The notes beneath the pieces were generated by a model, which was given only the letters and a program-made list of their open reading frames with translations, was not told the DNA's origin and did not search any database. Source: Taiwanofungus camphoratus (taxonomy: Eukaryota; Basidiomycota; Agaricomycetes; Polyporales; Taiwanofungaceae). From it: a stretch of DNA of 64,000 nucleotides. The position numbers and the translations under genes were made by a program. The DNA is taken from positions 1,484,231-1,548,230 of the forward strand of contig CP021231.1 in the NCBI GenBank assembly GCA_003999685.1, given 5' to 3'. Positions 1 to 64,000 of this stretch are shown here, in pieces; the stretch's first letter is position 1; every line of letters starts with the position of its first letter.

Positions 1-451
1 TGAGTATGAGCTCCCGTGCGGCGTGCGCGCCTCGAAGTCGCAATCAATCGGTCTTACGGTCTTGTGTGCGCGGCGGACGCCAATAGCCTGCGGGGATTGT
101 GCCGGTTCGGTCGCCGCTCGTTACCACTTGTAAGTATGATTCTCAGTATGTATTGCTAAGCCAAGCATGAAAGCTCATCTGCAAAGCCTCTAGAATTCCC
201 TGCATTTGAACTGCGAGAGTTCATCGACGGAACTAGAACACGCGACAATCGCGAAGGCCGCTTATAAATCTTGCGGTCAGTCAGCAGGTACTAAGTACCT
301 ATTTACTTAGTCCTCGGCCGTTATCTTTTGCGTATTAATTATTGATTGCTCCAGCTTTTTTAATCCATAAATTCCACCATCAATAGCCCAAAAAATTCAA
401 GTATCGGGCACATCATCAAGATTGAACGACTTCGAAAGGAGGAAGGCACCA
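1..451. other. 5' flank of the first gene, no gene seen
   Basis: No convincing coding region is visible here. A TATA-like word (TATAAAT) lies at about 263-269, roughly 185 bp before the first good ATG of the downstream fusion gene, and an A/T-rich stretch at 320-400 could hold its transcription start. The upstream 240 bp show no recognisable motif. Confidence 0.4.
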
Positions 452-2829
452 ATGTTAAACATGCCCTCTATCTATCATAATCCCCATGTTGTCTCCTACA
501 CAACACCTTTGACTTCACTCCCGGATCCTCGTTCCACCTCGTTCCACAGACAGCTTCCAGGATATAACCCCACGCCGCTCCGTCTCATCCCTCACTCGCT
601 CATCCCCGAGTATAGGTTGACGACTGGATGCGTCCTCTTGAAGGACGAATCGGAGCGCTTGGGCCTACCCGCGTTCAAAATCCTTGGCGCGTCGTGGGGC
701 ACGTACCGTGCGGTTACTCAGCGGCTTGGGTTAGGACTTGATGTGTCGCTGGACGGATTGGCACGGATACTGAAAGAGAAGGGCGGGAATATTACACTAT
801 TCAGTGCGACAGATGGTAATCACGGCAGGGCGGTCGCCTGGATGGCAAAGCTGCTCGAATTGAAGTGCGAAATTTACATACCACAAGGTTTGCATATCGA
901 CACGAGGGAGTTGATCGCGGAAGAGGGTGCGAGAGTCATAGAGGTACCAGGAGATTACGATCGAGCAGTGCAGGATGCACATGATGCTGCGAATAAAGTG
1001 CAAGGAATTCTGATACAGGATACTGCACTTGAGGGATACAAGGAGATCCCGAAGGTATGGACACCGCCGTATCTTGAACACTAATTTGCCAATCGGATTT
1101 CTAGTGGATTGTTGATGGGTATTCAACCATATTCGCAGAGCTCGATGAACAAGTGCCTCAGTTCACGGGCGGAAGGCATGCAGACGTCATTATCGTTCCC
1201 GTAGGCGTTGGTTCGCTCGCTCAAGCTGTGGTCGCACACTTCAAACAATCTGAACACTCCTCTAGAACGAAAGTCATAACCGTCGAGCCTGACATTGCCG
1301 CTTGCTTGAAGAAAAGCCTACTTGCTGCGTCTAATTTCGCATCACCAGGCGATCCGCCCAGAGCCATACAGACAGTGTCCACGATAATGGCTGGCCTGAA
1401 CTGCGCGACTGTCTCACCGCTTGCTTGGCCACTTTTGAAAGGGGGTATAGATGTCGCCATCAACGTGGCAGACATAGAGGCACATCGTGCCGTGGAGGAT
1501 CTCCAGAGCATCGATATCCCCGTTGGACCGTGCGGTGCTGCACCACTTGCCGCCCTTCGCCACCTTATCGCCAGATCTCAGAATAGCGCCGACATCGTCA
1601 CGCCTGAATCAGTTATCGTCCTTCTAGCAACTGAAGGCCCACGCATGTACACCGTCCCCCTAGACAGCACGATCACTGACCCCATCATCCTCACGCAGAT
1701 ACTCACGCGTATCGACTCATCCAACCCCGGCCTGAGTGTCGGCGCAGGAGCGGGCGAGGGGGCCATCGCGCATTTTCTCTTTGCGTGGCTTACACATCAC
1801 GACTTTGAGGCACACTGGTTGGAAAGACGCCCCGGGCGTCCGAGTGTTGTGGGCGTTGCAAGAGGGACAGGCGGGGGAAAGGCCCTGATGTTCAACGGAC
1901 ACATCGATACTGTGACACTTGCCGGGTATGACGGCGATCCATTGAGCGGAGAAATCATCGATGGTGCGGTGCACGGGCGTGGGACATTCGACATGAAGGC
2001 GGGTATCGCCGCGTCGCTTGTCGCTGCCCTACGCGCACGGAAATCGGGCGAAATGAAAGGAGACATTATACTTGCACTGGTTGCAGACGAGGAGAATCTT
2101 AGCATGGGTACACAGGAGGTATTTGATGCTGGTTGGCGCGCGGACGCTGCGGTGGTAAGCGAGCCTACGGCACACACGCTGATGCTCTCACATAAGGGCT
2201 TTGTATGGGCCGAGGTTGATATCATCGGCAAGGCGGGACACGGCTCCCGACCGGACCTTGGCGTCGACGCAATTGTGAAAGCAGGGCATTTCCTCGTTGC
2301 ACTCGAAACATATGGCGAGACTCTCACGAGAGGGGAGAGCGATGCGGTGAGGCATCCTGAGCTGGGTACTGGGACGGTGCATGCGGGGATGATCAAGGGC
2401 GGGGAAGAAGTCACGTCTTATCCTGCCCTATGTTCCATTTCGATCGAGCGGCGCACAGTGCCTGGAGAAACTCCTGGCATGGTAGAGGCACAGCTCCGCG
2501 AGATTCTGGACAAACTCGCTCAGCGCGTTGCAGACTTCAGGTATGCACTACGGATGGGTGAATCGAGACCGCCGTATGAGGTGGACAAGAATAATCCTTT
2601 CATCGAATTAGTCGCAAGACATGCAGAGGATGTGCTGGGAGCAAAGCCGGGTATACTAGCAGGACCATATTGGACAGATAGTGCACTTCTCGCAGAGAAA
2701 GGAATACCCATGGTGCTATTTGGAGTTCAGGGCGATGGTGCTCATGCTGCGAAGGAGTGGGCAACAGCAGCTAGCATCGAAAAAGTGGCCGAAACACTTA
2801 CAAAGGTGGCCATGGAGTTTTGTGGGTGA
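452..2829 (+). CDS. Diaminopropionate ammonia-lyase-like / M20 peptidase fusion protein
   Basis: Two exons, 452-1054 and 1105-2829, separated by a 50-bp phase-0 GT-AG intron, give about 775 aa. The N-terminal half is a fold-type II PLP enzyme: the Schiff-base lysine lies in FKILGASWG, SATDGNHGRA is the substrate/PLP loop, and VPVGVGSLAQA is the phosphate-binding glycine loop. The closest match is the diaminopropionate ammonia-lyase/threonine dehydratase group. From about residue 415 a complete M20 metallopeptidase (ArgE/DapE/ACY1 type) follows. Its metal ligands are visible: GHIDT, the Asp of GTFDMKAG, ADEE, SEPT and the His of GDGAHAAKEW. One polypeptide would thus hold an amino-acid lyase and an amidohydrolase, perhaps acting in sequence on an N-acylated amino acid, but the substrate cannot be inferred. 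ATG 452 was chosen because the reading frame farther upstream has only a TTG; ATG 461 is an alternative. Both catalytic sets look intact. Confidence 0.85.
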
Positions 2830-4348
2830 TCCAGATTGTTTTTTGAGTTCTCCGAGTCGTATCACGATGTTACCTTTACTATTGTGACTTGCCTGTATGT
2901 CCGGTCGTGGGTGCGGATTGAGCAGAGTGACTTCGATTTCAAGCAAGTATTCAACTCAAATATCATGATTTGTGTATAGTTCGAATTCCCAGCTGATGAT
3001 ACGGCCGGTGTAAAGACCCACTAGGTCATCTGGCCGCGCGCCTAGTACCGACAAGCCGTTCCTGTCTTGCAAAGACAATCAACTCTCGCACATTGAGTAC
3101 TATTTATCACACACTCACCGTGATGCAGTGAAGCTACTTACCCCATGCCCATGGATAACGACGGTGTAATGGAAGGTTGTGGTTTTCCTTTCTTCCGCGG
3201 GCTCGAATCCCACATTTCCGCTCAATATTTCCGCTTTGTACTTATCATTACCTGAGATCAGCTGGTGAGAACCACAAACATGCCATAAACATGAAGCGAC
3301 AACTGCTATTTGAATACTTATGTTGCGCTGATTCCCGTTCAAGTCCGTCCACCGGGACTACTTGCTGAAATGTTATCTATCACTCGGATCTTGTAAGTCA
3401 TCGAATAGCATGACCTCTCTCTGTCTCACAATGACCCAGATTTACTGTTTCCTCCGTAGGCCCTTTGTTCCCATTTGCCTGAGTGGATTCATCTATGCAG
3501 TGTTCCGGTTTCTTCTTCTGCTCTATATATTCCGGGTACAGTATAATACAAGTGTTCTCATGGGTCATCGATTATCCTTCGAAGTCTCAGACACACAACA
3601 CAAGTCAATCTCATTCCCTAGATGCACAGAACACCACGGTTTCAGGCTGACATATGTTCACTCGGCTCGTCTCTCTGTACGTATTCCACTGATTGTCTTT
3701 CGAGACTTTGTATGAATCTCATAAGAAGTCTCGTGTTGGCAGTCATGCAGTGTCTTGCATACCGAGTCGATGTTGCGAAGCAATTAGACTGTGTATCTGG
3801 ATACCCGAGGCTGGAATCTTCTTACATTGTCACTAAGTAGGTATTGTTGTACTGTAAATGAAGCGTCAAGCGGTAAAGCAACGTGTTGACCTTTTAATTG
3901 TACGCGCCTTGCATTCTTGTTCCTCCGCAATGAACGTACCGCCTCGTCGACGATCTGTACATTTTCCTTAGTTGTCGTTCAGAGAAGTTGTCCTGAGTTC
4001 CCCTGTGAACGAGATCAGATAAGGTGCGAGGCGTGGCCTGCTTGTTTTGCTCACAATACTACAAATGAATCCATCACCATGTTCCGACACCATTCAACTT
4101 CGCTGAGTGCTATCGTGACCCGTTTGTTCTCATATCGCTTGACCAGCGACCTCCTTGTACATAACGCCGTAGCTAAAGCGACTTATACAGCTGAAGGAAA
4201 TCGAAAACGCAAATTTCGCGCCACGTCGGCTTTGACCCAGTCATTCGAGGTGAATAAAGGCTGTGGCCTGCATGCTCAAACGCCCTGGCTCTACTCATAA
4301 CTCTAAAGCCTTGAATTTGCAAGGACAGCAGGCAAAAGCCCCAGATTC
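2830..4348. other. Intergenic region, nothing recognisable
   Basis: About 1.5 kb without a supportable gene. Short open frames exist on both strands but show no family motif, no consistent splice pattern and no length above chance. No RNA gene or repeat was recognised. Confidence 0.5.
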
Positions 4349-4490
4349 ATGAGTAGATGGATTGTCCAATTCTGGTATGGATGCTCTATCTCAACCGCGA
4401 GATGACTACAGAGGTGCGGATGCCATGCTGCATAGTCCTGCTACGACGGCGCTTATGCAAAAGTCTCCCTGACGCCCGGTGAACTGGCAG

Positions 4491-5454
4491 GAGTACGACA
4501 AATGTTATCAGACAGTGCAGGCTTGCGTCGCGCATGCACAAGTGCGTTATGCGCCAACCATACCAGATACCGCGCGTGAGTAAACCGTACGTCTGTCCTC
4601 CCGTGTTCGCTGTCGACCGAATTCTTTCCTACAGGACAGATCATCGCACACATGCTCCCGCTGCTCATGATGCGGCACAGACGAATACCGCGGTCGAAAT
4701 GGAGAGACCAAACGAGCTCGAATGGAAAGCATTGGATAGAACAGGTGCGTGGCGCCCTGTGCTCGTAGGCGTGTTGCGTTTGACTTTAGAGGAAAGGATG
4801 TTGATAGCGCCATGAACCCAACAAATCGATTGCGCTCGATGATTGGATATCATCTTGCGTACGACAACAATCTCATCGGCATGGTCATGACTCAGGGCCG
4901 GCAGCGGGACGTGATCAACATCGGGCTAGGCATGAAACAGCTCGCAGTATATCCTCCAGAAGCGACCGTGCCCGCGTATGCAGAATCTTTCTACCACAAA
5001 GTGGGTCCGTACATACGTGCAGACACTCACAAGCTCATTATTGATATCGCAGCTAACCCCGCTTGAGCTAACCTTCGTCAAGCCAGATGAAGGAGACGAT
5101 GTCGTTCTGCGCCGATTATGTCTCCTGCTTGCTCTCAAACAAGCCTATATTAAAGCAATCGGGCAGCCAATTGGCTTCGACTGGGCTCGACTAGAATTCA
5201 ATATACCGAAGGAGAGCGCGAGTGGCGACGGGCTACTACTCCAGGGATGGGAGTTCCGCGTCTGGCAGGCTCAGATTGGCATTGAACGAAATGGCACAGT
5301 CGTCAAGGAGTCGTATCAGTGTGCCTGTGCGTTCTTCCGAGGCACGAAAGAGTCCAGGTTCATCTGGCAGAGGGAGCGGAAAGAACTAGAGTCTTGGGTA
5401 CAATTCATCAACTTGGACCAACTGATCAACGTCGTTCCGAAGCTTACAGATTGA
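4491..5454 (+). pseudogene. Degenerate 4'-phosphopantetheinyl transferase (Sfp/Lys5/AASDHPPT type)
   Basis: Pieces of an Sfp-type phosphopantetheinyl transferase lie in order over four apparent exons: 4491-4575, 4635-4744, about 4769-5000, and 5053-5454. Supporting stretches are the helix IIAHMLPLLMMRHRRIP, a GKD in place of GKP, LTPLELTFVKPDE, and LALKQAYIKAIGQPIGF matching the family's W-x-KEAY-K-A-x-G. Active enzymes transfer the phosphopantetheine arm from CoA to carrier proteins using Mg2+. Here the first metal motif (usually GID) reads GLG, the second (KEA) reads KQA, and the NVSHD loop reads YHLAYD, so the catalytic acids are missing. The second and third exons cannot be joined in frame with any GT-AG pair I could find (donor phase 0, acceptor needing two bases). 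A possible first exon with ATG 4349 (MSRWIV) also joins out of phase. I infer a pseudogene or a strongly diverged inactive paralogue; a sequencing error could explain the frame problem but not the motif losses. Confidence 0.6.
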
Positions 5455-5848
5455 ATTTCATCGTGGTGGAAAGGCTTGATTCTCAGTCCATACTCCCGTA
5501 TCAAGACGTTCTCGCAGCTCCAGTCACAGAGCTTGAGTACTTCCGTCGCCAATTCATCTTCTGCGTCTGCGTTAATACCTAAATGGCACTTAGGCTCTGT
5601 TGCATGACTTAGGAGATTTACTGGCGACCTTGTAGTCTTTAGATCACTATTAATTTAATTGCTCGTCGTAATCTGTCATGCTTTGCAAACGTAACTACTA
5701 ATTAGTACTACATATTGGCATCGAATGGTTCTGTATGCAAGAGACGTGATCATATCAAGATGCCATCTGGCCACGAACAAGGGCATCGAGATGTAGATAG
5801 ATATACGGACCAGGGTTGTACAATATGGAAGAACACCAGAGTACGAGC
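5455..5848. other. Intergenic region between convergent genes
   Basis: About 390 bp between the 3' ends of the transferase remnant and the transporter. A/T-rich in the middle (5640-5720). No gene or repeat seen. Confidence 0.5.
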
Positions 5849-8161
5849 TCACGAGCTCGCACCTTTGTCACCCTTCATGTCTTTCTCATCGACCTTGACG
5901 TCTGTCGTTAACGAGTCTGACACCGCACCGTGAAGCGTGGCACGGTCACTTTCTTCCTTCCACTGCTTGAAGCGTGCTTCCTCATCCCAGACGAAAGGAC
6001 TCTTGCTCATGAATAGGTGGTCCATCTCCTCGAGAGTGCGATTTGCCGTCTCTGGATAGAACGCCCACACCATTGGTATTGACAAGAAGTTGATTGCGCC
6101 GAACACATGAAGTGTGTTTTCCTTTATGCTGGAGAACATCACGGGGTTTAACAATGTCAGCCAGCCATTGCCTGCAAATGTGAACCTCCTTCAGCTTTCG
6201 ATTCTCAGTGTAGACGTGAAGAGCGAACCAATTGACCAGCCGACCACGCCCCATGCGTTCCCCTTGGCACGCACATACAGCGGGAAGGTCTCCGTGGGGT
6301 ACACCCAGGGGATTGTCAGCCACGTCGCACCGAAGACCGCGGTGTACATGAAAACGAAGAGTGCCGCAGCACCACCGTATTGAGCTGCCTTGTCGGGGTT
6401 ATCCCTCAGTAGTCGGCTGAACACTCCGGCAAGGATGAGTGAGATGCCCTGTCCGACAGCCCCCCACCACAGCCCAACGCGCCGGCCCAGTCTGTCAATT
6501 GTGACAACAGCCAATAGAGTACTGATGCAATATGTGACCTTCAAGGGGCTATCAATGTGTGAATCAACAAGAGCGTGAGTGTACCAACATCGTTCAGGCC
6601 TGATAGCCATTGTGCTTTGCGAGGTCCATATCCAGCCTCTGCAAAAATGGTTGGCGCATAGACAGTGATAGCCGCAATGCCACACCACCTAGAACATAGT
6701 ATTAGAGCCATTCATCCTATCAACCTCGTCATATGACACATACTCTTGAATGATCTGTAGCCAAACGGATAACTGGACCCTACGCGCAACGTGGAATTCG
6801 CTGTCGTTGATCCCGAAAAGCATGGAGATGTATGAGTTCTGGTCCGCATGTGCTTTTTCATCCTCGACGGCAACGACGATCTCTTCGTACTCGGCAATCA
6901 CTCCGGCGTCTTCGATGTTCCCTGATTCTGAACGAAGGCGGCCCAAAATAGTACGCGCTTCCTCGGCTCTGCCCATTTTCATAAGCCAACGAGGGCTCTC
7001 TAGCACAATCTCCTAATTGAGTTTCACATAATGCATAATCTGATAACGTCTTACCAGGCATCATAGGGAGGCACAACTGTGTTTGACGGTCTATGAGTCG
7101 CGGATAGATCCCAGGGTAGGAGCACGTACCATGAACGACAAGACAGGAATAATCTGAAAAGCAATGGGGAACTAATGTTTGAGAGGATGAAAAATTAGTG
7201 ATGGTTCTGTGTAAGTGCAGATGAGATGCTCACCCGCCAGCGTACTTGACTTGTACCATCTCCAACATAGCCCAAGCCAAACTCCAGCCAGTAAGCGACC
7301 ACAACGCCAAAAATATTCAACGTGAACTCGCTGGCAATAAATGCTCCGCGAGATGTGTGCGATGCTACCTCTGCACTCCAGACAGGTACAATAGCGTTTA
7401 GGAATCCGGTGCCAATGCCATTGATTACTCGGGCACATAGCATCCTGCGATGTTGACAGTCACGCTAGGATGCCGGAATGAAAAATAGGATACATACCAT
7501 GCGATATTCTGAGCTGAGCACTGTAGAGTTGCTCCGATGAGAACCCATAGACTACCCTAAACATCCCGTAAGGTTATGACTTTGTAACAAAAAAGCCGAT
7601 AAAGGGGCGATCTCACGATGAACATTGTCTTGATACGCCCCAATCTGAGGACGAGAAAGATGCGTTAGATACTGATTTAAGAATCAATATCTAACGACAA
7701 ACTTACTTGTCACCAAGAATACCCGCTATAAGAGCGCCGATGAGGGTACCCAAATAGTAAATGCTGACTATGCCGCCCTGCCTGGTGGGCTTTGTAATAG
7801 TAACTACATAACCCTCAGAGGGGCCTTGATAACTATAAGTCAATGTTAAAACGTTGTTTGGACTATGAGAAGAGATGTCAAGAAGCCCACGTAGAGTAGC
7901 CGAGCTTCATGACTCGAACGTAATCGGGGGCGGTATTGACACCTGTACGTGTTGTCAGACGTCTCAGGTACTACGTCAATTTGGGATGCACTTACCTCCC
8001 ATCATGCCTTGATCATATCCGAAGCTGCAAAGAACGGTCAGTTATTCATAGTGCTGGGCGGGCGAAGCGCAAAGAAGTACGAACAAGAATATCGCAAGCC
8101 CAGCCACAAAATTGATCGTATAATACAGGCTCCTGCCTGATGCTGCGGCCATGGACTTCAT
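5849..8161 (-). CDS. MFS sugar transporter (sugar porter family)
   Basis: Many small exons on the minus strand. The start is ATG at 8161 (MKSMAAASGRSLYY) and the stop is TGA at 5849-5851. Readable pieces in order are: first membrane helix (YYTINFVAGLAIFLF); SFGYDQGMMGG, the family's FGYDxGxxGG loop, at about 8000-8030; VNTAPDYVRVMKLGY; a GGIVSIYYLGTLIGALIAGILGDK helix near 7700-7790; ARVINGIGTGFLNAIVPVWSAE at 7380-7440; ESPRWLMKMGRAEEA with its long cytoplasmic loop (6750-7006); LGRRVGLWWGAVGQG and WLTIPWVYPTETFPLYVRAKGNA (6240-6500); and AFYPETANRTLEEMDHLF (about 6000-6070). These are signature motifs of fungal sugar porters, 12-helix plasma-membrane proton/sugar symporters or facilitators of about 530 aa. 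The usual LPESPRWL reads VLESPRWL. Exon borders in the 7000-7700 stretch are only approximate. The substrate is not predictable. Confidence 0.85.
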
Positions 8162-10853
8162 GCTGTGTACAAGAGGTGTTGAAGCGACCCCGAGTGGGGA
8201 TTTTGTGGGGTTGAATGCACGGTTATTATATGCGGCAAAATAGAAATATGTGCTAGCCCCTCGCCTCAAATAGGAAAGCCTTGTGATCAGAAACACATAC
8301 GAGGTCTCCACATTATGCGTGCTTCTGATATGGCGGATCGTCGGGCCGCACTAGACGCAGGAGGATCAGTCCCCTAAGGAGATCGGCGGCAAGCAAATGA
8401 CGGAAAGTGGAGGTCACGTCAGTGGGGAGCAAGTACAGACAATGGCTCAAGAAACGGCTTACCCCGCATGTGCGCTGTAGTTCCGAGGAAGACATATGAA
8501 CACGGAGATACCAAGAAGCGCACTTTGTTGGGTAGGACCGCCCGTCAAGCTTTGAGGGCTCTATGCTTGGCGCGCCATATCTCGTCCCGCCGCCAGGGCA
8601 AGCCGACGGCATCTCTAGTTTGCCGCTTTTTCTTCATATTTTCATAATCCGCGGCTTTGCAAAATGCAAGACTGTTTTCTCGATTTACCAGGAGTCGAAG
8701 ATCACGGTGATAAGCAAAGATAAGTTCCAGGCGACATTGAAGCGACATGACAATCCGCGACACCAGCTGCTCCCCGCTGCAATGTCGGCTGACGACGTCC
8801 TGTCAAGTAGACTGTCTGAATACCGGCATAGGATGCTTCCAGCGATGTGCACAGCGGCAACGGTGATTCTCGTCACCCACGGTTATGTAACTGGGAAGCT
8901 GAGAAGACAGAACATGCCCGCCGGATCTCCACAAGAGTCCACGCTAGCCAGGTAAATAAATCGGTGCGCTCTAACGCCATGTAGTCACGATGTCTAGGGC
9001 GCTAGGATCTTGCTCCACTGACTCACGTCCAAACCAGGGGAAACGATTGGTAGGCACTATGAAGGGATGTTCGGGTTTCCATTCACACACCTGAAAGTGA
9101 GCATTTCACGATAGTCGGTGTTAGACAGCATTCTTTTCCTGATTGTCCCTCTTCCGTCTTTCAGCAAGTGGCCTCACTAACTAGAGACCTGCCGACACAC
9201 AGGAAGCACCAATTCAATTTACGATACCGCGGGTAACGTTGAATTGACCAAAGCTAATCGCATCGTAGATTGACTCGCATAGTGGTTGACAGGTCGGTGT
9301 TCATAAATTAGTTGTGCATGCATCATATGACTGCAATTTCGCATGTTTCAGAGGCTAGTTTCATAGTGACCACGCACCTCGTACAGTCTAACCCCCTCAT
9401 ATGACCTCAAGGAAACCCCGCGGCGTACCTGACGAGTGTTTGACTAACGATTGACCAAGATCGCACACGAGACGTCCCGACGGTCATCCTTGGCGTTCTT
9501 GCGCGCCCGGTTCGATTTATGAGCACAATGGCCTTGTGGACCATTGCCAAGGAGGGCACAGATGCATATAACGGATATGACTTCGCGTTCGAGTCGCATC
9601 GCCTGAGTAATCCATGGTTCGCCTGTCCTGAATCTCTGAAGTTGGAGCTCGCCTGGAGCCGCTGATGAGATAGGCTTCACAGATTTCCATGACTAGATCC
9701 TGTAGAAGATCACGTCTGGATACGGTGGCGTACCCATTGCAGGTAGACTTGGGTGCTTGGATTGTCGCTTACAACATTGACAACACACGACACCAACTGA
9801 TTGCCAACACTTAGCTATCAGCTTGAAAAAATTTCAGATGATCACCGGATACTGGGATGGTTTTCCTAGTCTCGGGATTTGGCCAAGCTCTCTGATGCAA
9901 GTCAAAAGAGCTTGTGTAACAGGGAATAGATAGCCAAAGGTGCGAAATCGTTTAGTTATTTTGTGGCGACGCTCTTCAGTCCGATGACAAAGACCCAATC
10001 CAGCCTGAGTGGTAGCTCATTGAGCATTTGCAACCAATATCCTAAGTGTCCAGGCAGCAGCGACAGCCAGAACACATTACCAAAGCAGTACGAGTCGCCA
10101 TCAATAGGATAGGAAGTACTAAGTTTAATTGCCGTAATTGAAGCTCGAGACCCATGGGTTGGTAGTTACAGACTTTGGTGGCAATGCCTACTACATCCCT
10201 ATCTTTCAGACATGTTGACTCCCAAAGTGCACATGGTCACTTACATGGTCGGGACAACAGCAGTTGTAGGACAAAGTGTTGATGAACAGCCCACATATGT
10301 ACATCCTCTCCCGATTGGAGAAGAGCGGGTGATCCAGGATACGAACGACCCAAAGCTGGCTGGATATTGTGGATAGTATAGGGCAGAAGGTCACCGATGT
10401 AAGTTTGACCATGATCAAATCCCAGGCTACATCAGTGCCCATACTCTGAAGCCCACTTGAAGTGAACTTGGGCTCCGATTGAAGTAGATGAAACGGATAA
10501 AGTCACAGAGAAGAGCACATAAGACTGGTGAGATGCTGTTTTCTGCTTGACCTTAGGGCTTGCTGTAGTGAACAGAAAAATACCTGTTTCACGGAGGTTG
10601 CCAAAATGAGTGTTTGCAATCGGCTGTCGAGACTCGTCAAGTAGTACCATCCAGAAACAAAGATCAGCCAAGACCAAGCAACCGCTGGCACTGCAGGCCT
10701 CTTGCAAGCGGCGGGATGTTCGCCCGCCTTCCCCTAAGATACAAGGAGTATAGATGCGACAGTGTACAGGCTGTAAACTATGCGTCAAGGTTTTCACAAA
10801 TTTAAGGACGCTGATAGCACAGTGGAAAGAGATTTAGGAAGGCAAGGGCGGTC
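8162..10853. other. Long intergenic region, no supported gene
   Basis: 2.7 kb upstream of the transporter and left of the LINE insertion. Open frames such as 8563-8955 (+) and 10432-10797 (-) are short, lack homologous motifs and do not splice into anything longer. The last 600 bp on the minus strand faintly recall a membrane protein (a tryptophan-rich hydrophobic run near 10600-10690), too weak to call. The first 150 bp next to 8161 presumably contain the transporter promoter. Confidence 0.4.
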
Positions 10854-10867
10854 GACTGGACCAAGAC
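10854..10867 (+). repeat. Left target-site duplication of the LINE
   Basis: The 14-mer GACTGGACCAAGAC occurs here and again directly after the A-rich tail at 17576-17589. It fixes both ends of the insertion. Confidence 0.9.
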
Positions 10868-10911
10868 TGAACCAGTACCACCACCATCTCGATTTAGCGC
10901 TCGTGCCCAGC

Positions 10912-13900
10912 ATGTCTAAATCCCATCGTTTCCTTCCCAATTCCCCCCATACTGGTGCCCCTATAGCCGCTGTTGGTCTTAGGACTGATGGTGCACCCAC
11001 CTCGTCGAGTGCGATGTCGGTGCATGGCGGCTGCCCTGCTCATCGCACTCAAGCTGACTCGGATCAACCGAGATCTCGTCCATTGGACACAACTTTGAAC
11101 TCACCCTCTCATGGGGAGAGTTCCACTTCGAGTTCCTCTCTCTCGAGAGGTCCTCTCTTTGAATCGATGGACATAGTGCCAGACGATTCACAAAGACGTG
11201 GAAGTTGCTCAATCCCCTCTGGGGGAGGGGGCGACGACCACATTAGCGCTGGAAGCAGCCTTGCTGTATCCATGCCCTTTGCCCATGATGGTAGTGCATG
11301 GCACACCGGAATGGGCTCAATATCATTAACCCGTTATGGGAGTAATGGACAACCGTGTGAACCGGATTCTTCCGACGGTGCTTCGGCCCCACCGTTTGGA
11401 ACTCCGCCGGCCTCACAACATAATGAACGGCCCGATTCCCCCATGGAGGTGGAAGCGGACCCCTCCCGTATGCCCAGCCCAACGGTTGACAGCGACAATC
11501 TGAGAGACGAGCCTACGAGGCATGCACTCACATGCATAAGTGCGAATGTTCAGAAATCTGCGGAGAATACGAGCATTCTACTTGAGAGACATAGGGACGC
11601 TGATATTATCTGCGTCCAAGAGATATTCTGGGGCCGCATCAAGGATGTGGCCTCTGCTAAGTCACGAGATGGGGAGGCGTATGAGAATACGTCTGCCCAT
11701 GCCTCGTTCAAGTGCCTCGGGGCATCAAAAGATTCCCGAGTCACAGTATATGTCAACAAATGGTGGGCTTCGGCCTCTCCGCAAGTTGTCACCCACAGTG
11801 TCTCTCATAAGGATTGCCTTATGGTAGCGCTCAAGCTTCCGTCTGGAGACTTCAATGTCCTGAACGTGTACAATGACAGCACCACCTTTGATGCTGTCAG
11901 ATATTTGGAAACACGTGTACACGCGCTTCCACCCATTGCGTGTATGTGCGGGGATTTCAATGTCTGCCACCCATTGTGGGATGCACGAGCTGTGGGATCT
12001 AGAGTGCGGCCTCCGCACTACGCTGATTCCAATCGCCTTATCGAGTTGGCCCAGGCCGAACTTGATTTGGTCTTGATGAATGCCCAGGACGGCCCAGTCA
12101 CTTGGCGTTCCCACAATATCGCTCTCACGCCTGGAGTCATTGACTTGGTGTGGATCGACCCAGTGTACTATGAAGGCCAAGACCTTCATGTACTCATGTC
12201 ACATTGCCACAATAGTGACCACGCGGTCCTGCGGTGGGAGATGCCAATTGAAGTTGAGCCAGAACTGGTGCGGGGTATTCCTCGTACCGGCGACGTGGCC
12301 CAACATTTCGTGACGGCAATGGCGAAACTATTTGCCGATTACCCTACACACTTCAGCAGCGCCCAAGGCGTTGAAAGAATGGGGGACCGCCTAGAGCGAG
12401 ACCTCCAACGACTATGGATGAAATTTTCGGCAGTAAAACGACCATCCAAACGTTCAAAGTCGTGGTGGGATGCTGCATGCTCCCGTGCGGCCACTAAGCT
12501 GGTGAACACCCAGCACCGCCTTAGTGCGGCGTCTGGGCAGTATCGCTACATACGTCATCAGTTGGGACCTGGCGCTCAGGCCACTGCAGACGCATATGAT
12601 GTTGTCGCCAAACTTCGGTCCGAACGGCATAAACAACGGGCAACACTTCACCTTGCCACGAAGCGGGCGAAGCGCGCACATTTTGATCGGATCATGGATG
12701 AATCCAATCCCCAATTAATCTCGGACTTTGTTGCATGGACAAAGCCGAGACGACAAGAGGCCACTATTCAGCTGCGGCAAGCTGATGGTGCGCCAGTCCA
12801 AAGTGCGGTTGATCTCAGTCGTGCTTTTCAAGCTCAGTTCACGCCTGCCAACCCACGGCCGGTGGATCTGTCATTTGTAGATGAAATTCCTCAACGAGAG
12901 GAATTGACTCTACCGGTGATGAGTCCCGTAGCCTCCTGGGCCTCGAATCGCGATTTTAGGAGCTTTCTAATCCCCCAACCGACCACTCTAAGACTCTCCT
13001 ACAGCCTACGACAGGAGGGATAGGTTCCTATAATATTTCTAACGCCTCCTTTCCTTCCTAAACCCTTCTAACACCCTACGAAGTCTTGCGAAGTCACACG
13101 AGGTGCTACGAGACTTCGAATGCTAGACGCGAAGTCCCTAACTCCTGCTAAGTCCACTATCGGACACTGCTGGTCCTCCCATACTGTTCCATTGGATCTA
13201 GGTCCTATCTATTACATCACTCATCCCGGGCTTAGCTAAGAAGTCTTAGCTAAGTCTCTCCTAGCTCTTGTGATTGCAGCTACCTCCGATAGGCTCCAAA
13301 ACGGTCCGAAGTTCCGGACGTTGGACTTAGGAAGCCTTGTGCACCCCCATGGGTCTCGATCCTATGCCATAAGGTCATCCTAGGGCGTACCCATATGACC
13401 CTCCACCCAGTTAGGACACCTCTTGCCCCGATTAGGCCAAGTCCCGCTGCTAAGAACTTCATGCGCTCTTAGCCCACTAAGATAGGTGATCACGGCGCAT
13501 GGCTGCTCTCGGATAGTCATCCCGCCCTCATGAATGAACTTGGTCACCTTTCTACCGTACGTAGTTCCCCTGTTTCAGTTCCTAATTAGTTCCTATCCTC
13601 CTCGTGTTCACTTCGGAGTCCATGCGCTTTAGTACACATTTCGGACTCGTAAGGATCACTTCGCGCAAGAATAGTTCACCTCACGCTCCCCTATTTAGTC
13701 AGAGGTAGTTTACTATGTAAGAGAGAGACCCCTCCGTGCACGCTTCTCTCTTTGGAATACCAGTTCCCCTGTAGCTCCGATCTCAGGAAAGCGCTGCGAG
13801 TACAACCTTAGGAACGGTCCCAAGGTCCCTAAGTCTCCACCCCAGCTCTGTTTCAGTACCTTTGAACTACGTCTACGCTCGCGATATATCTACGAACCAC

Positions 13901-16861
13901 GTCTACGCTTCCCGAACTACGCACTACGATCCATGAAGTCGCCGTAACTTCGTGCCCTTCAGTACCTCTTATAGCACCTATCCGGTGGGCCTCCGCCTTA
14001 GTTATACCCTTAGGCTCACGTTGCGTCATCCCTACGTCCTACGAATAACCCTACGACTCCCCCATAGCCTTCATTACAGGCTATAGTACATCTCTCTACG
14101 CCCTCGAACTCTCCGACCCACACCTCGAAGTCATCAGACACTTCAGAGCTTCCAGCAACCTCGTTCCCTCATTCCTATTCCAAGTATTAGCTCTCTGAAC
14201 CATCCGACCTCTCCTACAAGTCTCCTACGCTAGCCAAACCTCGCCCACCTCGCTCTAACAAACCTCTAAACCTTACGCCCTTTAGCTAACTCTAGCTAAA
14301 AGGACTTCGCAGCATCTACGAAGTCAGCTCGTGCGACTTAGCTAAAACTTCGAAGGACTTCGCAGAATCTCGAAGAACTTCGCGTACTTCGGAGGGCCTC
14401 GCAAGGCCTTAGAGATAGTATAGCACTTAGGAACAAGATCCTGTTGTGCAGGACCCTTGACCCCTTACTCCCCTACTTACAAAAACAAGACATACAGGTT
14501 TCCCGGTATCATACAGGTTGTAGCTCCTACCCTCACACCCTCACAGTTATCACACTACCCCACAGCCACGTTACAGAGCACTCCCTAGGTACCTGGGTCC
14601 CCTAGGTCGTATCACCGGATATTAGTGAGTTTGAGATTCGTGAGAATCTCAAATCCACTAGCAATACGTCCGCACCCGGTCCCGATCACGTGAACTGGAT
14701 GTGGATTAAATGGATGGTGGACCGGATCGAGCGCTCTGAGGAGGGCACCGAGACTGATCTCGGTATACACGTGCGGCAGTGGCTGCGCACATACTATAAC
14801 GCTTGCCTCGATTTCGAGGTCTATCCGAGCGTCTTCAAGTGGTCTGTTACAGTGGTTTTACCCAAACCGAACAAACTGGACTATACGCTAGCGAAGGCCT
14901 ACAGGCCTATCTGCTTGCTGAATTGTTTTGGCAAATTGTTCGAGAAGATCATTGCCAAACGAATGCAGTGGGATGCCCAGAAATGGGGAATCCTACACCC
15001 ATGCCAGTTTGGTGGGGCTATGCAGCATAGCACCACTGACGCTGGCATTCAACTAGTGCACAATGTCAAAGAGGCATGGGCGCGCAACCTTATCCCATCG
15101 GTGCTGCTGCTCGATGTGTCACAATTTTACCCGTCCATCAATCATGATGCGCTGGTAGGAATCATGCGAAAGCAGGGCTTCAATAGCAAGCTCTGTAATT
15201 TCATGGCAAATTACTTGATCAGGCGAAAAACCCGATTCCTGTTCAATGGTACCTTGACCGATCCATCTGACTTTGATGTCGGAGTTGGTCAAGGATCGAG
15301 TTTATCCCCGATTCTATCTGGGGTTTACATTGCACCGGTCATACACAAATGGGTGCCAGTCCATTTGGTACAACCGGGCCGAACCGGGACTCAGTTCTAT
15401 GTGGACGATGGTCTCATCATGGCGGCTTCGCCAAAGGCTGTTGATGACAGCCCGCAAGCCCTTGTATTAAAGAACAACGCCATCCTGGCGGATGTCTTCC
15501 ACAATCTCGTAGGCGATCTGAACCGGTTAGGTTTAGGAGTTGAAGGACACAAGTTGGAGCTGATGCACTTCTGAAAGCGCCAGAAGGGGTATTCGACTTC
15601 CCGACCCCTTGGTCCGGATCTAACCATCCGAACTGATGGACATGACGTCACTTTGCGAGCAAAGGACACGATGAGATATCTTGGGTTCTTTTTAGACCCC
15701 AAGCTTAGCTTCCATGCACACGTGCAGTTCTACGCTAACAAGGCAACCAGCACGTGCAATGCACTTCGCATGCTCGGTAATTCGGCACGCGGATTCCATC
15801 CCATCAACAAACGGCGGCTCTATATAGCGCATGTCGTTCCGTTGATGCTATACGGCGCTCAACTGTGGTGGAATCCACAGTGGAAGGGCCTCAAATGGGC
15901 TGTAAAAGAACTGCAGACCGCCCAGTCGAGAGCAGCTAGGTGGATCACCGGCTGCTTTAAGACCACACCGATCGGGGCGATGGAGATGTTGGGTGGGTTG
16001 GTCCCCATCTGCATCCAGGTCGACCGATACATGGAAAAAGCTGCACTTCGAGCGCGGCGAGTTCATGAAGGGCATCCAATGAGGGCCGCTCTTCCACCTT
16101 ATTGGGCGACCAACGTCACCAATATTACTGCGCCATGGCCGCTTAATTCGCGCCGTGGCAAAAAACAGGCTGTCACCCCCATGACGTTCATAGATCGCAT
16201 CGGGCGGCAGTCATCAGAAGACTTTGCACCACTCCATCTGGAGGCGCGGCCCGGTGATTGGGTCGTGGATCGGTACATTGATCGCTTCGAGCGGGTGTTC
16301 TTGGACGGAAAGAGCCCAAACAAACGCTCTCCTGAATTCGCTGACTGGTTGGAGTTCACCTGGTGGCCGGAATTCCGGCGCCAGCTGGCCCAGCCAGAAG
16401 GGCGAATGTTGTTTACTGATGGGTCGTATGCAAATGCGCCCACAGTGAGATCTGGTAGCGCGTGGCTCGTCATTGATGGGGAAGATCACGTTGCCCATGG
16501 AAAGTTCGGGGCCGGCAAGGTCCAGAGCTTCGATGCGGAGATGCTGGCATTGGCACGCGGGCTGTGGGAAGCGGTCTGTGATGTCCCTGCCCACATCACC
16601 ACCCTCATAGTCTGTTCTGATAATCAATCGGCACTCGACCGAATATTCAAGCCGGAAGTCGGGCCGTCGCAGATGGCGGCGGTCATGGCTTCTCAACACG
16701 TCCGAGTGTTCCTCGATGCAGACGAACGCCGACGCATCGTCCTTTTTTGGGTTCCATCCCATAAAGGCATTTTTCAGAACGAGTTCGTCGATGAACTCGC
16801 AAAGAAAGCATTTCGACTGTCCATTCTGGATCAGGACGAAGCACCAACAGGGTCCTCGTGA
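10912..16861 (+). pseudogene. LINE polyprotein gene, interrupted (endonuclease, reverse transcriptase, RNase H)
   Basis: The frame runs 10912-12916, is split by an insert, and resumes exactly in phase at 14619-16861, for about 1415 codons. Residues 1-200 are Ser/Pro-rich with no known domain. Residues about 206-440 are an exonuclease-endonuclease-phosphatase domain: SANVQ, VQEIFWG with the metal Glu, GDFNVCHPLWD, VIDLVW, and SDHAV with the catalytic Asp-His. The RT follows from about residue 690: APGPDHV, ILHPCQFGG, LLLDVSQFYPSI (motif A Asp), GVGQGSSLSPILS (motif B), FYVDDGL (motif C, near residue 929). RNase H lies near residues 1263-1400: LFTDGSY, SFDAEMLAL, VCSDNQSAL, WVPSHKGIFQNEFVDELAK. 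One TGA (15572-15574) interrupts the frame after ELMHF; the frame on both sides is the same, so this is a point nonsense change, possibly CGA to TGA. Confidence 0.9.
12917..14614. mobile_element. Nested 1.7-kb solo-LTR-like insertion in the LINE
   Basis: 1698 bp with no long open frame sit inside the LINE gene. The ends are TGAT...ATCA (inverted), and the host sequence CCGG is present on both sides (12913-12916 and 14615-14618). Removing the insert plus one CCGG restores the LINE reading frame as ELTLP-DISEFEI. TG...CA ends with a 4-bp target duplication are typical of a solo LTR left by LTR-retrotransposon recombination. The interior is peculiar, with many repeats of CGAAGT/ACTTCG and TAGCTAAG-like words. 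No primer-binding site or coding trace is visible. A nonautonomous element of another kind remains possible. Confidence 0.75.
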
Positions 16862-17252
16862 CCCGCTTCTGATGGGGCCCCCTGAACAAAGGGGATGGAC
16901 CCCGGATGACATCATGGAGTTCCTTCGGCTCAACCCGATGGTCTCCACCTTTGATTGGGCGGAGATTTTAGCAGAATCTCTACTTGAAGCTGAAGCTGCG
17001 TGCACGAGAACATTCGCTCGTGCCCATCTCATGTGCCACACTGTCGGAAGACAAGCGGCATGGCAGCGGTTCCATACGGACCGACATTTAGATCCCGGTA
17101 TGACCACAGCCCTAGGTGGAAAATACCGAGATTTCTGTGAGTGGTACGACGCCGAAGCAAAGGCGTTTGAAATGTACCATAATTGGATAGACGAGGGGAT
17201 AGCGGAACCCAGTATCCGCGACGACCCCCACGTCTACCCAAATGATAACTGA
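16716..17252 (+). other. LINE 3'-terminal open frame in the +1 frame
   Basis: After the RNase H frame stops at 16861, the +1 frame stays open to 17252 and encodes a protein-like C-terminus (GWTPDDIMEFLRLNP ... FARAHLMCHTVGRQAAWQRF ... ending PNDN). The part before about 16850 overlaps the RNase H frame and is probably a shadow. The downstream 130 aa may be the true C-terminus lost by a frameshift, a product of programmed frameshifting, or a separate small protein. It lies inside the element, before the A-rich tail. Confidence 0.5.
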
Positions 17253-17547
17253 GGCCCGAAACCTGTAGGGCTAGACTCAGTTCCTTAGGTGATTTACTGA
17301 CGGAACGGGATGACCGGGCCGGGTAAACACATAGAGCGTGAAAAAGTGGGTCGGGCGGGGGTTAGGTATGGCGTCCTATGGATGACTGTACTTTTCTCTT
17401 TGCAGGCCTTACTGGATAACATACCCACGCCACATAACGAGGCCATCGAAACCTGTAGGTGTGCCGCTCATGAGGGCGCGGATGCCCACTTACTATCATT
17501 ATCACTCTACATGTACCTACGTCGTATGGAGTATAAACTCGAGGAAT

Positions 17548-17575
17548 TAAAAAAAATAAAAAAAATAAAAAAAAA
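17548..17575 (+). repeat. A-rich 3' tail of the LINE
   Basis: Runs of A separated by single T, directly followed by the right copy of the 14-bp duplication. Marks the retrotransposon 3' end. Confidence 0.85.
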
Positions 17576-17589
17576 GACTGGACCAAGAC
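17576..17589 (+). repeat. Right target-site duplication of the LINE
   Basis: Perfect second copy of GACTGGACCAAGAC (first copy at 10854-10867). Confidence 0.9.
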
Positions 17590-20500
17590 ACGATCACCTG
17601 ATCACGCGCACGTGGCATGTTGTCCGAACCAGGATCTGCCTACTTGCCCTCTTTTTCTTTTACTGCATGCTACTTCCCTACAGGCCACAGTAGACGAACC
17701 GCGACACATCGAACAGTCTCCAAGAGAAATTTGAAGTCTTCCGGAGTTCTCAGAACGTTTCCCTAGAGGATCGCCACGTCTCATGCAATGTACATCTGAA
17801 AAACTTCGCGAGCCTTACTGTGATACATCCTCTATCAAATCGCTCTAGCATTGTCACCCCGCCTATTGGACAGGCAGCCCATTGGACGTCATGAATGTGT
17901 GCATCGGTCATAGATACTGTCGCCGCCGAGACGATCGTCGCCAGCATATATCTCTCGAGACGCACTCGTTGCCTCAAAAGTCGAGCTACCTTTTCATTTC
18001 GCATTTTGTATGACCAGCACTACGCGTCACGCACATGAAACCTTCGGTCATTCGCCTCAAGGTCTGTCGCCTCATTTCGCACGTTGTATGAGCATTCTTC
18101 GTTCTGAACCCATGACTCCGTTCCCCTTCCTTTCTTCCCGTGTTAGCAGCGCTGTCCTCCTGACTGGTCGGGCAATGGTCCCCTCGTTTACTCTGGGCTG
18201 TCAAGGGCGCCCTCTTTCGACGGCATACAGGTCCGGAATCCTTGAGCTCCACAGCAATAGTAATCATGCCGGTATTTCCGCGCTCTGGTTCTCCCTTGAG
18301 TGTTGATGTGGGGTGGGATCTCCTATTCATCTACGCGAAGCTTGCAGCTATTCAATTGGGCTGCGGGGTTGTTCGTTGTATGACATGGACACATGACCCC
18401 TGCTTCGTCTTGCGTTGGCGTTTCTGGTGCTGCTCTGCTCGTCTATGCCCCTGAACGATGTTTGTAGTGTTGCATTGACATAAATTTGACATAAGCCGCT
18501 TGTGCCAGTGTCACAGATGATCGTGTTACTCCACGATACCGCCCCACAGTGACCACGGTAAATTCCACGCCCATGTTCTTGCTCGCACGAATACTGGCTC
18601 AGGCGTTTGGCGTGGGTACAGTCGCTATTCAATATTTCATCTGCGCGGTCTCAACTGTGCCCTCACTTATCTCGCTTACGTCTCAATGGTCTCCTCGTGA
18701 TTACGTACAACAGCCCACGGATCTTGCGCTTTCGCCAGATGCACTCGAGAGCTTCTCGCCCTCATATAGGCCAATCGCCGGCTGACTTGGGCAAGGTCTG
18801 GTCACGATGCAGGATACTCGATGCAGTCGAAGAACTCAGAGAACTGTAACCGGAACCGCAAGCGCGCTATCTTGTTTGCTGACGGTGCTGCATGTCGTCT
18901 CCCCCTCGAGTTTGGAGCATGATAACCTGCAGTTGAATAGGAATGGAAGGAGATCAGGATTCGCATCTCGCATCTGACCTTGTCGATCCACTTGCAACAA
19001 CATATCGAACCAAAACGTGCCTCGTACTCGTCGCGGGTAGACGAACACCGGGGACTGCACTCGGACACGTCTCGCCTTCCTTTGCCTAAACCCAAGGACC
19101 ATGCACTCGAAGCGTTTCGTGGCGTCAAGATGGGCGCGCATTTGATGCTTCGCTCTGAAATGTGTGCAGCTCCTCCGTTACAGTTCCCCTGCATGCCTAC
19201 TCCGTCCTAGCTCGCCTCACGTGTTTGTGTCTTGCTGGCTGATGTCACGACGCCTTGCCTCGTTTCTGGGATTACGTGGCTTCGGTCGCGCTTCGAGACA
19301 CTGATGTCTGACGCGACAGAGTCTCCGGTCTATATTCTCTTCCTGCCTTGTCTCATGCGCAGAGACGCGTGCACGTGATAAGGCGTACAAGCTCGCGCTG
19401 CTGGAACACGGGATCGATAACGCTCCTTGCTTATCGGATCTCAGAGCTCGTCCATGCAGGGTGTAGAGGATGCGAGCCTCGTTGGCTGGTATCGCTGCGT
19501 CTGCTATCTCTATCGCCTGCCTTGAGGTATATGGTCCGGACTGAGATTCGAATACGGGCACGCGCAGGTGTAATTGCAGGTACAGCTCTCACCGTGCTTC
19601 TGAGAACACTTCTTTTCTGATTTGTAGCGGTAAGTATCTCACATCTACGGAGCGTCATTCTTGCGTCTTGAGCTTTGGATGTTCGGAACAGGAAGATGGG
19701 AAGCGGGACGTTGTGCGGGCGGCTGCCTTCCAAAGCTCCACTACCCCTGCGCTACCTGGATACTTCGACGTTGGGTTTCTCCCCAGTCGCCACCGACAAA
19801 TTCATGTTGGACGCGTTACAGTTGAAGACGCCCTGACAGCGCGACAGCGAAATGTGGATCTTGAGATAGGCAGCCACCGCTTGCTTGGCATCTCGCATTT
19901 TTGCATTTCCGTGCAGCTAGCGGATCATCAACTCCGGGCTGTCGAGCGATGATGATGGTGCCGAGGGGCATGTACCTATGTCGCAGCTGCATGCAAGCTA
20001 TGGGCAAAGGGTACCACCACATCTTTGCTAAAAGCGGTAGGAGTAAATGGCACAATCTGCCTCGAGGCTCCCTACCGGCCAACTTGACAAAAACCTGGGG
20101 TCCCGTGACTGGCGACTGGGGTGTGTCAGCCTAGCGTCAAGACCTGCAAAGGCAAGGAAAACGATAATCGGGACAAGATTGGCGGCTATGCAGCTGGTGT
20201 GGACGCGCGGCGGAGCATCTCGTAGGTAAGTGGTATCAATTAATCTTCTCTTTGGACGTACGCGGAAGACATCAATCACGGGTGGAGGTCTTCTCTGCTC
20301 CGGAGTTCTGCGCTCGCTAGGCGGCTGTGATATTCCCGGTGGGGCGACGTACGAGGGACGGGTGCTTCTGGGACGTGTAGGATTGCGGCCGACGACATGC
20401 GTTGCATCGCGGACTGGCATGCTCAGAGGTGGCAAGGCCTCGCGTGGTAGGTGCGTTATGGGCGTTACGGGCGTTGATGTCGCTGGCCACAGGAGGAGGA

Positions 20501-21107
20501 CGAAGCTGCTGAAAGAGGTCTAGTGCGAGCGGGGGACGCCCGGGACGACGTCGGCGGAATTGGTGCCTATCGTGGCCGTATTTAGCATGGAATGGGGCGA
20601 ACCGCATGCTACGGACGTCCCATGCATAGCAATCATTGTATACAACACGTGTGGGTGAGTAGGTGGTTGAGGCACAAGGACGAGCCGTCGGATGCGGGCC
20701 GCACACGCGCCGTCACACGGAGTTCTCGGATCGGACCTTGTGATGCCCATGGAAGCATAGAATCGTCTGTAGAAGGCTTAGAAGGCCAATAGAAACGGTT
20801 GTATGGGTCACTACAACTCATTTGAAGTCTCCTTAGAATTCGCATACTAGAATTTTAATTTCAGCGTCGCAACGTGCGTGGCGCTTTCTGATTTCTGCGG
20901 GGATAAAATACCGGGATATTATTTCCAGACATTTGTGCTTATCTCCTTTTTTGGAACTGGGTCATCTCAAGCACTGCAGCGACCTCTTTTTGGTTTACCT
21001 CCTCGACCGTCTTCTTCTGACGCCCTCATCGGCTCTATTTCCCTATAACCGTCCTTGGCTCTCTTTTCTTTCTCTGCTTTTCCCCTCTACTCTCTAACGC
21101 CCTGTCA
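17590..21107. other. Long intergenic region with no supported gene
   Basis: 3.5 kb with many short frames on both strands but no recognisable domain, no consistent splicing and no repeat. The minus strand at 20320-20830 has a composition that looks somewhat coding (YAWDVRS...FHAKYGHD...), possibly a short lineage-specific gene, but no start, stop and intron set could be fixed. The final 170 bp before 21108 are strongly pyrimidine-rich (CT tracts at 20940-21110), a common feature of fungal promoters, and probably drive the GATA gene. Confidence 0.4.
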
Positions 21108-23986
21108 ATGCCCTCCATTCTCAACCTCAAGTTCAAAGTCGGTCGCCTTCGTCACCGGCGAGGGAACCAGGACTCACTGTGTTTTTTCTTTTCATTTTTA
21201 CACTTAGGGGAACAAGTCCTTCGTACCATTCAGTAACCTTGGCGATGCGGACTCCCTTACCATGACCTGGAAGGTGAGTTGTATCCAAGGTTTGTGGCGC
21301 TCAATGTTAGGAGTCTAAAATTTTTTATACAGGTCTGTACAAAGGTCGCCAGCTTCTTGGAACAGGGCCAGCGACTCGAGAACTTGAGTTGGAGACTGTG
21401 GCACCTCCAAAACCTCATGGTTGACACCGACAACGCCAAGTCCAAGCGCGACTTCAAGAAGCTGTCGAAGTGCATGGGCGATAAGCTCGACAAGGAGAAG
21501 GGCCGGTACGTCGCAACAACCATCGCTTCTAGCGCTGTATCTGCTCACAACGCCCTCTAGAAGTATCGAAGAACTACAGGCCCCAGGGTTCAAGCGCAAT
21601 CACTCAACTGAACTGATCCAGCAGCGCGCCGCTGAGAAGGAGCGCGAGCGCCAGGCCAACCAGAACGGCAGACCAGGGACGATCCACCGCATGCAGTTCA
21701 CCTTCAGCGTCGACCAGCCAGCGTTGTCGGCTGCGTCTTCTGCTCCTGTGAAGAAGCCGGACCTCAAGCCGTCCGCCGAGTTTAGAGACAACGCTCTTAA
21801 GCGTGGACGACCCGCCACACGCGCGGCTGCGACTGATGACGGTCCCGGAGATGTCAACGACAAAGATCCACCCCTTACGCAGCGCGGGCGTAAGCAGATG
21901 TTGTCCACCAACGATACCCGTGCTGCCGCTCAGGAGAATGATATGTATTCTTCCTTGTCGCTCCACTTCCCGTCCTTGTTCTCCAACGACTTCGGCCCTG
22001 CTGCATTGCTGTACCCGACACCCACCGTCTCGACCCCAATGACGTACGGCGAGGGCGTTGGCGGCCACGCGAACCCCGAGGGCTTCAGTATTGTGCGCCC
22101 GACGATTGAATTGCCCCTCGATGAGCTCCTCAACGCGGACAGCCCGAGCGGCTGGTCCAATGCCTTCAGCGCCCATGACGCGCGCATGGCGGACCAAGCT
22201 GATGCACAGGAAGATGTGGAGATGAAACCACTTATGGGCGAGATGAATTATGGACATTCGCCCGAGAACAGCAACGATGAAGATGACACTCTTCTCAGTT
22301 CCACTGCTGCTCTCCGTAACGTTCCGCCTCTTTCGAACCACACTGAGGACCTCGTTCCTCGGACCATCACTCCGACCCGTCTTGGAGGGAACAACACTAA
22401 CTCAGGCACTACACAAGTCACCGGCAAGCGACCATCTCTTAGCGTGCGCACTCAATCGGTTTCCACCCGCTCCTCAGGGCCTAGTGCAACTCCTGTCAAT
22501 GGAATCGGCTCTACTCAGCAAAGTAACAACAACTCAGCGCCCGGCGGTGTCAAGGCCGAATGCTCGAACTGTGGTGCGACTCATACGCCTCTCTGGCGCC
22601 GTGGTCTCAATGACGAGCTCAACTGCAATGCGTGTGGCCTTTACTGCAAGCTGGTGAGTAGTGTGTCTTCATAGTGACGTCCCTGAGCTAATTTCAGCGC
22701 GGATCAGCACAAACGTCCCCGGCCGAAGAGCATGCGGAACAACCACGGCGAAGGCCGCACGCAGTCTGCACCCCGTCAGGAGTCCCAGGAAATAGTTGGT
22801 AAGTTCCACGTCATCCCAGTGTCTCTGAAGTTGATCGTTAATTAGTCTCCGCAGCACAATGCTATAACTGTCACACAACGGCCACACCCCTTTGGCGGAA
22901 AGACGATGAAGGCAAGACCGTTTGCAATGCGTGAGTTTTCATTCGTTTGTCCATCCAATCGTGTGGCGCACGCTAACCACTATCCCACCACCAATAAGTT
23001 GCGGCCTTTAGTAAGTAGCGATGCGTGATTCCACAATAAATCCCGGGTTACTAACATTCCCTTCTAGCTATAAGCTACATGGGTCTGCGCGACCAATCTC
23101 CATGAAGTCGGATGTCATCCGCAAGCGCGCTCGCCACGATGCTCGACGAGTTGGCGCCGGGGTATCTGAGACGCCCTCTGCGAGTCCCGGTGCGAGCCGT
23201 CGCGCCTCGCCCAGCATGGACGCTACTGCTACGCCGACCCTCGCGCCTGACTCGACGACTCAGATGTTTGGTGGCGAGGAGATGGACTACCGCACGTCAA
23301 TGCAATCCGAGCTCATGGGTGCACTAGGTACCAACAACGGTCAGAATGCGTTTTCCGGGCAGAACTCGTATCAGTTCTCAACGTATACAGCCTATCCGGG
23401 CCCATATCATCCGGACTATCTCTCTCAGTTATACAACGTTCCTGCTGATGCACTTCCGTTCGCTTCGGGCGACATGTCGGATGTGGACAATTCGGGCACG
23501 GAGTCAAGGTCGAATAAGCGCAGGCGCATGAGCAATGACTCGGCTTCGGAGCCCCCTTCATCAGCAGTTTCTTTCAGCTCGTACGCGGATTCTTTCACTT
23601 CAGCATCTTCATCTGCTTCTCAGTCTCAGCGTTCTTCTGTCGACTTCCCCTACAACCCGTACTCGTCATATGGTTTGCTTCGCGGTTCCAACAACAATGC
23701 GTTGTGGCATCCGCCTATGCTCCCTCCAGAGAACAACAACTCGCCTCGGTTCATTCACCCCCCTATGCTCCCGCCCGATGAATCGCCCAACATGCTGTTT
23801 CATCCCCAGGTCCTGCAACATGATGAGGCGGACGTGTTGTTCGCTACGTATTTGCATCCGCCGATGCCTCGCTCCGATGACTCACCGTCCATGAATGGGC
23901 TGCAGCTTCATCCGCCGATGCTCCCGAACGAGTGGAAGACCCCTAATCACACCGATTTCTATGACACGCCCATGGTCACGTTCTAA
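21108..23986 (+). CDS. Two-finger GATA transcription factor with N-terminal DUF1752
   Basis: Eight exons: 21108-21137, 21208-21273, 21333-21505, 21561-22653, 22708-22798, 22855-22930, 22999-23010 and 23068-23986. Together they make 2460 nt, exactly 819 codons plus stop. Residues about 33-56 carry GQRLENLSWRLWHL, the hallmark of DUF1752 found at the N-terminus of fungal nitrogen GATA factors. Two type-IV zinc fingers of the fungal C-X2-C-X17-C-X2-C form follow at about 424-448 (CSNCGATHTPLWRR...CNAC) and 487-511 (CYNCHTTATPLWRK...CNAC), the second ending in YYKLHGSARPISMKSD. The protein should bind HGATAR sites in the nucleus. DUF1752 suggests nitrogen-type control, whereas paired fingers recall iron regulators of the SreA/Urbs1/Fep1 type, but the cysteine-rich linker of those is absent. 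The C-terminus has a Ser-rich stretch and HPPMLP-like repeats. The seventh exon is only 12 nt. The first 30-nt exon is the least certain part. Confidence 0.88.
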
Positions 23987-26900
23987 TGAGATGTTCTTCT
24001 GACCCTTTCTTTACCCACGGACTATGACGAATCTATGTCGAATATCGTAATTCGCCGTGTTTCTGGACAGATCGGCCGTGAGTGGCGCGCAGGCGTAATT
24101 GTCGGTCCCTTGTCCTCCTCTGGTGCTTTCTCTGTCAGGTCTCCTCGTTCTCCGATGTTCACCCACGTAGACCTACTCCTCGCTATCTGCTTGTCGCAAT
24201 TCGGTCCGAGCATCATCAGAGCCTGCATCATCGTATCCGTTGTCTGTCCTTATTTCCCTATTTCCAACCCTCATTCATCGTCTCTCCTCTCCGCAACTGT
24301 CACCTGACTATAGCTATATCTCGTCTCGTCGGCGTCGTGTGTTTTCTCTGTTTCCTCGATGTCTTGTCTCATTCCTTCCTTTTTTGCCACACAATCTGTT
24401 TCAATATATGATATTCTGCGAATAGGTTGTACGATGCGGTAGTAGCAGTGTCGCGAAGGGCTTCGCGTTTCAAGCCCCAGACAAATTAAATAGATATTTA
24501 TCGCGCGACATTTCGTTGCCGTTATACCCTTGTTCTTTGTGTGCTCATTTAGCGGCTTGTGGCACTTGTTGCAGTAGTTTCATCTAGCCGCACCGTTGCA
24601 TTTACCCAGAGTGTTTGCTTATCCCGCCTTGAGACACATCGGCTTCAATGCTGGCTCGCTTCTCTCTTCTGTTCGTGTGGCAGAAGCAATCGCAGGCTGC
24701 TTTTACGCGGGATGTGTCATTCCACGTCTATCGCGTACCGGGTGGCAGGTGGCGTATACTTCATTTCGGTTTCATTATGGTCGGCCATGCTGATTCTATT
24801 GACATCATTTACATCATTCTCGCCACTCAGACTTGCTTGCCGCCGACAAATTCATACTGTACCGCAAGACGGCAATAATATTGCAAATGACAGTCCGGCA
24901 TCTGGGGATTGGATAGCAGGTCCCGCTTGAAACTTTACACGCATTGTCAGGGGGCAACTGGATCTTGGAGAAAACATTGCACCGTGTCAAACTGAGCAAG
25001 TTGATCTCGGAGTAGGACCCATGGACAGGTAGTCTATCGCGAAAGGCACCAGCACTCATCTAGCAAATCAGACTACACTGATAAGTCGAATCGGGCATAG
25101 CGCTTCCTGAGCTTTCCTGGCTTTCTGGATTGGAAAACACGAGCTCATATACTGATTCCGGGAGAATTGCGTCACAAGAGACCCTCCAACTTGCGAGCAT
25201 TACAGCCGTTGTCGCATCGTTCCGAAGATCTGCACTCACCCCTCATGCGCGCGTTAGGTTTGATGGTAGGGAAAAGTAGCGAGGGTATGCGAGCTGGGCC
25301 TTCTTCTCTACATCTCCTGCCTCGTGCCAGTGGATCATCTCACGGGACTTGACTTCGACATGCAAGGAGGATGCATGTCAGTCGATGCAAGTCAGCAGGA
25401 CGGTCCTGATAGCAGAGAGGGAGAGGTTAGGATTGTGCCATCTACTGGAGGATAGAGTTTGTATGTCTTAATCAATTGATGCCCATACCAGTTGTCACTC
25501 GCCAGACTTGGCTACGACAATCCTTAACGCATGTGGGATCAGTGATAGTGCATTGAGTGCTGTGACGAATATTTACACGAACAGAATCGGCGTGGTAGAT
25601 CCCATTATGTCACTGTAGTATCGAGGCCGAGAAACGCGTGAATCCAAAAAATACTGATCCTCGGAATCTTATCAATTGTCTATGCTGCCTTGTACTAATA
25701 CTTCACAGTTACATCTCTACAGTATAGACCATCCGGCATGACCGGGACCTTCATTTCTTTCCGCAAGCCCGTCACGCTTTCCGTCCGACCCCCTCTGCAA
25801 CATCGTCCCCTCGTTCGCGATACGCGAAATTGACTATGGATTCATGAGAGATGCTTTGATTATCATCACCCAAGTACGTCACAACATTGTCGAACTGTGG
25901 GTACAACAAGCTCTCCTAAATTTGTCTGTCATTTCCTCCGCCTTTCCAACACCATGCCACAGAGCATCTTGATTTCTCAGAAGGTCCGCGGGAAACGACA
26001 AGCCAGTTTGCCTATTTGTCGCGAGGTCTTACTGGGTGCCTGGATAGCTGTCATCTGTCGCGATTTGACCTTCGGTCACTTACTCCCTTCCGTTGTTTTA
26101 TCCGTGTCCAGTTTTTTGTCCCTGGTAAGGTAGACCAACTAATCAATCTACCAGCGTGTCTCAAACCTAGTACAAGATCTAAACAAGTGGGCTGACGAAG
26201 GGCCTCACCGTCGTTTTCAAGCACATGAATACTGTAAGCAATGATTGCGGTCTTTACCTACGTATCTCGATAGCTGCAATACGTCTCGAAGTTGTATTCA
26301 ACATCTGCAGTCAAGACCTCGCACACCCGCGTGGACACAGAAAGGCATATATATCTTAGTCTTCCGTGCGGGCGTCCCCGCAACGACCTGCTGCCGCAAG
26401 TATAGCGAGGAAATGAACGGAAGCATAAGAAGAATTCTTGGAAGGAGTCATACGTGCCATACCTTGTGCGTCTGAAGGGCAAAGGCCGGACGGAATCTCG
26501 GAACCCCGCCAACGGCATTCAGGGCCGAATGAACTTGGGCCTCTACTTGAGATCATCAGAATGACAGGAAAAGGCGGCATCAACCAAAGTTACGAAGCTG
26601 AAAACGCGCTATGAGCATGTCAGAGACACCTTTCCATTATTGATCAAGGTGCGAACGCGAATCATTCTATCACGCCGCTCATGTCGTTCCACACTTCGTG
26701 GGTAGTAGGTGGTGATAACGTCGTACGAAATTAGAATGAGAAACCTCGTAAGGCCATGCGTGTGCGAGAGGGCAATCGCTTCAAAGTTAATTGTCTGACT
26801 CGTCTATCTCAAAGGGGTCCCTGCAAGGATAGAAACAAAATTTTGGGACAGGCATCGCACTGATGCTCACCAGCTAACTTGAACGGGCCACCCATTTATG

Positions 26901-27798
26901 GTCGAACGACACATGGCAGGCAGTCCTTTTCGCCTGTCTGCGTCGAGATTTTGAAAAGCCCTAGCCTCTAGGTGACTAGGTCTGCGTCATCCGGGATTGG
27001 CTTACTCAGGTTAGAATAAGTAAATGGAGGGTGAGATCACGGCGTTTACTGATATGGGTGCTGCTCTTGACATTTTGAGGCTGCTGAGTAGTATGCTCGC
27101 GCTAGCGGTATGTACAAGGTAGTACCGGCACCATGAACGTCCAAAGACAATCCATGGTGCGCGTACCGCAAATCGCCGCACTTGTGCGGCCTGTGGCGAC
27201 TACTTCGAGGATGGTTCTTCATAATAAGTAGGTGAGGTTGTAAGGCACTGTTGTACGGTCGAATCCTATGTCAATTATACAATAATTTGTTGAGTGGGTC
27301 GGACTAGCCCGTAGCAGATATCAGGGTTTCGCAACATCCATAGTGTATGACAAAGTATTTCAGTGCCAGTATCCTTAGTCCATGCTTTGCCACTGTATCA
27401 TATACATGTACAAGTTATCGGACCTTTAGGCTTACAATATCCACCGTCTCCGCTAAGTGCTCGACATAACAACTTCCCTGCACACTTTCAAACTCGCCCC
27501 GCGTCGTTGACTGTACAGACGGCAGTATGGAAGGTAGAGAGGAGAGGGAAAGCAGGAAGGGGGGATGGCATTGAAACAGGATCATCTTCCTTGTGACAGG
27601 CGCTTCGTGTTGTGTCATTTTGAAGTCAAATTGCTGCTAACGAGCAAGTCTGATCTCTACGGACTCGAGTCCGTAGAGAATGCTGACTTGTATGAAAGGG
27701 CCCGCCTTCAAGTTTGCATTCCTTCCGGGAAGATTCGTCTACATGAGCCTATAATCGACATCCCAACGCGTTGCTAGATGGAGGAGACATGGATGAGC
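23987..27798. other. Long intergenic region, nothing recognised
   Basis: 3.8 kb between convergent genes. The first 450 bp, T/C-rich with an AATATATGATATTCT stretch near 24400, are probably the 3' untranslated region of the GATA gene. The rest holds only short random-looking frames. No tRNA, repeat or mobile element was recognised. Confidence 0.4.
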
Positions 27799-29062
27799 TT
27801 ATATAGGAGGCAGGACACGGCACGCACATGTGTTACATTGTACGATGCCCCGTGCATTCGCGCGGGGAAAACGCCGCATAATTTCTGACTGGAACCAGCG
27901 TGACCATTCCTCTGCCACGTCTGGCGCAACTGAAAATCGCCGCGGGTGATGGTACACGAACGTCAAATATTCGAGACCCCGAAAGTGTGGACGCGATAGA
28001 ACCTCATCGATGCGATCGCAACGGAGCTGGTCAAGGTCGAGGTGCTCCACCATGGACTGAATGTCAATTCGAATCTGCCGTAAAGAGCTCGATGTTACTT
28101 GAAGAAGCATCGCAAGTATCCAGCTCCAATTTTGTCTGCAACCGGAACTCCCTGAACTGAGGTGCTGAGGAGCAAAATGGAGTGAATCGAGTCGTGTATT
28201 GCAGTCAAAGTTGAATGTGTTCCCTCAATTGAGAGAAATGAGTGTTAAGTTCTGAAGTATATGCAAGGCACTTACCGATGGCTTCATTCAATGTTTCCGA
28301 GTCAAGAGAAGGATCAAACCCAATGGTAAGACGAAGGAGTAGGTTTCCAACACCCTGGAGCAGTCTGCTCACTGCCTTCAAGTGTTCGAAGTCAAGGGAG
28401 GGTAGCATGACTGTTCTGAGGTGGTCAATTGCTATCGCGGAAAAAATCCAGTCGATCACAGCTTGGATCGGGCAGGATTCCAGGAAGAGGCCCTTCAGCC
28501 TGAGGTGGACTCCGTGTTTTTTGAAGGCAGGTAGATTGTATCCGTCTTTAGTCCAGTCCACACGTATACAAGTAAGAAAGGCGAGATTAGGGAGCGCACA
28601 GATGAGCTGAGTAAGGTTGGTAAATGATACAAATGTAGTGTCGACGATCTCGACTCTGGAAACCGACGTAAATTCGGAAAGAGACATGATGAACATCAAT
28701 TTGAGGGGCGGCGCACGAAGTCGCTCCATAGCACCACCGTAAATACGGAGACATTCTACATTCATCAGCTTCCGGGTGAGCACGATGGAAAATAATCCCA
28801 GTGCATGCGGATGTACTATGCTCAACACCTTCACTCCCTCGTGAAGGCGGGGCGACGTTTCAAGTAGTCTTGCAAACCTATAGAGTTGATCAGGGCTCCT
28901 GATGGTGACATGGCGGAAGAGATGGTGACGACTTCGCGATAGCCAGGCATGGCAGGTCAAAGCGCAGGTCAATAATGTTCGTTGATCAGGCCAGAAGGGA
29001 TCCTCCCCCCAGGAAAAATCGATTATGCGCTCAAAAACCTCGATAGGGAAGATCGGGGGCAT
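27799..29062 (-). CDS. F-box-like / leucine-rich protein (paralogue 1)
   Basis: Two exons, 28276-29062 and 27799-28151, spliced by a phase-1 intron with a GTAAGT donor, give 379 aa. The N-terminus (MPPIFPIEVFERIIDF...LLTCALTCHAWLSRSRHHLFRHV) has the F-box-like pattern: P-x-E-x-x-E-R-I-I-D, C-x-L-x-C and R-x-x-L. This is followed by irregular leucine-rich segments and ends in HPRRF...WFQSEIMRRFP. Such proteins are greatly expanded in Agaricomycetes and presumably act as substrate adaptors of SCF ubiquitin ligases; the target is unknown. It is a clear paralogue of the next gene, sharing the intron position and the end motif. Start ATG at 29062 is the first Met before the F-box; an in-frame extension upstream seems noncoding. 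Confidence 0.8.
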
Positions 29063-30046
29063 GATGGATGGGTAGAAGGTGATAACTGACTGTAAGGTTA
29101 GCCAGGCACATGAAAAACTTGACTCGACGTGCGATAAACAGACCGTCAAATGGGCATATATTGAGGTGAGAGAAATGGCCACAGGCGAACGGTGCGCGAC
29201 AGGTGGAATAGCCACCAAGCTGAAATTGTCACACAGAGGCCCATCGATAGCTTCAAGTGAGACGCTAGATAGAAATACAACAGGTCTCGCCCAGCCTTTC
29301 CATCAGATCGCAGTGCGGAGATGTCGAGTAATGTGCGCCTAAAGGGCCCCTACGTGAGAAATGCCGTTTCAGCAGTCACAAGGCGAACTGTCATAGTCAA
29401 CGGATCTGCATAGCCTGTCCTGCTGTGTTGAGGATATAAGCCCTTACTATATAATACCTTGCTTCAGAGACAACCGCAATGCTAGTAAGAGAATGTCTAA
29501 ACCGAGACTAAGGCACAATGGCGAAGCTGAGCGTCTCAGAGCAGCAGCAGCTGTTCGACTTCCATTCCTCTGGTATCACGATAGGGACACGTTCGATCTG
29601 TGGCTGATGTTCAGTAAGCCTTACGCCGCACCGCTAAGCACTGCAGAATCTTACGAAACGTGAATTAGGTGGTCGGCGTTGGAGACTAATCAAATTCATT
29701 GACCTCGGTTGGCAGCACCGCACCTGACATATCCACGAGTCAAAACAGCTAATATTCAGCGGACAATAGGGGGCCTACCGCGTGAGTATGATCCTATCAA
29801 CGGACTATGTAATGCTAACGAAGTTAAAGTCGGCATCAAGCAATTACCAGATTCCTGTACACTATAGCGCAATATCTGAGAATCAGTCGAAGACATACAC
29901 CAGAATCATGTGGATAATGCATCGTATTGGTGGCAATGGTGTCCATATATGTACAATCTATTGCGACCGCGGTCACATGAGCCCATAAAGCTCATCCCAT
30001 GCACTTCCTGGAGACATAAAATTTATTAGGACAGGGTTCTGGATCA
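29063..30046. other. Intergenic region between the F-box paralogues
   Basis: About 1 kb with no supported gene. It should contain the promoter of the 27799-29062 gene; an ATATATGCCC-like A/T element lies near 29135 on the minus strand. Confidence 0.4.
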
Positions 30047-31464
30047 TTACACGTCGTACACACCATGTTGGTAACGCACTATTCCCCGAGTGTAGGTGAG
30101 CGGGAACCGAAGTGGTATCTCGGAATGAAGCCAATGGAACCATTCGTCTGGAGCAACTTGAGTCTCGAAAAGCGCAAATGAATGTCCACAGATGAAGACC
30201 AGTTCCTCGATGGTCGTGAACTGGGCCTGTGACAACATCTCGTCAAGGAGGTCGCATCGAAGAGCGTCAAGATGCACGCCCTCAGTATAATGAGGGATAG
30301 TGATCCACACTCGCTTAATGTGATTGGACGAGACTAGAGACAATGTCGAGTGTGCCCATCCCCAGTTAAGTTCGGCTTCATTATCGCTGGCGAAAGATGG
30401 CCCGCGGCGGACGAGAGCTAGATGAAGCAATTCGAGGCGCGTATTATTCGCCAGTTTCAGGTGTTGCTCTAGGACCGTAGCCATACCTGAGCGTTGAATT
30501 GTGGCAGTCACTGAAGACACCCACCGATATTCATCAACAAGTTCTCTTTTGAGGGAGGAGGGAAGCCAATGATGAGACGACGAAGTCCTGCACCGATCTC
30601 CCACAACAATCGCCCTATGGGTTCAACATCCTCTGAGGAAATCCAGGGGATTGCCAATTCCTCCAAATGTAGCAGAGCAGTTGGGGTCAGAGAGAGTAAC
30701 CAGTTGCTTATGTCCTCAACAGGACAAGCCATGACGTGAAGGACCTTGAGCTTCGTGTGAAATCTGCCTCGTGGAGACACACCCTTGCCCAACCTGCTCG
30801 CGGTCCACGACAGGCGCCTACAGGTCAAGTCGGAGAGGCTAGGCAGGGAGGAAACCAAGCGAGCAAATGCAGTGAACGTTGGAAAAGTCGTATAAGCAAT
30901 CTCCAGCCGCGATATAGATGTGAACCCAGCAATTGGCATGAACGACGGCAGATGGAAGGGCGGGATACGAAGCTGCTCAAGAAGATTGCCGCCGATGCGC
31001 AGGGAGTTGACTCCAGTTAGCTTTCGCGCAAGCACGGCCGGAAATACGCCCAAAACTTGACTATTGTTTATTCTCAGTTCTTTGACGAATTCATCGAGAT
31101 GGGGATATATCGTGACGAGACTTGCGAAACTGTACAGTTCTCGGGAGTCCCGTAGGCGGATTTCATAGAATAGATTGAAGCGACTTCGAGGTAGCCAGGC
31201 TCGACATGTGAGTGCACAGGCCAAGAGATCTTGACGGCGAGACCTATGGGAGCGGTTCACAGTATCGACCCACAGGACATCAATAATGCGCTCATGGATC
31301 TCCACAGGGAACGACCGGCCAAACGACACCTCAGAGAAGTCTTCGGGTTCATCGTATCCGGCCCATATGCTGTTCGTATCCTGTCGACTGTCCTGCTCAT
31401 TGCTTGTGTGCGTTGCAGAGAATGGGGATTCCTTGTTGACATCAACAGGAAGAGTGTCTGACAT
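30047..31464 (-). CDS. F-box-like / leucine-rich protein (paralogue 2)
   Basis: Exons 30525-31464 and 30047-30486 with a phase-1 intron (GTGGGT donor) give 459 aa. After about 45 low-complexity residues comes SFPVEIHERIIDVLW...DLLACALTCRAWLPRSRFNLFYEI, the same F-box-like motif as in the downstream neighbour, then leucine-rich repeats and the shared C-terminal pattern WFHWLHSEIPLRFP. Both genes have their intron after an identically placed Ile-Gly, so they arose by tandem duplication of an intron-containing ancestor. Role inferred: SCF adaptor of unknown target. ATG 31464 was chosen because a TATA-like box at 31541-31550 places transcription start near 31515, leaving too little leader for ATG 31506 or 31518. 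Confidence 0.8.
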
Positions 31465-33814
31465 ACAGGGTCTATCCTGAATGATGAAGAGGGGAGACTG
31501 AGACATGAGTTGGTACATGGGAAGGAGGCTCGGGGATTGAGTTATATAGCCTCTGATCGAGACGCCACGGCTCTTGTTTGTCAAAAGAAAGTAATAGACG
31601 CAACGCAATTGCACAATTGAAAAGCCGACACCGTGGTCCGTATGCCAAGCGACCACGTCTGGCCTTAATTGTCATCTTGACTCCCGTGTGTTGAAGAGAC
31701 CATGAGTGGATAGCGTCGGTGGATGGCTCGTATACACATGGGAATGTGTTGTCGTATGTTACCTAGCGGGTAAACACGTCCAGGAACAAGAAAGATCTGG
31801 GATTGATTGGGCACTAAGGACGCCTTTTGCAGGTTTATAGAGGTTGTGAAGAAACAACCACGTTAAGCTGTCCTGCATTCGAGAATAACGCTTAAGTTAG
31901 CACTAACTACTTCTCCTTGTATAAAAGAGACAATAAGGAAGAACATACATCAAGAAAGTTGAAGGGACCACCGTGTTACTGTAGGCACCCAAACATGCCA
32001 CATGTGATCAGCAACGAGTCAGGCTCGACAATAATATTTATTATTCTTCAACCTGTTTCTCATTTCCGTCTGCATGAACTCCCTCCTTCCTGGGTCTTTG
32101 TTTCTCACTTCCTTCTCGGAAGCCTCAAAATATGTCTGAAGCAGTCGTACTTACAGGCAGATGCCCCATCGCTATCTTGTTCGCCTTTTCGATGGCAACT
32201 AGTTACTTGCTGAAGATTATGTGGCGCTTCGTATATGTACCAGGCACTGCAAGTCCAGGCGTCCTATATGAAAATACTGGTGCATAAGCCACCGTCGCGG
32301 TTGGGCGATTCCTAGGTGGGCAATTGTTAGTTGGTGTTATCACTCTCAACAGTTGTTCGTCGAGTATTCCTAGTACTTTGCGGTCCGAGACAACTAATGT
32401 GAGCACGAGTGGCCATTGACTCTTGGCAGGAGATCAGTATTTGATTCACTCTACTCATGCCATGGAATCTCGTGCGTGCATTTTAATGACTGGGCCAAAG
32501 ATGAAGTCAGGTTTCGAAGCTTGACCTTCTAGTGCATCTGCTACGCCACCGCTGCGAATCTGGAACTGTTTGCCGCGTTTTCACCCTTCTTCTCAGTGCT
32601 AGTGCCAGCACTACCTCATTAACCTGTGTTCTCCGCCACCGGTCAACTTGTCTGTCAAACGTCACTTGCAGTACAGTCAGGCAGACATCGGGCTGCAGCG
32701 ATTTACCAACATAGACCGGCACTGCGCCTTTAGTTTTCAAGCTATCTATTAACGCCAGATACCAGTGGTATCAAGTTATAGCCCGGAAATGTGAGCGACC
32801 GATGTACTCCTATCCCGTGTATATCTTCCTAGGCGGACGTGTGTTATGGGACTTTGCACAATTACGCAAGTCGTACAAAAACGACCGTCTCTCTGGCGAG
32901 CGGCGTACCCATGTACAAGTATGGTTCATAGTGATCCATACACGGTTTTCAGCAGTTGCTCTGCTTCTGATTCGGCCGCATAGTTATTTAGCATGGCCAA
33001 CAGTGACCCTCGAGGGAATTGCAGCAAATCTTGCCAGTTCTTTATCTGAGTGTCGGCTTCCCGATGTTCCCTCTACTGGTGAAATTTCTTTGTGGAACTC
33101 GGTAAGTCAATCCATGAAGGAATACTTCGCCGCTTGCAGTAACATCTTCTCATTTTTTACCACATATCATCCATGTGAAAGTCATTCTCCTTTACGTCGA
33201 GTCTTCTGGAGTTTACTGGCAGTGCACGTACTGGTGTTATCCAGAACCACAACATATTGCGTAAGGAACGCGACCATTCTCCTGCCAGACACGTTTGAAG
33301 ATCGCTCGGACCTTCAAGCTCAATCTTCAGTTGCCCCATTTTACCAACTCGGCGGCTCGAATTCTATCACGACCTCAATATGCTATAGCGAGCAGATATA
33401 TTGTCACACATCAAGCTACCGCGTTTGAGCAGCTCTCGATGGCTCTGCAACGTTGGGCTCTTTGATTTCAAACTGAACGCTCGTATATAAATGAGGGTCT
33501 TACATGAATCAGTTTGCGTGCTTCGTACCAAGCTTCAACCTGCAAGTGGGTGAGTCATGCTGCTGAATTTGAGTCTCAGCTGACTGTCTAGGGCTCATGG
33601 GCAACATTCCGCAAGCTAAGGGAGAAAACGACAGTGTGCTTCACATACAGAATTATCCTTTCGTCTCATAAAGGCACTGGGAATATATATCCTTTACAAT
33701 TCTTTTTCTATTTTGATATTACCGCAACAGCACAACACGTCCACCAAGATGAGATGTTACAAAACAAGCACAGTATATACTCTATCAGCAGGAGATGAGC
33801 TGACCAACAGAAAT
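31465..33814. other. Intergenic region, no supported gene
   Basis: 2.3 kb. The longest frame, 32802-33428 (+, 208 codons), has no recognisable domain and sits in A/T-rich sequence, so I do not annotate it as a gene. The last 200 bp are probably the 3' untranslated region of the elongation-factor gene. Confidence 0.4.
31541..31550 (-). promoter_or_regulatory. TATA-like box of F-box paralogue 2
   Basis: GCTATATAAC on the minus strand, about 77 bp upstream of the chosen ATG at 31464. Position and sequence are typical of a core promoter; not tested. Confidence 0.45.
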
Positions 33815-35468
33815 TACTTAAACTGCGGAACGAGATGAACGTTAGCATCGCGTTGAGGAGAGGTATAAAGGGTCAAGGGAACTTACGTTCTTGCCATCGA
33901 CCCACTTCTTGCCATCAGCCTCGAGATCCCACGCCAGCGCCGCCTCGAAGAATGCCTTCTGCGCTGCGTCGCCGAGGTCAAGTTTCTTGTACTCGTACGA
34001 CTCCCAGTCGGGCGCAACGTCGACGACGGGCTTGATATCCTGCCCGCGCGCGATGAGGACACCCGCGATGACTGAGTTGTTCGTCTGCCCGAGCACGCCC
34101 ATAGATCCGAATAGGTACTTGCGCGACGCCTCCAGGCGGTTGAAGAACCCGCCGATCTGGTTCGACGACATGAACGTCTGCGTTAGCTCGCTGTTGTACT
34201 TGAAGTCCACTCGCCACACCGAGAAGCCTTCCGCGTCGAAGCTGCGCACAAACGTCAGGTCCGCATACTCTCACGCGCACAAGTACAGCAACACGCACTT
34301 TTGGTAGAACCACTCGATCGAACCACCCGCACCCCGCGTGTCCTTGTTCGAGTACGCTCGCTTCCAGTCCTCCAGGTTAAAAGACGACTTCGGTAGTAGG
34401 TCCAAAGGGTTCTTTGCTTTCGGCTCCTCCTTCGGCACCAGGTCGTCCTCTTCCTCATCCTCTTCCTTTGCCTTTGGCTTCTTTTCTGCCTTAGGCGCGG
34501 GTGCAGGCGTAGGCTTCGCCTCCTTCTTCTCCTTTGGCGGCGGTGTGTACTGCGCTGCCTTCTCGCAGTATTCCGTCGCCCCGAAGATGTCCTTCAGCCG
34601 CGGCTGGTTTACGACCGTCTCTAGGTGTCGCACGACATTCGGCAGCTGTGCACGCATGGGTGCATCAATGGAGATCGCTACGAAGCGCTGCACGATCGAC
34701 GCCAGCGTGATGTCCGCAAGCGTGATCCGCTCTGTGACGAGGAAGGTGCGCGTCGCCAAGTGCTGCTCGACTGTCTTCAACCCGCGCTGCAGACGCTCGA
34801 TCAGAGTCGTGTGGATCTGCAGACGCGGTCAGCTGCAGGACGCCAAACTGTGCGTGGCCGCTTACGGGTTTCGCATACGGCGTGAGCATACCCTTGACGA
34901 GTTGGTTTATGAGCGCAGCAGGAACGTTGATCTCCTTCTCAGCCAAGGAGACCCATTGATCGACGAGCGCTGCATCCTCAAGACTAGAACCGAGAAGTGT
35001 GGAGTTGGGGGCTTGCGCAGCGACTAGTAAAAAAAATGTCAATGAGATCGAACGTATGTGCTTGGACGAAGTGACAGAGCGCATCAGATCATTTAATAGT
35101 CTCGACATAACGATTAAGACAGGGATAACTGATAGTATGGTTCTCGTCCTTTTGCGTGCCTCCATCAGTGTAAACAAAAGACATGCTCACTATAACGCGC
35201 AATCGCAGTGGATTCGAACAATTTGAAGCCATCCTTGGTCTCCAAGGCAGGGATTTTTCCATGGGGAAATTTGGCAAGGAAATCAGGCGTTTTGTTGGTC
35301 TCAAAATGGGTGTAGTTCTCGGGCAGATCGACTGAGAGGCTCGCGAAGGCTGCCACCGCACGGATCTGAAAAAAGGTGTTCACAAAAGGTCAGACGCGTG
35401 ATTCCGCAACGTACGCGCTTGCCAAGGTCCTGCGCAGGAATGGTGTAAAGGGTGCCGATGGAGGCCAT
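33815..35468 (-). CDS. Translation elongation factor 1B gamma subunit
   Basis: Six exons: 35415-35468, 35191-35365, 34866-35023, 34299-34816, 33887-34241 and 33815-33823. Together they make 1269 nt, 422 aa, the normal family length. Residues 1-80 are a thioredoxin-like GST N-domain (MASIGTLYTIPAQDLGKR...HGKIPALE...ESTAIARY), about 90-205 the GST C-domain, 215-260 a Lys/Glu/Pro/Ala-rich linker, and 262-422 the EF1G domain with WRVDFKYN, FMSSNQIGGFFNRLEASRKY and DVAPDWESYEYKKLD, ending in GKNFK. The last exon encodes only Phe-Lys-stop. The protein is the scaffold subunit of eEF1B, which recharges eEF1A with GTP in the cytosol. The second intron (167 bp) is unusually long for this locus. Single-copy housekeeping gene; model highly certain. 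Confidence 0.97.
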
Positions 35469-35798
35469 TTTGCAACGGTGGAGGATCGGATTATGAGGAG
35501 ACAAAGAACGGCAGCAGCAATATAAGAGACTCGATGCAAGTGATAACAGAAAAATTCGAGTCAAGAGGGCACGTGCATCAAGGTTAGGGCAGGTGTTCAT
35601 CGATCCACGCGCGGTCTGGCAGGACAGCCGAAACTTTCAGTCGAGCCTTAGGATATGGAAGATTATACGTTAACGGTTGGCCATGTATACATCGCAGTAG
35701 AATCCTAGATATACAGACGAACAAAGGTCCTGATGGAAAAATAAATATCTTGTGCAATTGTGGAAGAGTGTCCAATATCTCGACTATCCTTGGCTCGA

Positions 35799-37918
35799 CT
35801 AGGACGTTGTCTCTCCGATACCATTGATCTTGTCGCCGAACCACCGCACAGCCACACTCAGACCAGCAGCAAGTAAAAATGAGCCATCGAACAGTGACCC
35901 GAAGAGCTGGTACTCCGGCAGGGTGGAGAAGAGGTTTACGATACCTACGTCTACGTCCATGTCTGGCCGTGTGGGAGGTGGGGGAAATGACGTGCGCAGC
36001 TGGACGAGGGTCGATAGCAAATAGATACCCTACAATGACAGAGTATAACCCCCATACAACGATATGCAACTGTGACGCACCATCAGTTGGGCGAGTATAA
36101 GTAGCATCAGAGATGCTCCTATGTTTCTGCTGGTGACGCGGAGTGCCTGAAATTGATATTGATGTGAATATCTTCCGAAATATCCAAGGTAAGATCCAAG
36201 GCTCTGGCTCACCCGAGCTACGCCCCGCAAGACCAAACGGATGCTACTCAATATAATGACACCAACAAGGCCAAGATTAATTTGACGAGAGATGACTGCA
36301 ATATCTTTCTTCCCAACTTCGACGATCGGCAGGAGTGCAAACAAGCAAGCAAGGCCAGTGCTAATCGCGTCTGCGCCGGTCGAATAATTCAAGCGCTCAT
36401 CTGGTGAGGAGGGAACAGAATGTGTGCTCGTAGGAATGAGAAGGTTTAGGATTGACTGGCTATGCCACAGATGCATTGAGTAGCGGTTCACCTTGGTGAA
36501 AGGCTAGAGTACGTACACTGATGATGCGGTATACACAGTAGATTGCAAATAAGCGACCACCGCCATTGAACACTCTTCCTGCAAAGGTTTTCGAGAATTG
36601 CGCCTCTGCTTGACGCCGCTTGAGTCCCTCAAGATTGCGGGACATCTGATACTCGAGAGATTCGAGGCCATGCAGCTCCTGTTTCGCCGACGATAACGCT
36701 AGTGATCATGAAATTCAAGACAGGATGGTAGGTATGTCAATTACAGTGACATGAGCTCATCGAGACTGGCATACGATTGTCAACCCCAAAATTCGGTATG
36801 ACCCGCGAAAACCACCTTGAATCTGTATTCGGTTCCTACGATAAAGTGAGCATTGCAGTATGCACCACGTATCGAATTGCTTACTTGAACCATCTGAAGC
36901 TTTTGTATCTCGACTCGGCGTTGTGCGAGATCGTTCTGTACACGTTGCAGGCCTCGTTCAGCAGCGAGAACATCGTCTCCTGTCGGGTAACTGCATAAAA
37001 GCTATGATAACACTTCCATGACCTCTTGAAAATGTACAGACCTCTGGGTCGTAAAAAAGACGGGAAAGAATGCCCATGCAGTGTTGATAGCCCCAAATCC
37101 TGAAAGAGCGCCCAATATTATAGTTCCGAGTACCGTTAGACGTGACAACGCAGTAACTATAATATTGGATGACGGAAGCGCAGACGGAAGCGGAATGAAT
37201 GATAGCAAGAACAGGAATAAGCCAACGGGGGCGATATTGAGAAGTAGCCGGATAGAGGACGGACGCTGCAACACTTCTGTACCTGCAAAGAATGAGATGG
37301 CAAAAAGGTAGAGTGTGATCCGGCTCACCAACTGCGGGGGAGCTGTCACTCAGCACGAGACTGTAAGACAATGGTATGAGAACCAGGATAGCTGTCAGCA
37401 ACAAGGATAATGATATGTTCCAGTTTAATAGACGTGTGCTACCCTCAGAGACAAATTAGCACGCCATAGTGGCAAGCACAAAGACCGGAATGTCTCACCG
37501 AGCAAGGAGCATTTCCATTGCCTGTAACATCAACAGTAGAAATAAAATACAGCTTTCAGAGAAGCATAGCGAGAAGAGGCCTCTCGAAAGCGTAGAATGA
37601 GACAGTCGCTTCGTCGATACAGCGGCATTGCTGCGGTTGGCTGTGGACGGAGCTGGCAAATTCTGAAGCTCTACACTGGGATCTTCTGTCCCAAGAGGCA
37701 TTCCAAGTCCCATAGTTCGTTCCGCAGACAGATCTTGTAGGTCATGGTACAGATTTCGCAGTAAGTATTTCCGACATGCAAAGAACAAAAGTAGCCTAAT
37801 ACCAAATGGCCAAAGGTAAGATGAGGTACGTCAATGACGGTGCATGATTAGTGAATAACCTCAGAATGATCAGGAAGCTCGTCTCTGATACCAGCGATAC
37901 CATGGAAGATTCAGACAT
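35799..37918 (-). CDS. Golgi pH regulator / GTG-type multi-pass membrane protein
   Basis: Several exons on the minus strand, from ATG 37918 (MSESSMVSLVSETSF) to a TAG stop at 35799-35801. Exon 1 is 37860-37918 (phase 2). Diagnostic stretches are LGTIILGALSGFGAINTAWAFF (37081-37150), which is the conserved GALSGFGAV helix of the GPHR family; the central ABA_GPCR-type domain with INLGLVGVIILSSIRLVLRGV (36200-36320) and a SRNIGASLMLLILAQLM helix; and the terminal STLPEYQLFGSLFDGSFLLAAGLS followed by GDKINGIGE. Family members are 9-helix Golgi/ER anion channels or plant GTG proteins. In fungi the role is likely ion balance of the secretory pathway. The inner exon borders between 36500 and 37000 were not resolved. 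Divergent from the glycosidase-like gene on its right only by strand order: both are read leftward. Confidence 0.82.
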
Positions 37919-38365
37919 GGCATGGGCATGGATGGTATTTGGCGGTCTTCTGATAGTCTACTTAGTACCACGCTGCTGAAAGCAGTAATAGAGAGCAGTC
38001 ATTCCCACCACGTGATAATGCACACGTCCTCGCACTGCAACTGGTCACGTACGCGTCTGGCTCGGGCCAACGTTTCCAAGACTTCGAGACACCAATCGGT
38101 TTACATAAGTTGACTGACTCCTAAAAAAAACTATCATATCGAGAGACGTTTCGCATCTCTACTAAGAGGAGCAGGAGGAGGAAAGTCTCTCTGGCCGCTG
38201 CGACCTCTTCCCCAGTCGCCACACGGTCATAATAATGACCGGAGATCGAGTGCAATAGTATTGCTATATAAGCTGCTTAAACAATGTTCTCATTTCAAGT
38301 CGAAAAGGCGACAATTGTCCACTTTGTACCATCGCATTGTCAATATGATCCGCCGACGAACCTAT
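37919..38365. other. Intergenic region
   Basis: About 450 bp between the 5' end of the GPHR-like gene and the 3' end of the next gene. It presumably holds the former's promoter. Nothing else seen. Confidence 0.4.
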
Positions 38366-40461
38366 TCAACCCAATATGAATGCACCGGTACCTACGGATG
38401 TAAACGAGATGACACTTTTACTAAGGGTTGCACCACTATTCAACACTTGCACCGCCGGGGTAGTCACTAGCCCAGGTATACTAGCCAAGTCGAACGTTTC
38501 TTCTGCGTAGTTCAAGTTCGTAGCCAGCACGAGCGTCTTGCTGCCGACGGTCCACAGGCCAATATCAATTTGGTTGAAGAAGATATGCTGGAACGACGCG
38601 CTATCACCCATGATGTACTCCTTCAGGGTGGACGAGGACTGCGCGAGAATTGAAGCAGATTTCGTGATATCTGCACTGGTCGGCGCATCCCATGACACCA
38701 CGCCTGACGAGAAAGGATCAACATAGTCAGTGCGCTGCATAACATTCCAGAAATCATTACATAAGCCTTGCGCACTCACCAAGGCCACCATGATTGATGG
38801 CAAGGGCGCTCTGCACTACGAATTCTTGACCTGTAGGTACGCGCGGCCAGTACCTGTGATTTGTGAATTGTCAGGACGAGCGATGCCATTAGTATTATCT
38901 TCGAACTCACTCGCCCCCGCCGAAGCCTTGCGGAACAGTCCAGACCGACTTTGTCCTGTCCCAGCCATTCACCCAGAGTCTGTAGGCAAACTCATCCATG
39001 CGAGTGCTAATGTCCTCGAAGTCACCCTTGCAGTTGTCGCATCCACAATCACCGTAGTCTTGCGTGCATGGCGTGTGCTGAAGCACCACTACAATGTCAG
39101 ACATCTATGACATTCAATGATAAGTAAGATATCATACCCATTCGACGGAGAACGTGACGTTGCTTGAGATCATGTAGGTATCCTGCATCACGATATCCGT
39201 GCCCGCAGTGTAGTTGCTCCAATAGTAATTCTCACAATTCAAGCATAGTGAGACTGGGTGATATCCGTCAAGTTCGTAGATGAGATCGTAGGCGATGGTT
39301 GTAGCGTTGAGCGGATCAGAAGTACCATCCGGCTCATCGCCTGTATACCACAGTAGAAGTGCAGGACTATTCTTGACGCGGTTCACCTCTTCCGTAACCG
39401 CAGTGGTGTTCATGTATGTCCTGCGAGACCTTGAGAGATAGCTTGCAATGGGATTTCAGACCAACGTACCACCGCATGTCATACATTAAGTATATACCCA
39501 CCTCCTCCATACGTTGAATGACATGTGCCAAAGCAGTCAAATTGTCATAGGTTGGAATGGGGTGTATCTTGAGAGGCAAGACCATTGAATTACTATTATA
39601 TAACATGTATCACTTGCACACGCACGATAGTGAAGCTAGTGATGTTGTCAATACTTATAAATCAACAACGCTTGCCTTTCACTTACCCCATATCTTTAAT
39701 TTCATTGATGAGCGAAAGATTCGAGGCCAGATAACCACCGAAGTCAGTGTAAAACCCAACGGGGAAGACAGGCTCGTAGGCTCCACCCTTGCCAGTAGCG
39801 GGCTTTGCGAGTAATGCTCCTGTCCGCAGGTCCGTCTTTGTGACAGATCTCCCATCAGGGGGGTCGGGGAGATATGACAGTGTCGTAGAGGTCGTGAAAG
39901 TCTCGATTTTGGCACTGGGAGCAACGTACGTCGCGGAGCAGGAGACATCATACGCGCTCGTCTGCGGTTTCAGCCCCAGCAGGGAGAAAGACAACTCAAA
40001 CTTAGTCGCGTTCAGCGGAACAATGCCGCCTGTAACGACCTCCTCGCCTACTTTGACCGTCACTACTACGTCTCCTATGGGACCATTCTCAGGGATACTG
40101 ATTGGTGCCGTGCTAGCGATCTCGGAATAAGTGATGAACGTATCGACCAGGATGCCCGCCGGACTGGTGGCATCCTCAGGAAGGTAAGGCTTGATAGCGG
40201 GCGCACACCGGAAGGCAAACAACGGTGACGATGAGGTAGCAGGGATTGGGAATTGTCCTCCGGGAGGAGTAATCGGCGATCCCTCCATGTAGTTCTTGCC
40301 GCACCTAAGAGAGAGAGAGGAAGGGAGAGAAAGAGAGAGAGAAAATAAGCATGAAGTTATTCTATGCAATTCACTACTGAGACGGACCAAGTCTGCGCCA
40401 ATGCACCTCCATTGAAGCCGGCTGCGAGCACAAGCACAGCAGTGAGCGCGAGGCCGCCCAT
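38366..40461 (-). CDS. Secreted glycoside-hydrolase-like protein
   Basis: Multi-exon gene on the minus strand. It starts at ATG 40461 with a clear signal peptide (MGGLALTAVLVLAAGFNGGALAQ) and stops at 38366. The first third (about 39690-40310) resembles a beta-sandwich with SVTKTDLRTGALLAKPATG and leads into VFPVGFYTDFGGYL. The middle (39130-39610) looks like a TIM-barrel: IQRMEEVGIYLMYDMRW, SPALLLWYTGDEPDGT with a likely catalytic acid, and the NCENYYW/DIVMQDTYM segments. The next part holds CTQDYGDCGCDNCKGDF, a cysteine-rich insertion, and NGWDRTKSVWTVPQGFGGGE. The C-terminal third (VVSWDAPTSADITKSASILAQ...) ends in a beta domain. Overall a secreted carbohydrate-active enzyme of the (beta/alpha)8 superfamily is likely, but I cannot assign a GH family or substrate. 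No GPI tail is visible. Exon borders are approximate. Confidence 0.7.
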
Positions 40462-42554
40462 CTTGTGTCCCAAGCAGACAAAGGTTCGGACAATAAATCA
40501 GCGTGTGGAGAAGCCCACATAATATGGCATCCAGGAAAACTGTACATAAATAACAGTCATCTCGACGATAGGGACAACCGAAGGCGAGGGGTAACCATGT
40601 GGGAAGCAGGAGATATTTTATAGCATGCCTCGTGATGGCCATACCGAGAGGATAACTGGTGCCTCAGCGCTGAAGATTGGACGATAGTATGGTCACCGAC
40701 AGAGTCAAGCGAAATGGTAGCTGTACTTGATAAATGGAAAACATATGTCAATGAAATTAAATTGCCTGTGCCTCAGGATGGAATCGAATGGGGGGAGCAA
40801 TTTCTTGAAGAGCCACCTATTCCATCCTCGTTTCAAGTCAAATCAACTTCGTAATATCATTTGCCTTCTCCAGCTTGCCCTAAAGTCTGCGTCAAGAAAA
40901 CCTCTGAATGGAAAACCCAGAAAAATGTCACCATCGTTATTACTCTTCGACTCCCTGACCTGACCTCATGATCATTCCGTTACCAGATCTTATTCCGGGA
41001 GCGTATGTCAAAGGGGGCAACATTCTTGGGTCACTCACCGTGGTTTTGCGATAATTACAGTGAGTATTTCGAGTATATTATTCCCCTTTAGTGCCCCTCC
41101 GAAAGCAACACGATGAGACCTCATATATTCAGTTATCCCTGTCTTAACGATTCATGTCGAGACCTATACTCTCTGATCCTTTTCCTTGCTCTTTGCCGCT
41201 TGGCTAGAGGTTCAACTAACACACCATTTTCAGACGCCCAGGAGCTAGTTCTTGTGCTGACATCGACTGACGTATTTCAGTGAGTTCAGTGAAGAAAGGA
41301 GATTACATAGAACGTTTCCTTCCATTGAATGTAAGTGCGAACCCCCATTGTTCGCGCTAGTGTGTCATAGTATCGTACCTTGATCTTGTTGAAGGTCTTG
41401 TCCATGTTCCTGATCTAGAGTACCTAAGCTTATCATGTTCTGCTGGAATCCGTGATTCGGTCATCGAAAAAGGCCTCCGCTTCAGTCAAATGCAAGCCGT
41501 CTTATCCTGCTGTACGGCAGTCCAATTGTGCCTGTCGTGATCAAACGAGTTAAGAGTAGCGCATTGTGGACCGGCTGATGATGTTTTCATTAAGTCGCAG
41601 AAGTGATGAACATTTTCTGCATTTTCTATCGCCCGCGTTAAGCATGAATAACAATCAGCCCAAGGGCGGTGTTCACTAGTCTGTTCACGAGCTTCGCTGG
41701 CGAAGTTCAACGTGCGCCAATCCATCTTGCGGCTCCGCTGGACGGGCGGTTTCGATCTGAGGCTTTTGACTGAACATTGTGCTTGTCATACATTAGCGTC
41801 CAGCGATTGACCAGCTCCTCCAGCCCACTTAGAACAGCGGTGGCTAAGAACGTACCCCTACGACAGCTCAAGCGACCCTACAACGGACGTGACTCGACAT
41901 CGCGATATATTTGGCTCGAAATCGCATACGCGAGCGACGGGCTGTCGAGCCTCTACGAAGCATATCAAGGAAAAATGCATTGCATACAGGGCTGTCACTG
42001 AGCCAATATCAGGCTGCTCAGAAGGGAAGGCAGCCTCAACGTGAAAACGTCTTCAGGGAGTGGCCAGCAGCACAGAGTTCGCTCCGAACAAACGCAGAGG
42101 AGAAACGAGTATTTGTCTATGACTGAGTCCACCTAAGCAGCATTAGTCGAACGAGAGATTTGGCCTCTGTATCCCGTATGACAGACACGTAACACTGCGC
42201 AATAATCCATGCAACTAGCACGACGCAAGCCGAAGATCGTCAAGTCAGTCACAGCAGCTGGAGCAATATCGCAGAAATCCGCTCTTCCACGTGACTACAT
42301 GACCTTGGCTGAGAGGTCTCATCGTCAGCGCTCAGTCTTCCATTGGCGGGCACGTACCATACATTCTGCAGCCAGCCTTCACGGTTACTGTGCAGGTCTA
42401 CAACAACTCTAGCAGGGTTCCCGAACGTTCTGGTGGTTTCACTTCAGTAAGCTCATTGCTTCCGTGATTTCTCTGGATATACCGGATCCACCTCCCGTTG
42501 CCTCTTTGGGTGTGACCTTCAAACTACCTCTGAAGACTCTCAAATACCGCGTAC
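40462..42554. other. Intergenic region between divergent genes
   Basis: 2.1 kb of presumed shared promoter space for the glycosidase-like gene (left) and the NST1 homologue (right). Short frames only. No repeats or RNA genes recognised. Confidence 0.45.
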
Positions 42555-45500
42555 ATGACTACTGCCAGGGGAAGGAAAAAGGCGCCTGTCATTCGATCGC
42601 CTGCAGCGCGCGTGCTACAGCAGCCAGTTCCTCCGGCACCCCCCTCTGCTCCCGTGCCCGCAGCAAACGGGAAGAAGAAGAAGAAAAAGAAAGGCAAGGG
42701 CAAAGCAGTGGAAGGGACCGCTCCTGTGCATTACGATGACGAGGAATACGAGGACGATGGAGATCCCGCGCTGGAACCCCTGGATGAGGCAACATACGAA
42801 CAACCTCTGACCAGGTCTGCATCGCGCACGGGCCTCTTTCCGGAACTGGAGTCAGTGCACTTGACTACCACTGCATCGCTTTCTGCATCGGCAGCGGCGG
42901 CCGCACGGCTGAGCCCAATGGCAGACACGGACGTCGACCTTGCAGCCACGGCGGAGCATCTGGCGCGGAGCGTGAACAGAAGCGCAGGACCTGGGGAAGG
43001 GGGAAAGGGGGACGACCCGTGGAAGTTGTTTCCGGATCAGTTGCGCAATTTTGTATGGCACACTTACTCTCAGTTGAGCTCTCCTGGTAACGAGGTCCAA
43101 AAGACTCAGGCCATGTACGCGATTGCGCAGCAAATCCATGCGGGGGCGGGCGTGCATGTCAATGCCGGCGCAGGAAAGCATGGGACGCGCTATGGGCCTG
43201 ATGCATGCCCGACATTCGACCCCGCGTTGTTTACGGACCCGGCGTTCACAAGGGCGATGGAACAAGCCACGGCTGGTATACATCCGACGGCAGAAGGCGA
43301 CGGTCTACCACCGCCCAACGTTGTGCTTGTGAACGAATACGGGACAGAAGAACACGAGTACGCGGAAGACGAATATTTCAGTGAAGACGAGGCAGACGAC
43401 CTGGAAGACGACATCACGGACGGCCGACGCGCACAGGCGGCGCAATTTACTCTAAGCTACGAAGAAACTATCGTACATGCCCAGAACTACGCAGAGATGA
43501 ACGGATACGCGAACGGATACGACACCCCACCGGGCAGGAAGAAAAACAAAAAGAAAAAGAAAAACACGACGGGCAGTGGAACGCCACCACGGCCGGCGCG
43601 GCCGATGAGCCCGGCGCCGGATGCGGCGGGACCTGGCGCGGAGATCCGGAGGAGCCCGCCAGATTCGGCGGCGGATGTGACAAATCTTGCGCCGACTGTT
43701 TCTGTCTCGAACCGTATGCCTGCTGTTGCTACTGCTGCTGCTGCCGCGCGACCTCCGCCCGCTGCCAATCCTCCACCGAGCTCTCGTGCGGCGGGCAAAC
43801 AGCCCATGTCATACTCTGCGCCTGCACCCGCGCCCGCTGCCAACCCACCACCTGCAAGTCGGCGCGCCGCGTCCAAGGCTCCCGTCACATCTCACGCGTA
43901 CCCGCACAATCATGCTCATCACCACCCATCGCCCCCATCCTCCAACGCCTCTGCACCACACAAGCCTCGTCCACCCGCGAACGGTACGGGTCAGTCGCAC
44001 GCGGCGAAAAATAACAAGATTTGGAGCACCAGCACCACAGAGGAGCGCGAGCGCATCAAAGAGTTCTGGCTCGGTCTGGGAGAGGAGGAGCGCCGGAATC
44101 TCGTCAAAATCGAGAAAGAGGCAGTGCTCAAGAAGATGAAGGAGCAGCAGAAACACAGTTGCAGCTGTGCGGTATGCGGACGGAAGCGGTTTGTCTTTCC
44201 TGGCTTCGTGCAGAAAATTTTTACTGATGCTCAGAATGCATCACGCTGTGCGATCTTCAACACTTTCTGCTTTTTCATCAATGCGCTCGATGCTCCAATC
44301 GCTTGAAATGAGATAGGAATGCAATAGAGGAAGAGCTCGAGGTACTGTACGATGCTTATTACGAGGAGCTAGAACAGTACGCGAATTACCAGCAGCGATA
44401 CATCTCCTCCGGTGGTACCCTTCCTCCTCCGCAGGGCCCTGGGCCATTCCCAGGTAGCGTCGAGCTCGACAAGAATGGTGCCGTCATCAATCCGCACGTA
44501 CCTGTGAATGCTGCTCCGCGAGCCAAGAACGTCGTCATGACCAATGGACGAAAGCCAGTCAAGCCTCCCGAGAGCGAATTTGACGAAGATGACGCCGAAG
44601 ACGAAGACTACGAGGACGAAGAAGACTACGAGGAGGAGGAGGAGGAGGAAGAAGAGGAGGACGAAGAGGATGAAGGCGAAGGGGAGGACGAGGAGGATGT
44701 CAAGCCGCACACAGACCGCAGGGCTCCTAATCGTCGACGAGCAGCGCCGAATGGTGCCAAGGCGAACGGACGGGAGGGCATAGCAGGCTTCGGCAATAAC
44801 CTCACCGTCACGGGCAAGTCACAAATCATTTCTTCGTTTCGTTTCAGCCTTTGATCCTCATTCTTCCAGGAACAGGTAACATTCTGACTGTTGCTGATGA
44901 TCTTCTCAAGAACGATGGCCAGAAGTTCTTGGAAATGATGGAACAGCTTGCGGAACGGCGTATGCAGCGCGAGGAGGAAGCTGCCGCAGATGTCGAAGAC
45001 GAATCCGAGGAAGAGGATGATGAAGATGGGGACGAGGACGATGATGAGGAGGATGAGGAAGACGAAGATGAGGATGAGGAAGAGGTACGGCGTTTTTCAT
45101 GATCTTTCGTGTAATCGACTCACATGTTTCCAGACTATGACAGAGGAGCAGAAAATGGAAGAGGGCAAGCGGATGTTCTCCATTTTTGCTGCGCGGATGT
45201 TTGAGCAGAGGGTGCTTCAAGCTTATCGTGAGAAAGTCGCCCAAGAGCGCCAGTTGCAGCTACTACGCGAACTTGAGGACGAGGACAAGATCAACAAGGA
45301 AAAGGAAGCCAAGAAGCAAACTCAAAACCAGAAGAAGAAGGACAAGAAGCGGTATGTTGATCCAACGTTTGCCCTACCTAACGTGTCTGAAAGTTGATTA
45401 TTTCAAGGCAGCAAAAACTAGCGAAAGATGCTGCCAAGGCTGCAGAAAAGGCTGCAGAAGAAGAGGCTTCGAAAGCGAAGCAAGCGGCACTTGAAGAGGA

Positions 45501-46911
45501 ACAGCGCAAAAAGCGTGAAGAAGAGCGCGTGAGGCGAGAAGCACAGCGCAAGGTTCAAGATGAGGAGAGGCAACGCAGGGAGGAAGAACGACGCAGGCGT
45601 CTCGCAGAGGAGAAGGAACGCGAAGCGGAACGTGAGCGCAAACGCAAGGAACGGGAGGAGAAAAACAAGGCCGAACGTCGGGAGAAGGAGGAGAGAGAGC
45701 GGAAAGCCCGCGAAGAGCGAGAAGCCAAACTCACAGCTGAGCGGGCAGCGGCGGCAGCAGCTAAGCGAGAACAGCAGGAGAAAGAGGAACGTGAAAGGAA
45801 GCTCGCAAAAGAGCGCGAGGAGAAAGAGAAAGCTGAGAAGGAGAAGGCCGAGAAAGAGAAGGCTGAGAAAGAGGCCCGAGAACGTGCTCTCCAGCAGCTG
45901 CAACAGCAGCGCGCATCCGCCGCGAGGAATACACGTCCTCCTACTTCTCCTCGGAATGCTACCTCAGCTGGGCCATCGCAGCGATCTCCGAGTCACGCAG
46001 CTCCTGCCAAGAAGATCCTCATTAAACCTGTCCCACCTCCTGCCGTTACTCCGGTTATCCAACCTCCGAGGCCACAGCAGCCGCGGGTTTCGGTTGTAAC
46101 GAGCCCTCAGCTTCCGACCCCGGCTACGCCACAACTGCCGAATCATCTGCCTCCGCCATCGACGCCTATTTACTCGCCTGGCAGCGGTGTCATCCCCCCT
46201 CCTACTCTGTCGCCTCGGGTATCTTATACTCCTTCTGGTTCATTCGTTGGTATGATACCCAGTACGTCGATGCAACAAGTGCCTTCACTAGGTCCTTCTG
46301 CCCTACCGCGAACATTTGGTAACGGATCTCCGTTTGAGACACCATTTGGCCGACCTCTAGGGCCTCCAGCCCCCATTGCACCCCCTACTCCCAGTGGCCA
46401 CCCGGCTCCTATTGCACCACCTTCTAGGGCATCTCAGAACACCCTTGCATCTCCTACGATGTTTGCAGGCCCCAGTGCTCGGACCCCTGCTGCAGATCCC
46501 GGCCCAATCACTAGGCCGATCGCTCCTATCGCGCGGCCTAGTACCGGAGAAGCCTCGGGCTCGGGCTCGACGTCCCCCTCTCGTCGTTCACCGAGTCCAA
46601 AGGGTGTCCTAGGCTCGTCGGCTTTGATACCTGATGATGACGAAGTTGTAGGTGCCCCAGTCGGCCGTCGCTCTGTTGCACCTGGTACTGTTGGACAGGG
46701 TTGGGGTCCTGCAACTGCAAGTCCTCGTAGCTCTGTGCCAGACATGCGATCGCCGTGGGGCCCACCGGCCCCTACTTTTGCTTCACCTCGACCACCTCCA
46801 ATTGGTCCTTCGTTGTGGAGCACTCCGAACCCTGATTGGCATTCTTCCAGTTTCTTTGGTAGTCCCTACACAACACACAATCCTTCACCTCCACCTCATA
46901 GCGGCAGTTGA
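42555..46911 (+). CDS. NST1: NST1-type stress response protein homologue
   Basis: Five exons: 42555-44188, 44317-44813, 44870-45084, 45134-45351 and 45408-46911. The coding sequence is 4068 nt, 1355 aa. Features in order: lysine-rich nuclear-signal-like clusters near residue 40 and again near 330; Pro/Ala-rich disorder; the conserved [12 protein letters not shown] motif at about 534-545, followed by [22 protein letters not shown]; long Asp/Glu runs (about 620-790); [12 protein letters not shown] and [26 protein letters not shown]; a 160-residue Arg/Glu/Lys coiled coil (about 856-1020); and a Pro/Ser-rich tail. This order is that of the fungal Nst1 family (salt-tolerance-related, nuclear/cytoplasmic). 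The second intron uses a GC donor (GCAAGT). The large open frames antisense to the acidic and coiled-coil parts are composition artefacts. Confidence 0.88.
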
Positions 46912-47045
46912 GTAGCTGACCTGTCATCTGCATCTTGACATTTTCGTTTGCCATTTCTTCGCATACTTGCAATTCTCTTATTCTGACTAGCATGCCACTG
47001 ACAATACTAAATACATCAAAGATCGAAAGACGGTGCGAACATAAG

Positions 47046-50000
47046 TTATATTAATTTGCTAGATGCTGCAGGTGCGACTCGACTGCGAATCAGCTTGATA
47101 ACATATAAGGGGAATGCGCTGATCGCGACAATTACGGCTACTTTCCACGCAAATCGGACGGACAGCACAAATGACAGGTCTGATATCCGATTCAGTAGGG
47201 CAAGGCAGACTGTAAACTGTAGACGTACCGAAATACTCGGGTAGGAAAGCGATGCTGATCACATAGAAAAAGAGTGTGACAACCTCAGATATCACCATAT
47301 AGATATGCCTGAGACTTTGTCAATCGCAGATTTGGGGATCAGTATCTGTAACTCACCAAGTAGTGATCTCCAACGCAACCATTATTAGTTCGTTGAGGAT
47401 TAGTGCCGTGAAAGAAATGGACACGATATTCAAAAATTCGTTCTCAAAAAGAACAAGGGACATGATCATGATTGCAGCACCTGAATGCGACGCAGAAAAT
47501 GAGCAAGAACACTAGTTGAATTGGGATATTCTCCCGAACCTTGATAGACACTGATCATGAGCCACATAAAGAATGTTTTGAACGAAAGCACTCGGCCCTG
47601 CAGGACCGTCAATTGGAGCTAAGCATGAAATGAACAATGACAGAACCTTTGTTAACTCCTTGTACAACTCCGGATATAGCAAGGCCAGATCTTCGCTGAC
47701 GTCCCGATCCAATACCAACGAGAACACAGGCGCCATTGTATAAACTGTAGCGTACCCTACCATGAGCCATCCTTGATACAACGCAATAGGCGCGAAGTAA
47801 AATATAGCGGAGAATACAGCCTGCATGACGGAGATTATAAGCCCACGATGAATGACGAATTGCGCTAGCTTTGCGGAACGACGATATGAATTACGCCCAT
47901 GCCAAAGCAGAAGCTTGGTCAGATGGCTGAACTGGGTGACGGAGAAGTCGGCCGCTAGAGATGCCTGTTTGCCTTCCTTGCCAACGATGCCGACACCTGG
48001 TATGATCTCTTAAAGACAATGATCTGGCCGCGCTATATAATCACGCACCGACGTCCGCCGCTTGAATCATGCTTACATCGTTCCCTCCGTCTCCAATACA
48101 GCAGACTCTTTTTCTAGTGTGGTTTCGTATCAAACGCGCCACGTCCGCTTTTTGTGTTGGCGAACATCGGCATGCAACTACCGCAGGTAGCTTGGTTGTA
48201 ATCTCTATGAACTCTTTTTTGAACAGATTGAGGCAAAGCTGAAGAAAATCAACATATAACATTTGAATAAGCTCTAACAAAGAAGGCTTGTACCTGTAAT
48301 GACTCTCCGTCTATCACTAAACAACAATCGAGTTTGTTCTGCAAGAAGTCAAGCTGATCTCGAACTTCGTCAGAGGTCTTCACTGAGAATATAACGTATC
48401 AGGTCAATTGGCGCGTGTTAGTAATGAATTGACCCACATTTTGCGATCTGGTGAATGTACTGATTCCTGGCTACCAGCTTAGTCGAGATAGCTATACATG
48501 TCGCGGTCTCTATTTTGTCACCCGTGAGCATCCAGATCTTGATCCCAGCGTTGCGCAAAAGCTCCAGCGTCGACTTCACTTCATCTTGAAGCTTGTCCTC
48601 GACGCCTGTCAATCCGAGCAGCTCCAAGTCACGTTCTAAGAACTCCGACATGACTGCAGCCATTGCCTCGTTGCGTCCCTCTAGCCGGACACTTGCTTGA
48701 CGATGCCGCTCTTTGAATAGGGCGTACGATTGTTCACCAAGGCGTCTTCTCGCCATGACAAGTGTACGCAGTCCTTCGCGCGCCATATTCGCGCACTCCT
48801 CTTCGAGCCAGTCATTCCGCTGCACAATCCGCATCATCACGACATCTGCTCCTTTCTGTAGGAACGTGATCTCGCCCGTTTGGACGTCACGGACGATAAT
48901 ACCCATACGCTTGGATTCGGAGGTGAAAGGGAAAATGTCGAGTACATCAAAAACGATGTGGGAACCAGAAGGCGTACGTAACTCAATGCGGGTTCGGTCA
49001 CGAAAGGTCAGCGTCAGTCCTACGGATTCAGTCCACTTCACAATAGCAACCTCATCGGGCGAGGAAGCCTGGTATGTGACAGTACCATCGTCGTTCGTGA
49101 CGGGAGTGACCTGAAGAAAGATGATTTCAGATCGCATATACTGACCGTGAATATTTTTTTGGCCGAACGCACGTTATGGCAGAGCGCAAGACTAAGTACG
49201 ACATCGTGCACTCTGGACGACATGTCTCTCCGACCTCTTGTCGCAAGTTGGGCCCCTGTGGTGATAGACCCGGTCTTGTTATAACCTGTGATGATTTTTG
49301 AGCCTATCACACCGTCCGCATTGAAACATGATGTCCAACCTTGTTCTATATTTGCACCGAAAGCCACTGCCAATTGGTGGGCAACTTCATCCATGGAATC
49401 ATACCCATACGACACAGTTCCCATGTGCAGTTTCTTCATTTCCATTTCTGCACGTCTGTTAGGCTATCCTCAAGTAATTCGAAGGAGGCTCAGAATGCAA
49501 ACCATTTTGTGTGAGCGTGCCAGTCTTGTCACTCAAAAGATATTCTATTCGCCCTAGCTCCTCAGGGAGAGTGCTCGTGCGCACGATGGTGTTGGGTATC
49601 TCATTGTCAGTCATGATTTGTTGTGCGTAGACCGTTTTGCCCATGTCAAGGTTGACGCGTAGACTTCAGGGATTGTGTCACTTGTAAGCTATGTCATAAT
49701 ACGCTTCCCGCAAGTCACGCACCTGATGGGTATAATGGAAGAGAAGAGAATTAGAAAGCGAAATATATAAATATACCAGAGCCCCCGAAAGCCATTGAGA
49801 GCGACAAGAACGAAGGACAACGCAAAGGTGACCACACAGAGAATCTGGGAAAGAATTACAACTTTATCCCATACAAATGCGCGAATACTCTTCTGATGCT
49901 TACCTTTGCTAGCCTATTGATTTCCAAGTCCAGTAAACCTACCTTCGTTTTGGGATGGCTGGTGTTCAACACAGCACGAGTCTCTGGACCTGTGTATATT

Positions 50001-51339
50001 ATAAAGCCAATCGCAGAGCCGGCCGCAAGGACAGTGTTTGCCCAAAGTACATTCTCTGCTGTCAATGGTTCAACAGTAGGCACGGGCATCATGGGAACGT
50101 CATTCTCCGATGCAGATGTTGGGGAATTGATCGAGAACGTCCCAATGAATGTATGTATGTCCTTAGTAGGCGAATCCGCTGTTTCGTGTATCTGATGTTA
50201 CTTACAATTCAACCGAAGGCAATGTCATCTTACCGTATATTTCGGCATCAAGGTCAAGTAGCTCCGTCTCTCCGCGAAGCTTTTGACACGCAGGGACAGC
50301 AGCACGAAGTTTCCAGTCTGTCTCTCCGTCTAGCTGGTCTGTACGTATGAAACACGTCCCTGACTGGTCGGACGTGCGCAGCAGGACAAGATCGGCGGGC
50401 ACACGCTGGTTCTTCTCCAGAAGAACGAGGTCACCAACTCGCAGAGAGGATGAAGGGACAGACCGTGTGTGAGGACCGACATCGGGTTCAACATCCGAAG
50501 TAGACGGCTCGAGGATAAGGTATCTCTGTGAATTGGCTTCGCGGTCGCGGACGTTGCGCTTATAGTCGTCGTATGCTTCCTTTCCCATTGTCACTGAGAG
50601 AACGAAGGCAAGGGGCGCAATATACGTAGCGATGAACCCTACGGTCACAAGTTCAATTAGGGAAAGCTGAGACTGGCTCGATATGACGCACCGATCTTGA
50701 GCGCGGGAACAAATTGTGACAACGCGACCAAGAGGAAGTATAGGTTAAAGAAGAACTTGAATTGCTCGTAGAACACCATGGGGAGAAACGTGAATGTGTT
50801 GTACTTTTGATTCCGCACGATATTGGGCGGGTATCGACTGCGTAATTTGTCTTTGTCTGACCAGCTGAGGTATCAGGGATGGAGTAGATATTACCGCAAA
50901 ACTGACAGCAAACCTGGCGCTCGAAACGGCACTGTCCTGGACTTGTCATTTGAGGCCTTGCCTTTGCGCACTAACGATGATCGCTACTTGGGGCAGTTGG
51001 TGAGCAGGGTGATTCTCAGTAGCTCTGTTTACATACCTGTAATGACGGTTCTGCCCTCTTTGGTCTTCTTACCTCTTCCGCCCCATCATCAGGATACCCG
51101 TCCTCCTGCTCGTCCCTTAGGAGAGTCACCTCTTCTTCTCGATGTTCGGTACTGTATCTCTCTCGCCGCTTGCCCTTCCGCTGCGCACGGGTCAATACTG
51201 ATGCTGCCGCCATTGTGGTCAAAGGCATCGCTTCACTATCTTGTTCGTCGTCCGCGTTCCGTTCAACGTTGTGTAGGGGTGCGTACCCAGCTCGTGACTT
51301 TCTGGTTCGTCCGAGACTATGCAAGGGGATCTCGGACAT
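47046..51339 (-). CDS. NEO1: P4-type ATPase (phospholipid flippase), Neo1/ATP9 class
   Basis: Many exons on the minus strand, from ATG 51339 ([18 protein letters not shown]) to a TAA at 47046-47048. Motifs in order: [15 protein letters not shown] (about 50290-50350), the P4 version of the actuator loop; [16 protein letters not shown] (about 49620-49660); DKTGTLTQN with the phosphorylated Asp (about 49504-49530); a nucleotide-binding domain (48420-49440) with [30 protein letters not shown] (about 48040-48100); and [29 protein letters not shown]. The membrane part [17 protein letters not shown] and [10 protein letters not shown] and the tail [11 protein letters not shown] identify the Neo1/ATP9A-B class, which works without a Cdc50 subunit. 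Expected role: flipping aminophospholipids across endosomal/Golgi membranes. It is the last single-copy gene before the subtelomere. Exon borders are approximate. Confidence 0.92.
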
Positions 51340-51763
51340 AGACTGTTTTGCCTAGAAAAGTCCCCAATAACAGTCCAGCAGTGTAATATACAAGGAATGA
51401 CTGCTTGAAGCGCGTATGAATTCCGTAACAGCACCAACGTCACTAGCTCCGAAAGGCGTTGCAGATTTAAGATACGCATTCTCGCCTATATCACGTGACC
51501 ACCATCCGTCATGCAATAGCATATCTAAGCTTACCTTAGAATATAATCAAAATCTGTGTGATAGTGTTTACCAGAGTGGTATATAGTTGTTTGGGTTTAT
51601 CTGAGGGCTCCTTGGTAATGCTGAAAAGACCCTGAGCATACAATAAGTCTCGTATAGTGCAAGATATGTGTCAGAGTGTGCTAGCTCAGACAACATATAT
51701 CAATGCTACATAATATGGTGTTGTCTTAAGTGAGAAGTGCACCATTGATGTCATCTCAGGTTT
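51340..51763. other. Boundary between unique and subtelomeric DNA
   Basis: About 420 bp containing the flippase promoter. From 51530 on, A/T-rich sequence with no gene. The repeat array begins at 51764 directly after a GGTTTGG remnant that resembles a decayed telomeric repeat. Confidence 0.5.
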
Positions 51764-52168
51764 GGAGGTGGAGCGAGTCTGCCGAAGGCAGACGAGTGTA
51801 GAAAGAGATGAGAATAAAGGTGAATGGCAAGGGTAAATAGGAGTCACTATTGCTAGTGACTGTGCTATTTCGTCTAGAGACTCATCAGTACTCTTGCTGT
51901 ACTTTATAACCTGGTTCAGTTTAGGGCAAGCCTAACTCTGAGTCAGCGGCCGAAGGCCGCTGACTGATTCAATTTGACCAACCATGCCATAAGGTAGTAT
52001 GACTCAGAGTCACAATGAGTCATTATTCTCATTGCTTACTATGCAGGTTCAACAAATAGACTGGGCTAGACCACCTAGCCTTACCAATTCTGCCACATGA
52101 TAGGGTCATGTGTTAAAGTAAGAGTCATATATTATGACTAAAGATAAGAATGTCCGATGCCATCGGTT
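51764..52168 (-). repeat. A unit copy A1, diverged and truncated
   Basis: About 405 bp holding the 3' part of an A unit, including its hammerhead. It is the most diverged A copy, consistent with being the oldest and most centromere-proximal. It joins A2 without a clear telomeric tract. Confidence 0.8.
51827..51897 (-). ncRNA. Hammerhead ribozyme A1
   Basis: Minus strand: CUGAUGA core, stem II GUC/GAC around UCUA, GAAA core, stem III AUAG/CUAU extended by AGUCACUA/UAGUGACU with a GCAA tetraloop, cleavable U, then stem I UACCCUUGC against GCAAGAGUA (one A-C mismatch). Differs from other A copies by paired changes in stems II and III. Confidence 0.82.
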
Positions 52169-53018
52169 AAGAGGTGGTGCGAGACCGCCGATAGGCGGGC
52201 GAGCGTAGAAAGAGATGAGGAAAATAGAGAAAATAAGAGTAAACAATGGTATCTATCGCTAGATACCTACTTGTTTCGCTAAAGAGCTCATCAGTACTCT
52301 CGTCGTACTTATAACTGAGGTTCAGGGTCGTCAGATGACTAGCCCTGAGTCATCGGCCGGAGGCCGATGACTGATTCAATTTGATCAACCAGGCCATGAG
52401 GTAGGACGGACACCAATCACATGGTGTCATTTATCTTATCTCTTATCATGCGGGGTCGACAACGGACCAGGCTAGAACGCCCTAGCCTTACCAATACCGC
52501 CACCTGATCAGAGATAACAATCAGATGTGAAGATAAGGAGTCATTTAAGATGACTCAAAGATAAGAGATCCCTTATCATCGGTTAGGATGACAGGGTGGG
52601 AATAGAACAATCTGGGCCGGTGCCAGCCGAGTCACGTGACCGGTCCGACTTACGGGCGCCTAGATAAGGGCAGCGTGGACCACTGTGGAAGCATCATGTC
52701 CGGCACAAACCTGAGGATCCCTAGGGACACTCTCACCGAGCCATGCGGGGTGGGGGCGGGATATCCACTAGGACCGCGTCCAGCAAGTTGCCGCACCGTG
52801 CCATAGCATGTTACACCTCACAGATCACCGGCTCATGGACTAACTCAGCAGAGGGGCGCTGGTGACCATAGCTAGGTGGTGCCCAGGCCAGTCCAGCCTT
52901 GTGGCCCGACCGATCCGTGCCAGGATGCTGGTCACATGGCCGGCCCTCTCGGGCAAGTCACGTGACGAGCGTCTATTCTCTAATCTACCAAATGGAGAAG
53001 GCGCGCAAGTGCCTTCAG
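52169..53018 (-). repeat. A unit copy A2, full length
   Basis: About 850 bp, ending at the right with the AAGGCGC...GTGCCTT hairpin directly before TTAGG repeats. Noncoding. Diverged from A3/A4 by scattered substitutions. Confidence 0.88.
52232..52304 (-). ncRNA. Hammerhead ribozyme A2
   Basis: CUGAUGA, stem II GCU/AGC, GAAA, stem III ACAA/UUGU plus GGUAUCUA/UAGAUACC with a GCGA loop, then U and stem I. Its apical stem III pair U-A/A-U is C-G/G-C-changed in A3-A5, a compensatory change. Stem I has one mismatch in its outer half. Confidence 0.88.
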
Positions 53019-53033
53019 TTAGGTTAGGTTAGG
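53019..53033 (+). repeat. Internal telomeric tract (TTAGG)3
   Basis: Three TTAGG repeats between A2 and B1. Confidence 0.9.
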
Positions 53034-53220
53034 AGGTATAGATATCAACACTACTGGAAGGCTGCAAGTGCAGGGTACGGAAAGGGAGGCTTAGTGGAAG
53101 CTAGTACTAATTAGCCCGATATTGCTATCGGACGGCTAATTTCGACTAAGTCTCATCAGAGCACTAGCTGTCGTATATAACCTATATATATGCTGTCTGG
53201 ATTAGGACCCCCTAATCCAG
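53034..53220 (-). repeat. B unit copy B1, 3' part only
   Basis: The left 190 bp of a B unit, with its hammerhead; sequence then departs into an unrelated block at about 53200-53220. Confidence 0.8.
53100..53168 (-). ncRNA. Hammerhead ribozyme B1
   Basis: Stem I GCUAGUGCU/AGUACUAGC (one G-U), CUGAUGA, stem II GAC-UUA-GUC, GAAA, stem III UUAGC/GCUAA plus CCGAUA/UAUCGG capped by a GCAA loop (GCGA in other B copies, both GNRA). Confidence 0.92.
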
Positions 53221-54088
53221 TCAGGTCCGGGAACAAGCTTTCCCATCCCTTTTTGACAATTCTGAGTAGACAGAATCGAAGAGCATCATCAATAACCTAC
53301 TCGGAAACTCCCTAGTTGTTCAATTATCTCACTCCATTGCCTGTTCCCGGGCATGGACATTGTTGGCCTCTGAAAAAACTTGTGAGGTCCGGGAACAAGC
53401 TTTACTAAGGTCAAATTGTTTGAGAACAAAGGCAGAGAGCTTCAGAATGCTTCAGAGCAGGTGTCTGTGCAAGCAGATTATAAAAAAGTTGAATATTGAG
53501 CCCTTGACACTGTGATCACCAGTGACAGAGCAGACATTGAGCAAGTGATGTTCTGGTGAGAAATTGATCATTCTGAGAGCACAGATGGAAAGACCATGAT
53601 CAATAAGCCATGGGGAGGTCAACAGGTGTGACATTATCTCAGTCCTTTGCTTGTTCCCGGACCTGAACATTATGTGACTACAGTAAATCTTGTGGTGTCC
53701 GGGAACAAGCTTTAAAATAGGATATTTGCCCGGGAACAAAGGCACAGGGCTTCAGAATGTGTCAAAGCAGGTCTGTACACAAGCTGAACATGAACAGTGA
53801 AATATTCAGCCCTTGACACTGTGATTACCTGTTTTTTGACAGTGAGTACAAAAAATATATTTGCAGTGAGCTGAGAGCTAGACTAAATAGCTGAGGATAA
53901 TCTGCATACTTGTAAAGCCTCAGATCACTCAACATTGGTGAACTTTAATGGCTATATACTGTGGTAGAGACAATCTAAAATTGTAAAAGTAGACAACTTG
54001 TGATGTCCGGGAACAGGCTTTAAAATGAGATATTTGACCGGGAACAAGGGCAGCAGACTAGCCAAAGAGTCAAAGCAGGATTGAGCAC
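53221..54088. repeat. Tandem-repeat block of about 300 bp period with inverted GTCCGGGAACAAG words
   Basis: The word GTCCGGGAACA(A/G)GCTTT starts at about 53225, 53397, 53697 and 54005, and CCTTGACACTGTGAT recurs about 308 bp apart. Its inverted form CTTGTTCCCGGAC at 53650-53662 pairs perfectly with 53697-53709 across a 34-nt spacer. No coding potential. This block is unlike the A and B units, has a lower GC content, and may be an older subtelomeric satellite or a foreign element end. Confidence 0.7.
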
Positions 54089-54119
54089 TTAGGGTTAGGT
54101 TAGGTTAGGTTAGGTTAGG
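54089..54119 (+). repeat. Internal telomeric tract
   Basis: Six telomeric repeats, TTAGGG followed by TTAGG units. Confidence 0.9.
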
Positions 54120-54979
54120 AGGTCTATGTATCAACACTACAAGGGCTGCGAGTGCAGGGCAGGAGGGGAGGCTTAGAGGAAGCTAGTACTAATTAGCCCG
54201 ATATCGCTATCGGACGGCTAATTTCGACTAAGTCTCATCAGAGCACTAGCGTCGCTTATAACCAAGTTCAACATAAGTCATGCTTATGGTTGAGTCATGA
54301 CCCGGGGGCCGGTGACTAAGTCAGTTTGACCATACCAGGGCAAAGGGTTGCAGGTGGGAGCGAATCACGTCTCTCCCTCCTATCCTAATCAGTCAGCGAT
54401 GAGCAATCATCATTGTCTAGATTCGCCTAGACACCATTACTGATCAGATGTCAGAGTCATCTGATTAAGATTAGAATCCGGACCGCAAGCCTAGGCTCAA
54501 GATCCGAGATAAGAGATAGGAAATCCGGGCCGAAGGTTAATCCGGGCCGGATATAGATAGGAACAACATAGCCGGTGCCGCGCCGATCATGTGACCGGGC
54601 CGCTTTCCGGGCGTCTACTAAGGGCAGCGTGGACCACTGAGGAAGCATCATGTCATGGCACAAACCTGGGAATCCCCGGGAGCACCCTGTCCGAGCCATA
54701 CGGGGCGGGGGAAGGATACTCATCAGGACCGCGTCCAGCAAGTTGCCGCACCGTGCTCTAGCATGTTACAACCCACAGATCACCAGATCATGGACTAACA
54801 CAGCAGAGGGGCGCTGGGGGCCATAGTAGTTAACGCGCGCTCCGCTAGCATGCGGGGACGGCGCGCACCGGGCCGCAGTGAAGGGCCGGTCCGTACTAAG
54901 TGCCGAACATATCACGTGACACGTAAGGCGCCTATCTATTTTAGGCAACCCTAAGCGCAGGACTGGGAGAGTCCGGCGG
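54120..54979 (-). repeat. B unit copy B2, full length
   Basis: About 860 bp from AGGTCTATG to the right-end hairpin GGACT-GGGAG-AGTCC followed by GGCGG and TTAGG. Shares with A the core around GGACCACTGAGGAAGCATCA. A 94-codon minus-strand frame (54457-54741) is open here but probably not a gene. Confidence 0.9.
54182..54250 (-). ncRNA. Hammerhead ribozyme B2
   Basis: Complete type-I fold: stem I GCUAGUGCU/AGUACUAGC, CUGAUGA, GAC-UUA-GUC, GAAA, stem III UUAGC/GCUAA and CCGAUA/UAUCGG with GCGA loop. Predicted cleavage lies between plus-strand positions 54191 and 54190. Confidence 0.93.
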
Positions 54980-54999
54980 TTAGGTTAGGTTAGGTTAGG
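54980..54999 (+). repeat. Internal telomeric tract
   Basis: Four TTAGG repeats between B2 and B3. Confidence 0.9.
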
Positions 55000-55192
55000 A
55001 GGTGGAGCGAGCAGCGCCGCAGGTGCTGCGAGTGCGATACGGGCTTGAAAGGAGGACTTAGAGGAAGCTAGTACTAATTAGCTCGCCTATGGAGGGGCGG
55101 GCAGCTAATTTCGACTAAGTCTCATCAGAGCACTAGCTGTCGATTTTAACCGAGTTCAACCAAAGTCATGCTTATGGTTGAGTCATGGCCCG
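55000..55192 (-). repeat. B unit copy B3, truncated
   Basis: Only the left 190 bp of a B unit (hammerhead included), then directly telomeric repeats at TCATGGCCCGG. A typical 5'-truncated reverse transcript. Its hammerhead has a different stem-III extension, so it is a B subfamily. Confidence 0.9.
55067..55137 (-). ncRNA. Hammerhead ribozyme B3, variant stem III
   Basis: Same stems I and II and same cores as other B copies. Stem III is UUAGCU/AGCUAA followed by CGCC/GGCG and a larger loop, replacing CCGAUA/UAUCGG. Pairing is kept although the bases differ. Confidence 0.88.
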
Positions 55193-55249
55193 GTTAGTTA
55201 GGTTAGGTTAGGGTTAGGGGTTAGTTAGGTTAGGTTAGGTTAGGTTAGG
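55193..55249 (+). repeat. Internal telomeric tract with irregular units
   Basis: TTAGG repeats with interspersed TTAG, TTAGGG and TTAGGGG variants, as produced by imprecise telomere addition. Confidence 0.9.
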
Positions 55250-56102
55250 AGGTGGAGCGAGCAACGACGAAGGAGTTGCGAGCGTTGAGAAGACTTAATG
55301 GAAGCTAGTACTAATTAGCCCGATATCGCTATCGGACGGCTAATTTCGACTAAGTCTCATCAGAGCACTAGCGTCGCTTATAACCAAGTTCAACCAAAGT
55401 CACGCTTATGGTTGAGTCATGGCCCGGGGGCCGATGACTAAATCAGTTTGACCGTACCAGGGCAAAGGGTTGCAAGTGGGAGCGAATCACGTCTCTCCCT
55501 CCTATCCTAATCAATCAGCGCCAAGCAAAAGACATTGTCTAGGTTCGCCTAGACACCATTACTGATCAGATGTCAGAGTCATCTGATTAAGATTAGAATC
55601 CAGACCTCAAGCCAAGGCTCAAGATCCGAGATAAGAGATAGGAAGTCCGGGCCGGAGGTTAATCCGGGCCGGACATAGATAGGAACAACATAGCCGGTGC
55701 CGCACCGATCATGTGACCGGGCCGCTTTTCCGGGCGTCTACTAAGGGCAGCGTGGACCACTGAGGAAGCATCATGTCATGGCACAAACCTGGGAATCCCC
55801 GTGAGCACCCTATCCGAGCCATGCGGGGCGGGGGAAGGATACTCAATAGGACCGCGTCCAGCAAGTTGCCGCACCGTGCTCTAGCATGTTACAACCCACA
55901 GATCACCAGATCATGGACTAACACAGCAGAGGGGCGCTGGGGACCATAGTAGTTAACGCGCGCTCCGCTAGCATGCGGGAACGGCGCGCACCGGGCCGCA
56001 CTGAAGGGCCGGTCCGTACTAAGTGCCGAACATATCATGTGACACGTAAGGCGCCTATCTATTTTTAGGCAACCCTAAGCGCAGGACTGGGAAAGTCCGG
56101 CG
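55250..56102 (-). repeat. B unit copy B4, full length
   Basis: About 853 bp, bounded on both sides by TTAGG tracts. Has small differences from B2/B5/B6, including an extra T near 55728 that breaks the 94-codon frame seen in the other copies. Confidence 0.92.
55304..55372 (-). ncRNA. Hammerhead ribozyme B4
   Basis: Identical in core and helices to B2. Flanked on the cleavage-product side by the GCAAC...GTTGC terminal hairpin of the unit. Confidence 0.93.
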
Positions 56103-56133
56103 GTTAGGTTAGGTTAGGTTAGGTTAGGTTAGG
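56103..56133 (+). repeat. Internal telomeric tract
   Basis: Six TTAGG repeats. Confidence 0.9.
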
Positions 56134-56166
56134 AGGTGGAGCGAGACCGCCGATAGGCGGGCGAGG
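56134..56166 (-). repeat. 33-bp A-unit stub between telomeric tracts
   Basis: Contains only the extreme left end of an A unit, AGGTGGAGCGAG plus the CCGCC-GATA-GGCGG hairpin, then telomeric repeats resume. It is the shortest 5'-truncated copy and shows that additions start at this end. Confidence 0.92.
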
Positions 56167-56192
56167 GTTAGGTTAGGTTAGGTTAGGTTAGG
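56167..56192 (+). repeat. Internal telomeric tract
   Basis: Five TTAGG repeats after the A stub. Confidence 0.9.
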
Positions 56193-57052
56193 AGGTCTAT
56201 GTATCAACACTACAAGGGCTGCGAGTGCAGGGCAGGAAGGAGGCTTAGAGGAAGCTAGTACTAATTAGCCCGATATCGCTATCGGACGGCTAATTTCGAC
56301 TAAGTCTCATCAGAGCACTAGCGTCGCTTATAACCAAGTTCAACATAAGTCACGCTTATGGTTGAGTCATGACCCGGGGGCCGGTGACTAAATCAGTTTG
56401 ACCGTACCAGGGCAAAGGGTTGCAGGTGGGAGCGAATCACGTCTCTCCCTCCTATCCTAATCAGTCAGCGATGAGCAAACATCATTGTCTAGATTCGCCT
56501 AGACACCATTACTGATCAGATGTCAGAGTCATCTGATTAAGATTAGAATCCGGACCGCAAGCCTAGGCTCAAGATCCGAGATAAGAGATAGGAAGTCCGG
56601 GCCGAGGGTTAATCCGGGCCGGATATAGATAGGAACAACATAGCCGGTGCCGCGCCGATCATGTGACCGGGTCGCTTTCCGGGCGTCTACTAAGGGCAGC
56701 GTGGACCACTGAGGAAGCATCATGTCATGGCACAAACCTGGGAATCCCCGGGAGCACCCTATCCGAGCCATGCGGGGCGGGGGAAGGATACTCATCAGGA
56801 CCGCGTCCAGCAAGTTGCCGCACCGTGCTCTAGCATGTTACAACCCACAGATCACCAGATCATGGACTAACACAGCAGAGGGGCGCTGGGGACCATAGTA
56901 GTTATCGCGCGCTCCGCTAGCATGCGGGGACGGCGCGTACCGGACCGCAATGAAGGGCCGGTCCGTACTAAGTGCCGAACATATCACGTGACACGTAAGG
57001 CGCCTATCTATTTTAAGGCAACCCTAAGCGCAGGACTGGATAAGTCCGGCGG
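56193..57052 (-). repeat. B unit copy B5, full length
   Basis: About 860 bp, very close to B2 (same AGGTCTATG left end). Right-end hairpin GGACT-GGATA-AGTCC. Confidence 0.92.
56254..56322 (-). ncRNA. Hammerhead ribozyme B5
   Basis: Identical to B2 in all helices and cores. Confidence 0.93.
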
Positions 57053-57067
57053 TTAGGTTAGGTTAGG
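57053..57067 (+). repeat. Internal telomeric tract (TTAGG)3
   Basis: Three TTAGG repeats between B5 and the left pseudo-LTR A3. Confidence 0.9.
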
Positions 57068-57917
57068 AGGTGGAGCGAGACCGCCGATAGGCGGGCGAGC
57101 GTAGTAAGAGATGAGAGAGATAGAGAAGACAAGAGTAAACAATAGTATCTGTCGCCAGATACCAACTTGTTTCGCTAAGAGCTCATCAGTACTCTCGTCG
57201 TACTTTTAACCGATGGTTCAGGGTCATCAGATGATTGACCCTGAGTCATCGGCCAAGGGCCGATGACTGATTCAATTTGACCAACCAGGCCATGAGGTAG
57301 TAATGAGCTCCAATCACATCAGAGCTATTTCTCTTATCTCTTATCAGCGGGCCGACAAAAGGCAGGCTAGAACGCCCTAGCCTTTACCAATACCGCCACC
57401 TGATCAGAGATAACAATCAGATGTAAAGATAAGGAGTCATTTAGGATGACTCATAGATAAGAGATCCCTTATCATCGGTTGGGATGACAAGGGTGGGAAT
57501 AGAACAATCCGGGCCGGTGCCGACCGAGTCACATGACCGGTCTGACTTCCGGGCGCCTAGATAAGGGCAGCGTGGACCACTGAGGAAGCATCATGTCACG
57601 GCACAAACCTGAGGATCCCTAGGAACACCCTCACCGAGCCATGCGGGGCGGGGGCGGGATATTCACTAGGACCGCGTCCGGCAAGTTGCCGCACCGTGCC
57701 ATAGCATGTTACACCTCACAGATCACCGGATCATGGACTAACACAGCAGAGGGGCGCTGGTGACCATAACTAGGTGGTGCCCAGGCCAGTCCAGCCTCGC
57801 GGCTCAACCGGTCCGTGCCTGGATGCTGATCACATGGCCGGCCCTCTCGGGCGAGTCACGTGACGAGCGTCTTATTTCCCAAGACTACCAAATGGAGAAG
57901 GCGCGGTAGCGCCTTCA
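57068..57917 (-). repeat. A unit copy A3, proximal pseudo-LTR of the Penelope-like element
   Basis: 850 bp, apparently identical to 61746-62595. Ends on the right with the perfect hairpin AAGGCGC-GGTA-GCGCCTT and on the left with CCGCC-GATA-GGCGG. Confidence 0.93.
57128..57199 (-). ncRNA. Hammerhead ribozyme A3
   Basis: Stem I GACGAGAGUA/UACUCUUGUC (10 bp, one G-U), CUGAUGA, stem II GCU-CUU-AGC, GAAA, stem III ACAA/UUGU plus GUAUCUG/CAGAUAC with a GCGA loop. Predicted cleavage between plus-strand positions 57138 and 57137. Confidence 0.95.
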
Positions 57918-57999
57918 GTTAGGTTAGGTTAGGTTAGGATTTAGCGTTAGGTTAGGTTAGGTTAGGTTAGGTTAGGTTAGGTTAGGGTTAGGTTAGGTC
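57918..57999 (+). repeat. Internal telomeric tract at the Penelope-like element 3' junction
   Basis: About 80 bp of TTAGG repeats with a short interruption (ATTTAGCG near 57939-57948) between the left pseudo-LTR and the internal region. Confidence 0.9.
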
Positions 58000-58086
58000 T
58001 GGTTTGAACAGACAACCCTAAGTGCGAGTAAACGCAAAAGGTAGTTACACCAATAACCTTAAGCTAAACAAATCGAATCAACCGAT
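58000..58086 (-). other. 3' untranslated part of the Penelope-like element
   Basis: Short stretch after the reverse-transcriptase stop codon. Contains an ACAACCCTAAGTGCG segment resembling the right end of B units (CAACCCTAAGCGCAGG), a hint that B units derive from a related element. Confidence 0.6.
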
Positions 58087-61000
58087 TTATATGTCCATTT
58101 CCAAAAGTACATCATCTGTACTTTGGGCATTGATAACACTTCTGCGCCACTTGCTTGCTAAGTCAGCGAAATTGGTTTCCCTTTTACGCGACACAAGCCA
58201 GCGCTTGTCTAAGAATCCGAGTTGGGAAAGGTCAGGGACCTTCTCCGCTTCGATGAATCCGTTGGGTTTCTTCAGGTACCGCCCAGTCCAAACCCAGCCC
58301 TCGTCCGCGCGGTTGTCATGGACAACTGCCACCGGTTTCGAGATTTGATCGGACCGCCTGGCTTCAGCGGCGGCGAGTTCTGCTGCTGCTTCCGCAGCCG
58401 CCGTTTCGCGCGACAGCTTGCGCTGGGCTACTCGGGCGGGATCCCACCACTCCTCAAGCGTGGTCTGAACTGTGCTGGATAGGGTCGCATCCTTAGGACC
58501 CCCAGACGAATACTCAAAGATCGGAGCGGCCGAGTTTTCCCAACTCGCCGAAAAGAAAGACTTAAAGAAAGATAAGTCCTTCACCCACGATTCTGTAACA
58601 CGTGTCATTAATTCATGAACCTCGAACTGATCCCATGAGGGGTTGAACTTCGACTTAATCGCAAGTACGCCCTCAACTTGGTCTGCATCTTCGGTCGAAG
58701 ATTTTGGTTTTCCAAGACGTTCTTTCCAGCGTACCGCTTTATGCGAGTCAAGCCAGGAAGTAACCAGAGCAGGGGGATAGCCACGGCCGACATACAGGTC
58801 GACAAGCCCATGAAGGGCATCTAGGTAATGTTCCAACTTAGAACTTAGCGTAGCTAAACGGCTCATCTCCCCAATGAACGTGCCTTTTTTCACGTCCTTT
58901 GGGTGGTGAGATACCCATGGAATTCGTTCGTGATGGTTAAGTGCTTTCCGATATGGCTTATGTTCCACCCGGTTAGAAACGGGGTCAATATAAATAAGCA
59001 TGTCTAAGAATGGCGTCGCCCATTCAGACACTTCCCATGTTATAGTGCAGCCATCATAAGATATACGACTTTGGCAGGCTTCTAGAGCTTCTGCCGCACT
59101 ACCTGCTTCAACTATGGCAAATACATCATCGATATATCGGCCATAATATAAAAACGGTGGAGTAACCTGTCCACCGGGCCATACTTGATTTTCAAAATGG
59201 CATCCGTAGAGATTAGCTAAGTCAGGCGAACACGCCACACCCATAGCTAATCCTCGTTTTTGAAAGTAAGTACGACCGTTGAAATCGACTATTAAATCGT
59301 AATTGGCCGTTTGCATACACCTGATAAATAGTGCATTATAAAACTGGGGCTGGTCCATGGACTGACTACCCAGAGGATGTCTTGTGTACAGTTTGGACAC
59401 AATGCCAACACAATCTCTGAGTGGTACATTAGGGTAGAAAGCGACAACGTCGCCAGCCACTAACCAATACTTTTTCCATTTTAACGTTTTAACCTTTGCT
59501 AACTGGATCGCAAGATGTTTTGATCCATGTATAATGAAGGGTTCAGCCTCGATAATAGGTTTCAACAGTTTAGATACAACTTTAGCCGCGGGCCCTTGAG
59601 CGCATGAGTGACATGGAACAATAGGTCGCATCTTTACTGGGGATTTATGGATTTTTGGAATCCCGTAAAAGATAGGCACCTTTGGTTCCTCTAACTCGCT
59701 TTCGGGACATTTAGACCGGAGGAATTTGGCTAATTGGAGTGTCTGATCGTTAGGCAAAGCCCCTTCGACCCAATCGCTTAACTCCTTTACCCGCTTTGTA
59801 ACTTTTTCTAAATACATCTGTCGCTGACCGGGATTAATTTCCTGATAGTCAGCCGTATTTGACAGAAGATTCATGCAACCAGTAATGAACCATTCCCTTG
59901 TGACTACTGCCGCACCAAGGTTCTTGTCCGTTTGGAGAACGAGGTAGTTATGCTCGTTCAACCAGAGGCGAACGCGGTCCAGGTCTACAAGCCGATTAGG
60001 GTGGCTTCTAGCTTTCAAACCGGGTACGACACTACGTATGTAATCAGTGACGTATGTTTGCCCGCGTTTAAGACCGTTTTCGATATATTGTGTGGCCCTA
60101 GGGGCGGACGAGTCCCGCTTAGCCCTAAGGTCGTAGTCTGGATCATATGGTGGTTGACTTATACCTTGCCGTTCAAGTTGAATCTGTTTGACTTTAAAAT
60201 ACACTCGCCAGCGTATTCGTTCGCAGAAATCATCGAACGCCGTTTGAATGAGTTCCCCGCTCGGGGAGGAATACAACATATATTTCAAACCGCAAGATAT
60301 GTGTATGCTAATGTCCGGCGGTAAAAAAACATCCTCGCCACAGTGCACCCAGCTTCTGAACCTCGCCGCTTCGACTAAAGCAACCGGAGCGAAATAAAGG
60401 AGGGTGCGAGCTGCAACAGGCAAGGGTAACATTAGAATACTGTCTGGATAAGACGACGGCTGGGAGAAGCGGAGTCGCGAGCGAATAACTGACCGGATTA
60501 TTTCGCTCTCCCTTTGCCTTTCCGATCTTTGGTCTTCTTCTGCTTCTTCGCAGAGGAAGCGGCCTGCTGCTGCTTGGCCTTGCGCTGCGGAGGTTTGGGA
60601 GGACGTCCTCCCGTACTCATGCGCACCGATCGTTTTGGCGCCTTTGCCTTTGCTCCCTAAAATACGTGATAGAGCGGCGCCTGGTAAGCTTTTTGGAACA
60701 GAACCATGTACAAAACTTACCGCGTTCTTTGAGCTGCCCTCGCCTTTGAGACGACGATCAACCGCATCATCGATCAGCTTTTTCAAAGCTGCAGGGTTCT
60801 CGGTGGCGTCACCCATCTCGACCTCCGCTGCAGCCTTGACGGCAGACTTTGCTTGCGCTCGAGCCGCGGCTTGTGCCAATTGTGATTCACGGATATTAAC
60901 TACCCGGAAGGCAAAGCGTGGGAGCACGGCGACGAATCGCTTGTACTCAGACTCGAGGACAGGGTCATTGGTCCACGTATCTAGGCGTTGACCGCCATCG

Positions 61001-61590
61001 ATAGTTTCCCTCCAAACAGGAACGCGACTAGACTGGCTAATGCGCGCCCATTGTTCGTCAACCACTGTCCGCATTTTCTCCAACATTGCTGTCGGGTCCA
61101 ATGCGCGATCAAAGAACGCGAGCTCTGCTCGCTTTTGGGCGATGGCCAAGTCAAGAGCCTTCCGACGGAAGGATTGGAACTCGGTTATCAGAGCTGCGGG
61201 TTCCGCCGGCGACGTCTCGAGCCAGAGTTTTGAGCTCTGGAAGACGGGTTCGCTGAGCCCCTGTAACTGGTGGGGGAGCGAACCGTTAGCTTTGTGCGAC
61301 TCAAGGTCACCCAATTGCTTCTGCAAAGAAACAGAACGTTCCTTCGCTTCCGCAACGCTAACCAGCACCGGACGGAGCACCTCTCGATACACGAGAGGTA
61401 TAGCTGAGAAGACTTGGTCAATGGTCTCTGCGTGAAAAATGGCTCGGAACTCATCGGCAACAGTCTCAAGCGATGCCGCCCCGATAGCGTACGATAAGCT
61501 CGCGGGGGCAAGATTCCGGGCAATTGCAGACCTAAGTGAGGCAGACCCGGGACCGACGGAAGAAGAACGGGGCGTGGAAGATGGAGCCAT
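58087..61590 (-). CDS. Penelope-like reverse transcriptase
   Basis: Uninterrupted 1167-codon frame from ATG 61590. Residues 1-550 form the N-terminal region with an Ala/Lys-rich part and no known domain. The RT core runs from about 550 to 880: TDKNLGAAV (near 555), FYGIPKIHKSPVKMRPIV (about 646), GDVVAFYPNVPL with the motif A Asp 714, RGLAMGVACSPDLANLYG (motif B, about 778), GRYIDDVFAIV with catalytic Asp-Asp 821-822, and TPFLDMLIY. The Penelope-type thumb follows (HHERIPWVSHHPKDVKKGTF...MSRLATLSSKLEHYLDALHG). The C-terminus (about 960-1167) contains no GIY-YIG endonuclease, only WKER/Ala-rich and charged sequence. Known relatives are telomere-attached and thought to prime on the chromosome's 3' overhang. 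All catalytic residues are present, so the enzyme may be active. An alternative frame rich in lysine lies inside at 60498-60620. Confidence 0.94.
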   Translation of the reverse strand: MAPSSTPRSSSVGPGSASLRSAIARNLAPASLSYAIGAASLETVADEFRAIFHAETIDQVFSAIPLVYREVLRPVLVSVAEAKERSVSLQKQLGDLESHKANGSLPHQLQGLSEPVFQSSKLWLETSPAEPAALITEFQSFRRKALDLAIAQKRAELAFFDRALDPTAMLEKMRTVVDEQWARISQSSRVPVWRETIDGGQRLDTWTNDPVLESEYKRFVAVLPRFAFRVVNIRESQLAQAAARAQAKSAVKAAAEVEMGDATENPAALKKLIDDAVDRRLKGEGSSKNAVSFVHGSVPKSLPGAALSRILGSKGKGAKTIGAHEYGRTSSQTSAAQGQAAAGRFLCEEAEEDQRSERQRESEIIRSVIRSRLRFSQPSSYPDSILMLPLPVAARTLLYFAPVALVEAARFRSWVHCGEDVFLPPDISIHISCGLKYMLYSSPSGELIQTAFDDFCERIRWRVYFKVKQIQLERQGISQPPYDPDYDLRAKRDSSAPRATQYIENGLKRGQTYVTDYIRSVVPGLKARSHPNRLVDLDRVRLWLNEHNYLVLQTDKNLGAAVVTREWFITGCMNLLSNTADYQEINPGQRQMYLEKVTKRVKELSDWVEGALPNDQTLQLAKFLRSKCPESELEEPKVPIFYGIPKIHKSPVKMRPIVPCHSCAQGPAAKVVSKLLKPIIEAEPFIIHGSKHLAIQLAKVKTLKWKKYWLVAGDVVAFYPNVPLRDCVGIVSKLYTRHPLGSQSMDQPQFYNALFIRCMQTANYDLIVDFNGRTYFQKRGLAMGVACSPDLANLYGCHFENQVWPGGQVTPPFLYYGRYIDDVFAIVEAGSAAEALEACQSRISYDGCTITWEVSEWATPFLDMLIYIDPVSNRVEHKPYRKALNHHERIPWVSHHPKDVKKGTFIGEMSRLATLSSKLEHYLDALHGLVDLYVGRGYPPALVTSWLDSHKAVRWKERLGKPKSSTEDADQVEGVLAIKSKFNPSWDQFEVHELMTRVTESWVKDLSFFKSFFSASWENSAAPIFEYSSGGPKDATLSSTVQTTLEEWWDPARVAQRKLSRETAAAEAAAELAAAEARRSDQISKPVAVVHDNRADEGWVWTGRYLKKPNGFIEAEKVPDLSQLGFLDKRWLVSRKRETNFADLASKWRRSVINAQSTDDVLLEMDI

Positions 61591-61732
61591 GCGAACGGCG
61601 GCGGACGATAGTAGATCGACTCAGACTTAGGCTTGTAGAATCGATTGCAGTCGTCGCAGAAGATACCGACAGTCGTGCACCAGGTGAGGGGCTTGCGATG
61701 GCGGATGTAGAGAGACAGCTTGGCGGCGGTGT
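61591..61732 (-). other. 5' leader of the reverse-transcriptase gene
   Basis: 142 bp between the start codon and the telomeric repeats of the distal pseudo-LTR junction. No TATA-like box; the promoter may lie in the pseudo-LTR. Confidence 0.5.
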
Positions 61733-61745
61733 TGGTTAGGTTAGG
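61733..61745 (+). repeat. Internal telomeric tract at the Penelope-like element 5' junction
   Basis: GTTAGGTTAGG between the leader and the distal A unit. Confidence 0.85.
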
Positions 61746-62595
61746 AGGTGGAGCGAGACCGCCGATAGGCGGGCGAGCGTAGTAAGAGATGAGAGAGATA
61801 GAGAAGACAAGAGTAAACAATAGTATCTGTCGCCAGATACCAACTTGTTTCGCTAAGAGCTCATCAGTACTCTCGTCGTACTTTTAACCGATGGTTCAGG
61901 GTCATCAGATGATTGACCCTGAGTCATCGGCCAAGGGCCGATGACTGATTCAATTTGACCAACCAGGCCATGAGGTAGTAATGAGCTCCAATCACATCAG
62001 AGCTATTTCTCTTATCTCTTATCAGCGGGCCGACAAAAGGCAGGCTAGAACGCCCTAGCCTTTACCAATACCGCCACCTGATCAGAGATAACAATCAGAT
62101 GTAAAGATAAGGAGTCATTTAGGATGACTCATAGATAAGAGATCCCTTATCATCGGTTGGGATGACAAGGGTGGGAATAGAACAATCCGGGCCGGTGCCG
62201 ACCGAGTCACATGACCGGTCTGACTTCCGGGCGCCTAGATAAGGGCAGCGTGGACCACTGAGGAAGCATCATGTCACGGCACAAACCTGAGGATCCCTAG
62301 GAACACCCTCACCGAGCCATGCGGGGCGGGGGCGGGATATTCACTAGGACCGCGTCCGGCAAGTTGCCGCACCGTGCCATAGCATGTTACACCTCACAGA
62401 TCACCGGATCATGGACTAACACAGCAGAGGGGCGCTGGTGACCATAACTAGGTGGTGCCCAGGCCAGTCCAGCCTCGCGGCTCAACCGGTCCGTGCCTGG
62501 ATGCTGATCACATGGCCGGCCCTCTCGGGCGAGTCACGTGACGAGCGTCTTATTTCCCAAGACTACCAAATGGAGAAGGCGCGGTAGCGCCTTCA
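61746..62595 (-). repeat. A unit copy A4, distal pseudo-LTR of the Penelope-like element
   Basis: Direct repeat of 57068-57917 at a constant offset of 4678 bp with no difference noticed by eye. Confidence 0.93.
61806..61877 (-). ncRNA. Hammerhead ribozyme A4
   Basis: Same sequence as ribozyme A3. Cleavage here and at A3 would release a 4678-nt RNA containing the reverse-transcriptase gene, the telomeric tract and the pseudo-LTR. Confidence 0.95.
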
Positions 62596-62606
62596 GTTAG
62601 GTTAGG
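62596..62606 (+). repeat. Internal telomeric tract (TTAGG)2
   Basis: Two TTAGG repeats between A4 and B6. Confidence 0.85.
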
Positions 62607-63459
62607 AGGTGGAGCGAGCAACGACGAAGGAGTTGCGAGCGTTGAGAAGACTTAATGGAAGCTAGTACTAATTAGCCCGATATCGCTATCGGACGGCTAA
62701 TTTCGACTAAGTCTCATCAGAGCACTAGCGTCGCTTATAACCAAGTTCAACATAAGTCACGCTTATGGTTGAGTCATGACCCGGGGGCCGGTGACTAAGT
62801 CAGTTTGACCGTACCAGGGCAAAGGGTTGCAAGTGGGAGCGAATCACGTCTCTCCCTCCTATCCTAATCAGTCAGCGATAAGCAATCATCATTGTCTAGA
62901 TTCGCCTAGACACCATTACTGATCAGATGTCAGAGTCATCTGATTAAGATTAGAATCTGGACCTTAAGCCTGGGCTCAAGATCCGAGATAAGAGATAGGA
63001 AGTCCGGGCCGAAGGTTAGTCCAGGCCGGACATAGATAGGAACAACATAGCCGGTGCCGCGCCGATCATGTGACCGGGCCGCTTTCCGGGCGTCTACTAA
63101 GGGCAGCGTGGACCACTGAGGAAGCATCATGTCATGGCACAAACCTGGGAATCCCCGTGAACACCCTGTCCGAGCCATGCGGGGCGGGGGAAGGATATTC
63201 AATAGGACCGCGTCCAGCAAGTTGCCGCACCGTGCTCTAGCATGTTACAACCCACAGATCACCAGATCATGGACTAACACAGCAGAGGGGCGCTGGGGAC
63301 CATAGTAGTTATCGCGCGCTCCGCTAGCATGCGGGAACGGCGCGCACCGGGCCGCAATGAAGGGCCGGTCCGTACTAAGTGCCGAACATATCATGTGACA
63401 CGTAAGGCGCCTATCTATTTTTAGGCAACCCTAAGCGCAGGACTGGGAAAGTCCGGCGG
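62607..63459 (-). repeat. B unit copy B6, full length
   Basis: About 853 bp, left end like B4 (AGGTGGAGCGAGCAACG), right-end hairpin GGACT-GGGAA-AGTCC then GGCGG. Confidence 0.92.
62661..62729 (-). ncRNA. Hammerhead ribozyme B6
   Basis: Identical to B2/B4/B5 in all helices and cores. Confidence 0.93.
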
Positions 63460-63510
63460 TTAGGTTAGGTTAGGTTAGGTTTAGGTTAGGTTAGGTTAGG
63501 TTAGGTTAGG
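63460..63510 (+). repeat. Internal telomeric tract
   Basis: About ten TTAGG repeats with one TTTAGG variant. Confidence 0.92.
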
Positions 63511-63857
63511 AGGTGGAGCGAGACCGCCGATAGGCGGGCGAGCGTAGTAAGAGATGAGAAAAATAGAGAAGACAAGAGTAAACAAAGGTATCTGTCGCCA
63601 GATACCAACTTGTTTCGCTAAGGAGCTCATCAGTACTCTCGTCGTACTTTTAACCGATGGTTCAGGGTCATCAGATGATTGACCCTGAGTCATCGGCCGG
63701 AGGCCGATGACTGATTCTATTTGACCAACCAGGCCATGAGGTAGTGGTGAGCTCCAATCACATTAGAGCTATTTCTCTTATCTCTTATCAGCGGGCCGAC
63801 AAAAGGCAGGCTAGAACGCCCTAGCCTTTACCAATACCGCCACCTGATCAGAGATAA
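63511..63857 (-). repeat. A unit copy A5, terminal and 5' truncated
   Basis: Left 347 bp of an A unit including its hammerhead. The unit breaks off after CTGATCAGAGATAA and terminal telomeric repeats follow at once. As the outermost unit it would be the most recent addition. Confidence 0.93.
63571..63643 (-). ncRNA. Hammerhead ribozyme A5
   Basis: As A3 but stem II loop CCUU and an 8-bp apical stem III GGUAUCUG/CAGAUACC with GCGA loop (7 bp in A3). Differences lie in loops or add a pair. Confidence 0.93.
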
Positions 63858-64000
63858 GGTTAGGGTTAGGTTAGTTAGGTTAGGTTAGGTTAGGTTAGGT
63901 TAGGTTAGGTTAGGTTAGGTTAGGTTAGGTTAGGTTAGGTTAGGTTAGGTTAGGTTAGGTTAGGTTAGGTTAGGTTAGGTTAGGTTAGGTTAGGTTAGGT
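63858..64000 (+). repeat. Terminal telomeric tract (TTAGG)n
   Basis: 143 bp of TTAGG, with one TTAGGG and one TTAG unit at its start, running to the end of the window. G-rich strand 3' end points right, as expected at a right chromosome end. Confidence 0.95.

Follow-up and report, generated by a model that had tools for sequence, protein, structure and literature searches.

Hammerhead ribozymes are known in endonuclease-deficient, telomere-associated Penelope-like elements, so the kind of element analysed in the current study is already known. Coprina elements of fungi were reportedly presented by Gladyshev and Arkhipova in 2007 as endonuclease-deficient telomeric Penelope-like elements, and Cervera and De la Pena are said to have found in 2014 that fungal Penelope-like elements carry hammerheads that are stable as monomers. 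Besides, the rotifer Terminons lie at telomeres, have an endonuclease-free reverse transcriptase and end in a hammerhead on the 3' side, next to telomere repeats in reverse complement (PMC6431247). A review terms the role of such hammerheads a mystery (PMC7761336), and the Anolis hammerhead cuts only with protein and is dispensable for insertion in vitro (PMC11167929). Known cases of retrozymes have circular RNA intermediates (PMC7761336, PMC11722881). A search of a limited literature collection found no paper on the very element presented here.

The window, that is, the whole stretch of 64,000 nucleotides of Taiwanofungus camphoratus that was analysed, is the right end of contig C12 in a genome of 33.2 Mb and 15 contigs. 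Some of its units had been regarded as noncoding subtelomeric repeats, a wording that proved incomplete, since the units belong to a telomere-associated retrotransposon that has coding sequence and are its flanking repeats (pseudo-LTRs); the B units noticed at that stage are solo repeats beginning in an internal tract, or shorter truncations. The gene, its repeats and the surrounding array are arranged as follows:

54120..54977, minus strand: solo B repeat starting at the internal tract
55000..55191, minus strand: 5'-truncated B' unit, capped by telomere repeats
55250..56101, minus strand: solo B repeat
56134..56163, minus strand: tail-only A fragment between telomere tracts
56193..57050, minus strand: solo B repeat
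57068..57916, minus strand: A flanking repeat downstream of the gene, from repeat comparison
57917..57997, minus strand: internal telomere-like tract of 81 bases between gene and repeat body
58087..61590, minus strand: reverse transcriptase gene, first ATG (61590) to stop, with RVT_1 match
61734..61745, minus strand: telomere-complementary tract of 12 bases between tail and gene leader, the proposed priming site
61746..62594, minus strand: upstream A flanking repeat, comprising body, hammerhead and tail; no difference from its partner in 672 bases
62607..63457, minus strand: solo B repeat
63511..63856, minus strand: outermost A unit, 5'-truncated, capped by terminal repeats
63857..64000, plus strand: terminal (TTAGG)n telomere array

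Read in the RNA sense, an element consists of a leader, the gene, a short 3' region and a telomere-like tract of 81 or 100 bases, followed by a body of about 730 bases, the hammerhead, a tail of about 63-72 bases and a further telomere-like tract, the element length being about 4.68 kb for A and 4.74-4.78 kb for B. In the loci that were read, all 21 complete gene leaders were preceded by a hammerhead of their own type, a tail and a tract, with 12 bases in the tract in 20 cases and 13 in one, and the tracts before 5'-cut genes were longer and variable in length. The open frame between the two A units (58087-61620) encodes 1177 residues with a YIDD motif, and its RVT_1 match (E 3.6e-6) scored 27.3 bits, below the Pfam cut-off of 29.6. 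Pfam at E up to 1 gave no domain besides RVT_1 in this frame, and no solved structure matched the element protein at E up to 1; one scan of bacterial and archaeal contigs returned 22 pattern matches, none of them a relative of the protein, and one scan of viral contigs returned no pattern match. An AlphaFold prediction for residues 400-1000, made from one sequence, had a mean pLDDT of 35.5 and the model was left unused. Two exon matches to the telomerase RNA-binding domain were observed elsewhere in the genome. A gene with an NST1 domain, which belongs to a fungal family, agrees with a fungal host, and a search for fungal U3 RNA gave no match in the genome or in its controls and is therefore uninformative about the host.

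The organisation fits endonuclease-deficient, telomere-associated Penelope-like elements, and the host element is very probably a telomeric member of this group, an assignment that draws on organisation and on the literature. In common with Terminons, it has a reverse transcriptase without endonuclease, head-to-tail telomeric arrays, 5' truncations capped by telomere repeats and a hammerhead near the 3' end that is followed by reverse-complement telomere repeats; however, the elements of 4.7 kb found here have one open frame, whereas Terminons reach 40 kb and carry accessory genes, and the 63-72-base tail between cut site and tract, the TTAGG repeats and the long stem III also distinguish the present elements (PMC6431247). 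Poseidon PAc of Anolis carolinensis shares the tandem and partial-tandem copies with pseudo-LTRs, the hammerhead at the repeat-gene junction and the start of reverse transcription inside the RNA, downstream of the hammerhead, which is proposed for the present element; unlike the latter, Poseidon PAc encodes a GIY-YIG endonuclease, its hammerhead is minimal and overlaps the start of the gene, and it shows no telomere targeting (PMC11167929). Retrozymes likewise have hammerheads in flanking repeats (PMC7761336, PMC11722881), but they lack a reverse transcriptase, whereas the full elements here encode their own and so fall outside the retrozymes, and circles would be hypothetical in the present case.

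Genome-wide, the exact B string occurred 126 times and the exact A string 23 times, and a hammerhead core pattern gave 200 matches, with 0 for its reversed control. Of the 100 cores listed, two were interior to chromosomes and the other 98 were no more than 35 kb from a contig end, their sense strand pointing away from the telomere. Additionally, at least 39 copies of the reverse transcriptase were found, all at contig ends (39 of 58 candidates scored); 37 of the 39 listed copies are open over nearly the full length, and the listed copies fall into one group with about 99% identity to the query and another with 81-82%.

The hammerheads themselves were located with a strict type-I descriptor (stem I of at least 5, stem II of at least 3 and stem III of at least 4 pairs), which found 10 in the window, each on the minus strand and to the right of 52 kb, whereas 200 dinucleotide-shuffled versions of the window contained none. 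With a looser descriptor there were 10 real matches in the window and 1 in 60 shuffles. A custom model built from these sequences also recovered a copy that the strict descriptor lacked because of one mismatch in stem I, and the hammerheads are therefore listed together:

51826..51898, minus strand: older hammerhead, third version, one stem I mismatch (custom model)
52232..52304, minus strand: older A-like hammerhead (descriptor and custom model)
53099..53169, minus strand: B-type hammerhead with GCAA cap, H17 at 53109
54181..54251, minus strand: B-type hammerhead, H17 at 54191
55066..55138, minus strand: B'-type hammerhead with another stem III and no GNRA cap, H17 at 55076
55303..55373, minus strand: B-type hammerhead, H17 at 55313
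56253..56323, minus strand: B-type hammerhead, H17 at 56263
57128..57199, minus strand: A-type hammerhead, downstream of the gene in RNA sense, H17 at 57138
61806..61877, minus strand: A-type hammerhead, upstream of the gene in RNA sense, H17 at 61816
62660..62730, minus strand: B-type hammerhead, H17 at 62670
63571..63643, minus strand: A-type hammerhead of the outermost 5'-truncated A unit, H17 at 63581

All six B copies named in the preliminary description were recovered on the minus strand by the descriptor and by the custom model, the latter itself built from such copies, and the stem I, the CUGAUGA, the GAC-UUA-GUC of stem II, the GAAA and the U before the 3' strand of stem I are as it had described them. 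In the B copies, stem I has 9-10 pairs including one G-U, stem III opens with A15.1-U16.1 and H17 is U; the three helices are present and helix I is open-ended, which agrees with the type-I secondary structure that had been claimed and that covariation backs. The GNRA cap attributed to stem III in every unit was confirmed in five of the six copies (GCGA or GCAA), the one at 55066 having another loop. Hammerheads with differing stems also occur in the A-type units and in the two older copies, beyond the six named initially. Stem I (9-10 pairs) is free of an internal loop, and loop II has 3-4 bases; Penelope and Terminon hammerheads, according to a review, are without helix III or loop contacts, that between loops I and II included, whereas helix III is long here (PMC7761336).

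The preliminary description had proposed a search with Rfam covariance models, with scores at background level counting against its claim, and scores near background are what was obtained. No Rfam family reached its gathering score in the window. In a lax search of positions 52000-64000, RAGATH-1-hammerhead was best (24.9 bits, cut-off 56.3, E 1.5) and Hammerhead_3 reached 18.6 bits (cut-off 48.5, E 7.1), matches that are background by E-value, and an A copy searched alone scored 17.6 bits; Rfam was thus dropped as proof of a hammerhead. With the top-scoring family, RF03152, the core and the stem II stretch align, whereas its extra 5' helix is hardly matched here, the score being 24.9 versus 56.3 bits. 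We infer that the low scores come from public models without this stem architecture. The custom model, searched over 23 sources with 266,436 bases, gave 88 strong matches, 87 of them complete and one clipped by a locus end, and 8 further rows at 13.8-13.9 bits that are background.

The 90 hammerhead copies in the scanned loci correspond to 19 distinct sequences, one more copy, clipped at the end of locus L024, having been dropped, and a single sequence accounts for 40 of the 90. CUGAUGA, GAAA, A15.1-U16.1 and U17 were unchanged in all 19 distinct versions; with the hammerhead structure imposed on these versions, 98.3% of 418 cells were paired, and 16 of the 22 base pairs showed changes on both sides. 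The covariation score was 0.705; shuffles averaged 0.268, and slid partners gave no more than 0.138. Two of the five measures taken were less favourable: 9 of 500 shuffles reached the 16 both-side-changed pairs, and the further pair types (25) were below the shuffled mean of 27.3. Most of the changes are carried by few lineages (A, B, B' and the oldest copy), and the independent events are therefore fewer than the cells, the genome holding three diverged hammerhead versions with compensating changes. Moreover, stem I, the core and stem II are invariant in 48 B units (41 distinct) while the body varies, and the B hammerhead was less variable than every body window of the same size (0 of 448 as constant) in a scan that demanded the core and part of stem I; the unbiased search with the custom model, however, returned no decayed copy. 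The A hammerheads were no more constant than the body, in which 158 of the 492 windows of core size and 280 of the 440 of whole-hammerhead size were as constant. Taken together, the hammerhead fold is almost certainly under selection.

Under a folding energy model that disregards the tertiary core, the hammerhead was the minimum-energy fold in none of the 19 versions and lay 1.0 to 8.2 kcal/mol above the minimum. The gap was 1.0 kcal/mol in most A copies, 3.1 kcal/mol in the common B copies, in which a rival helix hides CUGAU, and 8.2 kcal/mol in a truncated copy. Such lower-energy rival folds might hold cutting back.

The repeats on either side of the gene were compared over about 672 bases for 15 of the 37 full-length genes, namely those of the 21 leader-preceded genes that had both repeats within the loci examined. 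Own flanking repeats differed at no more than two positions in 12 of the 15 pairs, with intact hammerheads on either side of the gene: among eight A pairs, seven were identical and one had 2 differences, and the seven B pairs had 0, 0, 0, 1, 5, 9 and 51. Ties with other units make five of the A pairs and one of the B pairs little informative; six pairs were clearly mutual nearest (0 differences versus 7, 7, 13, 19 and 20, and 1 versus 13), and the remaining three, all of them B pairs (5, 9 and 51 differences), were not. Permutations of the partners gave sums as low in 24 of 40320 cases for A and in 4 of 5040 for B. Additionally, in three elements the upstream stretch is longer and agrees with the element's own 3' part, with 1 mismatch in 1,657 bases, none in 1,251 and none in 1,354. 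Other loci also match the first and the second of these perfectly, whereas the best other locus for the third has 8 mismatches in 1,359 bases. These patterns suggest that both repeats of an element are usually renewed at once, as would be expected of a circle or a one-unit concatemer, and gene conversion is a possible source of equal repeats. The near-identical repeats and the whole hammerheads on both sides of the gene point to a copied template that was probably self-tandem, the RNA being either circular or a concatemer left uncut. That the two repeats are renewed jointly is the strongest new point and makes the circle reading testable.

Not one of the scanned hammerheads stops at the cut site (87 of the 88 model matches are complete and the other is clipped by a locus end). 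The tail end lies within 200 bases of the unit in 80 units that have the exact tail-end string, and the upstream hammerhead is whole in full-length copies. The predicted cut would remove the tail and the telomere-complementary tract, and therefore an RNA cut before priming could not start there. The genomic copies show that the RNA that was reverse transcribed did not, for the most part, end at the cut site, and either cutting would follow priming or cut ends would be re-joined.

Tail-only copies were searched by exact ends for two of at least three tail types, and after nested matches were collapsed there were 11, two of which start at the cut site. These two independent copies, at the right ends of contigs C9 and C13, have different neighbours and different tail types and begin at the predicted site, with an ambiguity of at most one base; a hand-made binomial for 2 among 11 (2 of about 71 positions) gives approximately 0.04. 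CTAAG is common to the junction and the telomere repeat in 5 of the 11, both cut-site copies included, and because of this bias and the low count, tail-only starts were not counted as support and were set aside as a footprint of cutting in the cell; they may give only a weak hint of self-cleavage. A third match of the cut-site search lies inside a chromosome with no telomere repeats around it, and the same tail-only search for A found none.

The best overall explanation, which we hold to be very likely, is that of a real, selected hammerhead belonging to a telomeric retrotransposon; that it cuts in the cell is considered likely. Starting from the observed structure, covariation, location, orientation and repeat identity, the following course of transcription, cutting, priming and capping can be proposed. 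Transcription would proceed away from the telomere, and the G-rich 3' overhang of the chromosome would pair with the CCUAACCUAAC tract and prime reverse transcription. Copying would then proceed through the tail, the hammerhead, the repeat body and the gene, and telomere repeats would cap the product at the point where copying ends. The hammerhead, kept by selection, would most likely cut multi-unit RNA to unit length, with the cut ends re-joined into a circle or with cutting taking place after priming.

There is nearly an even chance that the template is instead a linear concatemer, in which tandem copies give one long RNA, reverse transcription of the uncut RNA starts at an internal tract, the hammerhead acts late or serves only to release the messenger, and equal repeats come from tandem source copies or from gene conversion between neighbours. 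A multi-copy RNA, an internal start and a mainly uncut substrate are proposed for the Anolis Penelope-like element by its authors (PMC11167929); in the current data, 3 of the 15 repeat pairs are unequal, and copies on contig C10 recur with a period of 16,021 bases, so that segmental copying occurs here or in the assembly. However, in several elements with private sequence the element's own two repeats are identical and the closest unit elsewhere differs at 7 to 20 positions, and each of these elements would need a private tandem source or a private conversion; besides, a linear concatemer gives no reason for retention of the hammerhead. Within the preferred reading of a selected hammerhead, a circle rather than a linear concatemer has a somewhat less than even chance. 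The fuller proposal, that the hammerhead makes a circular RNA of one element length, that the chromosome's own G-rich end primes on its internal CCUAACCUAAC tract and that the reverse transcriptase runs for more than one lap round the circle, is tentative and, taken as a whole, rather doubtful; it would explain why the hammerhead is kept though genomic copies hardly ever end at the cut site.

It is unlikely that the motif acts as a fold and not as a ribozyme, exposing the telomere-complementary tract or binding the element protein with weak or absent cutting. This is close to the published view of Terminons, in which the fold exposes the adjacent telomeric stretch (PMC6431247), and it would agree with most copies coming from RNA not ended at the cut site, with the lower-energy rival folds that in common B copies hide CUGAU, and with a stem I lacking an internal loop and a loop II of 3-4 bases, which leave no obvious loop-loop contact. 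Nonetheless, none of the 19 versions has a change in the catalytic residues although the stems differ, and such residues would be dispensable in a mere fold; the Anolis hammerhead, moreover, does cut with protein (PMC11167929). A functionless ancestral motif spread by repeat amplification, in keeping with one sequence in 40 of 90 copies and with background Rfam scores, is very improbable in view of the compensating changes across diverged versions, the unchanged core and the 0 matches in 200 shuffles.

Overall, with at least 37 nearly full-length open genes and 200 hammerhead cores, the genome puts sequence constraints on the role of the hammerhead, namely a cut site inside the copied template, hammerheads on both sides of the gene and flanking repeats that are usually renewed together. 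The hammerhead architecture found here is missed by public Rfam models, and the many intact copies make the unsettled role of the hammerhead testable. If the circle proposal is true, each insertion would receive a pair of identical flanking repeats through rolling-circle copying onto the telomere.

Telomeres of this fungus carry the repeat TTAGG, best known from insects, which occupies window positions 63857-64000 and is found at left contig ends (loci L009-L022). TTAGG stands at the start of 13 of the 15 left contig ends; that of contig C4 starts within an element, and at that of C15 no TTAGG repeat was seen. At the left end of contig C10 of the genome (G000), hammerhead positions between about 1596 and 33671 recur with a period of 16,021 bases, which points either to a recent duplication of large size or to an artefact of the assembly:

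C10 1596, 17617 and 33638, first set
C10 6365 and 22386, second set
C10 12846 and 28867, third set

Beside the 53099 hammerhead, the usual unit body is replaced by what is probably a further subtelomeric repeat (window 53225-54040, plus strand), in which GTCCGGGAACAAGCTTT is found three times (53225, 53387 and 53697). Coding features elsewhere in the window are:

10777-16861, plus strand, non-LTR retrotransposon by domain content, its open frames matching endonuclease/exonuclease, reverse transcriptase and RNase H
1105-2829, plus strand, single frame with a partial PLP-dependent enzyme domain, then an M20 peptidase domain

Among the core matches listed, two hammerhead-like cores lie inside chromosomes (G000 C3:1924200-1924219 and C7:1874438-1874457), both with a pairable stem II; they may represent a relic, an unrelated ribozyme or chance.

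Within the same hammerhead type, several tail versions occur between the cut site and the telomere-like tract; examples of tails are:

54120-54190, minus strand, tail
62607-62669, minus strand, tail
61746-61815, minus strand, tail

Two of the versions folded contain a short hairpin. In two independent tail-only copies (L034, C9:1733610; L035, C13:1458926), which are capped by telomere repeats, the start falls exactly on the position where the hammerhead is predicted to cut. Unit tails possibly provide a protein-binding or a priming signal.
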